From contig NZ_AUJB01000001.1 of NCBI RefSeq assembly GCF_000424005.1, forward strand, positions 62,001-126,000: DNA of 64,000 nt, in the 5' to 3' direction. Origin of the DNA: Pseudobutyrivibrio ruminis CF1b. GTDB lineage: Bacteria; Bacillota; Clostridia; Lachnospirales; Lachnospiraceae. The notes under the pieces are model-generated. The model worked only from the letters and a program-made list of their open reading frames with translations, was not told the DNA's origin and did no database searches. Both the position numbers and the translations under genes were made by a program. Shown here piece by piece: positions 1-64,000 of the stretch (position 1 is its first letter; the number at the start of each line of letters is the position of its first letter).

Positions 1-567
1 GAAGAGAAGGCTGGAAAGTTTTCTGAGGAAGCTGCTGTTTATGAGAAATCAAGTGATGATACTGCAGTTAAATCTGAAAAGTATTCAAAAGGCGACAGAA
101 CAGCACTTGTACAGCAATTGAAAGCTGATCAGGAAAAGATGATGAATAATCTTTTAGAGATAGTACAAAAGACTATCGCCGGTCAGGGAAGTACATTCGC
201 TATTGCTTCACAGGATGATATGTGGAAATTCCTGGCAGAGGGTAAGTTTACTGCAGACCCTGATACAATTGCCAAGGCAAAAGAAGATATTTCTGAAGAT
301 GGCTATTGGGGTGTAGAGAAAACATCTGACAGAATCCTTGAATTTGCCAAAGCTCTTTCTGGTGACGATCCTGATAAGGCAGATGAACTATTATCAGCTT
401 TCAAAAAAGGATACGAGCAGGCAACTGGCACATGGGGCAAAGATCTTCCAGATATTTCTTCTAAGACCTATGATGCAGTATTAAAGAAATTTGATGACTG
501 GAAGAATTCAGGTAAAACTCAGAATACAACAGAAGCTGCAGAAAACGCAGCAAAGACTGAAGGATAA
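1..567 (+). CDS. 3' end of an unrecognised, soluble-looking gene (partial)
   Basis: The frame is open from the first base of the window to a TAA at 565-567, so this is the C-terminal 188 codons of a gene that starts upstream; the TTG at 118 is only an internal codon. The visible part is hydrophilic, rich in Lys, Asp, Glu and Ala, predicted helical, with no membrane segment or signal peptide. A stretch around YWGVEKTSDRILEFAKAL followed by a Trp-containing segment recalls the DUF5610-type C-terminal domain, which occurs in proteins often linked to flagellar genes; this resemblance is from memory and weak. The gene ends directly before a strong bidirectional terminator. Function unknown. Confidence 0.7.
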   Translation, partial: EEKAGKFSEEAAVYEKSSDDTAVKSEKYSKGDRTALVQQLKADQEKMMNNLLEIVQKTIAGQGSTFAIASQDDMWKFLAEGKFTADPDTIAKAKEDISEDGYWGVEKTSDRILEFAKALSGDDPDKADELLSAFKKGYEQATGTWGKDLPDISSKTYDAVLKKFDDWKNSGKTQNTTEAAENAAKTEG

Positions 568-571
568 AATA

Positions 572-604
572 AAAGACTGTGGTCTACAAAAGGCCACAGT
601 CTTT
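572..604. terminator. Bidirectional intrinsic terminator
   Basis: An 11-bp perfect stem (AAAGACTGTGG at 572-582 with its complement at 594-604) has an 11-nt loop and is followed by a T run to 608. Read on the minus strand it is also followed by a T-rich stretch. It lies 4 bp after the stop of the + strand gene and 6 bp after the minus-strand acyl carrier gene, so it probably ends both convergent units. Confidence 0.9.
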
Positions 605-610
605 TTTTGA

Positions 611-847
611 TTACGCAACTTTTTCCATAATAAGTTTTACAGAATCTTCGATTGTAGAAAGACCTAATAACTCTTTCTCTGTAAACTTGATAGAAAACTG
701 CTTCTCAATCTTTGCAACAATTGCCATGATTTCAAGAGAAGCTAAATCAAGGTCATCAATTAATGAACTATCCATGCTAATTTCATCCTTTGGGATATCA
801 GCAACATCCTCGATGATATCAGCAATCTTCTCAAAAATTTCTTCCAT
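611..847 (-). CDS. Acyl carrier protein
   Basis: A 78-residue, strongly acidic four-helix carrier protein of usual ACP length. The phosphopantetheine site is Ser37 in the context DLDLASLEIM; most ACPs have D-S-L here, whereas this one has A-S-L. The ATG at 847 is chosen over an upstream TTG at 862 because GGAGG lies 8-9 nt ahead of it and the TTG would overlap that ribosome site. It is the second gene of a two-gene unit, 35 bp downstream of a membrane acyltransferase, which suggests it donates acyl groups to that enzyme rather than serving fatty-acid synthesis. The pairing is inference; the family call is firm. Confidence 0.9.
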   Translation of the reverse strand: MEEIFEKIADIIEDVADIPKDEISMDSSLIDDLDLASLEIMAIVAKIEKQFSIKFTEKELLGLSTIEDSVKLIMEKVA

Positions 848-882
848 CTTATTTTCCTCCAAATCTATTTTATAATCTCTAA

Positions 883-1962
883 TTACTTTGTAAGAGAATT
901 TTTAATACGTACAAAAATAAATGTAATGAATAAATCTACTACCAAACGGGTTGTAAGTACAATTGCAAATCCAAGCCATGGAGAGCCTTGCCATGATGAA
1001 GCGAAAACTTGCTGTATTCTTGTACCTATAGCCATATATAAAATCGAATGAATACAAAGTAAATAAAGTGAATATCTTCCTATTTTTCTGATGTTTGAAG
1101 ATATAACGCCATTAAGTGTATTCAGGTGCAGGAACCAATATATAAATAATAGTGCTGCAAGTCCGTTTACTACTATAGAAAAAGGTCCATATGTATATAC
1201 ATTATGAGCCATATAGAACTCACCTGCCATTGCCTTATGTGCAAGGATAACCGCAATTACCAAAACTATGCTTATATTTCTCTTGGCAACATTATCCTGG
1301 GATACAAAAAGCTTGTGCTTCTTTGCATAATACCCAAAACAAATATATAAAGGTGCAATGAATGATTGTGAAAGTGCACCTGGAAGAGGTCTGACGAAAG
1401 TCAATCCCCAGCCAACCAGTGAAACAACAAAAGCTGCCACAAGCAACTTCTGGCCTTCAAAATATCTAAGCAACTGGTTGGAAATAATATTTCCAAAGAA
1501 CAATGCTACCAAAAACCAAACAGGACCACAGGCTGTAAAATAAAAACCAAGATATCCAGTACCAGGGGTAATTCCAAAAAGACTTCCTAAGAACAGACTG
1601 GCAGTTTCCTTAACCACACGGATGATATCTCCATACTCGATTGCCATTGAAACGAAAGCTACGATTGAAGTCACAACAACGGTAATAAGATATGGTACTA
1701 TCAATATTTTAAATTGCTTCTTCACACATTTTGTAAATATTGTCTTTCTTAATCCATAACCACTGATTACGAACAAAGCAGGCATAGCCGCCTCTCCTAA
1801 TACAGTAATGATTCCAATTATCAAATATGTAACTACATTTAAATTGGAATACATTCCATTAAAAACTGTAGAATGCCCTAAAAGCATCATAAGCAACATA
1901 ATTCCCTTGATTAAATCAAACATTCCAAGGGTATTTTTTATTACTATTTTTTCCTTTTTCAT
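883..1962 (-). CDS. Membrane acyltransferase, acyltransferase-3 family
   Basis: A 359-residue protein with about ten hydrophobic segments spread over the whole length, typical of integral acyltransferase-3 (OafA/NodX-like) enzymes that move acetyl or other acyl groups onto sugars or cell-surface polymers. The N-terminal segment LIKGIMLLMMLLGHST carries the His expected in the family's first helix; PALFVISGYGLRK is another family-like block. The ATG at 1962 follows an AAGGAA ribosome site. It is co-oriented with the acyl carrier protein immediately downstream, an unusual partner, since many family members use acetyl-CoA. The acceptor is unknown. The capsule cluster begins only 18 kb away, but no direct link is shown. 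Confidence 0.85.
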   Translation of the reverse strand: MKKEKIVIKNTLGMFDLIKGIMLLMMLLGHSTVFNGMYSNLNVVTYLIIGIITVLGEAAMPALFVISGYGLRKTIFTKCVKKQFKILIVPYLITVVVTSIVAFVSMAIEYGDIIRVVKETASLFLGSLFGITPGTGYLGFYFTACGPVWFLVALFFGNIISNQLLRYFEGQKLLVAAFVVSLVGWGLTFVRPLPGALSQSFIAPLYICFGYYAKKHKLFVSQDNVAKRNISIVLVIAVILAHKAMAGEFYMAHNVYTYGPFSIVVNGLAALLFIYWFLHLNTLNGVISSNIRKIGRYSLYLLCIHSILYMAIGTRIQQVFASSWQGSPWLGFAIVLTTRLVVDLFITFIFVRIKNSLTK

Positions 1963-2078
1963 TATATTTATTCCTTATATTTCAGCCTAATATTTATATT
2001 GTCAAATTCCAAAAATACACATTATAAACTGTTGCTGCATTATTATATATAAATTTCAAGAGGATAACTGCACAAAAA

Positions 2079-2106
2079 TAGGCCAGTTCCTATAGGAACT
2101 GACCTA
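2079..2106 (-). terminator. Intrinsic terminator after HD-GYP gene
   Basis: A 12-bp stem with one mismatch and a TATA loop (2079-2090 with 2095-2106). On the minus strand it is followed by ATTTTTG. It sits 16 bp after the stop of the HD-GYP gene and separates it from the acyltransferase/ACP unit. Confidence 0.8.
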
Positions 2107-2122
2107 CAAATTTTATAATTCA

Positions 2123-3220
2123 CTATATACAAGCTCTGATGAATAAGTCTGTCCTTTCACGTAAGTCTACAAAAGAGCCATCATCTAACTTTACTAGAGG
2201 ACTTGATAAAGCCTTGGTATTAATCATACTGATAATTCCACGGCTTCCATCTGAGAGAAGTACGCCGGTGCTGATGTATGATTCTGCAATATTCTCCAGG
2301 AATATCTGTAGAATTTGCTGATCATATTTTGTCTTATCCTCTCGTTGGAACTGAGCAATTACTTCAAATGGGCAAATACCAGCTCTGTAGCATCTGTCAG
2401 CAGTCATAGCGTCATAAACATCTGTTATTGCCACTATCTTAGAGAATGGACTGATAAATTCTTTCGTAAGACCATATGGATAACCAGTGCCATTATTTCT
2501 CTCGTGATGCTGAAGTGCTGCCAACTTTATTCGCCTGTCAAGCTCAGCGTCCATCAGAAGATTGTAGCCAAGTAATGGATGCTCTGCCATTCTTGCAAAC
2601 TCTTCATCTGTAAGCTTATCTGTCTTGGTAAGTATGCTGTGAGGAACCAGTGATTTACCAATATCATGGTACAGACCACACATGGTAAGAACATCTAATT
2701 CTTTTTCATCTTTAATACCAATCCAACCGCCGCATACTCGGGATATGATTGCTACATTAACACAATGCTGGAATGTAGATGCATCAATCTCCTGAATATT
2801 AAGCATCATTGCCATTATTCCAAGACCCGTAGAGTGTTTTTCAAACACTGTGTGAATCTCTTGTATAATTTCGTCGTTATTAATCGGAACTTTGCGTTCA
2901 ACAAAGTCTGTAATAATCGCTTCAAGCTTATCTGTACATCTGTTATAAGCCTGTTTAAACTCTTTAAATTCTTTGCTATTTAATATTCGCCATGACTGAG
3001 TCTCTCCAATAAATTCATCAGGAGCCTCATTGTCATATTTATCAATGGCCTCTTCTTCATCCTGAATGGCAACCTGCTGGATGCCGTAGTAAGAAGCATG
3101 CAAAAGCTGCTGAGCGGTAATTGAAGTACCTACCTCAGCAAGGACCTGTCCTCGCGGACTGACAAGTTCCTCCGCAAGGATCATTCCTGGTTTAATTTCG
3201 CTTACATTGATTACTCTCAT
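2123..3220 (-). CDS. HD-GYP domain protein, putative cyclic-di-GMP phosphodiesterase
   Basis: A 365-residue cytoplasmic protein. The N-terminal ~120 residues form a regulatory part that starts MRVINVSEIKPGMILAEEL, a common lead-in of Gram-positive HD-GYP proteins. The HD-GYP domain follows, with the metal motif YHDIGKS, the HPLLGYNLL block, HHERNNGTGYP and DVYDAMTADR. The usual form of the third block is HHExxDGxGYP; here the Asp is Asn, a small deviation that may or may not affect catalysis. Established HD-GYP enzymes hydrolyse c-di-GMP, or cGAMP in some lineages. It lies 24 bp downstream of the nucleoside transporter permease in the same direction and may be co-transcribed. In this window it is the one visible second-messenger protein near a large exopolysaccharide region. 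Confidence 0.88.
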   Translation of the reverse strand: MRVINVSEIKPGMILAEELVSPRGQVLAEVGTSITAQQLLHASYYGIQQVAIQDEEEAIDKYDNEAPDEFIGETQSWRILNSKEFKEFKQAYNRCTDKLEAIITDFVERKVPINNDEIIQEIHTVFEKHSTGLGIMAMMLNIQEIDASTFQHCVNVAIISRVCGGWIGIKDEKELDVLTMCGLYHDIGKSLVPHSILTKTDKLTDEEFARMAEHPLLGYNLLMDAELDRRIKLAALQHHERNNGTGYPYGLTKEFISPFSKIVAITDVYDAMTADRCYRAGICPFEVIAQFQREDKTKYDQQILQIFLENIAESYISTGVLLSDGSRGIISMINTKALSSPLVKLDDGSFVDLRERTDLFIRACI

Positions 3221-3244
3221 AATAAACAGCCTTCCTCTAAGCTA

Positions 3245-4189
3245 TTAACGAGCTCCCTTGTCGTATGGAATACCTTCTGCCTTAGGTGCTCTAGAGTTCT
3301 GTGATGTAAATGCAAGTACGATAAGTGAAACGATGTATGGGAACATATTGTATACAGTTCCTGAAATAGGAAGTGCATGAAGGAATCCGATTCCCATGTA
3401 TACGTTTGAAAGTGAGCGGAACAATGCAAAGAGCACTGCTGACCAAGCGATACGCTCTGGCTTCCACTGACCGAAAATCATAACAGCAAGAGCAAGGAAA
3501 CCTGCACCTGCTACACCGTAATCAAAATGCCATGTTGAGTTAGCTGCTGCAATGTAGATGATACCACCAAGTCCTCCAAGGAAACCTGACATGAGAACAC
3601 CGATGTATCTCATTGCATAAACATTGATACCAACAGAATCAGCTGCTTGTGGATGCTCACCACATGCTCTGATTCTAAGTGCAAGCTTTGTCTTGTAGAA
3701 GAATACAATAGCAATTACAAGAAGAACAGCTGCAACTACGATAAACCAGCTAAGCTGGAGCTTTCCGATGTTGAACATGAAAGCATTGTGGCCTCTAACA
3801 TAATCAAGCTTTGCAGAGAAATCTGTACCACCTGAACGTGCTGTGTTGAAGCCCTTGATGATAACTGTTGCTGATGCTGTAGCAAGCATGTTAAGAGCTG
3901 TACCGATAAGTGTCTGATCAGCCTTAAAGTTGATACAAGCAACTGCAATCAAAAGTGATGAAAGCATACCAGCAACTGCTGCTGCTAAAAGTGTAAGTGC
4001 GATAATTGTAAATCTTGATGCATCTGCTGGAAGAAGAACCATTACCATAGCTCCTGCCATTGCACCAAATACCATGATACCTTCAAGACCAAGATTGATG
4101 ATACCACTTCGCTCTGAGAACATACCGCCCAAAGCTACAAGAATAAGTACTGCTGAAAAGATAAGTGTGTACTGAATTAATAATACCAT
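3245..4189 (-). CDS. Nucleoside ABC transporter permease (second subunit, NupQ/YufQ type)
   Basis: A 314-residue integral membrane protein with 8-9 hydrophobic segments and the family blocks GGMFSERSGIINLGLEG near the N terminus and RACGEHPQAADSVGIN in the cytoplasmic loop. These match the smaller permease of BMP-type ABC transporters (Bacillus NupNOPQ, guanosine/nucleoside uptake). It starts 3 bp after the stop of the other permease, so translation is probably coupled. With the lipoprotein, ATPase and larger permease upstream it completes a four-part importer; cytidine deaminase just upstream of the lipoprotein supports nucleosides as cargo. The exact base is not predictable. Confidence 0.92.
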   Translation of the reverse strand: MVLLIQYTLIFSAVLILVALGGMFSERSGIINLGLEGIMVFGAMAGAMVMVLLPADASRFTIIALTLLAAAVAGMLSSLLIAVACINFKADQTLIGTALNMLATASATVIIKGFNTARSGGTDFSAKLDYVRGHNAFMFNIGKLQLSWFIVVAAVLLVIAIVFFYKTKLALRIRACGEHPQAADSVGINVYAMRYIGVLMSGFLGGLGGIIYIAAANSTWHFDYGVAGAGFLALAVMIFGQWKPERIAWSAVLFALFRSLSNVYMGIGFLHALPISGTVYNMFPYIVSLIVLAFTSQNSRAPKAEGIPYDKGAR

Positions 4190-4192
4190 CCT

Positions 4193-5338
4193 TTACACCT
4201 CCTTTTCTTCAGCATTTTTAGCTGTATTGTCTGGCTCGGCATTGGCGTTAACCTTTACCTTGCCTGGTCTGTTAAGTATTGTTCTGAAGAATAATACGAA
4301 TCCGCAGAGGTAGATGATGATTGAAATCATAAGATCTGCAACTTGTGGATTGTAGTAGTTTGTGTTGAGGTACTGACCACCAAGTGTGATGTACTCAACG
4401 AAAAGTCCAGCAATAATTGCGCCGATTGGATGAAGACCACCAAGGAATGCAACAGCGATTCCGTTGAAGCCCATGCCTGGAACAGAAGATGCAATCTTAA
4501 AGTGCTCTACTCCTGTAAGGTAATATAAGCCTGCTGCCATACCTGCAATAGCACCTGAAATAACAAGTGTGAGAATGATGTTTCTCTTTGCATTCATACC
4601 TGCGTATTTAGCAGCTTCTTTATTGTGACCTGTAGCCTTAAGCTCATAACCAAATGTAGTCTTGTTTAAAACTACAAGGATGATAATGGCTACGATAACT
4701 GTAATTGGAATAGCAATAGTCATGTACTGGTTGCCACCAAAGAAATCCTGCATAAATCCTGGAAGAAGTCCTGCTGGATTTAAATCGCTGATTTCGTATG
4801 TCTCTGACTTACTCTGATTCATACATTTCTCGCCACCGAGAATGATGTTACAGATGTAAAGACCAATCCAGTTGAGCATGATACCTGCGATAACTTCGTT
4901 TACATTGAAGAACGCCTTAAAGCATCCTGCGATAAAGCCCCAAACAGCTCCTGCTACGATTGTTGCAAGGAGGCAAAGGCTCCAATGCCACCCAAGTGCA
5001 AGTGATGTATAAAGTGCGGCAATAATACCAACTGTATACTGACCTGCAACACCGATGTTGAAAAGACCAGCCTTGTATGCAAAGAGGATAGCCTCTGCAC
5101 AAAGGATAACTGGTACTGACTTAACTAAAAATGAGCCCATATACTTCATAAGAGTATTTGTGCTTGCGATACGATACTTGAAGAAGTTGGTAAGGATAGC
5201 TGCCATACCTTCTCCAGCGTGCTCTGCATTCATGAAGCAGAGAATGATATAACCTAAAACGATACCTAAAACTGCACACAGAATTGAAGCAAGTAATGTC
5301 TGCACTGCTGGTCGTTTAATAAAGCTTGTTTTCTCCAT
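4193..5338 (-). CDS. Nucleoside ABC transporter permease (first subunit, NupP/YufP type)
   Basis: A 381-residue membrane protein with about nine hydrophobic segments. It contains ILCAEAILFAYKAGLFNIG, the family's counterpart of the ERSGIINLG block, and ELKATGHNKEAAKYAGMN, the loop that contacts the ATPase. Its ATG overlaps the stop of the ATPase gene by one base (TAATG), a tight translational coupling. The C terminus has a short charged tail rich in Asn, Asp and Glu. It belongs to the branched-chain-amino-acid/ribose permease superfamily as used by BMP-type nucleoside transporters. Confidence 0.92.
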   Translation of the reverse strand: MEKTSFIKRPAVQTLLASILCAVLGIVLGYIILCFMNAEHAGEGMAAILTNFFKYRIASTNTLMKYMGSFLVKSVPVILCAEAILFAYKAGLFNIGVAGQYTVGIIAALYTSLALGWHWSLCLLATIVAGAVWGFIAGCFKAFFNVNEVIAGIMLNWIGLYICNIILGGEKCMNQSKSETYEISDLNPAGLLPGFMQDFFGGNQYMTIAIPITVIVAIIILVVLNKTTFGYELKATGHNKEAAKYAGMNAKRNIILTLVISGAIAGMAAGLYYLTGVEHFKIASSVPGMGFNGIAVAFLGGLHPIGAIIAGLFVEYITLGGQYLNTNYYNPQVADLMISIIIYLCGFVLFFRTILNRPGKVKVNANAEPDNTAKNAEEKEV

Positions 5339-6876
5339 TACTTAGCCTCCTTTCTGTCATCACGCTTAGCGCCTGACATGTATAATCCTAATTCCTGAAG
5401 TGTAGTAGTCTTTGGATCAACCTCACCTACTATCTCACCTTCATACATAACAAGAATTCTGTCAGAAAGGTTCATAACTTCGTCTAATTCAAGAGAAACA
5501 AGAAGAATAGCCTTACCATTGTCTCGCTCTTTTACAATTTCCTTATGAATATACTCGATAGCACCAACATCGAGACCACGTGTAGGCTGAACAGCGATAA
5601 GTAACTCGTGCTTTCTGTCCATCTCACGGGCAACGATAGCTTTCTGCTGGTTACCACCTGACATTGAACGAACGATTGTCTTTGCTCCCTGTCCTGAACG
5701 AACATCAAATGCAGATGCAAGTCTGTCTGAGTACTTTCTCATATCTGCCTTCTTGATAATACCGTTCTTTGAGAACTCAGGCTCAAAGTATCTCTGAAGA
5801 ATCATATTCTCCTCGAGAGTGTAATCAAGAACAAGACCATGCTTATGTCTGTCCTCAGGGATGTGGCTCATACCGTGTGTATTCTTATAACGGATAGATT
5901 TCTTTGTAATGTCCTCACCGCAAAGTGTAATCTTACCGCTTGAAATGTCATCAAGACCTGTAAGAGCCCCAACGAACTCTGTCTGACCGTTGCCATCGAT
6001 ACCAGCGATACAAACGATTTCTCCTGCACGAACGTTGAATGATACGTTGTGTACAGAATCATTTGAGTGAAGCTTGCTCTTTACGCAAACATTCTCAACC
6101 TTAAGAACTTCGTCCTTAGGCTGTGCCTCTGTCTTATCAACAGCGAACTTAACGTTACGTCCTACCATCATAGAAGAAAGCTCTTCCTTTGTAGTGTTTG
6201 CAACGTCAACTGTGCCGATGTACTTACCCTTTCTAAGGATAGAGCATCTGTCTGCAACTTCCATAATCTCGTTAAGCTTGTGAGTGATGAAGAGGATTGA
6301 CTTACCTTCTGCAGCAAGATCCTTCATAATCTTCATAAGCTCATCGATTTCCTGTGGTGTAAGAACAGCTGTAGGCTCATCGAAAATGAGAATATCATTA
6401 TCTCTGTAAAGCATCTTAAGGATTTCTACACGCTGCTGCATACCAACAGTAATATCCTCGATTAAAGCATCTGGATCTACCTTGAGGTTGTACTTATTTG
6501 ATAAGTCCATAACCTTCTTACGAGCCTCTGCCTTTGTGAGGAAGCCAAACTTACTAGGCTCAGAACCCAAAATAATATTGTCTAATACTGTGAAAATATC
6601 AACCAGCATGAAATGCTGATGTACCATACCAATACCAAGGTCGGTAGCGTCGTTAGGATTGTTAATCTTAACTTCCTTACCGTCTTTTTTGATAACTCCC
6701 TTTTCCGGTGTGTAAAGTCCAAATAATACACTCATAAGTGTGGACTTTCCAGCTCCGTTCTCACCGAGAAGCGCATGAATCTCGCCACGCTTTAATTGCA
6801 AAGTGATATCATCGTTTGCAATGATGCCTGGAAACTCTTTTGTAATATGCAACATCTCAATTACATAATCTTCCAT
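5338..6876 (-). CDS. Nucleoside ABC transporter ATP-binding protein, two ATPase domains (NupO/YufO type)
   Basis: A 512-residue protein with two tandem ABC domains. The first has Walker [10 protein letters not shown] near residue 40 and Walker [14 protein letters not shown]; the second has a degenerate P-loop, GIDGNGQTE, and a signature [14 protein letters not shown]. This double-domain layout is typical of ribose and BMP-type nucleoside transporters. The ATG at 6876 is preferred over a GTG at 6885 because AAAGGTG lies about 6-8 nt ahead of it. A terminator lies upstream, between this gene and the lipoprotein gene, so expression probably depends on read-through from the lipoprotein promoter. 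Confidence 0.93.
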
Positions 6877-7014
6877 CGAATACACCTTTCTAAATATAAA
6901 AAAAATTTGATGATGCCTTTCTCCCTAGAACTGCAAAACCATAGAAAACATCATTATACTTCCCTCATTGATAATAATGTTTTATATAGCTTTGAATAAA
7001 TCATTATTCTAAAA

Positions 7015-7044
7015 ATAAGGGAAGGCGATTAAACCTTCCCTTAT
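7015..7044 (-). terminator. Attenuating terminator between lipoprotein and transporter ATPase genes
   Basis: A perfect 11-bp stem, ATAAGGGAAGG at 7015-7025 with 7034-7044, and an 8-nt loop. On the minus strand it is followed by TTTTAG. No convincing promoter was seen between it and the ATPase start at 6876, so it probably lowers ATPase/permease expression relative to the binding lipoprotein, as is common for such importers. Confidence 0.75.
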
Positions 7045-7061
7045 ATTATCCAAAACGGGAA

Positions 7062-7136
7062 AGCGCACATATTTTAAATTTGCTCCGCAAATGGATGTGC
7101 GCTGTGGCAAGTCATTTTGATTCCTTGAATCAAAAT
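7062..7136 (-). repeat. Two hairpins in the 3' untranslated region of the lipoprotein gene
   Basis: Two inverted repeats lie just after the lipoprotein stop. The first pairs AGCGCACAT (7062-7070) with 7095-7103 and has an inner stem ATTTGC/GCAAAT around a 3-nt loop. The second pairs ATTTTGATTC (7114-7123) with 7127-7136 around 3 nt. Neither is followed by a T run. With the terminator next to them they form a three-hairpin 3' end that could protect the upstream mRNA; a dispersed intergenic repeat family is the other option. Confidence 0.6.
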
Positions 7137-7145
7137 AACATGCAT

Positions 7146-8324
7146 TTAGTGAATGTTATCGAACTCTGTAACCTTGATTGATGTCTTAGGCATAGCATCT
7201 GTAGAGTTGCTAACCTTAACTGTACCATCGTTCATTGAAGCAACGAGTGCCTTGTAATCATCAACAGTGAAGTTCTTCATTGTCCATGTGTCCATAGGAA
7301 GCTGAACATAGTTAAGTGAAGGATCATCTCCTGAAACGATACCAAGGTTCTCGATCTTTCCTGAGTACTTAGACCAGTTACCAGCGAAGAGATCTGTAAG
7401 TGTTGAATCAACAGTTGCAGCAAGACCCTTCATAGCTGATGTTATGCAAAGTCCTTCTACACCGTAAGCGTTCTCGATTGTACCAGACTGATCAACGTCA
7501 ACACCGATAACCTTACCATCTACCTTTGTAGCAGCCTCGCAAGCTGATGTGTAGATACCACCACCACAAGCGAATACTACTTCTGTACCATTAGAGTACC
7601 ATGTGTCCATCTGAGCTGTAACAGCATCATCACCGTAGAACTGACCACCATATACGTAGTTAACTTCTACTTCTGAAGCGTTGCCAAGCTCAACTGCTGC
7701 AGCATCAGCACCCTGAACAAAACCAAAACCATAACGGATAACAGCTGGAACAGCCATACCACCTAAGAAGCCGAGCTTCTTGTAGCCTTCCTTAACAGCT
7801 GCGTAGCCTGCCATGTAACCAGCAAGCTCTTCCTGATATGTGAATGAGCAAACATTTTCTGGAAGTGAATCCATACCAGCGCCTGAGAAGTCACCCTCAC
7901 CACAGTCAAGAGCGATGATTGTAACGTTTGGATAATCAGCAGCAACCTGTGCGATCATACCAGCGAAAAGGTAACCTGGAACAACGATTACGTTGTAACC
8001 ATCTGTAACAGCGTTCTCAAATGAAGCGACACGAGCATCATCTGAATCCTCTGTTGGCTTATAGTACTGGAAATCAACTCCGTTCTTCTCTGCAAATGCC
8101 TTTGAAGCCTCGTAAGTTGTCTGGTTGAATGACATATCTGTGATGTCACCAGAGTCTGTAATCATAGCGATCTTGTAATCGCTGCCTGCTGCATCTGCAG
8201 CCCCCTCTTCTGTTGTAGCAGTTGCATCTGAAGCTGAGTCGCTTGATGATGATGAACCACAACCAACAAACATAGTAGCTACCATTGAAGCTACAAGAAG
8301 TACGCTTAATAACTTCTTTTTCAT
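7146..8324 (-). CDS. BMP-family nucleoside-binding lipoprotein
   Basis: A 392-residue exported lipoprotein. A basic start MKKK, a hydrophobic core and the lipobox MFVGC with Cys22 mark signal peptidase II processing; a Ser/Asp/Ala/Thr-rich spacer follows. The mature part has BMP/PnrA features: YKIAMITDSGDITDMSFN at the start, then GGQFYGDDAVTAQM and the VIGVDVDQSG block. It captures nucleosides outside the membrane and passes them to the permeases encoded downstream. AGGAGG lies close ahead of the ATG. It has its own promoter right after cytidine deaminase and a terminator after it, consistent with high expression of the binding protein. Confidence 0.94.
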   Translation of the reverse strand: MKKKLLSVLLVASMVATMFVGCGSSSSSDSASDATATTEEGAADAAGSDYKIAMITDSGDITDMSFNQTTYEASKAFAEKNGVDFQYYKPTEDSDDARVASFENAVTDGYNVIVVPGYLFAGMIAQVAADYPNVTIIALDCGEGDFSGAGMDSLPENVCSFTYQEELAGYMAGYAAVKEGYKKLGFLGGMAVPAVIRYGFGFVQGADAAAVELGNASEVEVNYVYGGQFYGDDAVTAQMDTWYSNGTEVVFACGGGIYTSACEAATKVDGKVIGVDVDQSGTIENAYGVEGLCITSAMKGLAATVDSTLTDLFAGNWSKYSGKIENLGIVSGDDPSLNYVQLPMDTWTMKNFTVDDYKALVASMNDGTVKVSNSTDAMPKTSIKVTEFDNIH

Positions 8325-8374
8325 TCTTAATTCCTCCTATTAATTACGTTTCCATTTAATAATTGAAAACACCT

Positions 8375-8399
8375 ATCTAAAATTATAAATTATTTAGAT
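8375..8399. promoter_or_regulatory. Candidate repressor operator over the lipoprotein promoter
   Basis: A perfect inverted repeat ATCTAAA - 11 bp - TTTAGAT (8375-8381 and 8393-8399). It covers the -10 box of the promoter for the nucleoside-binding lipoprotein. A dyad in this place is what a dimeric repressor would use; no regulator gene lies nearby, so its identity is open. Confidence 0.5.
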
Positions 8400-8409
8400 T
8401 ATTTTGCAA
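8382..8409 (-). promoter_or_regulatory. Sigma-A-type promoter of the nucleoside transporter
   Basis: On the minus strand, -35 TTGCAA (8404-8409), a 16-bp spacer and a consensus -10 TATAAT (8382-8387). It lies in the short gap between the cytidine deaminase stop and the lipoprotein start. Confidence 0.65.
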
Positions 8410-8422
8410 GGAATTTACTCTA

Positions 8423-8884
8423 TTAGAGCACTAAATTTTCAGGTCCAAAGCCTAGTGGAAGCAGCTCAGATAGGCTCATTGTCTGAATTTTCACACTCGA
8501 CTCACTAAGGGAAGGGATATTAGTAACATCATCCACCTCGGCGAGCAAAACTTTGAAATTTTCTGGATTTACAAACTCTCTCAACACCTGTCTACATACG
8601 CCACAAGGTGCGCAAAGTGGTAATGATTTTAGGTTATCCATTCCACCGACTATGGCAATTGCTGTAAAATCCTTCTTTCCTTCACTAACAGCTTTGAAAA
8701 CAGCTGTACGTTCTGCACAGTTTGTAGGAGTATATCCTGCATTTTCTATGTTACAGCCCTTAACTACTGTTCCATCTGCGCAAAGGAGAGCGGCTCCAAC
8801 CTTATGGTGTGAATATGGAGTATATGCCATCTCTCTGGCCTCTAAAGCCATCTTAATCAACTGAAAATCTGTCAAATTAGTCAC
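8423..8884 (-). CDS. cdd: Cytidine deaminase
   Basis: A small zinc enzyme that deaminates cytidine and deoxycytidine to uridine forms in pyrimidine salvage. The substrate/zinc motifs are intact: GCNIENAGYTPTNCAERTA with the Cys-Ala-Glu triad, and PCGVCRQVLREF with the two further zinc cysteines; length and motifs fit the homotetrameric T-CDA type. The start is uncertain: GTG at 8884 (153 residues) overlaps the preceding TPR gene by 8 bp, with AGAGG only 3 nt away, while a TTG three codons later would match the Bacillus enzyme length and have better ribosome-site spacing. It precedes the nucleoside importer in the same direction. Confidence 0.95.
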   Translation of the reverse strand: MTNLTDFQLIKMALEAREMAYTPYSHHKVGAALLCADGTVVKGCNIENAGYTPTNCAERTAVFKAVSEGKKDFTAIAIVGGMDNLKSLPLCAPCGVCRQVLREFVNPENFKVLLAEVDDVTNIPSLSESSVKIQTMSLSELLPLGFGPENLVL

Positions 8885-10274
8885 CTACCTCTGTAGCACT
8901 GAGCTCTGTGTCGTCAGCAGCTATGTACACCTTTGCCTGACGTCCCCACTGATTGCTTGGGTAAAGCTCTACTACTTTGTTAAAACATTCTAAGGCCTTG
9001 GCTGAATCTCCTGTTAATCTGTAACAGTCTCCTAAAAGGAACATAGCCGCACCATTATTATATGTCTCATCAATTTCAACTACAGTCTGGAAGTTTACGA
9101 TAGCACTCTCGTAATTTTCGTCGCTGTAGAATGTATTTCCATCGTCATAATATCCCTTGATGATAGTTGGAGCAAGCTGAGAGTAAAGACTGTCATAAGC
9201 TGCCTTGCCCGCATCCCCAAGTACCTCCTTTGAAACAAGCTGAATTGCTTCAGATGCTGCTGCATCATCTCCAGCTATATGAGCATTCTGTGCAGCAAGA
9301 AGGTTTTCATATGATGTAGGGATATCCTGTGTCTCATCATATGCTGAGAGACTTGACTTCAGGCCATCTATTTCATCCTGAAGTTCCTGATTCTGAGTTC
9401 TCGACTCAGAAAGAGCCTCATTTAAGGCTAATACTGTGTCTGTATTTCCCTCTGCCATATTGTCCTTTACAGTAGGAACAATCAGGAAGAAGCAAATGAG
9501 CAATCCACCTACAAGGCCAAGCACAATGTTGATAAGACTGGTACGTGTGGTATCCAGCATGCTTCTTAAGGCACGCTCATTCATAATGACGGTGTCATTT
9601 CCATCATTAAAAGTAAACACATCGTTCTTTCTCTTGCGCTTACCAGTGTTCTGCTCCTTTAAGAGCTCCTTAACCTCATGAATATAGCGGATAGTTGTAG
9701 TGTTATTACTATCGATTTTAGCTGCTGCTGAAAGTATCTTTCTGGCATCAGCGTATTTTTCATCCTGTATATACAAAAGAGCCAAAAGCTGATGAGCCTT
9801 TACCAGATTAGGATTCTGGCTGATAACCTTCTTCAGCTGAATCATAGCCAGGTCTCGGCTTCCGGCCTTACAATATTCAATTGCCTGATTATATTTTTTT
9901 ATAGTGGAATTAAGCCTGCTTAAAAGTCCCGGGTCATTCTCAATTTCCGCAAGATATCTGTCAGCATTAGGATTATCCTCCTCCTGAAGATTCTTGGATA
10001 GAACCCATTCATTAATAGCTCTGACAGTATCTCCAACCTGGTAATAGCACAATCCGAGAAGATTTCTAGCTCTGGTATTGTACTTGTAGTATTGGAGAGA
10101 TGACTTCAGTGCCTCAATGGCTCCTGATAAATCTCGAACCCTGGCTTTTTCCAAGCCTTGATTATAGAACACATAAGATGTGTATATGATTTGTTTATAT
10201 AACAAAATATCGGCGCCGCAATTGTAACAGACTTTATCGTTACCAACTTCGGCACCACACATAAAACATTGCAT
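8877..10274 (-). CDS. Membrane-anchored zinc-ribbon/TPR protein
   Basis: A 465-residue protein of unassigned role. Residues 3-19 hold a CxxC...CxxC zinc ribbon (MQCFMCG and VCYNCG). Tetratricopeptide-like repeats fill about 40-210. A single membrane helix, INIVLGLVGGLLICFFL, lies near 245-266; a short coiled coil follows at about 275-312; then a second TPR set ends in GDSAKALECFNKVVELYPSN. The topology suggests a cytosolic N-terminal half and an extracytoplasmic C-terminal half. GGAG lies 8 nt before the ATG. It is downstream of FapA and a 48-residue protein in one direction, and its end overlaps cdd. TPR modules usually scaffold protein complexes. Confidence 0.85.
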   Translation of the reverse strand: MQCFMCGAEVGNDKVCYNCGADILLYKQIIYTSYVFYNQGLEKARVRDLSGAIEALKSSLQYYKYNTRARNLLGLCYYQVGDTVRAINEWVLSKNLQEEDNPNADRYLAEIENDPGLLSRLNSTIKKYNQAIEYCKAGSRDLAMIQLKKVISQNPNLVKAHQLLALLYIQDEKYADARKILSAAAKIDSNNTTTIRYIHEVKELLKEQNTGKRKRKNDVFTFNDGNDTVIMNERALRSMLDTTRTSLINIVLGLVGGLLICFFLIVPTVKDNMAEGNTDTVLALNEALSESRTQNQELQDEIDGLKSSLSAYDETQDIPTSYENLLAAQNAHIAGDDAAASEAIQLVSKEVLGDAGKAAYDSLYSQLAPTIIKGYYDDGNTFYSDENYESAIVNFQTVVEIDETYNNGAAMFLLGDCYRLTGDSAKALECFNKVVELYPSNQWGRQAKVYIAADDTELSATEVGD

Positions 10275-10313
10275 TTATTATTCTCCGTAAATAAAAGCTA
10301 CTTTTCTGTCTCT

Positions 10314-10460
10314 TTATTTTGGCGCATTAGTCTGCTGCGCCGACATATTTACAAGTAAATCTGTTAAATCAGTTAAATCTCTAGCCTTGATATCAGCTTC
10401 CGCCTGTTCTACCTCAATGGCTGGCTCAAACTTCTTTAACTCCTCTTCGAAATCAATCAT
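10314..10460 (-). CDS. Small acidic protein of 48 residues between FapA and the TPR gene
   Basis: A short frame with ATG at 10460 and TAA at 10314-10316. AAAGGGAT lies 7 nt upstream, inside the end of the FapA gene, and the start is 5 bp after the FapA stop. The peptide begins MIDFEEELKKFEPAIEVEQ and ends in NMSAQQTNAPK; it is acidic, helical, without Cys or membrane segment. Its spacing, ribosome site and placement inside a same-strand gene set make it a believable gene, perhaps a partner or regulator of FapA or the TPR protein. I recognise no family. Confidence 0.7.
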   Translation of the reverse strand: MIDFEEELKKFEPAIEVEQAEADIKARDLTDLTDLLVNMSAQQTNAPK

Positions 10461-10465
10461 TTTAT

Positions 10466-11875
10466 TTATCCCTTTGCACGTTCACCAGTAATTCTTGTAA
10501 GTTTCAAACCTTCTGGCGTCTTTGTAATTTCAACTCTCTCATGATTATCAGTAATAGCAACATGATGATCGTCAATTGAAATATTGGCACCAGCATACAT
10601 ACGCCTGTACACCTTGATAGAGGCATCCTTGCCAGCCACAATAACTTCTTTCATCTTGGCAAGACGCTTTGTCTCTTCCTGTACAATAGCTTCATCTCGA
10701 ATTCTAACACGAAGAAGCTGCATACGTCGAGGGTCTTCCTTTACATTAATTCCTCGTTCCTCGCCCAGCTTATCAAAATCCTCAATTCCTTTTTTAATCT
10801 TCATAACGTTGGAATTAAGGGCCTCGATTTTCTTGGCAAGCATCTCAAACTCTGCAGTACGCTCTACATCAACGCCCACAGAAACATTAGTAATTGTTCC
10901 AAATGAATTTCCAATATCATTGGCATCAATTCCCTGAACAGCAGAAACATAACCGCCAATTATGGAGGCGTTATTTCCACTGAGCTCAATTTTGCCATCA
11001 CAGGAAATCTTACTCTTAAAGAAATAATCAGCTGTGATATTACCTGAACAGTTGATTATTGCATACTCAACGAACTGCGCGGTAATCGAACCGCCACATT
11101 TAATCATAGTCTTCTCGTTGCCTTTTACACCTGAGATAAGGAATAAATCCTTTCCTGCTCTGATATCGCAATCCTCGATAAGACCATGGATAATAACGTT
11201 GCCTGCTGCATCTATAACTGCACCATCTCGAACTCCACCATGAATGATTACGTCACCATTAAATCTGATGTTACCAGTTTCAATTCCAACGTCTCCCTGC
11301 ACCTCGTGTACTGGAGAAATAAGAATCTTTCCCTGATTTACCTCAATCTTTCCATCAAGCTTTGCTGTATAGGTAAGATTGTCATTGGAACGATCAAAAC
11401 CTCTTCCGATGAGAGGAGGCAGGTCACGCACTGGCTTTGGCTCAAGAATCTGACCACGAACTGACATACCACGAGCACCCTGTACTGCAGGATGATAGAT
11501 AGCAATAACATCACCCTTCTGTACAGTCTCGATGGTCTTAATACTCATATAATCAGCCGTACCATCAGGTCTGATGGTAGGCTTTCTGTTGAATTTTGTC
11601 TCAAAAGTGTATTCAAAATATCCTGGGGTGCCCTGCTGCTGGGCTGTTCCTTCAGCAACCTTGACCGGTTTGCCGTAGATTGGACTATCTGCCAGACGTT
11701 TAAGCATTTCCTGATCAATCCCAAAAGTAACATTGGCATTATTCAAGAAGCCAAGCAACTGTGATGCAGTAAAGCTTGGTACCTCGTTTTTTCCATCAGG
11801 AATCTTGAAGGTCATAGTGGCCTCCAAACCATTCGATGAAACCTGTACTTTTGGCGCTTGTGCTGGTAATGCCAT
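10466..11875 (-). CDS. FapA family (DUF342) polymer-forming-type protein
   Basis: A 469-residue protein matching FapA/DUF342. After an N-terminal ~180-residue part come repeated short beta blocks such as GNIRFNGDVIIHGGVRDG and AGNVIIHGLIEDCDIRAG, which form a right-handed beta helix like that of bactofilins, then a C-terminal coiled coil (EMLAKKIEALNSNVMKIKKG) and a tail. The family was named for a presumed flagellar assembly role, but many members sit outside flagellar loci and their role is unsettled. A good promoter lies about 90 bp upstream. The 48-residue and TPR genes follow closely and probably share the transcript. Confidence 0.9.
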   Translation of the reverse strand: MALPAQAPKVQVSSNGLEATMTFKIPDGKNEVPSFTASQLLGFLNNANVTFGIDQEMLKRLADSPIYGKPVKVAEGTAQQQGTPGYFEYTFETKFNRKPTIRPDGTADYMSIKTIETVQKGDVIAIYHPAVQGARGMSVRGQILEPKPVRDLPPLIGRGFDRSNDNLTYTAKLDGKIEVNQGKILISPVHEVQGDVGIETGNIRFNGDVIIHGGVRDGAVIDAAGNVIIHGLIEDCDIRAGKDLFLISGVKGNEKTMIKCGGSITAQFVEYAIINCSGNITADYFFKSKISCDGKIELSGNNASIIGGYVSAVQGIDANDIGNSFGTITNVSVGVDVERTAEFEMLAKKIEALNSNVMKIKKGIEDFDKLGEERGINVKEDPRRMQLLRVRIRDEAIVQEETKRLAKMKEVIVAGKDASIKVYRRMYAGANISIDDHHVAITDNHERVEITKTPEGLKLTRITGERAKG

Positions 11876-11965
11876 AAGTCCCCCACGTGAAAATAGTTAA
11901 TTTAGTCCTTCACTTACTATTTCGGCTCAAAATATGCTCACAATAAGCCTATTCTGAATAGCTTA

Positions 11966-11994
11966 ATTATATTTCAATACTAATGTTTTGTCAC
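11966..11994 (-). promoter_or_regulatory. Promoter of the FapA/TPR/cdd unit
   Basis: On the minus strand, -35 GTGACA (11989-11994), a 17-bp spacer and consensus -10 TATAAT (11966-11971). The leader before the FapA ATG is about 85 nt. Of the 184 bp between deoC and FapA, nothing else was recognised, and no clear terminator follows deoC. Confidence 0.7.
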
Positions 11995-12059
11995 AAAGTT
12001 CACTAAATTTTGCGTATTTTTCATTAAATTTTCACGATTGAGGCATTTTTTATAATTTC

Positions 12060-12737
12060 TTAGTACTTTCCGTCGTTTGGAAGACCCTTAACAGCCTTAA
12101 CTACACGGCTTGTTCCAAGTCTTGAAGCACCAAGGTCGATAAACTTCTGAGCATCATCAAGGTTAGCGATTCCGCCAGCTGCCTTGATAAGCTTGCCGTT
12201 TGTCATATGGTCTGCCATAAGCTTGATGTCATCAAATGTAGCTCCGCCTGTAGAGAAGCCTGTAGAAGTCTTGATGTAATCTGCGTCTGACTTAGAAACA
12301 ACTTCACACATCTTAATCTTCTCTTCGTCTGTAAGAAGGCAGCACTCGATGATAACCTTGAGAAGCTTGCCCTTGCAGGCAGCCTTGATAGCGTTGATTT
12401 CAGCAAGAACATCATCGTAACGTCCTTCCTTAACCCAACCTACATTGATAACCATATCTACTTCCTCAGCGCCGTTATCTACAGCATCTGAAGCCATGAA
12501 GCACTTAGAAGCTGTTGTAGCATAACCATTTGGGAAACCGATTACTGTACAGATTGGAAGGTGTCCACCCTGCTCCTTAACGTACTCAGCAGCCTGCTTT
12601 ACAAAGCTTGCTGGGATACATACTGAAGCAGTCTCATACTTCATACCATCATCTACGATTCCCTTAATGTCATTCCATGTTGCATCTACTCCTAAAAGAG
12701 TGTGATCGCATTTGCTTAAAATATTCTTTACATCCAT
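12060..12737 (-). CDS. deoC: Deoxyribose-phosphate aldolase
   Basis: A 225-residue class I aldolase that splits 2-deoxyribose-5-phosphate into glyceraldehyde-3-phosphate and acetaldehyde, the last step of deoxynucleoside breakdown. Family motifs are clear: [12 protein letters not shown] at the start, [31 protein letters not shown], the Schiff-base lysine in [14 protein letters not shown], and [12 protein letters not shown]. It lies 12 bp behind valS and appears to share its transcript, so it is probably subject to the valS T-box as well. Its pathway fits the nucleoside importer and cytidine deaminase encoded nearby. Confidence 0.97.
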
Positions 12738-12749
12738 TTTATTTTCCTC

Positions 12750-15398
12750 CTACTTCATTGAGGCTAAACGTGCCTCTACCTGAGCCATCATCTGCTCATA
12801 CTTTGCGAGCTTCTCGCGCTCCTCAGCAACCTTTGCTTCAGGCGCCTTGCTCATGAACTTTTCGTTTGAAAGCATTCCGCGTGAACGAGCAAGCTCTTTC
12901 TCGAGCTTCTCTTTTTCCTTTGTGAGACGCTCCTTTTCCTTTTCGAAGTCTACAAGATCCTCAAGTGGAACGAAAAGTGTTGCATCTGGGATAACAGCTG
13001 AAACTGCATCGCTTCCGATTCCAAGCTTGTCAGCCTGAACGATTACGTCTGTAGCGCCTGCAAGTGTTGCAAAGATAGGTGTAATCTCATCGAAAATACC
13101 ACGTACTTCTGCATCCTCAGCTACGATGTGGATAGCAGCCTTCTTTGAAGGTGGAACATCCATATCTGTACGAAGCTGTCTCATACCACGAACTACATCC
13201 TTGGCACGCTCAACCTTTGCTTCCTCTACTGGGAAGTTCTTTGCCTCATCATACTCAGGCCAAGCTGAGAGCATGATTGTCTCCTCTTCGCTCTGAAGTG
13301 TACAGAAGATTTCCTCTGTGATGAATGGCATGAATGGGTGAAGCATCTTAAGGGCGTTTGTAAGTGCAAACTTAGCTGTCCAAAGTGCTGCATTCTTGCT
13401 AGCTGTATACTCCTGAGAGTACATACGAGGTTTTACAATCTCGATATACCAATCGCAGAACTGATCCCAAATAAAATCATATACCTTCTGAACTGCGATA
13501 CCAAGCTCATATTTATCCATATTTTCAGTAACATCTTTAGCTAAAGTGTTAACTGCTGAAATAATCCACTTATCCTCTGTTGCAAGGTCTGCCTCAGCTG
13601 GCTCTGTAACTGCATTATCTGCAAGGTTCATCATAATGAAACGTGATGCGTTCCAAACCTTGTTTGCAAAGTTACGGCTGTTTTCTACACGCTCGTTGTA
13701 GAAACGCATATCGTTACCAGGTGCATTACCTGTGATAAGTGTAAGACGAAGTGCATCTGCACCGTAGTTATCAATAATCTCAAGTGGATCGATACCATTT
13801 CCAAGGGACTTAGACATCTTGCGGCCCTGTGAATCACGAACGAGACCGTGGATAAGTACTGTGTGGAATGGGCTCTTTCCTGTGTGAGCATATCCTGAGA
13901 ATACCATTCTGATTACCCAGAAGAAGATGATGTCGTATCCAGTAACAAGTACGTCTGTTGGATAGAAGTAATCAAGCTCCTCTGTGTTCTCTGGCCAACC
14001 AAGTGTTGAGAATGGCCAAAGTGCTGATGAGAACCATGTATCAAGTGTATCCTCATCCTGCTTCATGTGAGTGTGACCGCACTTAGGGCAAACTGTTGGT
14101 ACCTCTGAAGAACGTGCAACAACTGTCTCACCACACTTCTCGCAGTAGTAAGCAGGGATTCTGTGTCCCCACCAAAGTTGACGTGAAATACACCAGTCAC
14201 GGATGTTCTCAAGCCAGTGTAAATATGTCTTGTCATAATTCTTAGGAACGAACTGAAGCTCACCTGTCTTGATAGCCTCGATAGCTGGCTTAGCAAGCTC
14301 TTCCATTGCAACGAACCACTGTGGCTTAACCATAGGCTCTACAGTAGTCTTACATCTGTCGTGTGTTCCTACGTTGTGAGAGTGGTCTTCAATCTTAACG
14401 AGAAGTCCCATCTCGTCCATCTTCTTAACGATGATTTCACGAGCCTCATATCTATCCATTCCCTCAAACTCGCCACCATTTGCATTGATAGTAGCATCGT
14501 CGTTAAGAACGTTGATTACAGGAAGGTCGTGTCTCTTACCAACCTCGAAATCGTTAGGGTCGTGTGCTGGAGTAATCTTAACAACACCAGTACCGAATTC
14601 CATATCAACATACTCATCAGCAACAACTGGAATCTCACGGTTAACGAATGGAAGCATTACAGTCTTTCCGATGATATCCTGATATCTCTCATCCTTAGGG
14701 TTTACAGCAACAGCTGTATCACCAAGCATTGTCTCTGGACGTGTTGTAGCGAATGTAACGAAGCGACCTGGCTCGCCAACGATTTCGTACTTCATGTGCC
14801 AGAAGTGACCTGCCTGCTCCTCGTGCTCTACCTCAGCATCTGAAATAGATGTCTGGCAAACTGGACACCAGTTGATGATGCGGTTGCCCTTATAGATGTA
14901 ACCTTCATTGAAAAGCTTAACGAATACTTCCTCAACAGCCTTAGAGCATCCTTCATCCATTGTGAATCTCTCACGCTCCCAGTCAGCTGAAGAACCCATC
15001 TTCTTAAGCTGGTTGATGATACGTGTTCCGTACTCATCCTTCCAATCCCAGCACTTCTCAAGGAATCCTTCACGGCCAAGACTGTCCTTCTCGATACCCT
15101 GCTTCTTAAGGTGTTCGATAACCTTTACCTCTGTAGCGATAGCTGCATGGTCTGTACCTGGCTGCCAAAGAGCTGAGTAGCCCTGCATTCTTTTATATCT
15201 AATAAGAATATCCTGCATTGTGTTATCTAATGCATGTCCCATGTGGAGCTGTCCTGTGATATTTGGAGGAGGCATAACGATTGTAAATGGCTTCTTGCTG
15301 CGGTCTACCTCAGCGTGGAAATAGCCATTTTCCTCCCACTTTTTATAGAGTCTGTCTTCAAGACCCTTAGGATCATAAGTCTTAGCTAATTCTTTCAT
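12750..15398 (-). CDS. valS: Valyl-tRNA synthetase
   Basis: An 882-residue class I synthetase that charges tRNA-Val. HMGH lies at residues 52-55 in PPPNITGQLHMGHALDNT and KMSKS near residue 526 in GRKMSKSLGNG; the editing (CP1) domain carries TFATTRPETMLGDTAV; a C-terminal coiled coil (EKEKERLTKEKEKLEKELAR) is the tRNA-binding arm. The ATG at 15398 is chosen over an in-frame TTG-type start 54 bp upstream because AGGAAGAG lies directly ahead of it and the protein then begins like other ValRS; the longer start would run into the T-box terminator. Expression is controlled by the T-box upstream. Confidence 0.97.
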   Translation of the reverse strand: MKELAKTYDPKGLEDRLYKKWEENGYFHAEVDRSKKPFTIVMPPPNITGQLHMGHALDNTMQDILIRYKRMQGYSALWQPGTDHAAIATEVKVIEHLKKQGIEKDSLGREGFLEKCWDWKDEYGTRIINQLKKMGSSADWERERFTMDEGCSKAVEEVFVKLFNEGYIYKGNRIINWCPVCQTSISDAEVEHEEQAGHFWHMKYEIVGEPGRFVTFATTRPETMLGDTAVAVNPKDERYQDIIGKTVMLPFVNREIPVVADEYVDMEFGTGVVKITPAHDPNDFEVGKRHDLPVINVLNDDATINANGGEFEGMDRYEAREIIVKKMDEMGLLVKIEDHSHNVGTHDRCKTTVEPMVKPQWFVAMEELAKPAIEAIKTGELQFVPKNYDKTYLHWLENIRDWCISRQLWWGHRIPAYYCEKCGETVVARSSEVPTVCPKCGHTHMKQDEDTLDTWFSSALWPFSTLGWPENTEELDYFYPTDVLVTGYDIIFFWVIRMVFSGYAHTGKSPFHTVLIHGLVRDSQGRKMSKSLGNGIDPLEIIDNYGADALRLTLITGNAPGNDMRFYNERVENSRNFANKVWNASRFIMMNLADNAVTEPAEADLATEDKWIISAVNTLAKDVTENMDKYELGIAVQKVYDFIWDQFCDWYIEIVKPRMYSQEYTASKNAALWTAKFALTNALKMLHPFMPFITEEIFCTLQSEEETIMLSAWPEYDEAKNFPVEEAKVERAKDVVRGMRQLRTDMDVPPSKKAAIHIVAEDAEVRGIFDEITPIFATLAGATDVIVQADKLGIGSDAVSAVIPDATLFVPLEDLVDFEKEKERLTKEKEKLEKELARSRGMLSNEKFMSKAPEAKVAEEREKLAKYEQMMAQVEARLASMK

Positions 15399-15420
15399 TT
15401 TCTCTTCCTTTCTAGGCATT

Positions 15421-15667
15421 AAAAAAGCCCCGTGCGTCGGTAAATTCGACACACAGGGCGAAGATTCGCGTTACCACCTGCATTTATCTCTCATCTTATT
15501 CCTTACGGGAACGACTCGGATGGCTTGTCCGCCCTGGGGCGCTTTGTTCACCACCTGCTCCGAAGCTACCTTCGTCAGCTCTGCTCCTAGGTCACCTTTC
15601 AGCCGGTGAGCGACCCTCTCTACAGGACGACACTGAGTACTCCTCTTCATCATCGCATTAAAAAACT
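15421..15667 (-). promoter_or_regulatory. T-box riboswitch (tRNA-Val) with terminator
   Basis: Reading the minus strand, the leader has all T-box parts: an AGTA S-turn near its start, the Stem I apical loop GGCTGAAAGG, and a specifier loop between GACGA and CTTC that holds the valine codon GTA (complement of 15567-15569). The T-box AGGTGGTAACGCGA (15466-15479) follows, then a GC-rich terminator that pairs GCCCTGTGTGTCG with CGACGCACGGGGC and runs into six T (15421-15459). Uncharged tRNA-Val should stabilise the antiterminator and allow valS (and deoC) transcription. Confidence 0.95.
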
Positions 15668-15673
15668 TAACTT

Positions 15674-15702
15674 ATGATATAAGTATTTCTGAAATCTGTC
15701 AA
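15674..15702 (-). promoter_or_regulatory. valS: valS promoter
   Basis: On the minus strand, consensus -35 TTGACA (15697-15702), 17-bp spacer, -10 TATCAT (15674-15679). The predicted start is just before the T-box leader. Confidence 0.8.
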
Positions 15703-15754
15703 GGCAGATTAAGGAGTCATGTTATAGTTCTCATGGAAAAATCAAAATTTTCTC

Positions 15755-15783
15755 TTGCAATAATTTTCTCACCGTGTTATAGT
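15755..15783 (+). promoter_or_regulatory. Promoter of the three-gene exported-protein unit
   Basis: -35 TTGCAA (15755-15760), 17-bp spacer, -10 TATAGT (15778-15783), divergent from the valS promoter. The leader of about 115 nt before 15905 contains no structure I recognise. Confidence 0.65.
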
Positions 15784-15904
15784 AGCGCTTGTCTTTTTTC
15801 AAAATGCTATATCAGGTTGGTTCAACATTTTTTCCACAGGAATTTAACAGAATCTAAACCACTTTCATATTCCTTAGTAGTTTTAGTTTATAAGGAGTAT
15901 TGAA

Positions 15905-16657
15905 ATGAATAAAAAACAGAATACAAGAGGGTTCTCTACCCAAATTAGGAAAATATATGTTAAGGAGGATAATACCCTTAACAGGTTCGCACTATTCTTA
16001 TCGGGGCTTGCTATCGCTTTGATAGTTCTTTTACTGATTAATTTCAAGGGATTTATCCTGGCAAACAAATCCAGTGCATCAGAATTATCTTACTCAGAAG
16101 CTATGGAGGAAATCTACGACTACATCGATTCCCTCAATGGTTTTACAGATGAACAGCGAAGTGCCTTAGATTCCATCATCAACAATTATTTGGCTGAGAA
16201 GAATGTCATTACAGAAGATGACATGAACATGGTTCACAGCTTAATCGATGCAAAGTACCAGTCAAACAGAGAATATCTCCAGGAAACAAAACTTCAGCTG
16301 GAAGCAGAATTAAATGCTGCTTCATCGAAGGACTTGGCGCATTACGATGAACTCACCAGACTTATTGAGGAATTGAATAATCTGCTTTCTTCAAATGAAA
16401 GCGCTGACGCAAGCAGCAAAGCAAGCTTCACTCAGGCAATCAATGACCTTAAATCTTACTCGGAGCAGAATAAGTCAAGCATTCAGACCCTTGATAACGA
16501 TTACCGCAATGACAGCGACAAGATATGGGAACAAATTAAAATTCTCCAAAACCGTACAAGCGATTTACACGATGAAAAGATGTACGAATTTGATTTTAGA
16601 TATGAGAACGGCTGTTACGGATACTATGCCGAGGGCGAAGGCTTTAAGCCATTTTAG
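15905..16657 (+). CDS. Membrane-anchored coiled-coil protein of unknown function
   Basis: A 250-residue protein. A short basic N terminus is followed by one membrane helix (FALFLSGLAIALIVLLLINF, about residues 28-47). The rest is mostly helical and acidic, with heptad-like stretches such as ETKLQLEAELNAASSKDL and TRLIEELNNLLSSNESAD. The last ~35 residues are rich in aromatic residues and Gly and contain a single Cys (RYENGCYGYYAEG). AAGGAG precedes the ATG. It is first in a three-gene + strand unit of membrane/exported proteins. I recognise no family; a scaffold or stalk at the membrane surface is a guess from its shape. Confidence 0.8.
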   Translation: MNKKQNTRGFSTQIRKIYVKEDNTLNRFALFLSGLAIALIVLLLINFKGFILANKSSASELSYSEAMEEIYDYIDSLNGFTDEQRSALDSIINNYLAEKNVITEDDMNMVHSLIDAKYQSNREYLQETKLQLEAELNAASSKDLAHYDELTRLIEELNNLLSSNESADASSKASFTQAINDLKSYSEQNKSSIQTLDNDYRNDSDKIWEQIKILQNRTSDLHDEKMYEFDFRYENGCYGYYAEGEGFKPF

Positions 16658-16668
16658 GGAGGATTATT

Positions 16669-17292
16669 ATGAGATTAAAAAAATTATTAACTATATCTGT
16701 TTTAGTATCACTTTTGGTTTCCCGCGCTCCTATGACTGCTTTTGCAGAGGAAAATTTACTTTTAACTGAGGCTTCTGAAACTGAAGACGCCATCACGGAA
16801 GAGACTACGACTGAGGAAACAGAAGATGTTGAGGAAATATCGGAACTTGCGTCTGAGGAAACTGGCACAGACGAAGATGTAGAAGCTGAATCTGAAAATA
16901 ATATTGATTCCGAGGACGAATCAGATGAGGAAGAAGCTGAAGAAGAGGAAGATGAAGAAACCGAAGATGAAGAAGATACACCTTGCTCTCTTACCATCAA
17001 AGTAATGAAGCTTACACCTTGCTTTGATGAAGATGGCAATTTCGTTGAAGACTATATACCTTCTTTGGAAAACACCTGCGTATTTCAGGAAGCCATCTCT
17101 ACCAGAGAGGCTGTAAAATCTATCCTCTCACCACAATACAATTCCGAGGAATACAAAGCAGTTATTGCTAATGACCTTCCTCAGGATTGCCCTGAAAATT
17201 TAGAGATTACACTTTACATGGATGATAATAATAGCTTTGAGTCTATTGATGTTTCTTACACTGAGGAGAAAGAAATTAATGATAAAGAATAA
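16669..17292 (+). CDS. Exported hyperacidic protein of unknown function
   Basis: A 207-residue protein with a signal peptide (MRLKKLLTISVLVSLLV, cleavage likely after AFA near residue 26). About 80 residues of low-complexity Glu/Asp/Thr/Ser follow, the densest part around residues 85-102 being almost only Glu and Asp. A folded-looking C-terminal ~100 residues (starting PCSLTIKVMKLTPCF) has three Cys. The C-terminal block has no family I recognise; Cys pairs could form disulfides outside the cell. It starts 11 bp after the coiled-coil gene, and its 3' end overlaps the start of the next gene by 14 bp. Acidic tracts of this kind often bind cations or act as extended spacers; here that is inference. 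Confidence 0.8.
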   Translation: MRLKKLLTISVLVSLLVSRAPMTAFAEENLLLTEASETEDAITEETTTEETEDVEEISELASEETGTDEDVEAESENNIDSEDESDEEEAEEEEDEETEDEEDTPCSLTIKVMKLTPCFDEDGNFVEDYIPSLENTCVFQEAISTREAVKSILSPQYNSEEYKAVIANDLPQDCPENLEITLYMDDNNSFESIDVSYTEEKEINDKE

Positions 17293-19774
17293 TATAATAA
17301 AACCTTTTGTGAGTATAGCTGTGGCCATTTGCCTAGCCATGCCAGCGTCACCACTTACAGCAGTGGCTGCTGAGGCAAATATCCAAACAGAAAATAAAAT
17401 ATTCATTCCTTTCAGAGACCAGATTCCATTTTATTTATCCACTAATTCCAGCATGCAGTCTGACTCCATTAAGGCCATATGGACAAAGGTCTTTTACGAG
17501 GAAATGAATTGGAATGAAAACCATAATTTTTATGATCCAAATTTTGGATCATGGTGGGAGAAATATAATACAACAGAATATATAGGACTTGGAGGTATTC
17601 AGAAGAAGCTCGAGGGTCAGATTACTTTTTCTGCAGGCGATTTCGAAGCATTCCTGGGTAACTCCCTTGAGGCCAACCCAGAATTTTTAGGGCAGCTTCT
17701 TGGATTGGATGGTTACCAGAAGTTATCCACCTCAGATGAAGATATTACCCTTTTTAGAAACATTATTGGTAAATATCTTTTGGATGAATCCGATCCAACT
17801 AAATACGATTCTTATTTTGTGAATAACATCGTTAATCTTACAAAAGACGGTGCATATCTCAATGACGATTTAAAGACCATTTACTGTAACGGTATCAGAG
17901 CTGACTACTGTATGCTCAACACTCTTGCTGCTCGATATCGTAAAACTAACATTGTTGGAGAACAGTATTTATCCGAACCACAGATTAGATGGATTGAAAG
18001 CTATCAGGAAGAACTATATGATGCCTATACAAAAAACACAAATGAACTTCTAAAAAATCTGGTTTCCAACAACGACAATCTCTACGACCTTATAGCAAGA
18101 AGTTCATATGCTGCCAACGACAGAAATGGTTACGGCCAGACTTTCTTTGATTATGTTGTAGAGTCAGGTAAAGGTGCAGGTGCATGGCTTAATCTTAACG
18201 ACAATATAAATATTCCTGCCATGGCTGGCGTGGATGATATTTCAAGTGTATTTGCACTTTCCGACGGTTGGTGTGGCGACAGTACAAATAGGGAGTGTTA
18301 TAAACCTGACGACTGTACCGAAAAAGCCACAGCCAACGATATTATTGCTTACTCTCTTTACAAAAATCCTAAGGCTCTTGCTTATATTCAAAATAATGAG
18401 ACTACAAATACATCTTTTGGCACAAGTAAAGATGACTCTGAAGGATGGTGGCACCGCTACACTGTAAAACACACAAAATGGGGAGCTTCTGGTCCTATAG
18501 AATCTAAGGGAATCAATGCAGCATCTGGTCGTTCTGCCAGAGGTGCAGCCAGCTCTTCCTTCGATGGAAACACTGGTACAGGTATGGCTACTTGCAGCGC
18601 CTATGGAACAATTATCGTCCGCACCAAGGATCTTCTCTATAATCCAGAGACTAAAACTGGAAGCAATGCTCCTAAAACTGTTACTGTAGGTGTATGGTAT
18701 GAAGCATCTTGGATAGGTGCTGAATGTGCAGCCTACAGCTACAAGAGCAATGACAACAACAAATGTAATGACAGTGCCGGATATACTAGACAGCTGAGCT
18801 TCAACTGCAGTTCTGGAATTATTCCACCGTCAGCAGGTACCAGCAGTTTCAATTACACTGGAGCTTCACCTTCCACTTATGGTAATGTCACAAGTTACAG
18901 ATACTACACTTTTGACGTAAGTCACTTGTCCTTAGAACAGTTAAAGACCGGATATATACAAATTAATACAGCTGCAGGAAATTACTGTTACGCTACTGAC
19001 TACGGATTTTGTGTTGCTTATGCCAGCTGTGGTGCCATGCCAACTGTTTATATCACCTGCCCAGTACCGGACTGCGATATAAATGGTCATGCCTACGACG
19101 AACGCTCTATTTCCTGGGCACCTGATTTTTCTTATGCCGATATCACTTACTCATGTACAAAAGATAAAGAGCATGTGAAAACCATCCGTACCAAAAACAT
19201 TACTGCTTCCACATCTGCAGGTATCATTACCTATAAAGCTCTTGGAAAGTACAACGAGAGTTATACTAAAGTTGTAAGCGCAGGTGGATCAGAAAATGCT
19301 GTTACTTCTAATGTCACATTAACAAATGATATTGCCACTGATTACTATAAAAGTATCACTAACACACAAATAATTGATGAACACCAAAGCTCAGGTTATC
19401 TGAACACCTTGTTGATTACTCAGGCAGCTTCTACTATAAAAGGTTCTGTCAAAGCAGGTGTTATCCCTGTTGGTGTTCAGAAAATCACATTCAACTATGT
19501 GGCTTCTGAAAAACTAGAGGAAATAATTGTTTCTGTACTTTCACCTTCAGGACAGGTTATTGGACGAGGTGGGTCTATCATGTCAGATACTATCGACAGA
19601 AAAAATAACACCATCACAGTGGTGCTATACGCTAATTCTGATATTGATTTATACAATAGCTATGTGACTATTTCCGGAAAGGCTACGACAAAACATGTGG
19701 TAAGTGCTACCGCAGGAATTCCTTCACCATCAACAGCTGTTATCGGCGTTACATCCATGAAATTCACATACTAA
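17279..19774 (+). CDS. Large exported Cys-rich protein of unknown function
   Basis: An 831-residue protein. The ATG at 17279 is preferred over one at 17222 because GAGGAG precedes it and the product then begins with a clean signal peptide (MIKNNIIKPFVSIAVAICLA, cleavage likely after AVA). The first ~270 residues are helical and acidic; the middle has Cys, Tyr, Ser and Gly-rich beta-like sequence with about a dozen Cys. Near residue 620 NGHAYDERSISWAPDFS with a later CTKDKEH resembles small Cys/His segments found in repeats of Lachnospiraceae surface proteins. The C-terminal ~150 residues look like beta-sandwich domains. No sortase motif or membrane anchor is visible at the C terminus. Its start overlaps the acidic gene, so the two are translationally linked. 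Confidence 0.8.
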   Translation: MIKNNIIKPFVSIAVAICLAMPASPLTAVAAEANIQTENKIFIPFRDQIPFYLSTNSSMQSDSIKAIWTKVFYEEMNWNENHNFYDPNFGSWWEKYNTTEYIGLGGIQKKLEGQITFSAGDFEAFLGNSLEANPEFLGQLLGLDGYQKLSTSDEDITLFRNIIGKYLLDESDPTKYDSYFVNNIVNLTKDGAYLNDDLKTIYCNGIRADYCMLNTLAARYRKTNIVGEQYLSEPQIRWIESYQEELYDAYTKNTNELLKNLVSNNDNLYDLIARSSYAANDRNGYGQTFFDYVVESGKGAGAWLNLNDNINIPAMAGVDDISSVFALSDGWCGDSTNRECYKPDDCTEKATANDIIAYSLYKNPKALAYIQNNETTNTSFGTSKDDSEGWWHRYTVKHTKWGASGPIESKGINAASGRSARGAASSSFDGNTGTGMATCSAYGTIIVRTKDLLYNPETKTGSNAPKTVTVGVWYEASWIGAECAAYSYKSNDNNKCNDSAGYTRQLSFNCSSGIIPPSAGTSSFNYTGASPSTYGNVTSYRYYTFDVSHLSLEQLKTGYIQINTAAGNYCYATDYGFCVAYASCGAMPTVYITCPVPDCDINGHAYDERSISWAPDFSYADITYSCTKDKEHVKTIRTKNITASTSAGIITYKALGKYNESYTKVVSAGGSENAVTSNVTLTNDIATDYYKSITNTQIIDEHQSSGYLNTLLITQAASTIKGSVKAGVIPVGVQKITFNYVASEKLEEIIVSVLSPSGQVIGRGGSIMSDTIDRKNNTITVVLYANSDIDLYNSYVTISGKATTKHVVSATAGIPSPSTAVIGVTSMKFTY

Positions 19775-19775
19775 A

Positions 19776-19812
19776 AAATGCTCTCAGCAAACTTAAATTG
19801 CTGGGAGCATTT
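19776..19812. terminator. Intrinsic terminator between convergent units
   Basis: A 15-bp stem with one G-T pair (19776-19790 with 19798-19812) and a 7-nt loop. A short T run lies on both sides. It sits between the exported-protein gene and the HAD hydrolase gene, which converge here. Confidence 0.85.
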
Positions 19813-19825
19813 TGCATATCTAATA

Positions 19826-20620
19826 TTAAATTAATCCGAAATGCTTAAGCGCATTGTAAATACCATCTTTATCAAAATCGGTAGTAACATAATCCGCTAC
19901 TTCCTTTGCTCTGTCTGTACCATTTCCCATGGCAATACCTACATGAGCTTCCTGAAGCATATCAAGATCATTTTCACTATCGCCAATGGCGTATGTATTT
20001 GCCAAATCAATACCAACAAGTTCACAGGCCTTAATCATTCCTGTTGCTTTGTTGTGGCCTACAGGGACAAGCTCGCAAACATTTTCATTGTGCTCAATAA
20101 CCTGATAATGAGCTGAAAGCTTGTCAAAGCACTCCAGTCTCTTTTCAGCTTCCACATCTGTGGCACAGGACATTTTATTAATTACCCAGTCGCCATAATA
20201 ATCTCCACCTACTGGGACAAGATTCTCACCAACATCACGGCGAAGGACATTTCCAAATGGGTCATCAAGACCAAATTCCGACTCATCCATGTAGATGTTC
20301 TTTGGCCCTTCAAGAATAGGTCTGAATCCGTATTCACGAATCATCTCGATAGTATTCTTTACCACATCCTTATCGATAATATTCTGGTAAATAATCTTTC
20401 CATCAATCTCAATATGACATCCACAGGAACAAACTATTCCATCGAACCCAAGGCCAAGAAGCTCTGGGTCATTGATAAATGCACGGGCTCTACCACTACA
20501 AATAAAAGCCAGATGCCCGTTCTCTCTAAGCTTTTTTATAGCTAACTTGGCACTTTCTGGAATGTACTTGTCATAATCCCAAATTGTACCATCTATATCA
20601 AAAAATACTGCTGATTTCAT
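19826..20620 (-). CDS. HAD-superfamily (Cof-type) phosphatase
   Basis: A 264-residue cytoplasmic phosphatase. Motif I is FFDIDGTIWDYDK (nucleophile Asp and second Asp in DIDGT); motif II Ser lies in FICSGRAR; motif III Lys in GHNKATGM; motif IV is AIGDSENDLDMLQEA. The Cof subfamily acts on small phosphorylated metabolites such as sugar phosphates, flavin or pyridoxal phosphates; the substrate cannot be told from sequence. Its ATG is separated by one base from the stop of the preceding gene, which also provides its AAAGGAT ribosome site, so it is the last gene of the proximal polysaccharide unit. Confidence 0.9.
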   Translation of the reverse strand: MKSAVFFDIDGTIWDYDKYIPESAKLAIKKLRENGHLAFICSGRARAFINDPELLGLGFDGIVCSCGCHIEIDGKIIYQNIIDKDVVKNTIEMIREYGFRPILEGPKNIYMDESEFGLDDPFGNVLRRDVGENLVPVGGDYYGDWVINKMSCATDVEAEKRLECFDKLSAHYQVIEHNENVCELVPVGHNKATGMIKACELVGIDLANTYAIGDSENDLDMLQEAHVGIAMGNGTDRAKEVADYVTTDFDKDGIYNALKHFGLI

Positions 20621-20621
20621 G

Positions 20622-21485
20622 CTAATCCTTTTTTGTCAACTTTCTAAATAACTTTGTCTCAAGACGCTCTGCTCTGGTTACAAATGAAACCTGAGTATCA
20701 CGTATCGTAATTACATAGTGGCCACTGATTTCATCAATCTCCTGCTCCACGTAATTCATAGTGCTCTCACGAAGACTGCGGTGAGCAATAATATTATGCT
20801 TAAGTAAAAGATTGATTACATGAGTCTCTACTCCTGCATCAGCCACCTCAATATAAGCTTCATCAATCTTCTTGTCAGCGATAAATTCTTCCAGCTTATC
20901 AAGACCAATCAAAGAATCAAAATGGTCAATGTAATCTGTAACGCCCTCATTGTTCATTGCCACGCCAATGATTTCATAATCATTCTCAAATGAACCCTTA
21001 AGAACTCTTTTGATAACTTCCTGTGAATGATTGCTATCACAAACAACAATAAGCTTTGGGCAAAGAGCTGAATGGAATCTGCTAAATCTGATAAAACATT
21101 TTAATGCGCTTCGCTCAAATAATAAGCAAATGTAACAGATAATAAATGCGGCAGCATAAACACTTCGTGAGAAGTTCTGCGCGCTCTTAACACCATAAAG
21201 TGCTACTGTGAAGAAGGCCCAACTGATAAGTACCTGCGCCAGCAAAGTCTGACATTCCTTGAAAAAGCTTCGTTTGATTACGCCTGATAAGTTCTTACTT
21301 ATAATCAAAGTAAAGAAATATACCGCTGATAAAACAACACCATAATCAAAGAACAGCTCTCCATGATGAACTGGTCTTGCTAAATATCTAAACTGAACAA
21401 CTACGATATAGCCGATAATAAGCGCGACCATATCCAGAATTATGAAGTCTGCATGCTTTTTCATGTATAACAATATTTTCTTCAT
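20622..21485 (-). CDS. Polyprenyl glycosylphosphotransferase N-terminal paralogue lacking the catalytic domain
   Basis: A 287-residue membrane protein. Four hydrophobic segments (residues ~13-130) are followed by a Rossmann-like domain (KLIVVCDSNHSQEVIKRVL onward). This is the organisation of the non-catalytic N-terminal half of the initiating transferase encoded 2 kb upstream (residues 1-280 there): the C-terminal parts also correspond, SGHYVITIRDTQVSFVTRAE here against EYYGDYITMTTSMHMATNRE there. The protein stops where the sugar-transferase domain should begin. There is no sign of the missing domain downstream; the next gene starts at once. It may be a regulatory or assembly subunit, or a decayed gene. 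Confidence 0.75.
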   Translation of the reverse strand: MKKILLYMKKHADFIILDMVALIIGYIVVVQFRYLARPVHHGELFFDYGVVLSAVYFFTLIISKNLSGVIKRSFFKECQTLLAQVLISWAFFTVALYGVKSAQNFSRSVYAAAFIICYICLLFERSALKCFIRFSRFHSALCPKLIVVCDSNHSQEVIKRVLKGSFENDYEIIGVAMNNEGVTDYIDHFDSLIGLDKLEEFIADKKIDEAYIEVADAGVETHVINLLLKHNIIAHRSLRESTMNYVEQEIDEISGHYVITIRDTQVSFVTRAERLETKLFRKLTKKD

Positions 21486-21494
21486 TTTATTCTC

Positions 21495-22457
21495 CTATAC
21501 CCACAGGCGAAACCAAAGATTATGGTGCGCCCTGGTGAAATTATTTTTTGAATAAAAACTCATACGCCTAAACTTCCCCTTTTCTCCTATTTTAGAAAAA
21601 CGGAGAAGTATATTCTTTTTATCCTTTGGGAGCCAATCAGCCTTAAGAAGCTCTCCTGCAAATTCTCTTGCCTCGTTCACAAAAGCTTTCTTCTTTGCAA
21701 AGATACTTCCCTGCTTCAGATCCTCAAGATTTCTGGAAGCTTTCTGCGATTCAGATTCTGTTGTGGCACCCATTGTGTTAAAACCTGTCTGTCTATAATA
21801 TGCCATTGGTTCATCAATAGCAACCACCTGTCCCATAATCGCCGCTGTTTCAAGTACCAATACATCATGCATTGGAATCTTCTTCATATCAAGCTGTGGT
21901 GCCAGCTGAACTACCAGGTCTCTCAACTGACGGTTGAAACACATTGTACATCCAGCTGCTGGATTGTCTATGAGAATCTGAGTGTATGCTGTGTTGGATG
22001 GAAGACGGCCAATATACCTGATGAAGGAATCGGAAAGGACATTAAGCTCCTCATCAACTACCTTCATATCTGTGAAAACACATACCGGCTGAATCTCATC
22101 ACCTTCATGGTGAATCAATCCTTCAGCCTCTGTTAAAGCTTCTATAGAACGCTGGAGCTTCTGCGGAAACCATACATCATCCTGATCACAAAACAGATAA
22201 TAATCTGCCTCCACTCTGCCCAGCATCCAAAGAAAATTCTCCTTTGGACCACCGCAGGAATTGCCATAAAATATCTCAATCCTGTCTGGGTATTTGTCTC
22301 GATATTCATTTATTATCTCTACAGTGCCGTCTGTAGAGCCGTCATCATGAACCGCCAAACGAAAATCCTGATTGGACTGTCCAAAAAGACTATCAAACTG
22401 CTGCCTCAGGAAACGTTCTCCATTGTAGGTAGCAAGAAGTATCACAATATCTTTCAT
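21495..22457 (-). CDS. Glycosyltransferase family 2 (rhamnosyltransferase-like)
   Basis: A 320-residue GT-A enzyme. The N-terminal nucleotide-binding block is IVILLATYNGERFLRQQFDSL with AVHDDGSTDGT; the metal site is in YLFCDQDDVWFPQKLQ. The start motif and FCDQDDVW pattern resemble GT2 enzymes of rhamnan and O-antigen pathways, but donor specificity is uncertain. It overlaps the upstream GT2 by one base (TAATG). It acts on lipid-linked repeat-unit intermediates at the inner face of the membrane, as expected from its setting. Confidence 0.92.
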   Translation of the reverse strand: MKDIVILLATYNGERFLRQQFDSLFGQSNQDFRLAVHDDGSTDGTVEIINEYRDKYPDRIEIFYGNSCGGPKENFLWMLGRVEADYYLFCDQDDVWFPQKLQRSIEALTEAEGLIHHEGDEIQPVCVFTDMKVVDEELNVLSDSFIRYIGRLPSNTAYTQILIDNPAAGCTMCFNRQLRDLVVQLAPQLDMKKIPMHDVLVLETAAIMGQVVAIDEPMAYYRQTGFNTMGATTESESQKASRNLEDLKQGSIFAKKKAFVNEAREFAGELLKADWLPKDKKNILLRFSKIGEKGKFRRMSFYSKNNFTRAHHNLWFRLWV

Positions 22458-23341
22458 TATCTGTTAAACCCGTATCCAGTTCCTGTCTTCTTTTTAAACT
22501 TAAGGTTGTCAATAAATAAGCTAAGATTTGCCAATGAACATGTAATCTTTCCAAATGTACCGCTGGCTCTAAACTGATTCTTATAGCTTATCATCTCATG
22601 AAGAGTAAATATATCTTCCTGTTTAAAATACTCACAGTCATGTAATAAATCGATGAAATCAAAAACTGATTCATCAGTGACAGTCGTATCAGCAGATAAA
22701 TTAGCTGCAGTATATTTATGAACATATAATGGCTCATCGTAGTAATGGAACTTTAATCCCTTGGCCAACATAAGCAGCCAGAGGAAATAATCATCTGCAC
22801 CATTCTTTGTCATGATATGCTCTTTCCAAAACTCAGGAATAGATGACTTCTTAATAAGGCACTGACCTGGTGAGATGATCTGAATGCCAATTCGTAAATA
22901 CGTAGTCAAATCTCCTACTAAAGCCTTGTGGGCAGCATTACGATACCATAATAATCTGCTTCCATCAGACTGCTCTAATGATGCGTTAGCAACCTCCACA
23001 TCAGACTTAGATATGACTGCTGACTTAAGAAGTTTCACAAGCGCGTCATCTGTGATAATGTCATCCTGATCCAAAAACATAATGTAATCACCTGTGGCTT
23101 CTGCCAGGCCTGCCACACGACTATAATGAATACCTTTATTTTCTGGATTAGTAATTACTTTTAAAAACTGACTTTCTGATTCTGGTGCTTCAAGCTTTTT
23201 CCAAGGACTATCATTCACAAGAATGGCCTCAAGCTCGTATCCAACTTTTGCCAATGATTCCTCATTAGCAATAAGAGCTTTTACCAGATTATCCATATAT
23301 TTATCACCCTCATAAAATGGGGTAATTACTGAAATTTTCAT
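22457..23341 (-). CDS. Glycosyltransferase family 2
   Basis: A 294-residue GT-A enzyme. ISVITPFYEGDKYMDNLVKAL opens the nucleotide-binding fold, EAILVNDSPW stands where VDDGS usually lies, and the acidic metal motif is in YIMFLDQDDIITD; KNGADDYFLWLLML is the acceptor-side block. Its ribosome site GGAGAT lies immediately after a strong terminator, so the gene is translated only from read-through RNA or from a promoter I could not see. The acceptor and donor are unknown. Confidence 0.92.
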   Translation of the reverse strand: MKISVITPFYEGDKYMDNLVKALIANEESLAKVGYELEAILVNDSPWKKLEAPESESQFLKVITNPENKGIHYSRVAGLAEATGDYIMFLDQDDIITDDALVKLLKSAVISKSDVEVANASLEQSDGSRLLWYRNAAHKALVGDLTTYLRIGIQIISPGQCLIKKSSIPEFWKEHIMTKNGADDYFLWLLMLAKGLKFHYYDEPLYVHKYTAANLSADTTVTDESVFDFIDLLHDCEYFKQEDIFTLHEMISYKNQFRASGTFGKITCSLANLSLFIDNLKFKKKTGTGYGFNR

Positions 23342-23364
23342 TTTATTATCTCCAATAAAAAATA

Positions 23365-23397
23365 ACCTCGTAAAGGTTATTATAACCTTTACGAGGT
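23365..23397 (-). terminator. Strong terminator inside the proximal polysaccharide operon
   Basis: The arms ACCTCGTAAAGGTTAT (23365-23380) and its complement (23382-23397) form a long hairpin. On the minus strand it runs into TTATTTTTTATT. It lies 18 bp after the initiating transferase stop and about 24 bp before the next GT start, with no visible promoter between. Confidence 0.88.
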
Positions 23398-23414
23398 ATG
23401 TTTGTCCATTTAGT

Positions 23415-24836
23415 CTATTTAGAACCTGAACCCTTTAAAACTACTGCAACTGTCTTAAAGAGAATCTGTAAATCAAGGCCAAGTGACCAATTCTTGATGT
23501 ACTCTGTATCAAGAGCCACAACCTCTTCGAAATCAGTAATGTCGCTTCGACCACTTACCTGCCACATTCCAGTAAGACCTGGACGGCTGGCAAGACGTGC
23601 CTTGTGATGAAGCTCGTACTGTACAAACTCGTTTTCTGTAGGTGGTCTGGTTCCTACTAATGACATATCTCCGATAAGTACGTTCCAGAACTGTGGAAGT
23701 TCATCAAGAGAATACTTTCTAATGAAGTGACCTGCTGGGAAGATACGAGGGTCGTTTTCCATCTTGAACATAAGACCGCTCATCTCGTTCTGATCCATAA
23801 GGTCTTTCTTACGCTCTTCAGCATCTGTGTACATGCTTCGGAACTTGTAGAATTTAAATCTACGACCATTCTTTCCTATACGTGTCTGTGAGAAGAATAC
23901 AGGACCTGGTGCCTGAATCTTAATCACTGGTGCAAGGAATATAAATGCTATAGCACATAAAATCAATCCAACTAAGCTGCCGATGATATCAAGTGTTCGC
24001 TTAGCAAATGCTTCGCGGTTTGTAGCCATGTGCATACTAGTGGTCATTGTGATGTAATCACCATAGTACTCAATTGTACGGTTCTTCATTAAGTGCTCTG
24101 TATGAATAAGAGAAATATGAACTGTACATCCTAAATCTGTAAGACGCTCAGCAAGAAGTTCCTCGCTGTATCTGTTCTTACCGTCGATGAACACCTCATC
24201 AACTACGTTTGTACGAATGTATTCAAATACTGAATCACAATCGCCGACTACAGGAACACCCTGAATCTTTTTACCGACCCAATCCTTGTCGATAATAGCA
24301 CAACCTACGACCTTATACTCTACATAATCAGAGCTAGCCAACTGGCTAAGGCAGTGATTAATTGTGCTGGAATCTGCAATAACAAGCATTGTAGACTTTA
24401 AGCTGTCGTCATGCTTACGCAAACGAACGATACGCTTAAACACAATACGGAATGCAAACATGATAAAAATCATAAGACCGAACCATGATAAGATAACAGC
24501 TCGTGAAATACGATTTGAATATCTGAAAGCATAGAGGAAAATTAATATTCCACATAAATTCACAAAAGAATGAATTGCGACTGCCTTTAACTCCTGCCAC
24601 TTATTTCTATGAACAATTCCTGTGTATGGATCTCTAAGCGCTGCATTCAAAATGCTGGCAAAGATAATCATAATCAGGATATTTTCATAAATATACTCAT
24701 GTGGGATTACATCCAAAAAGAGTATTTTGTCGAAGCGGAAAAACAGGGCAAGTATCATCGCAAGCAACGCTGCGACTGTATCTAACACAATTACATCCCA
24801 GTGTTTAGCCCAAAATTTTTTCTTTTTCTTATACAT
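23415..24836 (-). CDS. Undecaprenyl-phosphate sugar phosphotransferase (initiating transferase)
   Basis: A 473-residue membrane enzyme that transfers a sugar-1-phosphate to undecaprenyl phosphate, the first committed step of repeat-unit assembly. Four N-terminal membrane segments (to ~residue 125) lead into a Rossmann-like domain (STMLVIADSSTINHCLSQL), then a membrane re-entrant segment near 290 and the catalytic domain with KRTLDIIGSLVGLI, KIQAPGPVFFSQTRIGKNGR, FKFYKFRSMYTDAEE, RKYSLDELPQFWNVL and RPGLTGMWQVSGRS. All catalytic blocks of the bacterial sugar transferase domain look intact. It starts 11 bp after the UDP-sugar pyrophosphorylase gene. Whether the sugar is Glc, Gal or an amino sugar is not known. 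Confidence 0.95.
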   Translation of the reverse strand: MYKKKKKFWAKHWDVIVLDTVAALLAMILALFFRFDKILFLDVIPHEYIYENILIMIIFASILNAALRDPYTGIVHRNKWQELKAVAIHSFVNLCGILIFLYAFRYSNRISRAVILSWFGLMIFIMFAFRIVFKRIVRLRKHDDSLKSTMLVIADSSTINHCLSQLASSDYVEYKVVGCAIIDKDWVGKKIQGVPVVGDCDSVFEYIRTNVVDEVFIDGKNRYSEELLAERLTDLGCTVHISLIHTEHLMKNRTIEYYGDYITMTTSMHMATNREAFAKRTLDIIGSLVGLILCAIAFIFLAPVIKIQAPGPVFFSQTRIGKNGRRFKFYKFRSMYTDAEERKKDLMDQNEMSGLMFKMENDPRIFPAGHFIRKYSLDELPQFWNVLIGDMSLVGTRPPTENEFVQYELHHKARLASRPGLTGMWQVSGRSDITDFEEVVALDTEYIKNWSLGLDLQILFKTVAVVLKGSGSK

Positions 24837-24847
24837 TACCCAACCCT

Positions 24848-26071
24848 TTACAATACAACGCCGTTTTTCTGAAGTAACTCTCTTGCACTATCTACTGAAT
24901 CTACCCCATGAAGATTCTTGATTGGTGCGAACTCATAATTTCTATCAACCTCGAATGCAAGATTGTTATCCATCATATGAATCATATCAAGAACGAGAAG
25001 CTCGAACTTGTATCCGTTTGGCTCTGTAGGAGAAACCTTCTCACCAGCCTCGTTTACAAATGGAATCTTCTTCTCAACTACGTGTACAACAAGATTGTTA
25101 TCAACGATTTCATCAAGCTTCTCAACTGAGAATAAGTAGTTAAGAATAACGCCATATTTGTAAAGAAGGCTTCCGTCCTCAGCCTTAGCCTCAGACATCT
25201 CCTTTGACATCTCATAATACTCAACGATGCTTGGCTTGCCATCCTCTAAGCAAAGAAGACCCATCTTCTCAGCTGGCTCAACCTTACGAACTACCTTTGA
25301 ACCTGAAACATAGTTTCCAAGGATTGTAGCTCCGATAAATAATGGATCTGCGATTCTCTGAAGAACGTTATCTACAGCGAATACATTAATCCACTTAAGA
25401 CCACGTGCCTGAATGTCGCCCTTAAGACCAGCCTTCATCATTGATGCATACCAACCACCATTTCCGTTTGGTGATGTAGCAAGACGACCTTCCTCCTCAA
25501 GAAGAAGCTTTCCGTCATAATCAACAGCACAAGCCATATCCTGAATAAAGAACTTTACGTACTCTGGATTGTAGCCGAAGAAATTGTGCTCCTTGAAGAA
25601 CTTCTGTGTAACTTCATCATTCTTCTCGCTAGTCATGATGTAAAGAGGTACGAATGCACCAGCCTTGTTAACAACTTCCATAAGGTTGTTGATAAGGCAC
25701 TCGAAAATGAATAACTCGTGTGTCTGACCTACGTTATAGCAACCCTTTGGTAAATCGAAACCAAGACGTGTTCCCATACCACCTGCAAGAAGAACTGCAC
25801 CTACTTCACCCTTCTTGATAGCCTCAAGACCAGCTGCTTCGAACTCAGCCTTTCTCTCAGCGATTTCTGAAAGCTCAATTGCTGGAGGAACTGTAAACTC
25901 TCCTCTTGCCTCGTTTGAATCGTTTCCGATAAGCTCAAAATCTGACCAGTTAATGTTCTCAATCTGAGCAAGGAAAGCCTGCTGCTTTTCAGCAGTAAGA
26001 TTATCAAATCCTCTCATTACATGGCCCTGTCCAGCCTTTTCAAGAATCTCAATTGCATGTTCCTTTGTCAT
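24848..26071 (-). CDS. UDP-sugar pyrophosphorylase (UDPGP/UAP type uridylyltransferase)
   Basis: A 407-residue nucleotidyltransferase that makes a UDP-sugar from UTP and a sugar-1-phosphate. The UTP-binding loop is VLLAGGMGTRLGFDLPKG near residue 95; PLYIMTSEKNDEVTQKF, NGNGGWYASM and NVFAVDNVLQRIADPLFIG are further family blocks. These are of the eukaryotic-like UDPGP/UAP1 type rather than the GalU/GlmU type, so UDP-GlcNAc/GalNAc or UDP-Glc are both possible products. The ATG at 26071 is chosen because GGGAG lies 9 nt ahead; an upstream start would add 21 unlikely residues. It leads the unit that also holds the initiating transferase. Confidence 0.9.
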   Translation of the reverse strand: MTKEHAIEILEKAGQGHVMRGFDNLTAEKQQAFLAQIENINWSDFELIGNDSNEARGEFTVPPAIELSEIAERKAEFEAAGLEAIKKGEVGAVLLAGGMGTRLGFDLPKGCYNVGQTHELFIFECLINNLMEVVNKAGAFVPLYIMTSEKNDEVTQKFFKEHNFFGYNPEYVKFFIQDMACAVDYDGKLLLEEEGRLATSPNGNGGWYASMMKAGLKGDIQARGLKWINVFAVDNVLQRIADPLFIGATILGNYVSGSKVVRKVEPAEKMGLLCLEDGKPSIVEYYEMSKEMSEAKAEDGSLLYKYGVILNYLFSVEKLDEIVDNNLVVHVVEKKIPFVNEAGEKVSPTEPNGYKFELLVLDMIHMMDNNLAFEVDRNYEFAPIKNLHGVDSVDSARELLQKNGVVL

Positions 26072-26283
26072 ATATCTCTGTCTCCCAACTAAAATATTTT
26101 CACCGTGATACAATTTGCTACTAAATCCTACCAATATTTAGCCACAAATTTTACAATGTTCACAGTTTCTTCACAAGTGTATATATAATACTATCTTTTT
26201 GGGAAAAAATGTGCATAAAAATACAACTAATTTATGTGGCATAATAGTGATTTGACACACCAACCCCATGTGTGTGTATATTA

Positions 26284-27501
26284 TTACACAGCGTATCCCT
26301 TTTCGAATCTATAGTGGCATACCATATCATTGCCATTTTCATCAATAACCTTAACTGTGTTATTAATTAATTCAATGTATTCTTCGTGATGTGCCAGGTC
26401 TGTGAAGAACATAATATATCCAAGTACCTGACGCATTCCTGCGTTATCTTCAACTACATCGCCAACATGTCTAAACTGCTGAATATTAAATTCCTGTGGT
26501 CTTGCCTGTAAAGTCTCAATGCCCTGAATCTCAACAATTTTTCCTGGGTTGAGCCAAAGCGCATAACTAAAGAGCTGGCCATTCATAGGTGCTGGCTGTG
26601 GATTAGTATTCTCACCAAGTGCATTATCAAGCATTACCTCACAAAGAAGCTTCTCTCCTGGGAACTTTCCACCTGGTAATCTGTAGTTCATCTCTAATAC
26701 AGCAATCTTCTCGCCATCTGTAATAGCCTGGATACCTGCTGCACCAGCCTTAATCTCTAATGCTGCAAAAAGTTTATCTATACCATCCTTTAACTTCTCG
26801 TTATATAATGCCATGTGCTTTGTTGGAGAAGCGCCAAATACACGACGATGAGCGTTATCCTTACATGCACAGTCATCACCTGCTGCATTTAAATGTGGCT
26901 TGCCATCTACAACTGCATAGATAAGACCAACCTGCTCACCTGCTACGAACTCTTCTACAACAACTTTCTTTGCGTCTGACTTCTCGTAAGCATCCTTGTA
27001 GCCTTCCTTAAGCTCTGCTTCATTATTGCAGATATGAAGACCAATACTAGAGCAGCCATCTGTTGGTTTTACAACAACAGGATACTCAATCTTTGCTAAA
27101 TCCTCAGCCTTAAACTCAATATCAAGAGCAAACTCCTTTGGTACAGGAAGGCCACACTCCTCACATACCTTCTTAAAAGAAATCTTGTCATTTGTAATAT
27201 CCCATGCCTTCTGATTTGCATAGAATGGAAGGCCTAATCTCTCGCAAAGATCCTTGTTTGCCTTAATACAAACTTCACTGGCTCCACAAAGGACAGCATT
27301 AACGCCCTCTTCTTTGCACTTTGCCTCAAGGGCATCTAAATCAAGTACACTGAGATTCCATGCCTCATCAGCCATAGCCTTTACTGGTGACTGCTCAACT
27401 GGAAGGTTGTCTGTAACAATTGTATAAACTCCTCTTTCCTTTGCGTACTTAATAAGTTCATCTACGTGACAGTTGTTTCCTAAAAATAATAATTTTTTCA
27501 T
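26284..27501 (-). CDS. ATP-grasp domain carboxylate ligase
   Basis: A 405-residue cytosolic protein. The N-terminal pre-ATP-grasp fold (KLLFLGNNCHVDELIKYA) is followed by the ATP-grasp domain: IEYPVVVKPTDGCSSIG, VVEEFVAGEQVGLIYAV and the metal-site block VLEMNYRLPGG. Such enzymes activate a carboxylate as an acyl phosphate and join it to an amine or thiol. In an O-antigen-type cluster with a DegT aminotransferase four genes upstream, one plausible role is adding an amino acid or small acid to an amino sugar; this is inference. It is the last gene of the central block, and no clear terminator follows it. Confidence 0.88.
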   Translation of the reverse strand: MKKLLFLGNNCHVDELIKYAKERGVYTIVTDNLPVEQSPVKAMADEAWNLSVLDLDALEAKCKEEGVNAVLCGASEVCIKANKDLCERLGLPFYANQKAWDITNDKISFKKVCEECGLPVPKEFALDIEFKAEDLAKIEYPVVVKPTDGCSSIGLHICNNEAELKEGYKDAYEKSDAKKVVVEEFVAGEQVGLIYAVVDGKPHLNAAGDDCACKDNAHRRVFGASPTKHMALYNEKLKDGIDKLFAALEIKAGAAGIQAITDGEKIAVLEMNYRLPGGKFPGEKLLCEVMLDNALGENTNPQPAPMNGQLFSYALWLNPGKIVEIQGIETLQARPQEFNIQQFRHVGDVVEDNAGMRQVLGYIMFFTDLAHHEEYIELINNTVKVIDENGNDMVCHYRFEKGYAV

Positions 27502-27534
27502 AACGTTTACCTTTCTGATTTAATCCCCTTACTA

Positions 27535-28506
27535 TTAATTCTTCCCTACTACTTTGCGAATTAATCTCTTAATCTGTCTCTTCCTGTGAATGCCTATTAA
27601 TTCTTTTTTATTATATGAATCCTCTACAAGCTGGTTGTAGATTTCACAATAATCCTCTTTTGAAAACTGGTTAGCTGAATCCTCAAGCTTATTAAGCTCA
27701 AAAACTCTTCTTGCGTCAAAATTCAGCTTAAGTCCCAGCACCTCAGCTGTGTGTTCCATATCTTTCATCCCCTGAAGATATTTAAGAACATTATTTTTAC
27801 TGTAAAAATCATTCTGTGATGACCATGAACCGCTTCCCTCTGTGATTACATAACGATATGCTGCAAGGTACTCACCAAGGTTATACATCTTTCCTACAGA
27901 AAGCATGCAAAGAACCTGTGAACGATCAATCATTTTGCTTACGTCAATCTTTGCTTCCATAAGCTTCTGCTGTAAAGCGCCGTAAGCGACTCTTCTATAC
28001 ATTGATGTAGCTGTCTGTCCTGGAAGGATGTAATCCTGGAACATCTCTACTGTATACTCTCCGCCTTCCTTCATGAAGCTGCTCCACTGCTCGCAGTCTT
28101 CCTGTCTGACACCATTGGCATCAACAATCTGACACAAGCCAAAGCAGGCAACATAATCAGGATGGGAATCAAGGAAATCTACCTGCTTTTGAAGTTTGTT
28201 TTCATCAAGCCAGTAGTCATCACCCTCGATAAATGCAATATATTCTCCTGTGGCACGCATCATGATATCCATGGTGTTGCCAGCCATTCCAAGATTCTTC
28301 TCTCTAAGAATTGGAACGATAATATCAGGATACTTTTCTGCGTATTCCTTAATGATTGCAGCGTTGCCATCTGTAGAACAGTCATCGCCTACAATTGCTT
28401 CAAATTCGAAATTTGTTTTTTGAGAAACAATGCTCTCAAGAGTCTTTCCGATATATTTTTCCTGGTTGTATGTAGCAACTACAATGCTAACCTTTTTGTT
28501 TCCCAT
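27535..28506 (-). CDS. Glycosyltransferase family 2
   Basis: A 323-residue GT-A enzyme. KVSIVVATYNQEKYIGKTLES opens the fold, AIVGDDCSTDGNAAI is the nucleotide-binding block, and YIAFIEGDDYWLDENKLQKQ is the metal motif of the type found in acceptor-processive capsule GT2 enzymes. It begins 4 bp after the WbqC-like gene and sits in the aminotransferase/acyltransferase sub-block, so it probably transfers the modified sugar made there. Confidence 0.92.
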   Translation of the reverse strand: MGNKKVSIVVATYNQEKYIGKTLESIVSQKTNFEFEAIVGDDCSTDGNAAIIKEYAEKYPDIIVPILREKNLGMAGNTMDIMMRATGEYIAFIEGDDYWLDENKLQKQVDFLDSHPDYVACFGLCQIVDANGVRQEDCEQWSSFMKEGGEYTVEMFQDYILPGQTATSMYRRVAYGALQQKLMEAKIDVSKMIDRSQVLCMLSVGKMYNLGEYLAAYRYVITEGSGSWSSQNDFYSKNNVLKYLQGMKDMEHTAEVLGLKLNFDARRVFELNKLEDSANQFSKEDYCEIYNQLVEDSYNKKELIGIHRKRQIKRLIRKVVGKN

Positions 28507-28510
28507 AAAA

Positions 28511-29263
28511 CTATTCCTCCACTAACTCTTCTGGACTCTCATAACCGTCCACGAGCTCGTACTGATTCAACAATTCCTCCATCTGCTCGTCATTACAGAA
28601 CATCATGGCATCAATAATCGATAAATTAGGAATAAAATCATCCTTAAACTGTTTGTATGAAATATCACTGTCTGTATGTACAAATTTTAATTCCAAACCA
28701 TTCGCTTTGAAGAAATCCTGGAAGTAAAGCTTTGTACCACCAATGGCATTAACATACTCTGTAGCACCAAGCTTCTTGCAGGTTGCTACTACGTAGTTCT
28801 CTCTCTTGTAGTCTCTATCGAGAGGAACATCCTTAGAAGCTCTTACGATTGGTGTTGTGATACCAAGCTCTTTTGCTGTAAGTTTAATAGCGTTCTCAAG
28901 GAATGCTGCAAGATTCTTTCCTTCTTCAGTAAGACCATATGTCAAAATTTTTTCTACCAAAGCATATACACGCTCAAAGTTTGGAGCATGTCTGTACTCA
29001 CACTGAAGAGTATGTAAAAGCTTATCCACTTCTTCCTGTGTAAGAGCTGTATCTAATTCACATATAAGCTTATTCTGAGAAGCCTTATGTACAGGGAGCT
29101 TGAAATACTGTGGCTCCATATTAATCTGAATCTTATTTCTGTTAATATAACCCTGCTTAATATAGTGTAAGTTATCCGCAATTACGTACTCATCAACTGC
29201 ATTTATCAACTGCCAATATCCAATATATGGGAAAAAATATGGCTGATTAATTCCTATCTTCAT
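28511..29263 (-). CDS. WbqC-like family protein
   Basis: A 250-residue cytosolic protein matching the WbqC-like family: start KIGINQPYFFPYIGYWQLIN, then ADNLHYIKQGYINRNKI and a C-terminal block SNxDxSYKQ-type segment around HTDSDISYKQFKDD. The family is common in O-antigen and capsule loci next to DegT aminotransferases, where it is thought to help acylate or amidate amino sugars, but its reaction is not settled. It lies between a membrane acyltransferase and a GT2. Confidence 0.88.
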   Translation of the reverse strand: MKIGINQPYFFPYIGYWQLINAVDEYVIADNLHYIKQGYINRNKIQINMEPQYFKLPVHKASQNKLICELDTALTQEEVDKLLHTLQCEYRHAPNFERVYALVEKILTYGLTEEGKNLAAFLENAIKLTAKELGITTPIVRASKDVPLDRDYKRENYVVATCKKLGATEYVNAIGGTKLYFQDFFKANGLELKFVHTDSDISYKQFKDDFIPNLSIIDAMMFCNDEQMEELLNQYELVDGYESPEELVEE

Positions 29264-29278
29264 TTCTAATACCTCTTT

Positions 29279-30229
29279 TTACTTCTTATTTTCATTAACT
29301 CTTTTTCTGATAGCAATTACACCTTCGTGTACTGCCACAGAAAGCCCCAGTGTTGATACTGCTGATAGTATTAATACAATGGAGTTTCTATAAATAACCT
29401 TGTTAAACAAGATTATAAACATTTGATGGAACATAAATATCTCCCATGTGTAATTCCCAATAAAATGGAAGATATTCGATTTTATATTTAATCTCATCAT
29501 CAACAAGACAACAATGAGACATCCAACAAACGAAAATACTGTTATAGCCAAATCATAGTACCTGTAATTGATTCCAAAATACCCTGATGGAATTGCAAGA
29601 ACTATTAAAGCTATTAAACACAATGCATATTTAACATTACTTTCAAAGAATGTTATTGCCTGATTCTTATATATTGCAAATGCAGCACCTACAAAGTAAG
29701 TAAGAATATCATCGAACCAGTAGTTTGGTGCGCCAATAACAATCAGGAAAACAAAATACAAAAAGTTTCCGAATGTAATGAACGCTAATCTGTGTATATC
29801 TTTCTTGAATATGATGAAAGCCAAATCCGTAAATACGAAGAAGGCTAACAGTCCGCCAAGAAAGTTATTAAATAGAATTGAAAAAATCATTACTGGCAAA
29901 TATAAACGCCAGGCTCTTCCTATCCATAATTTTTTCAAATCAATTTTTTCCATTTTTGAATGTCCAAGATATGTTGTATATCCCGACAGGAAAAAGAAAA
30001 ATGTGATACATGGCTGCCCTATTCGATATGCATATTCAGTAAGTGTCTCAGGCGCACATATCTGAGAAAAATGATGAAAGAAAACAATCAATATCATGAT
30101 TCCCTTCATGGTTGTGGTCTGCCGTTTTTTGAAAAATTCATCAGCAAATTCACCAGCTTTATACGGATGCGCTAAAGCAATAATTGAGCTTAATGGATAT
30201 AACGCTAAAGCAATTAAATCGGTAAGCAT
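29279..30229 (-). CDS. Membrane acyltransferase, acyltransferase-3 family
   Basis: A 316-residue integral membrane protein with 8-9 hydrophobic segments. The family His is in GIMILIVFFHHFSQI, and CITFFFFLSGYTTYLG follows as the second block, as in OafA-like O-acetyltransferases. Its ATG overlaps the stop of the aminotransferase gene by one base, so the two are tightly linked. It probably acylates a sugar of the repeat unit during or after assembly. Confidence 0.88.
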   Translation of the reverse strand: MLTDLIALALYPLSSIIALAHPYKAGEFADEFFKKRQTTTMKGIMILIVFFHHFSQICAPETLTEYAYRIGQPCITFFFFLSGYTTYLGHSKMEKIDLKKLWIGRAWRLYLPVMIFSILFNNFLGGLLAFFVFTDLAFIIFKKDIHRLAFITFGNFLYFVFLIVIGAPNYWFDDILTYFVGAAFAIYKNQAITFFESNVKYALCLIALIVLAIPSGYFGINYRYYDLAITVFSFVGCLIVVLLMMRLNIKSNIFHFIGNYTWEIFMFHQMFIILFNKVIYRNSIVLILSAVSTLGLSVAVHEGVIAIRKRVNENKK

Positions 30230-31338
30230 TATCTTGTCCCCCTGATAATATCACAAATACGCTTTACATCTTCTATATCCAAATCAGTGTAAAGTGGCAA
30301 TGTTAATACCTGCTTAGACATTTTCTCGGCTACCGGTACATCTGCTTTATATCCACTATCTTTATAGCAATTAAACTGACTTGTTAATGGGTAGAAATAC
30401 TTTCTTGGATGAATTCCATATTTCAATAACTCATCAGTAAGTTCATCACGGTTCATACCATACTCATCCGCATTTACGAATATTGGCATGTATGTATAAT
30501 TGAGTTCAACTGCCTTCTCATCATATTCAAGAAGCTTAATGCCCGGAATATCAGCAAGTGCTTCTCTGTAATAATCGAAAAGTACCTTTCTCTTTTGTCT
30601 GTTCTCTTCGAAATGCTTAAGATTGCAGAGGCCCATGATTGCTTCAAACTCGTTCATCTTAGCATTGGCACCAACGAATTCCACATTTTCCTCGTTCATA
30701 ATACCGAAATTATGAAGCTGATAAATTCGTGTCATGATATCCATATCATGAATAGCAGCACAACCGCCTTCTATTGTGTTAAATGCTTTTGTGGCATGGA
30801 AACTGAACATTGAAGCATCGCCGGCCTTGGCGATATTTTCACCATTTACAGTTTCTCCAAAAGCATGAGCGGCATCGTAAATAACCTTAAGATTATGCTT
30901 CTTTGCTATTTTCTCAATACCCTCAATATCGCAAGGCATACCATAAACATGAACTGGTACGATTGCTGTTGTTTTATCTGTGATAAGTGACTCAATCTTA
31001 TCTACATCGATTGTACAATCACTTTCTTTTATGTCACAAAAAACAGGGGTACAACCATTTCTCACGACAGCATGAGTAGTAGATGCAAATGTGAATGGGG
31101 TGGTAATCACTTCGCCTGAAAGCTCCATTGCCTGAAGAATCATCTCCAGCGCCATATGGCCATTGCATAAAGTAATACAATATTCCACATCCATTATGTC
31201 CTTGAGTTTGTATATAAACTCTCTTGTGTACTTACCTAAATTTGTAAGATTATGGGTTTCCCAAATATCTTTAAGATAGGCTTCAAACTCCTCAAATGGT
31301 GGCAACACCGGTTTTGTAACATAGATTTCCTTATTCAT
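30229..31338 (-). CDS. DegT/DnrJ/EryC1/StrS family PLP sugar aminotransferase
   Basis: A 369-residue PLP enzyme that aminates a keto-sugar nucleotide. TPFTFASTTHAVVRNG and PVHVYGMPCD are family blocks; the Schiff-base lysine lies in FSFHATKAFNTIEGG; GVHPRKYFYP-type sequence appears as YGIHPRKYFYPLTSQF. The likely product is a 4-amino- or 3-amino-dideoxy sugar nucleotide. The dehydratase that would supply the keto-sugar is not in this window. It leads directly into an acyltransferase, WbqC-like protein, GT2 and ATP-grasp gene: together a plausible amino-sugar making and decorating module. Confidence 0.93.
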   Translation of the reverse strand: MNKEIYVTKPVLPPFEEFEAYLKDIWETHNLTNLGKYTREFIYKLKDIMDVEYCITLCNGHMALEMILQAMELSGEVITTPFTFASTTHAVVRNGCTPVFCDIKESDCTIDVDKIESLITDKTTAIVPVHVYGMPCDIEGIEKIAKKHNLKVIYDAAHAFGETVNGENIAKAGDASMFSFHATKAFNTIEGGCAAIHDMDIMTRIYQLHNFGIMNEENVEFVGANAKMNEFEAIMGLCNLKHFEENRQKRKVLFDYYREALADIPGIKLLEYDEKAVELNYTYMPIFVNADEYGMNRDELTDELLKYGIHPRKYFYPLTSQFNCYKDSGYKADVPVAEKMSKQVLTLPLYTDLDIEDVKRICDIIRGTR

Positions 31339-31368
31339 AACACTACCTTTTTTCTTAACTATATTCCC

Positions 31369-33135
31369 TTAAAAATCATTCATAAGCTGCTGTATCTCAG
31401 CTTCATTAATAACATTAACCTTAGTATCACTAATTCTGTAAACTCTGTCACAGGCAGACAACACGCTAGGTCTGTGTGTAGTAAGAATGCAAGTACGCTT
31501 TGTATCCTTCTTCATAAGATTGCTAAGTACTTTTCTCTCTGTAGCAACATCAAGTGCTGAAGTTGCCTCGTCCATAAGAAGAATTGGTGTCTTTCTAAGG
31601 ATTGCTCGTGCGATGGCAAGTCTCTGATTCTGTCCCTCTGAAAAACCGACTCCGCTTTCGCCGATATTATGGTAAATACCATCAGGAAGTTTCTTAACAA
31701 AATCGTAGGCACATGCCTGCTGTAATGCATCGATGATTTCTTCATCAGTGGCATCTGGAGCAATGAGCTGCATATTCTCTTTGATAGTTCCCGAAAGCAT
31801 TGTGTTTCCCTGTGGCACATATGCTATAAGGGATCTTGTTTCTGTAGAGAATGAATATTTTTCTCCATTTTCTACAGGAAGCTGTGCATATACATCTCCT
31901 GAACCTGCCTTCAAAATTCCAAGAAGAATACGAAGCATTGTTGTCTTTCCTTCACCGGAAGGACCTACAAGAGCAATTATCTCTCCAGGATTAGCTTCAA
32001 GATTTACATTATCGAAAATCTGACGTCCTGTTTTATATGCAAAGCTCATGTTATCAACGTGAACTGCTACACCATTTTTATATGTCTGAACTGCGAACTT
32101 CTCATATTCTGCAGTCTCAACAAGCTTCTCATTGTGAATGTTGATAATTTCTCTAACTCGCTCAATTGCAACTGTAAGCTGAATAGACACTGGAATCTGC
32201 TGTAAGATTGCCTTTCCAGCAACAGCAATTCTGTATGCCATCATGATTACAACTGTAAGAGCACCGAATGTCATAGCTCCAGAATCCACTCTGTAGAATG
32301 CCCAGCCGATACAGATAATTCCTGAGAAAATACCTGCAAGATAAGTAACTATCCAAGACATAAGTGAGAATAAGTTGGATTTCATGTCAGCCTTATATCT
32401 GTCTGCTTCCAACTGCTGTATTCTGTCATAAAACTCATCCGCCAAACCAAAGGCCTTGACAGCTTGAATATTATGGAATGACTCCTTGTTGTATGCTACC
32501 TCTCTACTCTCAATCTGACGAATCTCTGCCTGAGAATCATAAATCTTTCTCATGAAGATTCTTGATGAGAACACAATAATTGGAGCAATTACTACAACAA
32601 CAAGTATCATGCTGGCGTCATTCATAAGAATAACTGCCAGTGAAACGATCACCATAAGTGACTGTGTGATGATTGTTGTAAGGAAAGTTGTAACATTCTG
32701 CGAAATAGTCTTTGAATCGTTAGACATTCTGGAAATCAAATCTCCTGAATGGAACGCTGTAAGCTCTTCCCAATCTGCCTTTAAAACTTTATTGAAGACC
32801 TTCTTAACCATATCAGCCTGCATAGTATTGTAATTCCATGCTGCCAATCTGTTTGAAGAAATGCTGAGAAAAGCGTTTGCAATGAACAACCCAATATAAA
32901 GTAGTCCCATTGCTATTACTTTTTCAGTGTCTTTTTCAATGGCAAAATCTACAATGTTTCCAATCTTATAAGTGATGAAGAAATCAACTCCAAGACGTAA
33001 AATCTCAGTGAATGCATAAAGGAGAATTCTTCCCATGTACATCTTATAAAATGAGAAAGCCCATTTTAAATTTTGATAAAGTCTTATGATTATGCCGTCT
33101 TTGTAATTCAATACTTTGTTTTTGTACTTACCCAA
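31369..33135 (-). CDS. ABC exporter, fused membrane and ATPase domains
   Basis: A 588-residue half-transporter. Six membrane helices occupy residues ~30-310. The ATPase domain follows with Walker A LVGPSGEGKTTMLRIL, a signature SGVGFSEGQNQRLAIARAIL (FSEGQ in place of LSGGQ) and Walker B ILLMDEATSALD. This is the MsbA/PglK-like export type, which can flip lipid-linked oligosaccharides. The start is a TTG at 33135 with GGAG 6-7 nt upstream; no better ATG lies nearby. It sits amid glycosyltransferases, while the window also encodes a Wzx flippase, so either the two carry different substrates or one locus makes two glycans. Confidence 0.9.
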   Translation of the reverse strand: MGKYKNKVLNYKDGIIIRLYQNLKWAFSFYKMYMGRILLYAFTEILRLGVDFFITYKIGNIVDFAIEKDTEKVIAMGLLYIGLFIANAFLSISSNRLAAWNYNTMQADMVKKVFNKVLKADWEELTAFHSGDLISRMSNDSKTISQNVTTFLTTIITQSLMVIVSLAVILMNDASMILVVVVIAPIIVFSSRIFMRKIYDSQAEIRQIESREVAYNKESFHNIQAVKAFGLADEFYDRIQQLEADRYKADMKSNLFSLMSWIVTYLAGIFSGIICIGWAFYRVDSGAMTFGALTVVIMMAYRIAVAGKAILQQIPVSIQLTVAIERVREIINIHNEKLVETAEYEKFAVQTYKNGVAVHVDNMSFAYKTGRQIFDNVNLEANPGEIIALVGPSGEGKTTMLRILLGILKAGSGDVYAQLPVENGEKYSFSTETRSLIAYVPQGNTMLSGTIKENMQLIAPDATDEEIIDALQQACAYDFVKKLPDGIYHNIGESGVGFSEGQNQRLAIARAILRKTPILLMDEATSALDVATERKVLSNLMKKDTKRTCILTTHRPSVLSACDRVYRISDTKVNVINEAEIQQLMNDF

Positions 33136-33170
33136 AACTTACTCCATTCTCTGCTAATTAATTCTGTGTT

Positions 33171-34073
33171 TTATTGTAAACCTATGTGTTTTTCCAATGC
33201 TTCTACAAGCTTTGGCTGTCTGCTATAGGATATCTTCCTGGCAAAAAAAGCATCTGCTTCTAATAGCTCCGGCAGATCCTCATACACAAATTCGTATGGA
33301 CCGCCTCTATTCCAGTCAATCAATCGCTTGATATCATTTGCGATTTTATTCTTATATGATGAATTGTATGCAAGTGTCGCTAAAAATATTTCATCAGGAG
33401 TAGCCGAAAATCTGGCCATCCTCATTATTTTTCTTTCTTTTGATAATGCAAACCTTGCAAAACTATCTGTTATGGTAACCCAATTGTCACCTTTAACAAA
33501 TGTGATATCAGGATATCGCTTTCTTCGATCAACACCTTTGGATTCCTGCCTGGCCAACAGCTTTTTATTAAACACATCCAGATGATACCTGAATTTAGAT
33601 TTAAGCTTGTTGCCATGAGCATCCCATCGGCCCAACCATCTCATAAACGGATAGTAATATCTAATTTTATATATAAAATCATCACCACCCTCACCTGGGA
33701 AATGATAATTCAGATATTCTAAATCTTTATCTTCAAAATAGGCGTGTATTTCATCCTGGGATTTAAGTGGAAAATCAATACCAGATAAGAAATGATAATA
33801 ACGGTAGTGCCCATTACCTGTCGATGCTTTTAATAAGTTGAGTTCACACTGGACAAAACTTTTGTCGCCCCAAAATACTTTTATTCTAGGTACGAAAAAC
33901 AAGCCTGCTTTTTTCACCCATGTTTTTATTTCGTTGAAATCAACAAGCCTGGTCTTTTTATCTATATGTAAATAAATATCATTTCTCTCATCATCAATGG
34001 CCTGCATTAGATGTTTTAATGATTGGAAATCATTATGAGCCATGATGAGATATGCATGTTTATTTTCCAACAC
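33171..34073 (-). CDS. GT14-like (core-2/I-branching) glycosyltransferase
   Basis: A 300-residue enzyme similar to the beta-1,6-N-acetylglucosaminyltransferase (core-2/I-branching, GT14) family: HAYLIMAHNDFQSLKHLM at the start, IYLHIDKKT, HYRYYHFLSGIDFPLKSQDE, and the C-terminal ATPDEIFLATLAYNS. In bacteria such genes occur in capsule loci and often add branch sugars such as xylose or GlcNAc. The start is GTG (34073) or the TTG directly after it, both fed by AGAGGAG. The next gene downstream is the ABC exporter. Confidence 0.88.
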   Translation of the reverse strand: MLENKHAYLIMAHNDFQSLKHLMQAIDDERNDIYLHIDKKTRLVDFNEIKTWVKKAGLFFVPRIKVFWGDKSFVQCELNLLKASTGNGHYRYYHFLSGIDFPLKSQDEIHAYFEDKDLEYLNYHFPGEGGDDFIYKIRYYYPFMRWLGRWDAHGNKLKSKFRYHLDVFNKKLLARQESKGVDRRKRYPDITFVKGDNWVTITDSFARFALSKERKIMRMARFSATPDEIFLATLAYNSSYKNKIANDIKRLIDWNRGGPYEFVYEDLPELLEADAFFARKISYSRQPKLVEALEKHIGLQ

Positions 34074-34082
34074 TATTCTCCT

Positions 34083-35168
34083 CTAGGATAAACGCCACTC
34101 TCTTAGGGTATCCCGTTTTCGCAATCTGCGATACATATTATACATTTCCAAATATATAATATTTAATTTTCTCCCATTTAAATATGAATCAATATATAAT
34201 CCATACTTGTAATAAAGCATCGCCAGGTCAGGTCGAAAGATCTTCCCGAATTCCGACTTATGCTTTAAGGACTCTGATAAATATTCTTCAAAATATTTAT
34301 CATTTACTTCCTTTATCATTTGTAATGACTCCTCTGCGGTATGTTTCCAACACCCCAGCAGCATTAGCTTATAAAATAACTGATAAAAGTCGTCCTTTGT
34401 CTTTCCGCTAAAAACATTTTTAAATGTTGGCTCAATACCCTTCACAAGAGTCAGACGTTCTTCAAAATTAGTCTTAAGAGACTTGGCATTCTCCATTGCG
34501 GTATTGGACCTGATTATGTAATTGTAAATTCTATCTTCAATGCAAACAATTGAGTCCGCATAAAAGCCATAACATATATTAAAGGCTAAGTCTTCACCTA
34601 TTCGGCACTTATCATTAAATCTAAGGTTATATTCTTTTATTATTGATGCTTTGAAGAGCTTAAAGCAAACCTCATATCCAACTCGGTATTCTAAAAGATT
34701 ATCCCTTATAAATTTAAGACGAGACTCTTCTGTGTCAGTGACGTAAATGCCTTTTATGAAATCAAATACCTCTAGCTGATTGCCATTATCGTCAATACGA
34801 TTATACTGACAGTTGACCCAGCTGGCATTTGTTGTTTCTATTGCATTAACCAGCTTATGTGTGGCTTCTTCGCAGATGTAATCATCTGAATCCACAAACT
34901 GGATGTAATAGCCATTGGCCTGGTCCAATGCAAAATTCCTTGTAGCAGAAACTCCCGAATTATCTCTTCTAAAAGCTCTTACTCTGGAATCTCGATTACT
35001 AAATTCTTCAATATGGGACCATGTGTCATCTGAAGATCCATCATCAACCACAATAACCTCAATATTCTTATAGGTCTGGTCCAATACTGATTCTAAGCAT
35101 TTATCTATGTAGTTTTCAACATTGTATGCTGGAATAATAATAGATACCAGCTTATCAACATTATTCAT
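34083..35168 (-). CDS. Glycosyltransferase family 2
   Basis: A 361-residue GT-A enzyme: LVSIIIPAYNVENYIDKCLES, VIVVDDGSSDDTW, YIQFVDSDDYICE for the metal site, and CRIGEDLAFNICYGF as the acceptor-side block with its conserved E-D. The long basic C-terminal tail (MYNMYRRLRKRD) may touch the membrane. It starts 20 bp after the neighbouring GT2 and ends 9 bp before the GT14 gene, so the three are one transcript. Confidence 0.93.
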   Translation of the reverse strand: MNNVDKLVSIIIPAYNVENYIDKCLESVLDQTYKNIEVIVVDDGSSDDTWSHIEEFSNRDSRVRAFRRDNSGVSATRNFALDQANGYYIQFVDSDDYICEEATHKLVNAIETTNASWVNCQYNRIDDNGNQLEVFDFIKGIYVTDTEESRLKFIRDNLLEYRVGYEVCFKLFKASIIKEYNLRFNDKCRIGEDLAFNICYGFYADSIVCIEDRIYNYIIRSNTAMENAKSLKTNFEERLTLVKGIEPTFKNVFSGKTKDDFYQLFYKLMLLGCWKHTAEESLQMIKEVNDKYFEEYLSESLKHKSEFGKIFRPDLAMLYYKYGLYIDSYLNGRKLNIIYLEMYNMYRRLRKRDTLREWRLS

Positions 35169-35188
35169 AACTTAGATTATTTCCCCGA

Positions 35189-36154
35189 TTAAAACTTCAC
35201 AAATTTCTTACAAAACAGTCCTGGTGTCACGGTAAACACTTTATATTTTAATCTCTGTTTATCTGTTAACAACCACTGATATTCATTAAAAATAGCATCG
35301 TATTTTTTCTTTACAGCATTCTGCATAGAAGGATTTCCATTTCTATAGAAATCTGCGAGCTTTAACAAAGCCCATTTTAATGTAATAGCTGCAAATTCTT
35401 TGTCGTCATCTTCGTCCTCAAGAACACTTTTAATTCTCTCAACATAGGCATCTATTCCATGAAGATGACGTATATCATTATTATTATTTTTACCTGTGAT
35501 ACTTTCTTCGTTATTACGATAAACGTAGCTCTTTACTGGAACAAAAGTAACCTTGTTAACCATCTTTAGCAGCTTGTTTATCATAAACTCGTCTTCGTGT
35601 AATTTTCCTTTTTCAAAACGAAGTTCGTTAAATAACTCCCTTTTGTACATTTTATTCCATGATACAACCATCAACACATATTCACGTGCGATAGGATTTG
35701 TAAGCCATGCTCTACACTCCTTGGCTGTAAACTGAATTACTCTATCAAGTGGCTTTTCTGGCTCTGCAAGCTTGGCAGATATAATATCACAAATAGCAAT
35801 ATCTGCATCTGTTTTGCTCATAGTAATCATGAATGCTTCAAGATAGTTTTCTTTAACAAAATCATCTGAATCTATAAAACAAACATAATCACCTTTAGCC
35901 TGATCAAGTCCAGAATTTCTAGCTGCGGATAATCCGCCGTTTGACTGATGGATGACCTTGATTCTGGAATCCTTTTTGTACCATTCATCACAAATAGCTC
36001 CACTGGAATCCTTTGACCCATCATCAACCAAAATCAACTCAAAGTTGCTGTATGTCTGATTGATAATAGAGGTGACACACTGGTCAAGAAAACTCTCCAC
36101 ATTGTAAACTGGCACAATGACCGATATTAATTTATTCTGTGTACCATTTTCCAA
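35189..36154 (-). CDS. Glycosyltransferase family 2
   Basis: A 321-residue GT-A enzyme with LISVIVPVYNVESFLDQCVT, LILVDDGSKDSSG, NGGLSAARNSGLDQAKG and YVCFIDSDDFVKE; KGKLHEDEFMINKLL supplies the acceptor-side acidic pair. Its N-terminal 110 residues are close to the GT2 domain of the GT4-GT2 fusion at 38943-41042, so the two are probably related by duplication. It begins one base after the stop of the GT32-like gene. Confidence 0.93.
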   Translation of the reverse strand: MENGTQNKLISVIVPVYNVESFLDQCVTSIINQTYSNFELILVDDGSKDSSGAICDEWYKKDSRIKVIHQSNGGLSAARNSGLDQAKGDYVCFIDSDDFVKENYLEAFMITMSKTDADIAICDIISAKLAEPEKPLDRVIQFTAKECRAWLTNPIAREYVLMVVSWNKMYKRELFNELRFEKGKLHEDEFMINKLLKMVNKVTFVPVKSYVYRNNEESITGKNNNNDIRHLHGIDAYVERIKSVLEDEDDDKEFAAITLKWALLKLADFYRNGNPSMQNAVKKKYDAIFNEYQWLLTDKQRLKYKVFTVTPGLFCKKFVKF

Positions 36155-36155
36155 C

Positions 36156-36920
36156 TTATTTTTCTCCTTTAATCTTGTCCTTCAAAGTCATTATCTTTTC
36201 AAGAACCTTTGGACCCTTTTCTTCGCCAAATAATCTGTTCAAGAAGCGCATCAGCGCAATATATTTTTGCTCGCCCTTATCCTTCCAGCTTGCATCAAAG
36301 TGGTGGATAGAATAGGTATTCTTTGTTATTTTTATTTTTCCTGTCGTGAAGCTCTTAGGGCAAAAATACTCAGCTGGAAAAATGTCTACATCTGCTACCT
36401 TCTGTCTTGAGCCATCCAACTTAAGTCCATGTCTAAGTAAAACTTTTGTACATAGTCTTGGGCTTTCAATATTTTGAAGCTTTCCATCGATTAACTCGTA
36501 TGGCTCTTCTCCATCGTAACATGCAATCATTTCTTTAAAAATTGGAAGACCTGGCATACATCCAAATCCCTGACCATCATTGACTGCCTGAGATGTCTCA
36601 AACCCCTTGAAGGCTTTCAACTCACAAAGAGGAGTAAGATCTTTAATAACTTCAACGTCAGTATCTAAGTAAATTCCGCCATGGTTATACATGATATCCA
36701 ATCTGGCGTAATCTGGAACGAAGGCCCATTTCTTTTCCTGATAAGCCTTTTCCATATATGGATGTTTGTGAACATCGTAATTTGTTTCGTTCCATTCTTT
36801 TATTTCAAAATCAGGACAATACTTTTTCCAACTATCTATGCACTTTTGAACTGACTCAGGTTTTGGTTTTCCACCAAACCAGCAATAGTGTATTGTCTTT
36901 GGTATTAATAACTCACTCAT
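36156..36920 (-). CDS. GT32-like (OCH1/DXD) glycosyltransferase
   Basis: A 254-residue enzyme of the DXD-containing sugar transferase family: IPKTIHYCWFGGKPKPESVQ at the start and the DXD motif in DIMYNHGGIYLDTDVEVIKD; DASWKDKGEQKY lies near the end. Capsule members often add mannose or galactose. The ATG at 36920 is favoured over an upstream GTG at 36932, since AGGGG lies 5-6 nt ahead of it. It is the first minus-strand gene downstream of an inverted GT2, so it may need its own promoter; only a weak candidate was seen in the 50-bp gap. Confidence 0.9.
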   Translation of the reverse strand: MSELLIPKTIHYCWFGGKPKPESVQKCIDSWKKYCPDFEIKEWNETNYDVHKHPYMEKAYQEKKWAFVPDYARLDIMYNHGGIYLDTDVEVIKDLTPLCELKAFKGFETSQAVNDGQGFGCMPGLPIFKEMIACYDGEEPYELIDGKLQNIESPRLCTKVLLRHGLKLDGSRQKVADVDIFPAEYFCPKSFTTGKIKITKNTYSIHHFDASWKDKGEQKYIALMRFLNRLFGEEKGPKVLEKIMTLKDKIKGEK

Positions 36921-36938
36921 TCTGCCCCTCACTCTTCA

Positions 36939-36967
36939 TTGAAGTTACGGTTTAATTCTCTTATAAT
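36939..36967 (+). promoter_or_regulatory. Sigma-A promoter giving a probable leaderless mRNA
   Basis: -35 TTGAAG (36939-36944), 17-bp spacer, consensus -10 TATAAT (36962-36967). The ATG of the GT2 starts at 36974, only 6 nt after the -10 box, so initiation at the usual distance would begin at or within a base or two of the start codon. Confidence 0.75.
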
Positions 36968-36973
36968 CGAGAT

Positions 36974-37903
36974 ATGAATAAAACAATTACAACAATAATT
37001 CCATTTTACAACTGTGGCAATGTTATCTGCGGAATGCTCGATAGCATTCTGGCAGGCACTGTATTGCCTAATGAGATACTTCTTATCAATGATGGTTCCA
37101 CTGATAATTCAGTGGCTGTCGCTGAAAGCTATGCCAATCAGTATCCATTTATTAAATGTATAACCCAGGAACACTCTGGTGTATCCACCGCAAGAAACCT
37201 TGGGGTCAAATATGCCACATCCAATTGGATTAGTTTTCTAGATGCAGACGATTATGTAGAAAATAATTTCTACGAATGTATGATCAACGTCGTTTCCGAC
37301 GATTCTTTTGCTGGTAGTGTTTGCGGATACTTTACTGAAAGCAATGGTATGTCCACCGCCTATGCCAATCCACAGGCTGAAATCATGGATTCTGATGCAT
37401 TACTTGAAGCAATGTTTACCAATGATAATGTGAGAGGATTTTTAGTTACCCGTCTTTTTAAAACAGAGATTATTAAAAATATTTCTCTCAATACAAATAT
37501 CCATATCTGCGAAGATTTGCTGTTTCAGACTACTCTGCTTACAAAGTACCCTGATTTGAAATTTGCATGTGTAAATCTTCCGCTGTATCACTATGTGCAA
37601 AACAACTCTTCTGCAACCACTAATTTAAATCTTTTTAATGGTGCAGTATTTAAATATAAACCTGCTTTTGATGAAATAAGAAAACTTATATCTAAAAGCT
37701 ATGTTGACGACAATTATAATTCCATTTTGGAATATAGTATGTACTGTCTGTTAAAAGAATATAAAAACGGGAATAAGCAGGTGTTACCTCAAATCCGAGG
37801 TGTACAGGCTGAACTAAAAACCATCCAGCCAACTCATTCCTCTAAAAGGCGTCTGGCTTACATAATCGCTCCGATTATTTTCAGCCACCTTAGCCCTTCA
37901 TAA
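36974..37903 (+). CDS. Glycosyltransferase family 2, inverted relative to its neighbours
   Basis: A 309-residue GT-A enzyme: TTIIPFYNCGNVICGMLDSI, ILLINDGSTDNSVAVAESYA, HSGVSTARNLGVKYATS, WISFLDADDYVENNF and IHICEDLLFQTTLL. It is the only + strand gene in the 19.8-44.6 kb stretch. It has no visible ribosome-binding site, and its promoter lies directly on the start codon, pointing to leaderless translation. Its 3' end overlaps the end of the convergent GT2 at 37890 by 14 bp. Inversion or later insertion into the operon is the simplest explanation. Confidence 0.92.
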   Translation: MNKTITTIIPFYNCGNVICGMLDSILAGTVLPNEILLINDGSTDNSVAVAESYANQYPFIKCITQEHSGVSTARNLGVKYATSNWISFLDADDYVENNFYECMINVVSDDSFAGSVCGYFTESNGMSTAYANPQAEIMDSDALLEAMFTNDNVRGFLVTRLFKTEIIKNISLNTNIHICEDLLFQTTLLTKYPDLKFACVNLPLYHYVQNNSSATTNLNLFNGAVFKYKPAFDEIRKLISKSYVDDNYNSILEYSMYCLLKEYKNGNKQVLPQIRGVQAELKTIQPTHSSKRRLAYIIAPIIFSHLSPS

Positions 37904-38939
37904 CCTGGTAAATTCCTCTGAAGAAATAGAACAATCTAAATGTTCCTGTCCTCAAGCACACATATCTAAGTGTGCTTATTTTTTTGCCTCTATGTATTTC
38001 TTTCAAAGTATTCTGAAACTCTTTTGACTTCAAATCCTTTGAAAGTTTTCTGTAAACACTCTCTCCGACCTCACCAGCTTTATATGCTTCATACATGCTA
38101 GTAAGACGACTAACCCAATCTGTTATATATATTCCTTTTACTACAAGAATATTTTCTCTTGTAGAATCATGCTGATTTATCTGCCAGTTGACGAAACGCT
38201 TGTAGATGCACTTTGTATCTTCCAAGTCATTTATATGATAAGAGATTGAAAGGCTGTCTCCCCTTCTTCTCACATAATGATAAAGAGGCTGATTTATAAC
38301 TCCGATATTACCTGAGGAAATATCTAGATAATCCAAATTGAATTTAAGATCCTCACCTATATTTATATCTTTATCAAATCTTATATTGTTTGATTTTATA
38401 AGATTTAAGTCATAGCACTTATTAGTGACAAAGTTAAAAAGCTTTAACCATGCCAGTGTAGCTGCAGCTGCTCTGGATATCAGATAATCTTCTCCTCTGA
38501 CAAAACCATAATCTGCTTCAAGAATGTGTTCCTTATTCTTAACGTTTTTATTTAAAACATTATCGAAGAACATTCCACAGCAGATGAAACTTACGTCTGA
38601 ATTCTGCCAATTCTCTATGGCCTGTACATATCTCTCAGCCAATTCTGGCTCTGGATAATCATCTGAATCACAGAAAAAAATATAATCTCCTGTAGCCTTG
38701 TAGATGCCTTCATTTCTTGTGGCAGATACGCCCATGTTGGCATGTGTAAAAACCTTAATTCTAGAGTCCCGCTCTGCATATTTTTTACATACATCCAAGC
38801 TGTTATCTGTAGAACCATCATCAACTACGATGATTTCCAAATTAGAATAGCTCTGATTAATTAAAGCATTCAAACAATCCTTTATACAATTTTCAGCATT
38901 ATAGACCGGTATAACCACCGATAGTAACTTATCATTCAT
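37890..38939 (-). CDS. Glycosyltransferase family 2
   Basis: A 349-residue GT-A enzyme with LLSVVIPVYNAENCIKDCLNA, IIVVDDGSTDNSLDV, NMGVSATRNEGIYKATG and YIFFCDSDDYPEPE; INIGEDLKFNLDYL is the acceptor-side block. It follows the GT4-GT2 fusion gene by 3 bp. It ends by overlapping the tail of the inverted + strand GT2, so the two convergent transcripts would be antisense at their ends; no terminator is visible there. Confidence 0.93.
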   Translation of the reverse strand: MNDKLLSVVIPVYNAENCIKDCLNALINQSYSNLEIIVVDDGSTDNSLDVCKKYAERDSRIKVFTHANMGVSATRNEGIYKATGDYIFFCDSDDYPEPELAERYVQAIENWQNSDVSFICCGMFFDNVLNKNVKNKEHILEADYGFVRGEDYLISRAAAATLAWLKLFNFVTNKCYDLNLIKSNNIRFDKDINIGEDLKFNLDYLDISSGNIGVINQPLYHYVRRRGDSLSISYHINDLEDTKCIYKRFVNWQINQHDSTRENILVVKGIYITDWVSRLTSMYEAYKAGEVGESVYRKLSKDLKSKEFQNTLKEIHRGKKISTLRYVCLRTGTFRLFYFFRGIYQVMKG

Positions 38940-38942
38940 CCC

Positions 38943-41042
38943 TTAAGCCTTAACATATTTCCACACAAGCAAAGCTATCTTCTTTCTAGCCCTAATGCTT
39001 TTTGGAATACCATATTCCTTAATATATTTATTGTATTGATGTTTTAAACAGCCTCGCTCTTTACTCTGTATTGACCTGTAAACATACTTGGTATATTCAA
39101 GTAATACGAGAATGCTGTTATCAACTAATCTCTGTTCCCCACATCCCGCGAAATACTGGATGCGCTCTTCGATAGCCATAAGATAATCCTTATATCTCTT
39201 TTCCAGATTTCCCTTCATGATAGTATTCTCACGCTGATAGTACTTATAAAGGCATTCTGGCAAATAGGCCACTGTATTTGACGCATACAATACTTTATAT
39301 GTGGTGGCTTCATCCTCATGAACTCGGCCCTTTGGAAATCTAACATCTTTCCATAAACAAGCCTTGTATAATTTGTTCCAGGCAGTGGTACAAAGATTGT
39401 TATTTGTCATCATCTGTATGACCGCCTCTTTTCCACTCCATATTCCAGGAGATGGATTAGTGAATGGGCTCTCTGGTTTTTCATCATATGTATAGGCGAA
39501 ACCGCAAGCCACTACGTCTGCATTGCATCTACTCATATGATTCATGAGCTTTTCCAATGTGCTCAAATCCAGGTAATCATCGCTATCTACAAAGAAAATA
39601 TATTCTCCTGTAGCAATATCAAGGCCTGAATTTCTCGCTGCCGAAAGACCTCCATTATTTTGGTGTATAACTCGTATTCTTTGGTCTACCCCAGCAAATT
39701 CGTCACACATCAATCCACTGTTATCTGTGGAACCATCATCAACAAGAATGATTTCCAGATTGGTGTATGACTGATTAATCAATGAATCAACACATTTTTT
39801 CAACTGATCCTGAACATTGTATACAGGAACAATTACCGAAATGGTATTTTGTGAACATTTTGTGTCTAAAATATTCACTAGTCTATAATAATAGTTATCA
39901 ATATTAAACGCTACTACTCTTCTTGCCATAGAATAAGCTTTTTTGCCAAGTTCATTTCTATAGTCAGAATCAACTGCCAACTTTGCCATCTGCATGGCCA
40001 AATTACTGATGAAATCTGAATTTTTGTCAACAATAACGGCACCTTCACCCACCACCTCTGGGATAGCACCAGAATTAGTAGCAATCAAAGCCATTCCCTT
40101 TGCGATGGTTTCCAGTGCCACCAATCCAAACGGCTCCTCATCTATGGTAGGCATTACTACAACGTCAAATTCATTATACTTTTTAGCCATTTCTGCTGTA
40201 GATAAACGTTTTTGACATTTTATAATATCGCTGTTTTTCTTTGCCAGCTCATATATCTTTTTTTCGTATTGGGTACTTTTATCGGAAAAACCAATAATCT
40301 CCAACTCTGTTTTTGCTGCATATTCTGGAGCTATATGTTCATGCATTTTCAGATATGCTTGAACAAGCTCCATTACACCTTTTGTAGGAATTACGCGTCC
40401 TGCATATAAAAAACGTATCTTACCGTCATTCACTCTCGTAGTCATTGAATAATCATCAAGAGAAATGCCATTATACAAAAGGTGTACAACAGCGTCTGGC
40501 GAATATTTTTTAATCTGACCGGTAATATAATTGCTTATGGAAATAAATTGAACTCCGTTTTCAGTAAGAGTCCTGATATATTCTGACGAACGATAGATAT
40601 CCACATCATTGTGCATATGAAAATAAATAGGATAATCTCTTGAATATCCTATTTCCTTCAAAAGCTCAACAGCCAATGACATCTGGTTCTCAATTATCAC
40701 TGCATAATAAGACTCAGACATCTCGTGGACATGGTTCAAAAAGATAGAAATTATCTCTTTATCAAAAACACGCTTTGCACTTTTATTTTTTACAGTTCTA
40801 TAGTACTTATCGCATACCTTATCCAGTTTAGCTGTAAAAGCACTATAATTTATAGGGATAATATTTGTATAAGAATATCTCGTTTGAGAATAAGAATTAT
40901 CTGCGATTGTGAATAAATCAATCACATATTTGGGGGATATTTCGTTTTGATTGATAATAAATGTTATTAATTCTTCAACAGCCCCGCCTTTAGAAGCCGG
41001 GACTGGAAGAATACATGGTGCAATAATTGCTATCTTTTTCAT
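38943..41042 (-). CDS. Bifunctional glycosyltransferase: GT4 fused to GT2
   Basis: A 699-residue protein with two complete catalytic units. Residues ~1-385 form a GT-B/GT4 enzyme: IAPCILPVPASKGGAVEELI, FLYAGRVIPTKGVMELVQAY and the E-x7-E block EEPFGLVALETIAKG. Residues ~395-690 form a GT-A/GT2 enzyme: ISVIVPVYNVQDQLKKCVDS, ILVDDGSTDNSGL, YIFFVDSDDYLDL and KGRVHEDEATTYKVLY. The linker is short, so the two domains probably add consecutive sugars. A single uninterrupted frame and near-adjacent neighbours (3 bp downstream, 6 bp upstream) make a sequencing artefact unlikely. Confidence 0.92.
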   Translation of the reverse strand: MKKIAIIAPCILPVPASKGGAVEELITFIINQNEISPKYVIDLFTIADNSYSQTRYSYTNIIPINYSAFTAKLDKVCDKYYRTVKNKSAKRVFDKEIISIFLNHVHEMSESYYAVIIENQMSLAVELLKEIGYSRDYPIYFHMHNDVDIYRSSEYIRTLTENGVQFISISNYITGQIKKYSPDAVVHLLYNGISLDDYSMTTRVNDGKIRFLYAGRVIPTKGVMELVQAYLKMHEHIAPEYAAKTELEIIGFSDKSTQYEKKIYELAKKNSDIIKCQKRLSTAEMAKKYNEFDVVVMPTIDEEPFGLVALETIAKGMALIATNSGAIPEVVGEGAVIVDKNSDFISNLAMQMAKLAVDSDYRNELGKKAYSMARRVVAFNIDNYYYRLVNILDTKCSQNTISVIVPVYNVQDQLKKCVDSLINQSYTNLEIILVDDGSTDNSGLMCDEFAGVDQRIRVIHQNNGGLSAARNSGLDIATGEYIFFVDSDDYLDLSTLEKLMNHMSRCNADVVACGFAYTYDEKPESPFTNPSPGIWSGKEAVIQMMTNNNLCTTAWNKLYKACLWKDVRFPKGRVHEDEATTYKVLYASNTVAYLPECLYKYYQRENTIMKGNLEKRYKDYLMAIEERIQYFAGCGEQRLVDNSILVLLEYTKYVYRSIQSKERGCLKHQYNKYIKEYGIPKSIRARKKIALLVWKYVKA

Positions 41043-41048
41043 ATCTCA

Positions 41049-42179
41049 TTATAAAGCTTTTAATCCACACTTATATAGGTTAATAGTTCTAGCCACAACA
41101 TCGTCCCAGTTATACTTGCTGAGTACATAATCTGCAGCCTGCTCCTTATAAGCATGAACCTCATTCTTATCATCTAAGAGCTGAACAAGCTTCTCCTTTA
41201 AGTCATCAACATCTCCCTTTTTGAAGGTGATACCTTTATCAGCAACAACACCTGCAGTCTCGTTAATATCACTAACGAGGCAGCAGTTACCGTAGCTCAT
41301 AGCCTCGAGAAGAGAAATAGGCATTCCCTCAACATCACTAGGAAGAACATAGAGATAAGCATTTGAGTAAAGCTCCTCTAAAATCTGACCCTGCTGGAAT
41401 CCAAGTAACATGATTCTGTCATCTTCTCTGGCAGCCTTTTTAATCTTAGAAACATAATCGTTACTATGACTAGTACCACCAACAATTACAAGCTTCTTAT
41501 CTGTATGAATCTGCTTGTAAGCTTTAATTAAATAGTGAAGACCTTTCTCAGGAACTATTCGAGCAAGGAATAAAATATATTCATCCTTCTTTAAACCGAA
41601 CTGCTCTGTAATCTCCTGAGCCTCAAGGATTTCTGGCTTTCCAATTCCGTTAGGAATAAGTGTAGCTTCTCTGCCGTACTTTTCCTTAAAGAACTTTTTA
41701 TTGCCTTCTGAAAGAACGATTAACTCATCTGCGTACTTTGCAGCACATTTTTCGCCAAACTCAAGATATCTTGTAGCGAAACCGCCCCACTTAGCTCTCT
41801 GGCTGTCAATACCGTGAATAGTAGCAACAGTACGAATACCCAGAAGATGTGGAAGCCAAAGCATCGCACAAGGGCCTGAAGCATGAAAATGAATTACATC
41901 ATAATGATGGAATACAGCATGCAATGTAGCCAAAACTGAGTAGATAGTTGCATTAAGGCTCTTTTTCTCAGATGTTGGAACAGTGATAATGTGAATGCCC
42001 TTATACATCTTTCCAACCTGTGTGTCGTTCTCCGCACCAGAAACATGATGGCCAGCTCTATTGTATGCATATACCTCATGTCCTTCTGCTACCATCTTTG
42101 AAGCTAATTCTTCAACAACTATTTCAATTCCACCCTCTCTGGAAGGAATACGCTTATGACCGATCATTGCGATTTTCAT
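41049..42179 (-). CDS. Glycosyltransferase family 4 (DUF1972/rhamnosyltransferase-like start)
   Basis: A 376-residue GT-B enzyme. The start, KIAMIGHKRIPSREGGIEIV, resembles the GT4 subgroup that includes capsule rhamnosyl- and galactosyltransferases. HFHASGPCAMLWLPHLLG, TLIPNGIGKPEILE, YILFLARIVPEKGLHYLIKAY and the E-x7-E block EGMPISLLEAMSYGN complete the family set. It lies at the head of the glycosyltransferase series just after the Wzz/kinase/surface-protein genes. In many Gram-positive loci the second sugar enzyme sits here; that order is only suggestive. Confidence 0.92.
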   Translation of the reverse strand: MKIAMIGHKRIPSREGGIEIVVEELASKMVAEGHEVYAYNRAGHHVSGAENDTQVGKMYKGIHIITVPTSEKKSLNATIYSVLATLHAVFHHYDVIHFHASGPCAMLWLPHLLGIRTVATIHGIDSQRAKWGGFATRYLEFGEKCAAKYADELIVLSEGNKKFFKEKYGREATLIPNGIGKPEILEAQEITEQFGLKKDEYILFLARIVPEKGLHYLIKAYKQIHTDKKLVIVGGTSHSNDYVSKIKKAAREDDRIMLLGFQQGQILEELYSNAYLYVLPSDVEGMPISLLEAMSYGNCCLVSDINETAGVVADKGITFKKGDVDDLKEKLVQLLDDKNEVHAYKEQAADYVLSKYNWDDVVARTINLYKCGLKAL

Positions 42180-42208
42180 TGCTAAATCTCCCTACTATAA
42201 AATCCTAT

Positions 42209-43120
42209 TTATCTTTTCTTTATAAAAGTTACTATTGAAACTGCAGCTATCACAAGAACTATAAGCGCAACAATCTTGCCCGCAATACCAATAACGCCAC
42301 TTATACTATCAGCGTTTTCTTCTGATACACTTTCCTTGCTTACAGATACTTCAAACTTTCCTAAGTCTGTAGTCTTAAGATTACCATCAACATCTGTGTA
42401 CTGAAGTGTAACATTGATAGCCTGGTTTCCTGGCTCCTTAAATGTTACATAAAAGTCCTGGGTATATGTCTTTCCAGCATATACTGTATCAAGAGAAATC
42501 TCCTTACTAGCAGAAGATACATTTCCGTCGATGATGAGCTTTGCATCAGTAATGTTTGATGAACTCTGGTTGATATAACTGCATGAAAGTAATGACTTAC
42601 CGTTTACAATTGCATGTGTGTTAACATCAATTGACTTAACACCTAATGTGCTTCCACCTGAAACAGGAATTGCAATTGTAGCAACATTATTCATTCTAGC
42701 TCCACTAGTTAAGTAATCAAACTGACAAGACAAGTCAACTGCACCGCCCATATAAGTCTCACCAATTGTAAGTGGAACAGATACTTCTTTTTTCTTACCA
42801 GCTGAAATAGTACCTACATATACCTGGTTAGAATTTCCATATGCCGGAAGAACACTACCAGTAGCGTTAGACATTGTCATAATAATGCTAGTTGCATTAG
42901 ATGAATTAGAAGTGTTATGAAGAGTAAGATTAACAGTAATATTCTTACCAGCTTCAATCATACCACCTTCTACATTGTAGCTTTCAATCTCGATAATCGC
43001 TACAGCTGAGCCGTCAATAACCTCAGTAGCATCAGCAACCATTGTATAATTAGCCACCATGCAGACAACTGCAACGAGGCAAATTGTAATATTCTTAATA
43101 ATAGTTTTTAAATTTCTCAT
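42209..43120 (-). CDS. Exported, C-terminally membrane-anchored surface protein in the capsule operon
   Basis: A 303-residue protein. An N-terminal signal peptide (IIKNITICLVAVVCMVANYTM, cleavage near ADA) leads to about 230 residues of beta-rich sequence resembling two Ig-like/CARDB-type modules (KNITVNLTLHNTSNSSNA; KEISLDTVYAGKTYTQDF). A single C-terminal helix (IVALIVLVIAAVSIVTF) ends in KKR. The ATG at 43120 has GGAGG 5-6 nt upstream; a GTG four codons earlier is less likely. It sits between the kinase-like gene and the first glycosyltransferase, an unusual place for a surface protein. A role in tethering or exporting the polymer is inference. Confidence 0.85.
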   Translation of the reverse strand: MRNLKTIIKNITICLVAVVCMVANYTMVADATEVIDGSAVAIIEIESYNVEGGMIEAGKNITVNLTLHNTSNSSNATSIIMTMSNATGSVLPAYGNSNQVYVGTISAGKKKEVSVPLTIGETYMGGAVDLSCQFDYLTSGARMNNVATIAIPVSGGSTLGVKSIDVNTHAIVNGKSLLSCSYINQSSSNITDAKLIIDGNVSSASKEISLDTVYAGKTYTQDFYVTFKEPGNQAINVTLQYTDVDGNLKTTDLGKFEVSVSKESVSEENADSISGVIGIAGKIVALIVLVIAAVSIVTFIKKR

Positions 43121-43131
43121 TTCTGCCTCCA

Positions 43132-43830
43132 CTACTTTTTAATCTTCTTTGCGTATCTTTCATTTTGGAAATAATCATAATCAACATTCTGCTCAATATA
43201 TTCTTCCATTGTGAGCTTGTTAACGATAGTTCCAATTAGGTTCGCCTTTACATCTTTAAGCGCATTAGCCGCCTCGATAACACCACGCTTAGTAGTCTCG
43301 CCGATAGCTGAAACAAGAATTACTGCATCAACATTTACTGCAATAACCTTAGCATCCATTGCTGCATTAATAGCAGGCATATCGAAAATAATAAAGTCAT
43401 ATGTATTTGCAAGCTCATCTCTAACAACGTTCATTTTGTTTGAGCAAAGAAGTCTTACGGGATTATCAATAAGCTCTCCACAAGGAATATAAGAAAGATT
43501 TTCTGTAGTTGTCTCGCAAATAATTCTATCAAGAGTAACTCTATCCATTAGATAATCTGAAAGTCCCTCAGAGACATTCTCATTTAATCTCTTATAGCGA
43601 TTCTTCTTTCTCATATCTCCATCAATTAAAACTGTCTTCCAACCTGAACTTGCAAGAGCTGCTGCAAGGTTGATTGCTACTGTAGTAGCTCCGTTTCCAG
43701 CCTCACTTCCGCAAATAACAAAAGACTTATAATCATGCTGCTTTTTAAGAATATGGAGGTTCATAACCGCCTGGTCAAACGCATCATTTAATATATAATT
43801 ATCATTTCTGTATATGTCTAACTTTTTCAA
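43132..43830 (-). CDS. CpsD/CapB-like BY-kinase homologue lacking the Walker A lysine
   Basis: A 232-residue homologue of the cytoplasmic tyrosine autokinase that, with the Wzz-like adaptor, controls polymer length. The Walker A' (VLIDGDMRKK, residues 67-76) and Walker B (FIIFDMPA, 146-153) regions are present, and Tyr residues cluster at the C terminus (211, 218, 220, 226), as in CpsD. The P-loop at residues 41-52 reads GSEAGNGATTVA: the lysine of the usual GEGKS/T is Ala48 (codon GCT). ATP hydrolysis or autophosphorylation may therefore be lost or altered. It starts 12 bp after the Wzz-like gene. Confidence 0.88.
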   Translation of the reverse strand: MKKLDIYRNDNYILNDAFDQAVMNLHILKKQHDYKSFVICGSEAGNGATTVAINLAAALASSGWKTVLIDGDMRKKNRYKRLNENVSEGLSDYLMDRVTLDRIICETTTENLSYIPCGELIDNPVRLLCSNKMNVVRDELANTYDFIIFDMPAINAAMDAKVIAVNVDAVILVSAIGETTKRGVIEAANALKDVKANLIGTIVNKLTMEEYIEQNVDYDYFQNERYAKKIKK

Positions 43831-43842
43831 CTCTATACCTCC

Positions 43843-44559
43843 TTATTCCTTATAATCTGGAATGATACCGATTACAGGAAGATCATCTCTGATTGATGCT
43901 TCTCGAACTGTACGTACTCTTCTATCAAAGATTTCACAAACAACAACGATTATAGCAGCTATGAAAAATCCACCTAACATAAACGCAATTCTAGTTGTCC
44001 ATGCAGATGAATTTGCATCACGTGTCTTGTCGTAAGTATATGCATTATCAAGAGTTTTAACAGAATCTGTACTTAAAATTTCTGACATTTCGATAGCATA
44101 AGACTGAGCCATAGCATCTGCCATTTCCATAGAAAGTGCTGGATCGTTTGTTGTAGCACTAAAATTCATGATTGTAGCAGAAATATTCATATAATTTGCA
44201 ATTGAAGATGAAGATGTAGACTTATTTGCTGACGAACTAACCTCTACTGCATTCTGAACATCAGTTGCTGAAACATCATTTCTTCCTATTATAAGAGCAG
44301 CTCTCTGACTAACCTTGTATGAGCTAGCTACATTTAAATACGCATTCATCGCTGTAACTGCGTTAGCAGCATCTACATAAGAGCCATCTGCCTGGGCGTA
44401 AACTGTCGCAGTAGCTGTGTACTGATCCTCACCCACATCAAGTGTTAGACCCAACCCAACTATAAAGAAGAGTACAGTCAGTAAACCTATAAATCTTCTT
44501 TTCTTGCGAAGTGCTAAGAAACATCTTCCCACATCAATTTCTAACTCATTTTTAAACAT
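43843..44559 (-). CDS. Wzz-like chain-length determinant / kinase adaptor
   Basis: A 238-residue membrane protein. Two membrane helices (FIGLLTVLFFIVGLGLTLDV near 24-43 and IAFMLGGFFIAAIIVVVCEIF near the end) flank an extracytoplasmic region of about 155 residues with ISATIMNFSATTNDPALSMEMADAMAQ, as in CapA/YveK/CpsC. The C-terminal tail EASIRDDLPVIGIIPDYK is the usual kinase-contact tail. The ATG at 44559 is chosen because AAGGAAGGAT lies 9 nt upstream; an in-frame upstream start adds 15 unlikely residues. It is the first gene of the central operon, behind an extended -10 promoter. Confidence 0.92.
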   Translation of the reverse strand: MFKNELEIDVGRCFLALRKKRRFIGLLTVLFFIVGLGLTLDVGEDQYTATATVYAQADGSYVDAANAVTAMNAYLNVASSYKVSQRAALIIGRNDVSATDVQNAVEVSSSANKSTSSSSIANYMNISATIMNFSATTNDPALSMEMADAMAQSYAIEMSEILSTDSVKTLDNAYTYDKTRDANSSAWTTRIAFMLGGFFIAAIIVVVCEIFDRRVRTVREASIRDDLPVIGIIPDYKE

Positions 44560-44612
44560 AATTAAAATATCCTTCCTTCGTTCATAAAATGATACATTTT
44601 GCAATGTTATAA

Positions 44613-44621
44613 ATTATAGCA
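44613..44621 (-). promoter_or_regulatory. Promoter of the central polysaccharide operon
   Basis: On the minus strand, a consensus -10 TATAAT (44613-44618) preceded by TG one base upstream (extended -10). Seventeen bases further upstream is TATACA, a fair -35. The leader to the ATG at 44559 is about 45 nt. Confidence 0.65.
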
Positions 44622-44684
44622 TCCAAATCCAAACATGTATATTGATAAAAACTAAAGATTACGATTTCAATAATTTATATTTTT

Positions 44685-44718
44685 TGTCTATTTTCACAAA
44701 TAATACACAAAATAGACA
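44685..44718. promoter_or_regulatory. Inverted repeat in the divergent capsule promoter region
   Basis: A perfect 10-bp inverted repeat, TGTCTATTTT (44685-44694) and its complement (44709-44718), separated by 14 bp. It lies about 70-100 bp upstream of the minus-strand -10 box, a typical place for an activator. It has no T run and reads as a DNA-binding site rather than a terminator. Confidence 0.5.
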
Positions 44719-44756
44719 TTGATAAATGCCTTTATACAACTATTTGCGCCTTCACT

Positions 44757-44806
44757 ATTATGTTAAAATATGAAACATAACAATTATGTTAAAATATGAA
44801 ACATAA
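44757..44806. repeat. Tandem 24-bp palindromic repeats, candidate operators
   Basis: Two identical 24-bp copies (44757-44780 and 44783-44806) with a period of 26 bp. Each contains the dyad TTATGTT - 9 bp - AACATAA. The 467-bp gap between the two divergent capsule units (44560-45026) is very AT-rich and, apart from the promoters and these dyads, holds no gene or RNA that I recognise. Confidence 0.7.
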
Positions 44807-44905
44807 TTATTATTATATTTTTTAATACTCACATGTCAATTATCTATTGATTTTAGCGTAATAGTTTTGTAATATGTCTTTTGGTTGTTTATTGCAATCT
44901 TCATT

Positions 44906-44933
44906 TTGTTTTATTTAAATATTATGTTATAAT
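44906..44933 (+). promoter_or_regulatory. Promoter of the Wzy/beta-helix unit
   Basis: -10 TATAAT (44928-44933) with a weak -35 TTGTTT (44906-44911) 16 bp upstream. A leader of about 85 nt ends in a strong GGAGG site ahead of the ATG at 45027. Confidence 0.5.
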
Positions 44934-45026
44934 CTTTCAATATGTTCTAATTGGTTCGCAATAGTTTCGAAATATTTTCGTAGTATTTACTACTAATATA
45001 AAACAATATATTTTTGGAGGTATTTT

Positions 45027-46379
45027 ATGCAAATAATGGTTTTATGTTTCACTTTAGCCTTATTTATCGGCTGTATTTATTGCTTTAAAAATAAGCTTTA
45101 TTTATATTTTTTTATTCCATGTTTTCTTTTTTTGCCAGATTACTATGGTATAGATATTAGTGATGCTCTGCCAGTTATTTCTGTTTCTAGAATTTTTCTT
45201 ATTTTATTCGCCATATATGTTTTAAAATACAAACGAAGATCTATCAACTTTTCTACTATAAAGAATATAAAACATATAAAAATACCAAGTGAATACTATT
45301 TTTTATTCACCTATTTTATTTTACGTATTATTTCAAATCTTAGATACATAACCACTTACAATCAAGCGTATAAAACTATTTTTAGCATTGTAATTGAACA
45401 AGTTTTCTTACTGTTAGCCTTCTATTTGCTTTCCCCAACAAAAGAAGAATATATTACTCTGCTTAAATCTGTTGTATGGACTTCCAACATTCTGTTTTTA
45501 GTTGGAATATTTGAAAGTATCACCTTTATAAAACCATTTGATATTCTATATACCGTTTCACGCGGAATAATTAATGAATCTCAGGTCAAATTTGGGTTAT
45601 TAAGAGCAACAACAACCATGCTTATGCCCATTATATATGGAAACGTTTGTGTATTACTATTTCCGCTGATTCTGTACGTTTATGAAATAACTCGAAAAAA
45701 AATATATATTGTCTCATCTGTACTTTGTTTTTTAGCTATTATTCATTCAGGTTGCAGATCATCCGTCCTGTATTTCATCGCTATACTGGGTATTTACTTT
45801 ATTCTTATTATCAAGAAAAGGGATAGACGTATACAATTTTCCAAAACGCTTACAGTAGTTATAATATGCTTTTTAGTTATATATACATTTTTACCAACTA
45901 ATTTACATTTTTATTATTCAGCTACTGCAAAATCAGTTTTAAATGAAGTTGGTTTTAATTTTGATGTTAATGAAGGTGCCCCAAATGAATCTATGAAAAT
46001 ATCCATGACTGGAAGAGATTCTACACCAAGAATCGTACAGTTATCTGGAATATATTACACAGCCTTACATCATCCCATCTTTGGCTTTGGTGCAGGTGCC
46101 CAAAATAGAGATGACCTAAAATACTATTTCTATCAAAAATGGCAAACCATCCATACCTTTGATAATGGTTTAGTAGAAATCTTTTGTAGTGAGGGAATAA
46201 TTGGAACGTTGGCTTTGGCTTCATTATTGATTTTCATAACATTAAATTTACATAAACGTAAATTCTATTTATTGTCATTTATTGCTTATTTACTTACTAC
46301 TATAAGTACAATTAATCTTTTCACTTTTTTATTTTTCATTATTGCCATAAATATAAATTGGGACTATAAACCAGAATAA
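45027..46379 (+). CDS. Wzy/O-antigen-ligase-like polysaccharide polymerase
   Basis: A 450-residue membrane protein with about eleven hydrophobic segments. Near residues 345-385 a large extracytoplasmic loop carries HHPIFGFGAGAQNRDD, then HTFDNGLVEIFCSEGIIGT, matching the H-P-x-x-G-x-G and H-x-x-x-N-x-x-x-E-x-x-x-x-G pattern of Wzy_C/WaaL proteins. It would join lipid-linked repeat units at the outer face of the membrane. It is first in a + strand unit with two beta-helix proteins, divergent from the Wzz/kinase operon. The sequence is notably AT-rich. Confidence 0.87.
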   Translation: MQIMVLCFTLALFIGCIYCFKNKLYLYFFIPCFLFLPDYYGIDISDALPVISVSRIFLILFAIYVLKYKRRSINFSTIKNIKHIKIPSEYYFLFTYFILRIISNLRYITTYNQAYKTIFSIVIEQVFLLLAFYLLSPTKEEYITLLKSVVWTSNILFLVGIFESITFIKPFDILYTVSRGIINESQVKFGLLRATTTMLMPIIYGNVCVLLFPLILYVYEITRKKIYIVSSVLCFLAIIHSGCRSSVLYFIAILGIYFILIIKKRDRRIQFSKTLTVVIICFLVIYTFLPTNLHFYYSATAKSVLNEVGFNFDVNEGAPNESMKISMTGRDSTPRIVQLSGIYYTALHHPIFGFGAGAQNRDDLKYYFYQKWQTIHTFDNGLVEIFCSEGIIGTLALASLLIFITLNLHKRKFYLLSFIAYLLTTISTINLFTFLFFIIAININWDYKPE

Positions 46380-46447
46380 GAAGTACCTTTTATCATTTAA
46401 TTGTTCAGTCTCACAACAAATATAACTTTTACAGAAAGGACAACTAT

Positions 46448-48340
46448 ATGAATAAGATGTCATCATTTTTTACTCTAATGACTATTGCATTATTGTCACT
46501 TGCGACAACAAACGAAGATTTAGTAATTACCTCTAAGGAATACACTCCATCAATCAATCTATCTTCAGTTGAGGATAATGTTTCTCTAGATTTATTTATA
46601 GATGATTATGATTACGCAATCGAAGATTCTGATTCACTTGATTCTTCTCAATATCTACTGGAGAGTAAGGGTACTGCATCTTCCACAAATCATTATTCTA
46701 ATCTTATAGCACTAAAAAATTGTGGTTTGTCTGCAGGAAACTACGTATACACTGACGGATACTATAACTCCGGTGATGGTGGAGCTGCAAAATACTATAT
46801 TACCTCAACCTCAGAAGCGGCTGACAATCTTCTAATTATTCAACTAAAAAATGGTTTAAAGGCTAAGCTTATTTGTGGAAGTGAACTAGATGTTGCTCAG
46901 ATTGGTATTCTTCCTAATAATGTAATATCTGACAAAATCAATACTGTTCAGAAAAGAGCAGAAAGCTATGGTATAAAAACCATAAAATTTAATGATGGAC
47001 TGTATCTTATAAATAAACCAATTGCCTTAAAATCCTTAAACTACATTGGTACTGGAAAAACAAACCTTTGTGTGTCGACCAAATTTCAAGCAGTTGGAGA
47101 TAAAATTTTATACACACTACCTGATAGTACTCACTCATCATATACATTAAGTTTTTCAAATCTTAATTTCTTGTTTCCTGCTGTAAAAAACCATCCTCAA
47201 TCGGGAAAAGAAATGTTATTAGTTGCGTTGCAAGAAACAAATAAATGTACAATTACTAACTGCAACTTCAAAGCCTATCCTGATAATACTAACGGGACTT
47301 ATATGGATGTCGTCCTTCTATGGTTTAAGCATAGTTCTTTAACTAAAGACGTTATTATCAATAACTGTACATTTTCAAACACTACCGGTGATGGATATTC
47401 TGGTTCAAAGACAGATCATTTGCGTGGTGGGTGTTTTTGGATTTGTGGTCAATCAAATTCCTATACCAGCCCTGTTGAAAATGTTAAAATATCAAACTGT
47501 AGTTTTTACTCAACTGTAACTGATGAAAATATTGCATTATGGAGAGGTGCTTTTAAAGATATTTCTTTTGATCATTGTACTTTTACTAACGCTACTCAAG
47601 ATTGTGATAATTCCATCACTTTTTATAATGGGTCATTTAAAAATATATCAATTACAAACTCAGTATTTAACATATATGCACCTGCACAATATATAGTAAA
47701 AATCACACGTTTGGCTAATGAATCAGATTTTACCTTCTCTGGTTCGTCATTCAATTTGGCAACTGGAAGTACTGATTCCTCAAAACGACAAGTCGCTATC
47801 TTTTCCACTAGTGAGGACATGGCTGGAGCATCTCAAAATATTCCTTGTTCAGTTGGTATTAGTGACTGCAAATTTATTTCTCAAAAAAACACTCATTATA
47901 GAACAATAGTTGGTTTTTCAAATGTGAATAACAAACACTATTCATTGAAAAAATGCGAAATGCTTCTCCCGTTAGATTATGGTGTGTTTACAATTAGTGG
48001 AAATAATAGTTCAATCTCCTTGGATGATTCAAAAATTGATACTCAGACATATTTATCTACTATTGAAAATTCCTCTAATTTTACTGTTAGCATTTCGAAT
48101 AACGAAATATACAGTTTACCAAAGTCCGTATTTAAAGGTAATATGAAAATTAACTATGTATTTAGAAACAATATATGTACATCTACATCCGCTGCTGCAT
48201 TATTGACGTGTATAGATGTTGCATCTAATTCTTCTATTGTGTACAATAATGCAGATAACACATTTTCTACCGGTTCAAAACTAAGAGAGTTTTATAGCAA
48301 TAATGGGTTATTAGCATCAGATATATTAGTTAAGGAATAG
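46448..48340 (+). CDS. Secreted right-handed beta-helix protein (first of two paralogues)
   Basis: A 630-residue exported protein. An N-terminal hydrophobic stretch (FFTLMTIALLSLATT) acts as signal peptide; an acidic spacer follows. Near residue 95 the segment VYTDGYYNSGDGGAAKYYI matches the lead-in of pectate-lyase-like and tail-spike-like beta helices. From ~185 onward come repeated short strands with Asn ladders and many Cys-bearing turns such as ITNCNFKAYPDN, INNCTFSNTTGDGY and ISNCSFYSTVTDEN. No catalytic residues are obvious. It could bind, trim or anchor the polymer. AAAGGA precedes the ATG, and a terminator follows. Confidence 0.85.
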   Translation: MNKMSSFFTLMTIALLSLATTNEDLVITSKEYTPSINLSSVEDNVSLDLFIDDYDYAIEDSDSLDSSQYLLESKGTASSTNHYSNLIALKNCGLSAGNYVYTDGYYNSGDGGAAKYYITSTSEAADNLLIIQLKNGLKAKLICGSELDVAQIGILPNNVISDKINTVQKRAESYGIKTIKFNDGLYLINKPIALKSLNYIGTGKTNLCVSTKFQAVGDKILYTLPDSTHSSYTLSFSNLNFLFPAVKNHPQSGKEMLLVALQETNKCTITNCNFKAYPDNTNGTYMDVVLLWFKHSSLTKDVIINNCTFSNTTGDGYSGSKTDHLRGGCFWICGQSNSYTSPVENVKISNCSFYSTVTDENIALWRGAFKDISFDHCTFTNATQDCDNSITFYNGSFKNISITNSVFNIYAPAQYIVKITRLANESDFTFSGSSFNLATGSTDSSKRQVAIFSTSEDMAGASQNIPCSVGISDCKFISQKNTHYRTIVGFSNVNNKHYSLKKCEMLLPLDYGVFTISGNNSSISLDDSKIDTQTYLSTIENSSNFTVSISNNEIYSLPKSVFKGNMKINYVFRNNICTSTSAAALLTCIDVASNSSIVYNNADNTFSTGSKLREFYSNNGLLASDILVKE

Positions 48341-48367
48341 CGCTTTATCAACATGAAAAATACTAGC

Positions 48368-48400
48368 AAAAAGGCTTAAGCGTAATGCTTAAGCCTTTTT
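48368..48400. terminator. Intrinsic terminator between the beta-helix paralogues
   Basis: A perfect 14-bp stem, AAAAAGGCTTAAGC (48368-48381) with 48387-48400, a 5-nt loop and a T run. It ends the Wzy/beta-helix transcript and separates the second paralogue, which has about 105 bp of its own upstream sequence. Confidence 0.9.
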
Positions 48401-48507
48401 TGTTATTAATAACACAACTTCCACATATATTTGACAATTGTATCACATTTAAAGCTTATACTTTTAGTACAATTTAGCCAAAAAAAACGTAAGAAAGGAG
48501 AGAGATT

Positions 48508-50565
48508 ATGGCAAAAGCACCTAAAAAGCTGATTAGTGTATTAATTACATCATTGTTCTTATGTTTTTTGCTTAGCTATACTCTAACACATAGAATAATT
48601 GATGATATTATTACTCCTACAGGAAATGATTTTGAAGCTTTTTTCTATGTATTCGACCCGAATGATACTGATGCCGAAATTGACATAGATTCTTGTATAT
48701 ATGTTGGTGAAGGAACTGTATCTGAAGCAAATGATATATTTGATGATCCTGAATCACTTTCAGCTCTAATTACTTCAGCTCCTGATTATTCTGACCTTAT
48801 TGGCGATAATGATTACATTGAATGGAACACTCTTTACACTGAAGATGGAGAGATTTATGTCATAGGCTTACTCCTGCATGATGAAGAACCAATCAATCCT
48901 GACATTGAAATTGCTGATGTTTTCTCTGATATTATTGCTTTGAAACGTAGTAATTTACCTGAGGGAAGCTATGTCCGTACAGAGGGCTATTACCACGCTG
49001 GTGATGGTGGCGGCGCAACATATATTATCTCTTCTACGACTAAAAAAGCTGATAACATTTTTATTCTAGAACTAAAAAACGGCTTAAAAGCAGAACTGGA
49101 CTATGATGATGAGATTAATGTAGCACAAGCTGGAATTCAAAGTGGTGACTATATTTCCGATAAGTTTAACGAACTCATAGCAAAAGCTGAGTCGTATGGA
49201 ATACAGACCGTTAGATTTAATGACGGTACATATACATTAAATAAACCTATTTCACTAAAATCCCTCAATTATATAGGTACTGGTAAGACAAAACTCTCTG
49301 TAAGTGAAAATTTCCAAACTGGCGATGATAAAATCATGTATACATATCCAGATTCATTGCACAGTGTCTACTCTTTATCTTTTGAGAATATAGATTTTGT
49401 TATTAACGTTTCAAAATCATTTTCTCAGATTAATAAAGAAATGATTTTTGTTTCACTTCAAGAGATTGATGGATGTGACATTATAAATTGTGGATTTTAT
49501 GCATATCCAGCTTCAACAAATGGTGCATTCAGTAAAATAGATTTACTTTGGTTTAAGCATAGCTCAAGAATCGATAATGTAAACATTGATCATTGTATAT
49601 TTAAAAATTATACCGGAAAAGCATATGTCGGAAGCCCACGAGACCATTTGGTTGGAGCCTGCATCTGGATATGCGGATCAGCAAATACAACTGACTTACC
49701 AATGAATAATATATCAATTACAAATTGTGAGTTCGTTTCCACTGTTAGTGACGAAACAATAGCTATTTGGCGCGGACATTATGATCAGCTAACTATTGAT
49801 AATTGTACTTTTGCTAACACTACACAGGATTGTGATAATGTCATCGCTTTATATAAGGGTAGTTTCACAAATACCAATATTGATAATTGTAAATTTTCTT
49901 TATATTCAGGCTGTAAGTTTATTTGCAAAGTCACAAGCCTAACCGGTGATTCTGATGTTTCATTTGATAATGATACATTTAACCTCAATTCCGGTATAAC
50001 AGATACATCATCTAGAAACATAAATGTATTCTTCACAAGTGCCGATGATTCTGAGGGTCCTGGACTATGCTCTGCAAATATAGATGTATCTAATTGTGTT
50101 GTAAATTCAAAAAATGGCACAAAATACAGATCATTTCTTAGTATAGCTAATACAGCCGGAAAAACTTATAACGTAACTGAAAGTAATATTAACACGCCAT
50201 TATCCTCAGGATTATTTGTTTTAAATGGTTCTGACAATGAAGTTACAGTTGAAGAATCTAATATAAATACTTCCGATATTCTTAGTACCTTAGATTCAGT
50301 GGAAGATTGTCGAGTTATTATAAATAATAATACTATAGAGAATAAATTAAATAACGTCGTACGTTCTTCTGCTGACGTTGATTATGAATTTACTAATAAC
50401 ACATGTACATCTTCTGTATATGGAACTCAATTTGTTGGTTCTGGCCTTTCTTCAAATGATGAAATTCGCTTGAAGAATTCTAATAACATCTTTACTACAA
50501 ATGCTAAGTTATACGAGTATCATGGTGGCAACTTAAAAGCTTCAGATATCATCGTAAAGAATTAA
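48508..50565 (+). CDS. Secreted right-handed beta-helix protein (second paralogue)
   Basis: A 685-residue exported paralogue of the preceding gene. After a signal/anchor segment (LISVLITSLFLCFLLSYTL) it has an acidic N-terminal region of about 120 residues, longer than in the first copy. The shared parts then align throughout: VRTEGYYHAGDGGGATYI, VRFNDGTYTLNKPISLKSLN, LLWFKHSSRIDNVNI, ITNCEFVSTVSDE, DNCTFANTTQDCDN and the same end motif, LKASDIIVK. AAAGGAGAGA precedes the ATG. Synonymous differences are many, so the duplication is not recent. Role as for its neighbour: an extracellular polymer-binding or modifying protein, unproven. Confidence 0.85.
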   Translation: MAKAPKKLISVLITSLFLCFLLSYTLTHRIIDDIITPTGNDFEAFFYVFDPNDTDAEIDIDSCIYVGEGTVSEANDIFDDPESLSALITSAPDYSDLIGDNDYIEWNTLYTEDGEIYVIGLLLHDEEPINPDIEIADVFSDIIALKRSNLPEGSYVRTEGYYHAGDGGGATYIISSTTKKADNIFILELKNGLKAELDYDDEINVAQAGIQSGDYISDKFNELIAKAESYGIQTVRFNDGTYTLNKPISLKSLNYIGTGKTKLSVSENFQTGDDKIMYTYPDSLHSVYSLSFENIDFVINVSKSFSQINKEMIFVSLQEIDGCDIINCGFYAYPASTNGAFSKIDLLWFKHSSRIDNVNIDHCIFKNYTGKAYVGSPRDHLVGACIWICGSANTTDLPMNNISITNCEFVSTVSDETIAIWRGHYDQLTIDNCTFANTTQDCDNVIALYKGSFTNTNIDNCKFSLYSGCKFICKVTSLTGDSDVSFDNDTFNLNSGITDTSSRNINVFFTSADDSEGPGLCSANIDVSNCVVNSKNGTKYRSFLSIANTAGKTYNVTESNINTPLSSGLFVLNGSDNEVTVEESNINTSDILSTLDSVEDCRVIINNNTIENKLNNVVRSSADVDYEFTNNTCTSSVYGTQFVGSGLSSNDEIRLKNSNNIFTTNAKLYEYHGGNLKASDIIVKN

Positions 50566-50588
50566 CTATTCTGTATAAATTGAAAAAA

Positions 50589-50620
50589 AGGCTATCACAA
50601 TATTATAATTGTGATAGCCT
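50589..50620. terminator. Intrinsic terminator between convergent units
   Basis: A perfect 13-bp stem, AGGCTATCACAAT (50589-50601) with 50608-50620, and a 6-nt loop. On the minus strand a run of seven T follows, so it is strongest for the flippase operon; on the + strand the tail is AATTTACTT, weaker. Confidence 0.85.
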
Positions 50621-50627
50621 AATTTAC

Positions 50628-52073
50628 TTATTTTCTTAATTTTTTCATCAATGTACCTGATATTTCAACCAGAATCTGTTTATTAACAAACCAACAGTAC
50701 AAAACTGATAATATAAGATATGTTAATCCTCCTGAAAATACTTTTACTACGATTCTAAGGAAATCCGAAGATATCCCATCTAGAAGCGATAATGTGAGAA
50801 TCATAATAATTCCTATTCCAAGAAAACCTGATACCTTCACCAATTTCTTAAATGTATGCATATCTTTATTTGCAGCAACTAACTGAACAACACACACAAA
50901 GACTTCCGTACATATAGTTCCTATAGTAGCACCTAATACTCCACATTTTGGTATTAATAGAAAATTTATTACAAAATTAATCAATGCGCCGCCAATCAAA
51001 GTTCTAGCAAAAAAAGTATCTTTACCATTAGGCAAAACATACTGCGTTTTAGCTACATTTGCATAAGCAGAAAACGGTAAAGTTATAGCCAACCCCTTCA
51101 TAACTGTTATACTCGGATCATATCCTTTACCAAAAAATAAAGGTACAAAGTCAGAAGCAACTCCAAAAGCACCGCAGGCACATCCAATAGAAATAAATCC
51201 AATTACAAATAATGATTTATCAAAATACCTGTTAATAGATTCTTCGTCTCCTTGAGCTTTTAGATTAGATACTCGAGGTAACATTACAACACCTAATGCA
51301 TTGATAAGTCCTAAACAAAGAACAATAATTTTTTCGCCTGAATCATAAAAACCTACAGATGAACTGTCTTTTAGATTCATAAGCATAATCTTATCCATAT
51401 ATTTGTAAAGCATTACCGCAATCGCAGGTAAAAATAAAACAAATAATGGCTTAATATGAACTAGACAATCCTTAATATTTACTCTTTGTAATTTAACATA
51501 TTTTTGGGTACCAACCCATAAAATGGCATAATTTACAAAAATACCAATTGCAATAATTCCAACATAAATAGGTAAATCTGCCTTATCCCTAACTAACAGA
51601 AATACAAGAGCAACATTTAGTAGTTTTAGAATAGAATTCTTAGTAATTACCTTTTTGAACTCTTCTAAGCCAAAATACAACCAGTTTATATCAAAAACTA
51701 CACCAAGTACAACAAACGATTGGATAAAGAAAACAAGCTTATTTTCTTTAACTACAAATACACAATAAAGTAGAAATATAATATAAACAATCGCCGCAAA
51801 CAAAAAATGAATAGTAAATAGTTGTGAAAATTGCTTATTCAATTCCTCCCTATTATCTTTTGTCTTTGCTATTAATCTACTACCATAGTTTTCTATTCCT
51901 AAAGCAGCTACTATCGCAAAATATGATGTGACCGCGTAAGAATAACTATTGATACCAACATTTTCAGGTCCCAGAACACGCGAAATGTATGGTGCAGTGA
52001 ATAGCGGGGTAATAATTATTAATATCTGATATAAAACCTGTAGTATAAAATTTTTCTTTAAACTAGTCTTCAT
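50628..52073 (-). CDS. Oligosaccharide flippase, Wzx type
   Basis: A 481-residue membrane protein with 12-14 hydrophobic segments. The start (NFILQVLYQILIIITPLFTAPYISRVLGPENVGINSY has the P-Y-[IL]-[ST]-R-x-L-G block of polysaccharide-transport proteins) and the FYDSGEKIIVLCLGLINALG segment are typical of the Wzx/MATE-like flippases that move undecaprenyl-linked repeat units outward. It is the last gene of the distal minus-strand block and starts 4 bp after the pyruvyltransferase fusion gene. It would feed the Wzy-like polymerases encoded on either side. Confidence 0.92.
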   Translation of the reverse strand: MKTSLKKNFILQVLYQILIIITPLFTAPYISRVLGPENVGINSYSYAVTSYFAIVAALGIENYGSRLIAKTKDNREELNKQFSQLFTIHFLFAAIVYIIFLLYCVFVVKENKLVFFIQSFVVLGVVFDINWLYFGLEEFKKVITKNSILKLLNVALVFLLVRDKADLPIYVGIIAIGIFVNYAILWVGTQKYVKLQRVNIKDCLVHIKPLFVLFLPAIAVMLYKYMDKIMLMNLKDSSSVGFYDSGEKIIVLCLGLINALGVVMLPRVSNLKAQGDEESINRYFDKSLFVIGFISIGCACGAFGVASDFVPLFFGKGYDPSITVMKGLAITLPFSAYANVAKTQYVLPNGKDTFFARTLIGGALINFVINFLLIPKCGVLGATIGTICTEVFVCVVQLVAANKDMHTFKKLVKVSGFLGIGIIMILTLSLLDGISSDFLRIVVKVFSGGLTYLILSVLYCWFVNKQILVEISGTLMKKLRK

Positions 52074-52077
52074 TTTT

Positions 52078-54297
52078 TCACTTCACAATTCTTTGAATTT
52101 TTCTATATATCTTTTTGATAAGATTAACTTCTACATACTTCCTAAATAAGTTTTCAAAATCTATATTTTTTTCTTTATCAAAAGACTTTTTGTCCAATGG
52201 TCTGTCGACCCCATGATTGTATGACGAATTTATTTTTATTGCATCTTCAAAGCTAACTTCTTGAAATCTTCTCATCTTTGATTTTATTGATGCTAGCATC
52301 TCTTCTCCCTTTTGGGAATGAGTGATAACCATGGATGTACCAGTATTATCATGATCTTTAATACCCCAAAAATCAGCCAAAGTTATATCACTCTTGCGTT
52401 CTTCTTTTCGTGCAACGCAATTGTCATAACAAGAAGGTCTAAGAATATAATTTCTCAAGAATAAACTAAAATATACATTTTCTCTGCATATTTCAGTTAT
52501 TTCGCTGCCATCCTCAAATATCACTTTTATACTAAAAGGACTCCAACCATTGTCCTTGTTTCTATAATAAAACTCCTTAATAGTTTTATTATATTTCTTT
52601 GTTAAGTACTCACGATATAAATCAAAATATTTCTTTGATGATGCACCATGGCATATTAAATCCTGAGTATATAAATTCTCATATTCTTTTCCAAGATAAG
52701 CTTTAAGTGCTGATATCTGGCAAGGGGTTCCCGTGAACAAAACCTTTTGCCCATTATCTAAAGCAACCTTAACCTCTGGATATGATTGCCATGCCTTACT
52801 TTGAATATACTTTGAGCCTAAAGCCTTTTTCAAATCCTGTTTGGAAGTAACGGCATGATGTGCAAGTGTAAAAGTTTCATCAAAATAAGGAGAAAAAACT
52901 ACTCCACCATTTTCAATAAATTCAGATGCTAACTCGTTAAAAATCCCACCAGATGAAGATTTCATTCGAATTGCATCATCTGCATTTTCCATAGCATATG
53001 CCTTATGTACTATATTATTTTTTAAAGACTCAGAATCAACATTATATTGAGGACAAGTGCGTTTACATTTCCCACAGTTAATGCATAACTCCTTCGATAT
53101 TTGCGGATAATAAAATCCATCGACTTCCACCATATGAATAGCATTGGTCGGACAAGCTGCTGCACAAGCGCCACATCCAACGCATTCATCCTCAGGTAAA
53201 TCTATAGAATTATTTTTTTTTTCTGTTGCTTTGCGTAAATAATCTAAAGAGCGAATCCTCTCAGTCTCAATTCTTTCATCCACACCTGAATAGTCAATTT
53301 TTGAGATTTCAGGGAAATTATTTTCTTCTACAAAACGTTCTATCTTTCCAGCTATGCCAAGCAATGTCTTTACTCGACTGCCTTGCTTTTGTTTCCCGTT
53401 ACTACCACTTCCATATCTAGGGAAAGTTAAGAAATCCTTATGGAAAACCAATGAAAATACTGTTCCATGGAATGAATCTGTAAAGAAAAATTCACTATTA
53501 TGAATCATATACAAAAATTCATTCGGTGAAATTGTATACCAGTCTGGCTGAGTCAAATCATTAAGATTTACAATCTCACAATTGTTATCGTCAGCATATT
53601 TCTTTATACCGGCTGCAACCTCAGCACTTGGCTTTGTTAAGAAATATGTAAGAACATATTTCTTAGGACAATTCTTTGGCTTGTTTTCAAAAGTATTCCA
53701 GTCTTCTTTATGTAATAGAAGTGTAGGATCAACAACAACTTGAATGTCTCTTCCTATTTCTCTAGTTAAATAATCTGCTGCAGCATTCTCTCGAACTGCA
53801 ATAGCATCCATAGCTTGTATGCATCTACAGAATTCTTCATACCTATCTTCTGGAACACTCTCTACCCCCATACTTGCAGCATAGGATATTTTCTGAGCAT
53901 TTTTATGTGCTTTATAAGCAGTTGTTAGCTCAATATTTGGAACATAATAAGGATTCCAAATCTGATCACTACCACAAACAAATAAATCATAATCGTCCGC
54001 TTTACTCAATGTATCATTAGAGAGTATTTCTGGTGAGAAATTTAAAAATTTCTTATTAAACTCATTAAATACTTTAAGTTTTCTTTTTTCGCAAACGTAC
54101 TGTTTTCTTTTTGTTAAAATCATTTTGACACTGTGCTTGAATCTACCAAACTCACTCACACCTGCCAATGAATAATTATTCATAGTAACCACTTCAGCGT
54201 CAGCATGCATTCCTTCTAAAGCTTTTAGCAAAGCATAGTTTTGAAGCTTGTTACCATAATTAGCACCATCTGTAATGGTTATAATTCCAATTTTCAT
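52078..54297 (-). CDS. Polysaccharide pyruvyltransferase fused to an FrhB-like iron-sulfur protein
   Basis: A 739-residue two-part protein. Residues ~1-345 match the polysaccharide pyruvyl transferase family: [32 protein letters not shown] and [15 protein letters not shown]. Residues ~366-415 hold two ferredoxin-type clusters ([12 protein letters not shown] and [12 protein letters not shown]). Residues ~430-700 match the coenzyme F420 hydrogenase/dehydrogenase beta-subunit (FrhB) fold: [42 protein letters not shown] and [11 protein letters not shown]. No frameshift was seen between the parts. The first half should add a pyruvyl ketal or a related group to a sugar. The second half is a redox module whose partner in polysaccharide loci is not established. 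Confidence 0.9.
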
Positions 54298-54458
54298 AAA
54301 TTACCTTACCTAATTTTCCAAATACTCGCTTACAAGTTCCTCAAGCGTATTAAACGTATTTACCTCATGATTAATTTTTCGAGTTGGTGTCTAGCGTAAT
54401 ATGCTTGATGATTCTTTTTTACTAATACTTTTTTCTTAATATTCTCTACTAAAACAAT

Positions 54459-55679
54459 TTATGCTTCCGACTCCTTTTCTAAATATCCAAGAGAAAGCAA
54501 AATATAATACATCAATCCACCTACTGCATTAGAGCACTCACTACTATACCTACTAAAAATAATAATTGCTGCTCCAGTTAGTGCTGATATTACTGCAAAA
54601 TGATCTGCATCTTTTTTAAAGATCTTCAAAAAAGCATGTAATGGAAGTAGATAATATATTATTGTTCCAACTATTCCACCATAATAAAACAGTTTTGCAT
54701 ATGTAAAATAGTGAACATTATATTCAGTAACTAAAGCCGTCTCATCCGATATGAATCCATGCCCAAATATAGTCATCAATTTTGACTTATTAAACATATA
54801 TTCATAAATAAATGAGTAACCATTCGTTCGAGTAACATTAAAAGTCTTTCCTGCATACCCCGAATCTAGATATGCTTGTACGCCTTCTTTACTGAAAAAG
54901 ACTGCAAATCCAGGGTAAATTCTAATGAACACGAAATATCCGACCACTAAAATCACGCCCAAAACAACAGCTAAAACCAAGGACTTAAAAAACTGTTTTG
55001 ATAAGAGCATATACACAAAAAAAGCTAATACTAATTCAAAATAGTAAATTTTTAACTCTGCTATAGCAGCTGTAACCATTGCTAATAATATTACAGCAAA
55101 GAACATATGTATCTTAATCTTGTTTTTCAAGAATCCAGAAATAAAAACAATTGTACAAAGCAAAAGGAAGGCGTGTAAACATGTATTACTATAGCCAAAA
55201 TATGTACCAAATAAACCGCCAACATTATCCGCGTCACCCATTTTAAAATACTCAATCACGGAAAGTATTGTATGCAGAACCAACAATGAAAAAATAAATT
55301 TATAAATATTTTTCCTAATTACTTCTGCATCTAAAAATAAAATAGTTCCAGCAAACGCTGCATAACCAACTAAATATTGTCTAAAAAAGTACTCTGCGGC
55401 ATAAATATCCCTATGCACAAATGCTGTAAAAATAATATAACCCTGAAATAAAATAATAGGAATCGCCCATCTAGGAAGATGTATAATAGTTCTCTTGGCT
55501 GTTTCAAAAGTAACCATTCTGAATAAAACGCTAGCCATTGTTAAGTATGCAAGCACATATATAATGTATCTTGTAGCTTCTGGAAATCCTAACATCGATG
55601 AAAGGAAGTCCGCTATAAATGACATTACTATCATTGCTATCATTGTTATTTTTCCGAAATTTTTTACTTTTAAATACAT
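54459..55679 (-). CDS. Second Wzy/O-antigen-ligase-like membrane protein
   Basis: A 406-residue membrane protein with about eleven hydrophobic segments and a loop between residues ~285 and 330 (FNVTRTNGYSFIYEYMFNKS, then IFGHGFISDE and YNVHYFTYAKLFYYGGIVG). The pattern matches the polymerase/ligase superfamily, but the motifs are weaker than in the protein at 45027. It is possibly a polymerase for a second glycan or an inactive relative. It starts 14 bp after the GT2 gene. The 160 bp downstream, to the pyruvyltransferase fusion, hold no gene or clear terminator. Confidence 0.75.
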   Translation of the reverse strand: MYLKVKNFGKITMIAMIVMSFIADFLSSMLGFPEATRYIIYVLAYLTMASVLFRMVTFETAKRTIIHLPRWAIPIILFQGYIIFTAFVHRDIYAAEYFFRQYLVGYAAFAGTILFLDAEVIRKNIYKFIFSLLVLHTILSVIEYFKMGDADNVGGLFGTYFGYSNTCLHAFLLLCTIVFISGFLKNKIKIHMFFAVILLAMVTAAIAELKIYYFELVLAFFVYMLLSKQFFKSLVLAVVLGVILVVGYFVFIRIYPGFAVFFSKEGVQAYLDSGYAGKTFNVTRTNGYSFIYEYMFNKSKLMTIFGHGFISDETALVTEYNVHYFTYAKLFYYGGIVGTIIYYLLPLHAFLKIFKKDADHFAVISALTGAAIIIFSRYSSECSNAVGGLMYYILLSLGYLEKESEA

Positions 55680-55693
55680 AAATTATTCACCTA

Positions 55694-56701
55694 TTACGAC
55701 ACTTTCCCTAAAAGCATACATCCTAATATTAGCCTGTATTTCATAAAAACCATAAACACTCTTTGTTTAAACGGAAGCAACTTGTAAGGATATGTACTTT
55801 CTACTTCTCTCAACATCTTATCATTAAGAATTCTCTTGACAGCAATATAGTCTTTGTTAAATTCCTTTAGATTTGTTTCTTTTGAAATTCTTATAATCGC
55901 ATTACGAAGTCGCTTAATAAGAAATCTATTAAGTTCAAGCTTATAATCGCCTCTAGGATTAACTCCTAGAACTTCATTAATTTTATTGTACAACTTAATT
56001 TCGTTTTCAATGTCAAAATGTAATTTTGAATGTGTCATTGAATCCTCATTTTCACAATGTCGATACAATTCATCCATAACATATATAGCATTGTTACAAT
56101 GATTCAAATATTCTAGATTAAAAATCAAATCTTCAGAACCAATGACTCGTTCAGACATAAACGCCAAACCATTATCCTCTATAATACTCTTCTTATATAA
56201 GCCTCGCCATACAGCCGACCCATATAAATAATCTGCCTTATGATTTGGTTTAGATCCTACTTCTCCAACTAATAAATCCCAAATGTTATCTCTATTAAAG
56301 ATCTTAATCTCTCCAGTTTTAACTGGTATACTTTTTTCGTTGGTATGCAAACAATAAGCAATATCATATGTATCTGAAACTGATTCTATAAGTTTTTCAT
56401 ACATATCAGGCTCAACATAATCATCTGCATCACAAAAACCTAAGAATTCACCATTCGCTTTAGAAATACCATAATTGCGTGCAATTCCAGCACCCTCATT
56501 ATCTTTCGAATAAAACTTAACTCTTGAATCTTGCTTAGCGTACTCTTCGCATACTATAGCGCTTTTATCCTTTGATGAATCATTCACTAAAACAATCTCA
56601 ATATCTTTATAAGTCTGATTCAATAAACTCTCGATACATCTAGGCAAATATTTTTCAGCATTGTATACCGGTATAATAATAGAAATCAATTTTTCTTTCA
56701 C
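55694..56701 (-). CDS. Glycosyltransferase family 2
   Basis: A 335-residue GT-A enzyme: LISIIIPVYNAEKYLPRCIES, IVLVNDSSKDKSAIV, GAGIARNYGISKANG, FLGFCDADDYVEPD and RVIGSEDLIFNLEYL. The GTG at 56701 is chosen as start because GAGGA lies 7 nt ahead and the protein then begins directly before the first strand; an upstream TTG/ATG pair would overlap the ribosome site. It lies 27 bp after the free-standing FrhB-like gene. Confidence 0.92.
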   Translation of the reverse strand: MKEKLISIIIPVYNAEKYLPRCIESLLNQTYKDIEIVLVNDSSKDKSAIVCEEYAKQDSRVKFYSKDNEGAGIARNYGISKANGEFLGFCDADDYVEPDMYEKLIESVSDTYDIAYCLHTNEKSIPVKTGEIKIFNRDNIWDLLVGEVGSKPNHKADYLYGSAVWRGLYKKSIIEDNGLAFMSERVIGSEDLIFNLEYLNHCNNAIYVMDELYRHCENEDSMTHSKLHFDIENEIKLYNKINEVLGVNPRGDYKLELNRFLIKRLRNAIIRISKETNLKEFNKDYIAVKRILNDKMLREVESTYPYKLLPFKQRVFMVFMKYRLILGCMLLGKVS

Positions 56702-56728
56702 AAAAATGTCCTCGTACATCAAATTTTA

Positions 56729-57832
56729 TTAATGAACTAAGCCAAGCTTGATAAGCACAAGCTTTACGTCCTGCTTTAAACAATTTGATTTATATTGATT
56801 AAATATAATATGATTAAAACTCTTCTTTTTTATCAACTCAAAAAATGCGCTTCTATTTTTGCGTATACTCATAGGTCTTGATAACTGTTCATTATTATTA
56901 ACAGCATTCTCAACATCTACTGGGAGTAATTCAATATCAGCATTTTTTAACATTTGCTCTCCCTTTTCGGTCTGAACAACCATTAATGATACGCCTTTAC
57001 GAATCTCTTCTGCGTCAACTTTTGTTCCCCATGAGTCTCCAATAGTAATATCAGATATTCTTTCTCTAGAAGCATATTTGCATGAATAGCAATTTGATGT
57101 ATAGGTAAGACCATCTAAAAATGCAATTGTATATTTATCAGAAACACCTTTACATACAATTCCTTTATCATCGACTACTAACTGCATTTTTGTTTTTAAT
57201 CTAAATTTTATATCTTTTATAGTCTTTAATGATTTTGAGTATTGTTTTAAGAATAATTCTAAAATCTTAGGTGATGGTGTTCCATGGCAAATCAAATCAA
57301 CTGTATAAAGCCTATCTTGATACTGGGCACCAACATAGGCTTTTACTGCAGCAATTTGGCATGGTAATCCAATAAACAAGACTTTATTTCCAGCCTTTAA
57401 TACTTCCAATACTTTTGGATATATCCCCACTGGGTTGCTCTTAACGTATTTAGAACCGCCAAACTTTAGTGCCTGTTCATAATCATTAGTAATATCAAAA
57501 TAAAAATCTCCGTCCTTAAATAGACAGCTGCACACATAGCCTCCATCCTTAATGAACTGCTTGGCTAACGCCATTCCTATTCCGCCAGAAGGAGCTTTAC
57601 TTCTGTATTCATCATCCCTATTCCACCCCTGGTACCAAGAAATTGGTGAAATTTTTTCTGGGGTGTTATTCTGTGGGCACTTCTTATGACAAGCATTACA
57701 ATTAACACACTTATCCTCATCAATTACAGCATTATAAGAGACCATATTATCCTCAATATGAATGGCCTCTTTCTTACATACATCTATACATAACATGCAT
57801 CCAGCACATTTATCAATATCACAAACCGTCAT
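56729..57832 (-). CDS. FrhB-like iron-sulfur flavoprotein (F420 hydrogenase/dehydrogenase beta subunit family)
   Basis: A 367-residue cytosolic redox protein. Residues 1-52 carry two 4Fe-4S sites (CAGCMLCIDVCKK and CVNCNACHKKCP). The FrhB-type domain follows: APSGGIGMALAKQFI, LFIGLPCQIAAVKAYVG, VDLICHGTPSPKILE, SCKYASRERISDITIGDSWG. Family members reduce or oxidise F420 or flavin-linked substrates; relatives in polysaccharide loci have no settled reaction, and Lachnospiraceae are not known as F420 producers. It is a paralogue of the C-terminal half of the protein at 52078. A GGGAG site precedes the ATG. Confidence 0.9.
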   Translation of the reverse strand: MTVCDIDKCAGCMLCIDVCKKEAIHIEDNMVSYNAVIDEDKCVNCNACHKKCPQNNTPEKISPISWYQGWNRDDEYRSKAPSGGIGMALAKQFIKDGGYVCSCLFKDGDFYFDITNDYEQALKFGGSKYVKSNPVGIYPKVLEVLKAGNKVLFIGLPCQIAAVKAYVGAQYQDRLYTVDLICHGTPSPKILELFLKQYSKSLKTIKDIKFRLKTKMQLVVDDKGIVCKGVSDKYTIAFLDGLTYTSNCYSCKYASRERISDITIGDSWGTKVDAEEIRKGVSLMVVQTEKGEQMLKNADIELLPVDVENAVNNNEQLSRPMSIRKNRSAFFELIKKKSFNHIIFNQYKSNCLKQDVKLVLIKLGLVH

Positions 57833-57870
57833 TAAAATGCTCCCTATATAAAATCCTTCGACTATAGCTA

Positions 57871-57901
57871 GAAAGAATACTTAAAACCTAAGTATTCTTT
57901 C
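57871..57901 (-). terminator. Hairpin between the radical SAM and FrhB-like genes
   Basis: A perfect 13-bp stem, GAAAGAATACTTA (57871-57883) with 57889-57901, and a 5-nt loop. On the minus strand only a short CTTTC tail follows, so it is a weak terminator or an RNA-processing or stabilising element in the 92-bp gap after the radical SAM gene. Confidence 0.5.
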
Positions 57902-57924
57902 CATAGCAAGTCTATATAATATAA

Positions 57925-59097
57925 TTATTTGTTCATCTGTGCTGCGATATCAGCATCTACGATTTCTTCACCAGTCTTATCCTTAAGCTGCTCCATTGAA
58001 GCTGCTGAAAGACCGTTGTTTACTGTAGCACACATATCACATGTAGAGCACTTATCAAGATCTTCCTTTGAAACCTTACCATCGCGGAGATCACGAACGA
58101 TCTTGTTCTCATACATGCTGTACTTCTTCTTTGTCCAGAACTTAGCCTTGTGACGGATTACCCACCAGAGTGGTACCCAAATGTACTTGTGCATTGCTGG
58201 TGAAACTGAACCAATCATCCAGCAATCTCTGTCACAGCATCTAACCTTTGAACGAACCTTTTCTGCCTCTGGAGAATTCCAAAGCTCATCCCATGTCTGG
58301 TTGTTAAGGTTACCCATAACCTCTTTATCCTTTGTACCGTTACATGGCATTACATCACCGTATGGATCGATGAAGAATGTATCAAATGACATATCACATG
58401 GAAGAAGTCTCTTCTGACCATAAATGTAGTTGATAAGTCCGTGGTTGAAGTAAGCTCTGAACCACTTCTTAGGGCTCTTGCTTGCAAGAAGCTCGTTAAC
58501 AAGGTTCTCAAAGTTCTGAGCAACCATTGGACGATCCTTGATAATGTTCTTTGCCTCTACGAAATAGAAGCTGTTGTGAAGAGATGCTGTAGCAAACTCC
58601 ATACCCATCTCATCTGAAAGCTTGTAAAGAGGTACAAGATCTGGAGCGTTCATATCCTGAACTGTCATACCAAATCCAACGTCTGTCATACCCATCTCGC
58701 GAAGTTTCTTAAGTGTCTGGTAACCTCTCTGGAAACCATTATCAAGACCTCTGATCTTGTTATTTGTCTCCTCAAGTCCCTCGATTGAAATACGAATACC
58801 AATCTGTGGGAACTCCTTACAAAGATCTACGATACGGTCTGTGAAGAAACCGTTTGTAGAAATAACGATACGATCTGACTTCTTATAAAGCTCACGTACG
58901 ATATCCTTGATATCTGTTCTGATGAAAGGCTCACCGCCTGTGATGTTTGTAAAGTACATCTTAGGAAGCTTCTTGATTGTCTCGATTGAAATCTCTTCCT
59001 CAGGCTTAGATGGTGCCTTGTATCTGTTGCACATAGAGCAACGTGCGTTACATCTGTAAGTTACGATTACGGTTCCGTTTAATTTCTTCTCAGCCAT
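57925..59097 (-). CDS. Radical SAM protein with SPASM-like C-terminal domain
   Basis: A 390-residue cytosolic enzyme. The SAM-binding cluster motif is CNARCSMC near residue 14, followed by TNITGGEPFIRTDI and VISTNGFFTDRI. The C-terminal part has SPASM-like cysteines: CDMSFDTFFIDPYGDVMPC, then RCCDRDCW and CSTCDMC, enough for one or two auxiliary clusters. SPASM proteins modify peptides or, in aminoglycoside-type pathways, oxidise or dehydrate sugars. In this setting, beside pyruvyltransferases and FrhB-like proteins, sugar oxidation or epimerisation is a reasonable guess. Codon use is more balanced and GC-richer than its flanks. GGAG lies 7-8 nt before the ATG. Confidence 0.92.
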   Translation of the reverse strand: MAEKKLNGTVIVTYRCNARCSMCNRYKAPSKPEEEISIETIKKLPKMYFTNITGGEPFIRTDIKDIVRELYKKSDRIVISTNGFFTDRIVDLCKEFPQIGIRISIEGLEETNNKIRGLDNGFQRGYQTLKKLREMGMTDVGFGMTVQDMNAPDLVPLYKLSDEMGMEFATASLHNSFYFVEAKNIIKDRPMVAQNFENLVNELLASKSPKKWFRAYFNHGLINYIYGQKRLLPCDMSFDTFFIDPYGDVMPCNGTKDKEVMGNLNNQTWDELWNSPEAEKVRSKVRCCDRDCWMIGSVSPAMHKYIWVPLWWVIRHKAKFWTKKKYSMYENKIVRDLRDGKVSKEDLDKCSTCDMCATVNNGLSAASMEQLKDKTGEEIVDADIAAQMNK

Positions 59098-59108
59098 TTT
59101 TTAACTCC

Positions 59109-60317
59109 TTATACTTCATAAATCTTTAATAATTTCTCTAAATATTCATCAATTGTATCAAAGCTAAGCTCTTTACAATTGTTGTGCATTGTTTTTGCTT
59201 TGTTATCATCCTGCCAAATTGTGTGGATAGCGTCGCAAAGCTGATCTACATCTCCGCTTTCATATAAAAGACCAGTCTCACCTACCTTGATAAGCTCTGG
59301 GATTCCACCGATATTTGCACCAATTACTGGTGTTCCATACATCTGTGACTCCATAACAGAGAATGGGCAGTTCTCATACCACTCTGATGAGTATACTGAC
59401 ATCTTAGCCTTGCGAATAAGATTTGCCAAATCATCTCCACTCTGGAAACCTACATTCTTGATGTTATCAACACCATTAAGTAAATCCTCAAGAGGTCCTT
59501 TACCTGCGAAAATGAAGTTTACCTCAGGCATTCTCTTTGCTGCCTCGATAAGGGTACGAATACCCTTTTCCTCTGAATATCTACCGAAGTAAAGAACATA
59601 ATCTTCCTTTTCAGCCTCTACCCAAGGAATAGACTCAATAAAGTTGTGAATAGCAACTGTCTTTTTAGCAAAAAGAGGATTGCTATCAAGCTTGCTCTTC
59701 ATGAACTCACTACAGCAGATAAACTTATCAATGTATTTGTATGTTCCCTTGAGCTTCCAGAATGTAGCCTCAAGTGTACCGATAAAGCTCTTAGCTGTGC
59801 TTCCGTGAATACATTTGCCTTTTGTACAATTCATGAATTTACCAGATAAACACTTTTCACAGTTTTCATGAGTGTTTGGATTGTTGCACATATGATTAGG
59901 GCAAACAAGCTGATAATCATGGGCTGTAAATACGATTCTGCAATCATGCCCTGTCTGCTTTCTCCATTTAACAATCTCTAAAATCATAGATGGTGTGAGC
60001 TGATAATTGAAATTGTTCAAATGAATAACATCTGGCTGAAAATCATCCAAAACTAATCTAATCTTCTGACGTGCCTCCTTAGAATAAATAGTCTTCAAAG
60101 GATATGTCATCTTTTCAAACTTACTAGCGTCATGAAAATCCATATCTGATGTATAAGCATTCACTCTGTTGCCAACGCAACGACCTTCATGCTCCATACC
60201 GAAATACTGAACTTCATGTCCCTTAGCCATTAAAGCTTCTCCAAGCTTGAAGATATATGTTTCTGAACCCCCGTTAGGGTACAGAAATTTGTTAACCATA
60301 AGTACTTTCATAATCAT
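59109..60317 (-). CDS. Glycosyltransferase family 4
   Basis: A 402-residue GT-B enzyme: KVLMVNKFLYPNGGSETYIF, then HDYQLVCPNHMCNNPNTHEN with a Cys-rich insert typical of one GT4 subgroup (CEKCLSGKFMNCTKGKC), YVLYFGRYSEEKGIRTLIEA and the E-x7-E region CPFSVMESQMYGTPV. The first ATG (60317) and a second two codons in (60311) are both possible; AGGGAG lies 4 or 10 nt ahead. It starts just after the GT gene at 60330 and leads into the radical SAM gene (11 bp), with the same GC-richer look. Confidence 0.92.
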   Translation of the reverse strand: MIMKVLMVNKFLYPNGGSETYIFKLGEALMAKGHEVQYFGMEHEGRCVGNRVNAYTSDMDFHDASKFEKMTYPLKTIYSKEARQKIRLVLDDFQPDVIHLNNFNYQLTPSMILEIVKWRKQTGHDCRIVFTAHDYQLVCPNHMCNNPNTHENCEKCLSGKFMNCTKGKCIHGSTAKSFIGTLEATFWKLKGTYKYIDKFICCSEFMKSKLDSNPLFAKKTVAIHNFIESIPWVEAEKEDYVLYFGRYSEEKGIRTLIEAAKRMPEVNFIFAGKGPLEDLLNGVDNIKNVGFQSGDDLANLIRKAKMSVYSSEWYENCPFSVMESQMYGTPVIGANIGGIPELIKVGETGLLYESGDVDQLCDAIHTIWQDDNKAKTMHNNCKELSFDTIDEYLEKLLKIYEV

Positions 60318-60329
60318 AATTCTCCCTAT

Positions 60330-61349
60330 TTATTTAAGATAGGCTGCAACATTTTTGCCCATTGCATATCGTGAAAATTTATCAATAAATGTTTCTCTAG
60401 CGCTTTTTCCTATACTATTTTGAGTATCGCCTTGAAGATGTTCGTTTATGATATGGCGTGTTTGTTCAACATCTTTATTAATTAAAATAGCATCGACTTT
60501 ATCTGTAACATACATTTCCGATAATGTGCTTGGATGTGTAACAAATATAGTTTTAGCTAAAGACATTGCAGTCAACAAGACAGTGTCACCCGAACAAATT
60601 GTCACGTCATCTATAGGGATAATCAGTGCAGCACAATTGCTAATCCAAGGATACTGCTCTTCTCCACTTACATCATTAATAAGTGTCACGTTTTTAGGTA
60701 AATCCTGTCTCTTATATTCATCAGAAATAATGACTAAATCTGTTTCGATTTCTCGCCATACATCAACAAGAAAATCATAATCCCTATTCGATCTACCAAT
60801 AGATAAAACATACTTATCTGAAGGAGCTCGATTTGGAAATTCCAAATTGCCATACTGGTCCATTTTATCGTCAATTCCAAATGGTGCAACTACAAATTTT
60901 TCAATTGGAATATTAAACTCTTCCGATGTTATTTTTGCATAGTTTGGAGATGGGACATGAAGATAATCAATATACTCTGTGCAAATACATTTTTTCATGT
61001 ACCATTTGTATATTTTACCCACAAACCCACTTTTTTTCTTGTATGTAAAATTCACCGCAAAAACTTTGTTGACTTTTTTTACATGGAATAAAGCACACCA
61101 AAAACAAAAGTTTAACGCATAAAATTGCTGCCATCCCACCAAATAATCATATTCTTTTCTGTGTCGAAAAATTGTAAATGGAACACTAAAATACTTAAAA
61201 TATCTTCCCAAATTACTAAATCGACTAGTTCTACCACCATTAGATATAACTGAGTAACATTCAATATCCACACCCTCAGATCTTATGGCGTTTATAAATT
61301 CATTCAATTCTTCTTTTACACAATCAGCAAGAACCAGATTTCTACCCAT
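60330..61349 (-). CDS. Putative GT-B glycosyltransferase
   Basis: A 339-residue soluble protein with a GT-B-like layout: a variable N-terminal half with aromatic- and Lys-rich segments (FTYKKKSGFVGKIYKWYMK) that could touch the membrane, then FVVAPFGIDDKMDQYG, YVLSIGRSNRDYDFLVDVW, the nucleotide-sugar side CAALIIPIDDVTICSGDTVLLTAMSLA, and a tail. It resembles GT4 enzymes but lacks the classic E-x7-E, showing D-x(n)-D/T in its place. The ATG at 61349 is preferred over a preceding TTG, with AGAGGA upstream. Activity is likely but specificity unknown. Confidence 0.8.
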   Translation of the reverse strand: MGRNLVLADCVKEELNEFINAIRSEGVDIECYSVISNGGRTSRFSNLGRYFKYFSVPFTIFRHRKEYDYLVGWQQFYALNFCFWCALFHVKKVNKVFAVNFTYKKKSGFVGKIYKWYMKKCICTEYIDYLHVPSPNYAKITSEEFNIPIEKFVVAPFGIDDKMDQYGNLEFPNRAPSDKYVLSIGRSNRDYDFLVDVWREIETDLVIISDEYKRQDLPKNVTLINDVSGEEQYPWISNCAALIIPIDDVTICSGDTVLLTAMSLAKTIFVTHPSTLSEMYVTDKVDAILINKDVEQTRHIINEHLQGDTQNSIGKSARETFIDKFSRYAMGKNVAAYLK

Positions 61350-61385
61350 CAAAAATATCCTCTCTGCAATTTCGTAAATTATTAA

Positions 61386-62489
61386 TTATTCTTCAATAAT
61401 CTTTTTCAGTATATCTAAGCTTTCTTTTCTCTGCTCGGCAATAATTTTATTAACACTTGAGAAATCAATTTTTTTCATAGCCAAATCTAAATCATTCTCA
61501 TCTCTAAGAATTCTATCAGTGAGACCAGTTAATTCAAGGATACTCATATTTCTTGTACCAGTCTTATTATTTGGTAATATTTCCACAAATGGTGTATTAA
61601 AATTGATTGCAAAAGCTGTTCCATGGAACGAATCAGTAATTACGCATTCAGCATTGTCGAAATATGAAAGGAACTCTCCCATATTGAAACAAATTTTAAG
61701 TTTTCCAGGCATTCTAATATAATGAAATGCCGCACCAATTCTAATGATTGGCAATCCAGTCTTTTCACTAAGCTTTAAGGCATACTCACCAAGCTTTTCA
61801 TCATTATTAATCTGATAAATAAGAATATATTTCTTTTTTGAGATTGGCTTAAAATATTTCTGCCAATGACTTCTATCTAATAGTAATGTTGGGTCTAAAA
61901 CCTGATTCACATCAAATCCCATTGACTTTACAATTTCAGCCGCACTATTTTCCCTTACAGTAATATGACTATATCTTTTCAAGTTATTTTTATAAAACTG
62001 AAAAACCTTATCTGTCATTTCAGTTCTACCAAAACTAGATGCATATGATATCACCTTGTCAGAACCATCTGTAAAACTCAAGAAATATGTATCATCATAT
62101 TCTCCATTCTCAACTGGTCCCCAAACCTGATCACTACCAGTCATAAAGACATCAGCGCGAGGTTTGTCGTTCATCAATTCAGCTTTATCTGAATATCGTT
62201 TACTCATATGTAATAGTCTCTCACGCTCTTTTTCAAAGCCTCTACCTGCGATACAGCTCTGAGGTTGTCTTAAAAGCAAATAAATAAATCTCTTAATCGG
62301 ATTACTATTCCACTCTGGCTTTCTTTTAATTGAAAACTTCTCACGGTTTTTATAATGCTCATCGTATCTAATGTAATCAATTATCTCAGCTTCATGGCCC
62401 AACGACTCGATTACATCCTGAGTCGCAAGCGCTTGAAGTAATGAGCCGTAATTGATAATTGCATGTCTTGTAATTACACCTATTTTCAT
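61386..62489 (-). CDS. Polysaccharide pyruvyltransferase family protein
   Basis: A 367-residue protein of the polysaccharide pyruvyl transferase family: GVITRHAIINYGSLLQALATQ, ADVFMTGSDQVWGP, VLDPTLLLDRSHW and AECVITDSFHGTAFAINF. The family uses phosphoenolpyruvate to form pyruvyl ketals on sugars; some members act as glycosyltransferase-like enzymes instead. It is a free-standing counterpart of the N-terminal half of the fusion at 52078. A good promoter and a dyad lie 50-90 bp upstream, so it begins a transcript. The ribosome site AGGAG is unusually far (about 15 nt) from the ATG, but the start is fixed by the family's N-terminal motif. Confidence 0.92.
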   Translation of the reverse strand: MKIGVITRHAIINYGSLLQALATQDVIESLGHEAEIIDYIRYDEHYKNREKFSIKRKPEWNSNPIKRFIYLLLRQPQSCIAGRGFEKERERLLHMSKRYSDKAELMNDKPRADVFMTGSDQVWGPVENGEYDDTYFLSFTDGSDKVISYASSFGRTEMTDKVFQFYKNNLKRYSHITVRENSAAEIVKSMGFDVNQVLDPTLLLDRSHWQKYFKPISKKKYILIYQINNDEKLGEYALKLSEKTGLPIIRIGAAFHYIRMPGKLKICFNMGEFLSYFDNAECVITDSFHGTAFAINFNTPFVEILPNNKTGTRNMSILELTGLTDRILRDENDLDLAMKKIDFSSVNKIIAEQRKESLDILKKIIEE

Positions 62490-62541
62490 ATAATAAATAT
62501 AAATCTCCTATTTTTTTGCAGACTCGTAGTCATACTCGAAA

Positions 62542-62571
62542 ATTATACATCCTTACAATAAGTGTTGACAA
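62542..62571 (-). promoter_or_regulatory. Promoter of the distal polysaccharide operon
   Basis: On the minus strand, -35 TTGTCA (62566-62571), an 18-bp spacer and consensus -10 TATAAT (62542-62547). The start codon at 62489 is about 50 nt downstream. Confidence 0.65.
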
Positions 62572-62578
62572 TTATTGT
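62555..62578. promoter_or_regulatory. Dyad over the -35 region of the distal promoter
   Basis: A perfect inverted repeat ACAATAA - 10 bp - TTATTGT (62555-62561 and 62572-62578) that spans the -35 box. It is a candidate operator, but the AT content makes chance more likely than for longer dyads. Confidence 0.4.
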
Positions 62579-62703
62579 TTAACACAAATATTTTGTCTAT
62601 TATCTTGATATCTTATGTTACTTTTCACAATTTGTTCATAAATATTCATACTACTATATATAGACAGCTGTTTTAGCATACTCTTTTTGCATTTAAGCAT
62701 TTT

Positions 62704-62730
62704 TTAAGGGCGTCAAAGTGACGCCCTTAA
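62704..62730. terminator. Stable GC-rich hairpin after the distal acyltransferase gene
   Basis: A perfect 12-bp stem, TTAAGGGCGTCA (62704-62715) with 62719-62730, and a 3-nt loop. It lies 27 bp after the acyltransferase stop. The minus-strand side has A rather than T after the stem, so it lacks the usual U tail; it may be a weak terminator or a mRNA-stabilising stem. Confidence 0.5.
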
Positions 62731-62757
62731 TACAAGTATATTATATTCCCGATACAA

Positions 62758-63804
62758 TTAATCAACTGCTAAAGCACTATATTTCTTTAGTAAAGAAATC
62801 ATCCATACAACAAATATATGCGTAATATATGCAAGAACACATGTCACGATTAAGCATACTATTATAAATATTCCTGATGATAATTTCCCATTTGTGATTG
62901 AATCCACTATTATGAATACTTTTTGATGTAATAAATAAATCTCAAATGATATCTCCCCCAAGAAATTACTAATTTTATTACCGTATTTTAATTTAACATT
63001 CGAAATTAGCACAAACAGCGTAATACTAAATCCTAGTAAAATTTTTAATAAATAGTCTCCATAAAATGGAACATATTTAAATTGCAGATAAAAACCACCT
63101 AATATAATACCTGCAACAAAGCTTGCCCCCATTTTTGCAATCCATTTTTCTCTAAAAAAATTATAAAACGCTGAAGCAGACCAAGCTAATAGGATTCCCC
63201 AAATAAATCCAAAAATTTCTGTAGACCACACTGTTTTTGTGTATTTACCAGTAAATTGCATTAAATAAAAACATAAACTAAAAACTGCAATAGATATACA
63301 AATTACTAAATTACATAAAATCGGCTTCTTTGATAGGAGAATATGTGAAATCCAGAAAAAAATATAACAAGCAATCATCCACCTAACCCAAATGTCAATT
63401 TCAAAGATTGAAATCCAACTCATCTTGCCGTCAGCTATAACCCACATTGTCAACATATATATAATATTGGTTACCCAGCAGGTAATAAATAGTTTCGGCA
63501 ATCGTTTCCGCCAAAAACTTTTTATCAAATTATTTCTTTTGTTCATCGCCAAGGTCAATCCATAGGACGATGTCAAAAAGAAAAATGTCACTCCAATAAA
63601 ACCAAAAGACGATATCAAATCCTGAATTATATTGCCGTGCACGCTAGGAACATGCACCATTACAACCACAAGACACCAAAAGCCTCTCATTGCGTTAGAG
63701 TTATTCTTGTCAAAAAAATTTGACTCCACATTAACAACTGCAGCTTTAGAAGTAATCAAATACATCAAAAAGACTACAATCAAAAACATCATTAGTATAT
63801 CCAT
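62758..63804 (-). CDS. Membrane acyltransferase, acyltransferase-3 family
   Basis: A 348-residue integral membrane protein with about ten hydrophobic segments. The family's first block is NAMRGFWCLVVVMVHVPSVHG with its His, then FGFIGVTFFFLTSSYGLTLA; ISFEIYLLHQKVFI near the end is the usual C-terminal block. The ATG at 63804 is chosen over a TTG two codons earlier, with AAGGAT upstream. It would O-acylate a sugar of the polymer. It is separated from the downstream operon by a hairpin and a promoter, so it may belong to a unit that starts beyond the window. Confidence 0.88.
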   Translation of the reverse strand: MDILMMFLIVVFLMYLITSKAAVVNVESNFFDKNNSNAMRGFWCLVVVMVHVPSVHGNIIQDLISSFGFIGVTFFFLTSSYGLTLAMNKRNNLIKSFWRKRLPKLFITCWVTNIIYMLTMWVIADGKMSWISIFEIDIWVRWMIACYIFFWISHILLSKKPILCNLVICISIAVFSLCFYLMQFTGKYTKTVWSTEIFGFIWGILLAWSASAFYNFFREKWIAKMGASFVAGIILGGFYLQFKYVPFYGDYLLKILLGFSITLFVLISNVKLKYGNKISNFLGEISFEIYLLHQKVFIIVDSITNGKLSSGIFIIVCLIVTCVLAYITHIFVVWMISLLKKYSALAVD

Positions 63805-63824
63805 TATCAATCATCCTTACTACA

Positions 63825-63992
63825 CTATGTACCTATTGTATATTTAGCCAAATCATTCAAGTCTGAAATACCATATTCCTTACTTGCTAATACAGAAGCA
63901 TGAATAGTAATGTCTACTTTAACGTAAATTCGTTTTCCATTAAAATTCTCTTCACATACATTTAATATTGTATTGTATTCTATACTAAATAA
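63825..63992 (-). pseudogene. Possible C-terminal gene remnant at the window edge
   Basis: On the minus strand a 55-codon open frame runs from an in-frame TGA (63993-63995) to a TAG at 63825-63827. It has no ATG, GTG or TTG in a useful place. Its last part (RIYVKVDITIHASVLASKEY) reads like protein rather than noise. It may be the end of a gene broken by the TGA or a frameshift near the window edge. Weak call. Confidence 0.3.
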
Positions 63993-64000
63993 TCAAGATT

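Follow-up and report, generated by a model that had tools for sequence, protein, structure and literature searches.

Lactyl (1-carboxyethyl) ethers have been described from O-antigens (PMC10609480) and from capsules. No paper assigning genes to these ethers was found within the open-licence PMC literature, a scope in which absence is weak evidence, and the review PMC6801904 contained the words 'lactyl' and 'reductase' 0 times. A comparable chemistry is that of MurA and MurB, in which an enolpyruvyl group is transferred from PEP and then reduced by a flavin enzyme to a lactyl ether. Carboxyethyl-galactose is known from Butyrivibrio. Three further sets of proteins resemble those described below: the ketal-pyruvyltransferases CsaB, WcaK and Pvg1p of Pfam family PF04230, the FrhB/FdhB family with its F420-reducing subunits and HCAR (5dqr), and the radical SAM enzymes BlsE, DesII and BtrN, which act on sugars or nucleosides.

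The window analysed here, a stretch of 64,000 nucleotides from Pseudobutyrivibrio ruminis CF1b, encodes members of the PF04230, FrhB and radical SAM/SPASM (rSAM) families in what looks like a Wzx/Wzy-type exopolysaccharide (EPS) operon holding two separable units rather than one module. Our tentative reading, which we rate at slightly under even, is that the PF04230 and FrhB proteins (unit A) make lactyl ethers and that the rSAM protein (unit B) modifies a sugar of the oligosaccharide assembled by the neighbouring glycosyltransferases.

Organisation of the locus

All the genes named in the original prediction were recovered in place, and they and the other genes given here lie on the minus strand. 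Pfam confirmed the two FrhB-like, the radical SAM/SPASM and the two pyruvyltransferase-family domains, with one PF04230/FrhB pair fused in a single protein of 739 aa (52078-54297). This fusion comprised PF04230 (residues 13-292; 8.9e-32), two Fer4 [4Fe-4S] motifs and then the N and C domains of FrhB (residues 434-674; C domain 8.3e-19). The stand-alone FrhB (56729-57832; 1.1e-25) also had ferredoxin-type Fer4 matches, the rSAM protein of 390 aa (57925-59097) matched Radical_SAM (2.7e-18) and SPASM (6.2e-11), and the stand-alone PF04230 protein was encoded at 61386-62489 (1.7e-38). The two window copies of PF04230 scored 111.5 and 133.6 bits against a cut-off of 25.3. We infer two pairs, the first formed by the stand-alone PF04230 and the stand-alone FrhB, and the second by the fusion.

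The setting among glycosyltransferases, Wzx and Wzy held by Pfam for a Wzx-type flippase (50628-52073) and two glycosyltransferases, a GT2 (55694-56722) and a GT4 directly upstream of rSAM (GT4b; 59109-60317); the Wzy-like membrane protein of 406 aa (54459-55679) had no Pfam match and was recognised by appearance and position only. An AT3 membrane acyltransferase (62758-63810) was assigned by Pfam. A weak glycosyltransferase-like protein (60330-61352) reached 20.7 bits for PF13692, under the cut-off of 27, and GT4a (41049-42179) is a distant relative of the beta-1,4-rhamnosyltransferase Cps2T (109 bits against a cut-off of 500).

Each FrhB carried two CX2CX2CX3C motifs, and the rSAM protein carried CX3CX2C plus SPASM; when the residues were shuffled 200 times, no CX2CX2CX3C motif arose (a mean of 0.0 for each set). 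The number of at least five iron-sulfur sites therefore stood, although they were spread over three genes rather than four, as the stand-alone PF04230 protein has 3 Cys and no iron-sulfur motif.

Linkage of FrhB to PF04230 and to rSAM

Among 150 genomes of the window's family, 69 Pfam matches to FrhB were found, of which two below the cut-off were dropped. PF04230 lay within 10 kb of 57 of the remaining 67, always on the same strand. The other ten had no PF04230 within 20 kb; five of these were at a contig end or in polysaccharide-like loci and five were elsewhere. The two domains were fused in the order PF04230-FrhB in the window and in locus L067, and in the reverse order on contig C13 of the window's own genome. 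Linkage and fusions in both orders thus support a coupling of FrhB and PF04230.

The coupling extended to the loci of rSAM relatives, in which FrhB, PF04230, GT, AT3 and Wzx were labelled with profiles built from window proteins rather than with Pfam. By these profiles PF04230 was present in 24/24 FrhB-bearing rSAM loci; L059 was an apparent exception by custom profile, with FrhB but no PF04230, yet Pfam detects PF04230 in it. Stand-alone PF04230 relatives of approximately 60% identity were encoded just downstream of rSAM in L077, L099 and L120 (split into two ORFs in L077) and were followed by FrhB in L077 and L099. The nearest relatives of the stand-alone FrhB were close to rSAM in L073, L077 and L099.

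The original prediction had taken all four genes as one dedicated anaerobic redox pathway. PF04230/FrhB pairs close to rSAM (L066, L073, L077, L099 and L123) are in keeping with this, as are FrhB in 20 of the 47 rSAM loci with full flanks (custom profile) and, at genome level, the more frequent presence of PF04230 in rSAM carriers (14/15, P 0.0017); FrhB was somewhat more frequent in them (8/15, P 0.09). However, FrhB was absent within 20 kb of rSAM in 11 of 15 sampled genomes (present in four), and 62 of the 67 FrhB genes had no rSAM within 20 kb. These linkage data weaken the idea of one redox module, and a single four-gene system is very unlikely.

Proposed function of the PF04230/FrhB pair

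In unit A, the PF04230 protein would use PEP to place an (enol)pyruvyl group on the hydroxyl of a sugar, which probably belongs to a lipid-linked repeat unit. The FrhB flavin/Fe-S protein would then reduce this group to a 1-carboxyethyl (lactyl) ether, fed by ferredoxin rather than by F420. Such a pair, present in two copies in the operon, would follow the logic of MurA then MurB with unrelated proteins. The likeness lies in the proposed logic only, and the acceptor proposed here differs in being a lipid-linked glycan; a Pfam scan of ten proteins at E 0.001 gave no match to the MurA or MurB families.

Alternatively, PF04230 could make ordinary cyclic pyruvate ketals while FrhB acts separately, for example by reducing another sugar or a nucleotide-activated alcohol. 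Of the 142 PF04230 matches in the same 150 genomes, 81 lacked a FrhB gene within 10 kb, and some FrhB genes without PF04230 were located beside ORFs that by eye were TagD-like nucleotidyltransferases (L263, L264 and L268), both of which agree with separate roles. Fusions in both orders and the 57/67 linkage would, however, be difficult to account for unless the two proteins had a substrate in common, and we consider separate roles rather unlikely.

The conserved PEP-site columns speak for the proposed use of PEP. PMC10435577 gives the PEP site of CsaB as R148, H308 and K328, with R306 as a contact predicted by docking. These columns were mapped onto the family through E. coli WcaK and spacing (20 residues from His to Lys in both), CsaB itself being unaligned, and 138 of the 142 PF04230 matches were classified after four weak or broken ones were dropped. 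The H308 column was His in 135/138 proteins, the K328 column was K or R in 131/131 proteins of the two main classes, and the R148 column was Arg in 51/51 rows (46 distinct). Like CsaB, WcaK and Pvg1p, the window proteins thus belong to PF04230 and have the PEP-site His, a basic residue in the K328 column and Arg in the R148 column; they differ from them in their partnership with a flavin/Fe-S reductase, to which they are coupled or fused. At the R306/H308 position both window copies had the motif SFH, that is S/T where CsaB and WcaK have Arg, a difference that weighs against the proposed chemistry. The R306 column was S/T in 73/138, Arg in 58 and another residue in seven, and in 55 of the 73 proteins of the window's S/T class the K328 column was R, not K.

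FrhB linkage was found for 42/73 of the S/T class and 14/58 of the Arg class (Fisher 1.7e-4, uncorrected for kinship). A division in which the S/T class partners FrhB and the Arg class forms plain ketals was considered and dropped: pairing and fusion with FrhB also occur in the Arg class, and the chemistry of PF04230 is therefore not decided by the motif.

Comparison with Klebsiella capsules

Klebsiella capsules offer a parallel to the proposed reduction. In the side-chain columns parsed from the table of PMC6856556, O-lac appeared only in K22, K37 and K66 among 77 K-antigen rows. PMC4616057 lists K8, K22, K37 and K66 as types with a pyruvyltransferase gene and no reported pyruvate, and among 1515 cps genes it counts nitroreductase (n=2) and coenzyme F420 hydrogenase (n=1). 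The chance of the three lactyl types all falling within those four of 46 was 2.6e-4, a value computed after the pattern had been seen and in which K22 and K37 are not independent because most genes are common to both. For K8 the sources conflict, as PMC4616057 gives no pyruvate and the PMC6856556 table gives Gal-pyr.

The K22, K37 and K66 capsules therefore resemble the proposed unit in having a lactyl ether and a pyruvyltransferase gene but no pyruvate, and the count of reductase-type genes fits. We infer the K type of the F420 hydrogenase gene; in two of these three capsule types nitroreductase would probably take its place, unlike the FrhB pairing seen here. Neither F420 nor nitroreductase is mentioned in the passages of PMC5359410 covered. 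The title of a paper on K22 names '4-O-[(S)-1-carboxyethyl]-D-glucuronic acid'. Because glucuronic acid has no free 6-OH, a 4,6-ketal cannot form there, which would favour an enol ether reduced afterwards.

Of the possible readings, reduction of the pyruvyl group is the one that the Klebsiella capsules favour most. Of the predicted pathway altering a sugar or its pyruvyl group, the coupling of FrhB with PF04230 was upheld and pyruvyl reduction gained backing from Klebsiella, while the four-gene scheme was not retained. Should this function of the pair prove correct, genes annotated as 'coenzyme F420 hydrogenase' within EPS loci would gain a testable function, and lactyl sugars would become predictable from sequence.

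Iron-sulfur sites and cofactor of FrhB

The window FrhB proteins share with the FrhB/FdhB family (HCAR 5dqr and F420-reducing subunits) the Pfam domain, two ferredoxin clusters, a third Cys4 set and the fold. In the stand-alone FrhB, the four further cysteines (C158, C182, C248 and C251) were kept in 23/23 aligned rows, 21 of them distinct. In an AlphaFold2 model of the fusion, the FrhB half was confident and the PF04230 half poor; by fold, the FrhB half matched F420-reducing subunits and HCAR. HCAR, a reductase, was matched by both sequence and fold, which speaks for a reductive step in unit A.

The window proteins differ from that family in lying in EPS loci with PF04230 and in a host without a match to the F420 ligase PF01996. 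This ligase, the one F420 biosynthesis gene searched, had no match in the genome (99.98% complete), while the control search was positive in M. jannaschii, H. volcanii and M. acetivorans. The F420-linked role first suggested for FrhB is therefore improbable.

In the FrhB half of the fusion, counterparts of the four further cysteines were visible by eye.

Conservation and possible reactions of the rSAM protein

The 80 closest rSAM relatives were 85-98% identical, some across phyla, a range cut at the bottom because they are the best 80 of 577. Nine of these loci had no rSAM ORF called and 33 had less than 9 kb on one side. The rSAM protein is under extreme constraint: the closest relatives from Prevotella and from a Spirochaetales bin were still 87% identical where ValS was 44-46% identical, and fourfold codon sites were saturated, at chance, in a codon-position analysis that, like some locus sets, includes the window's own copy and duplicate loci (L050/L071 and L052/L087). 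The conservation of rSAM is thus a puzzle in itself.

The gene sits among glycosyltransferases and acyltransferases. Of the best 80 of 577 loci, 53 had the GT4a cluster and 38 the GT4b cluster, and AT3 was the commonest gene immediately upstream of rSAM (25/80, custom profile).

SPASM domains are common in peptide maturases, and SkfB, SuiB and anSME were among the best fold and sequence matches, as would be expected of a peptide (RiPP) maturase. The original prediction had named such an enzyme, with a precursor peptide elsewhere, as the case that would overturn it. No small ORF was conserved within 2 kb of rSAM, the distance covered; 203 intergenic small ORFs occurred in 44 of 81 loci examined, and their largest cluster (7 loci) resembled acyltransferase pieces. 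None of the 25 NCBIfam models listed (45 matched) reached its cut-off and, among the best 80 of 577 loci, 72 had at least two GT genes, so that a RiPP maturase is highly improbable.

NeoN and EpeE are radical SAM epimerases, and by a logic similar to that of NeoN rSAM could be a sugar C5 epimerase converting D-Gal to L-altrose or D-GlcA to L-iduronate. Butyrivibrio fibrisolvens 16/4 carries an rSAM copy at 98% identity and the GlcA C5-epimerase PF06662 had no match in the window's genome, which fit this role; however, we know of no strain with both sugar and gene, and model similarity did not discriminate (SkfB Z 18.4, BlsE Z 18.1, EpeE 11.4). As SkfB and BlsE tie, the fold search implies no reaction, and we regard C5 epimerisation as unlikely. 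The rSAM protein is like BlsE, DesII and BtrN in its radical SAM fold and C-terminal auxiliary domain and differs from them in its identity (about 17% or less over the aligned part) and its location among polysaccharide assembly genes.

The broadest reading, which we regard as quite unlikely, would have rSAM act on a lipid-linked oligosaccharide by radical chemistry, as an epimerase or in another role. Under extreme purifying selection it would have been passed among bacteria of the gut and rumen, and it would explain sugars such as the L-altrose and L-iduronate of Butyrivibrio slime, with PF04230 and FrhB re-inventing MurA/MurB chemistry for surface glycans.

Both the CX3CX2C motif and the SPASM domain were present in rSAM, and six cysteines beyond the SAM cluster (C234, C252, C288, C292, C350 and C353) were invariant or nearly so.

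Gene content of the operon

The minus-strand genes between 52078 and 62489 lay where the original prediction had placed them, and its observation as a whole was largely right, apart from the following corrections. The first gene (52078-54297) was a fusion of a PF04230 ("pyruvyltransferase") domain and an FrhB domain, therefore the locus contained two PF04230 and two FrhB domains, the others being encoded at 61386-62489 and 56729-57832 respectively. Of four genes said to carry iron-sulfur motifs, three did so: each FrhB had two CX2CX2CX3C motifs and the radical SAM/SPASM protein (rSAM; 57925-59097, 390 aa) had CX3CX2C plus a SPASM domain; the stand-alone PF04230 gene was motif-free. Four additional cysteines of the stand-alone FrhB were common to 23/23 aligned rows (21 distinct). 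Elsewhere in the window, two tandem ORFs that appeared alike by eye (46448-48340 and 48508-50565) were on the plus strand, opposite to the operon, and the second had no NCBIfam match at E 1e-12. In a 699-aa ORF (38943-41042, minus strand), the N-terminal half matched GT4-type models and the C-terminal half GT2-type models.

Linkage of rSAM, FrhB and PF04230

In a sample of 150 genomes, each from a different genus of the window's family, FrhB_C was present in 52, PF04230 in 82 and rSAM in 15; across the phylum rSAM was present in 3 of 398 sampled genomes, the window's own included. In the family sample, PF04230 lay within 3 kb of 49/67 FrhB and within 10 kb of 57/67, always on the same strand (67 of 69 listed matches, two under the curated cut-off having been dropped), and 61/142 PF04230 had FrhB within 10 kb. 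The three FrhB of the window's genome were the stand-alone protein, the PF04230-FrhB fusion and an opposite-order fusion on another contig; locus L067 encoded a fusion in the window's order. In another genome, a 995-aa ORF of locus L271 (1278-4265) had FrhB between two PF04230 matches and was followed by another PF04230 gene.

The linkage of rSAM differed, with FrhB within 20 kb in only 4/15 carriers of the family sample and PF04230 within 30 kb in 12/15, and the reading of all four genes as one module was not upheld. Strict independence is in turn countered by co-occurrence at genome level, where 14/15 rSAM carriers had PF04230 (P 0.0017) and 8/15 had FrhB (P 0.09), and by the named rSAM loci whose two flanks each reached at least 9 kb: of these 47, 20 contained FrhB and 26 PF04230. 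We treat PF04230 with FrhB as unit A and rSAM as unit B.

Our own profiles were used to examine the neighbourhoods of the 10 FrhB that had no PF04230 within 20 kb. Four (L263, L268, L269 and L270) were among glycosyltransferase (GT) or Wzx genes, L264 shared its locus with a TagD-like ORF (by eye) and five were elsewhere. In L263, L264 and L268 FrhB adjoined TagD-like nucleotidyltransferase ORFs, again by eye, which suggests more substrates for this reductase family.

Putative function of unit A

FrhB is a flavin/Fe-S oxidoreductase family, and FrhB here matched F420-reducing subunits and HCAR. It had been described as F420-linked; no F420 ligase (PF01996) was found in the window's Pseudobutyrivibrio-like genome (3.27 Mb, 99.98% complete), so ferredoxin is the likelier electron donor. 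HCAR cleaves a C-O bond by reduction, and the FrhB-type protein BciB reduces a vinyl group; by analogy, such a fold could reduce either an enol ether or a ketal.

The CsaB PEP site consists of R148, H308 and K328 (PMC10435577). When its columns were mapped through WcaK and spacing, rather than by direct CsaB alignment, His occupied its column in 135/138 PF04230 proteins, the K328 column was basic in 131/131 proteins of the two main PF04230 classes and the R148 column was Arg in 51/51 rows (46 distinct). S/T replaced CsaB R306 in 73/138. From these residues, PEP use by the unit A PF04230 proteins is therefore plausible and ketal closure less certain. Of the readings available for unit A, alteration of a pyruvyl group remained the best.

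We propose that PF04230 and FrhB would together make lactyl ethers, resembling MurA/MurB in the work done but being unrelated proteins. Such ethers are already known, as in the 4-O-(1-carboxyethyl)-D-galactose of Butyrivibrio fibrisolvens EPS; no earlier assignment of them to PF04230 and FrhB was met in the literature searched. Outside evidence comes from Klebsiella. According to PMC4616057, types K8, K22, K37 and K66 have a pyruvyltransferase gene and lack pyruvate, and 1,515 cps genes include nitroreductases (n = 2) and coenzyme F420 hydrogenase (n = 1). Among 77 parsed rows of the K-type table in PMC6856556, O-lac appears only on GlcA of K22 and K37 and on Glc of K66; K8 is given as Gal-pyr, at odds with PMC4616057. 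The lactyl types are thus the unexplained ones, with three reductase-type genes available, and we infer that the single FrhB gene belongs to K66. The K22 glycan contains 4-O-[(S)-1-carboxyethyl]-D-glucuronic acid (a reference title in PMC7246685) and differs from K37 in O-acetyl, according to the text of that paper. Since GlcA cannot bear a 4,6-ketal, an enol ether that is subsequently reduced would be the simplest route there.

Neighbours and probable role of rSAM

A tblastn search of genome contigs (E 1e-3) gave at least 577 stretches encoding rSAM relatives, of which the best 80 loci were kept. By our own profiles, these 80 contained at least one GT in 77, at least two in 72, the GT4a cluster (41049-42179 in the window, minus strand) in 53, GT4b (59109-60317, minus strand) in 38, the membrane acyltransferase AT3 in 48, Wzx in 48, PF04230 in 35 and FrhB in 24. 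The ORF directly upstream of rSAM was AT3 in 25, another GT in 13, GT4b in 12, GT4a in 9 and other in 10, and was on the opposite strand in 2; the rSAM ORF was uncalled in 9. The alternative that rSAM modifies a precursor peptide was disfavoured, there being no conserved small ORF within 2 kb of the gene. Its predicted model (pLDDT 72) tied between SkfB (Z 18.4) and BlsE (Z 18.1), and of the 45 NCBIfam models matched, the 25 best all fell short of their cut-offs. The most likely substrate of rSAM is a sugar within the oligosaccharide that its neighbours build.

Conservation of rSAM

The best 80 of the at least 577 loci were 85-98% identical to the window's rSAM, a range cut at the bottom by this selection, and came from Lachnospiraceae, Oscillospiraceae, Acetivibrio, Prevotella isolates and MAGs of other groups; contamination may account for some of the MAG or bin assignments. 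Of the other 14 carriers in the unselected family sample, eight were at 83-94% and six (L042-L047) at 68-76%, the latter with no match over the last 40-60 residues, the site of the CX2C pair C350/C353. Two further genomes of the phylum sample showed 83 and 80% identity.

For the 67 of the best 80 loci with a clustered ORF, median amino acid identity to the window was 87%, and fourfold third positions agreed at 31.5% vs 28.3% expected from base composition (Prevotella L107: 19% observed, 20% expected). Constraint on rSAM is extreme and, as synonymous sites are saturated, its spread across phyla was not recent. Identities of rSAM vs those of ValS, our conservation yardstick, were 98 vs 95% in P. 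ruminis AD2017, 87 vs 74% in Roseburia, 88 vs 62% in Acetivibrio, 90 vs 58% in Faecalibacterium, 87 vs 46% in a Spirochaetales bin and 87 vs 44% in Prevotella. GT4b (median 70%, 43 sequences) and GT4a (57%, 62 sequences) were less conserved in these loci, which were picked by rSAM and so biased in its favour. The G+C content at 58001-60000, spanning rSAM and most of GT4b, was 0.40 vs 0.30-0.33 in neighbouring 2-kb windows, which is consistent with acquisition from elsewhere.
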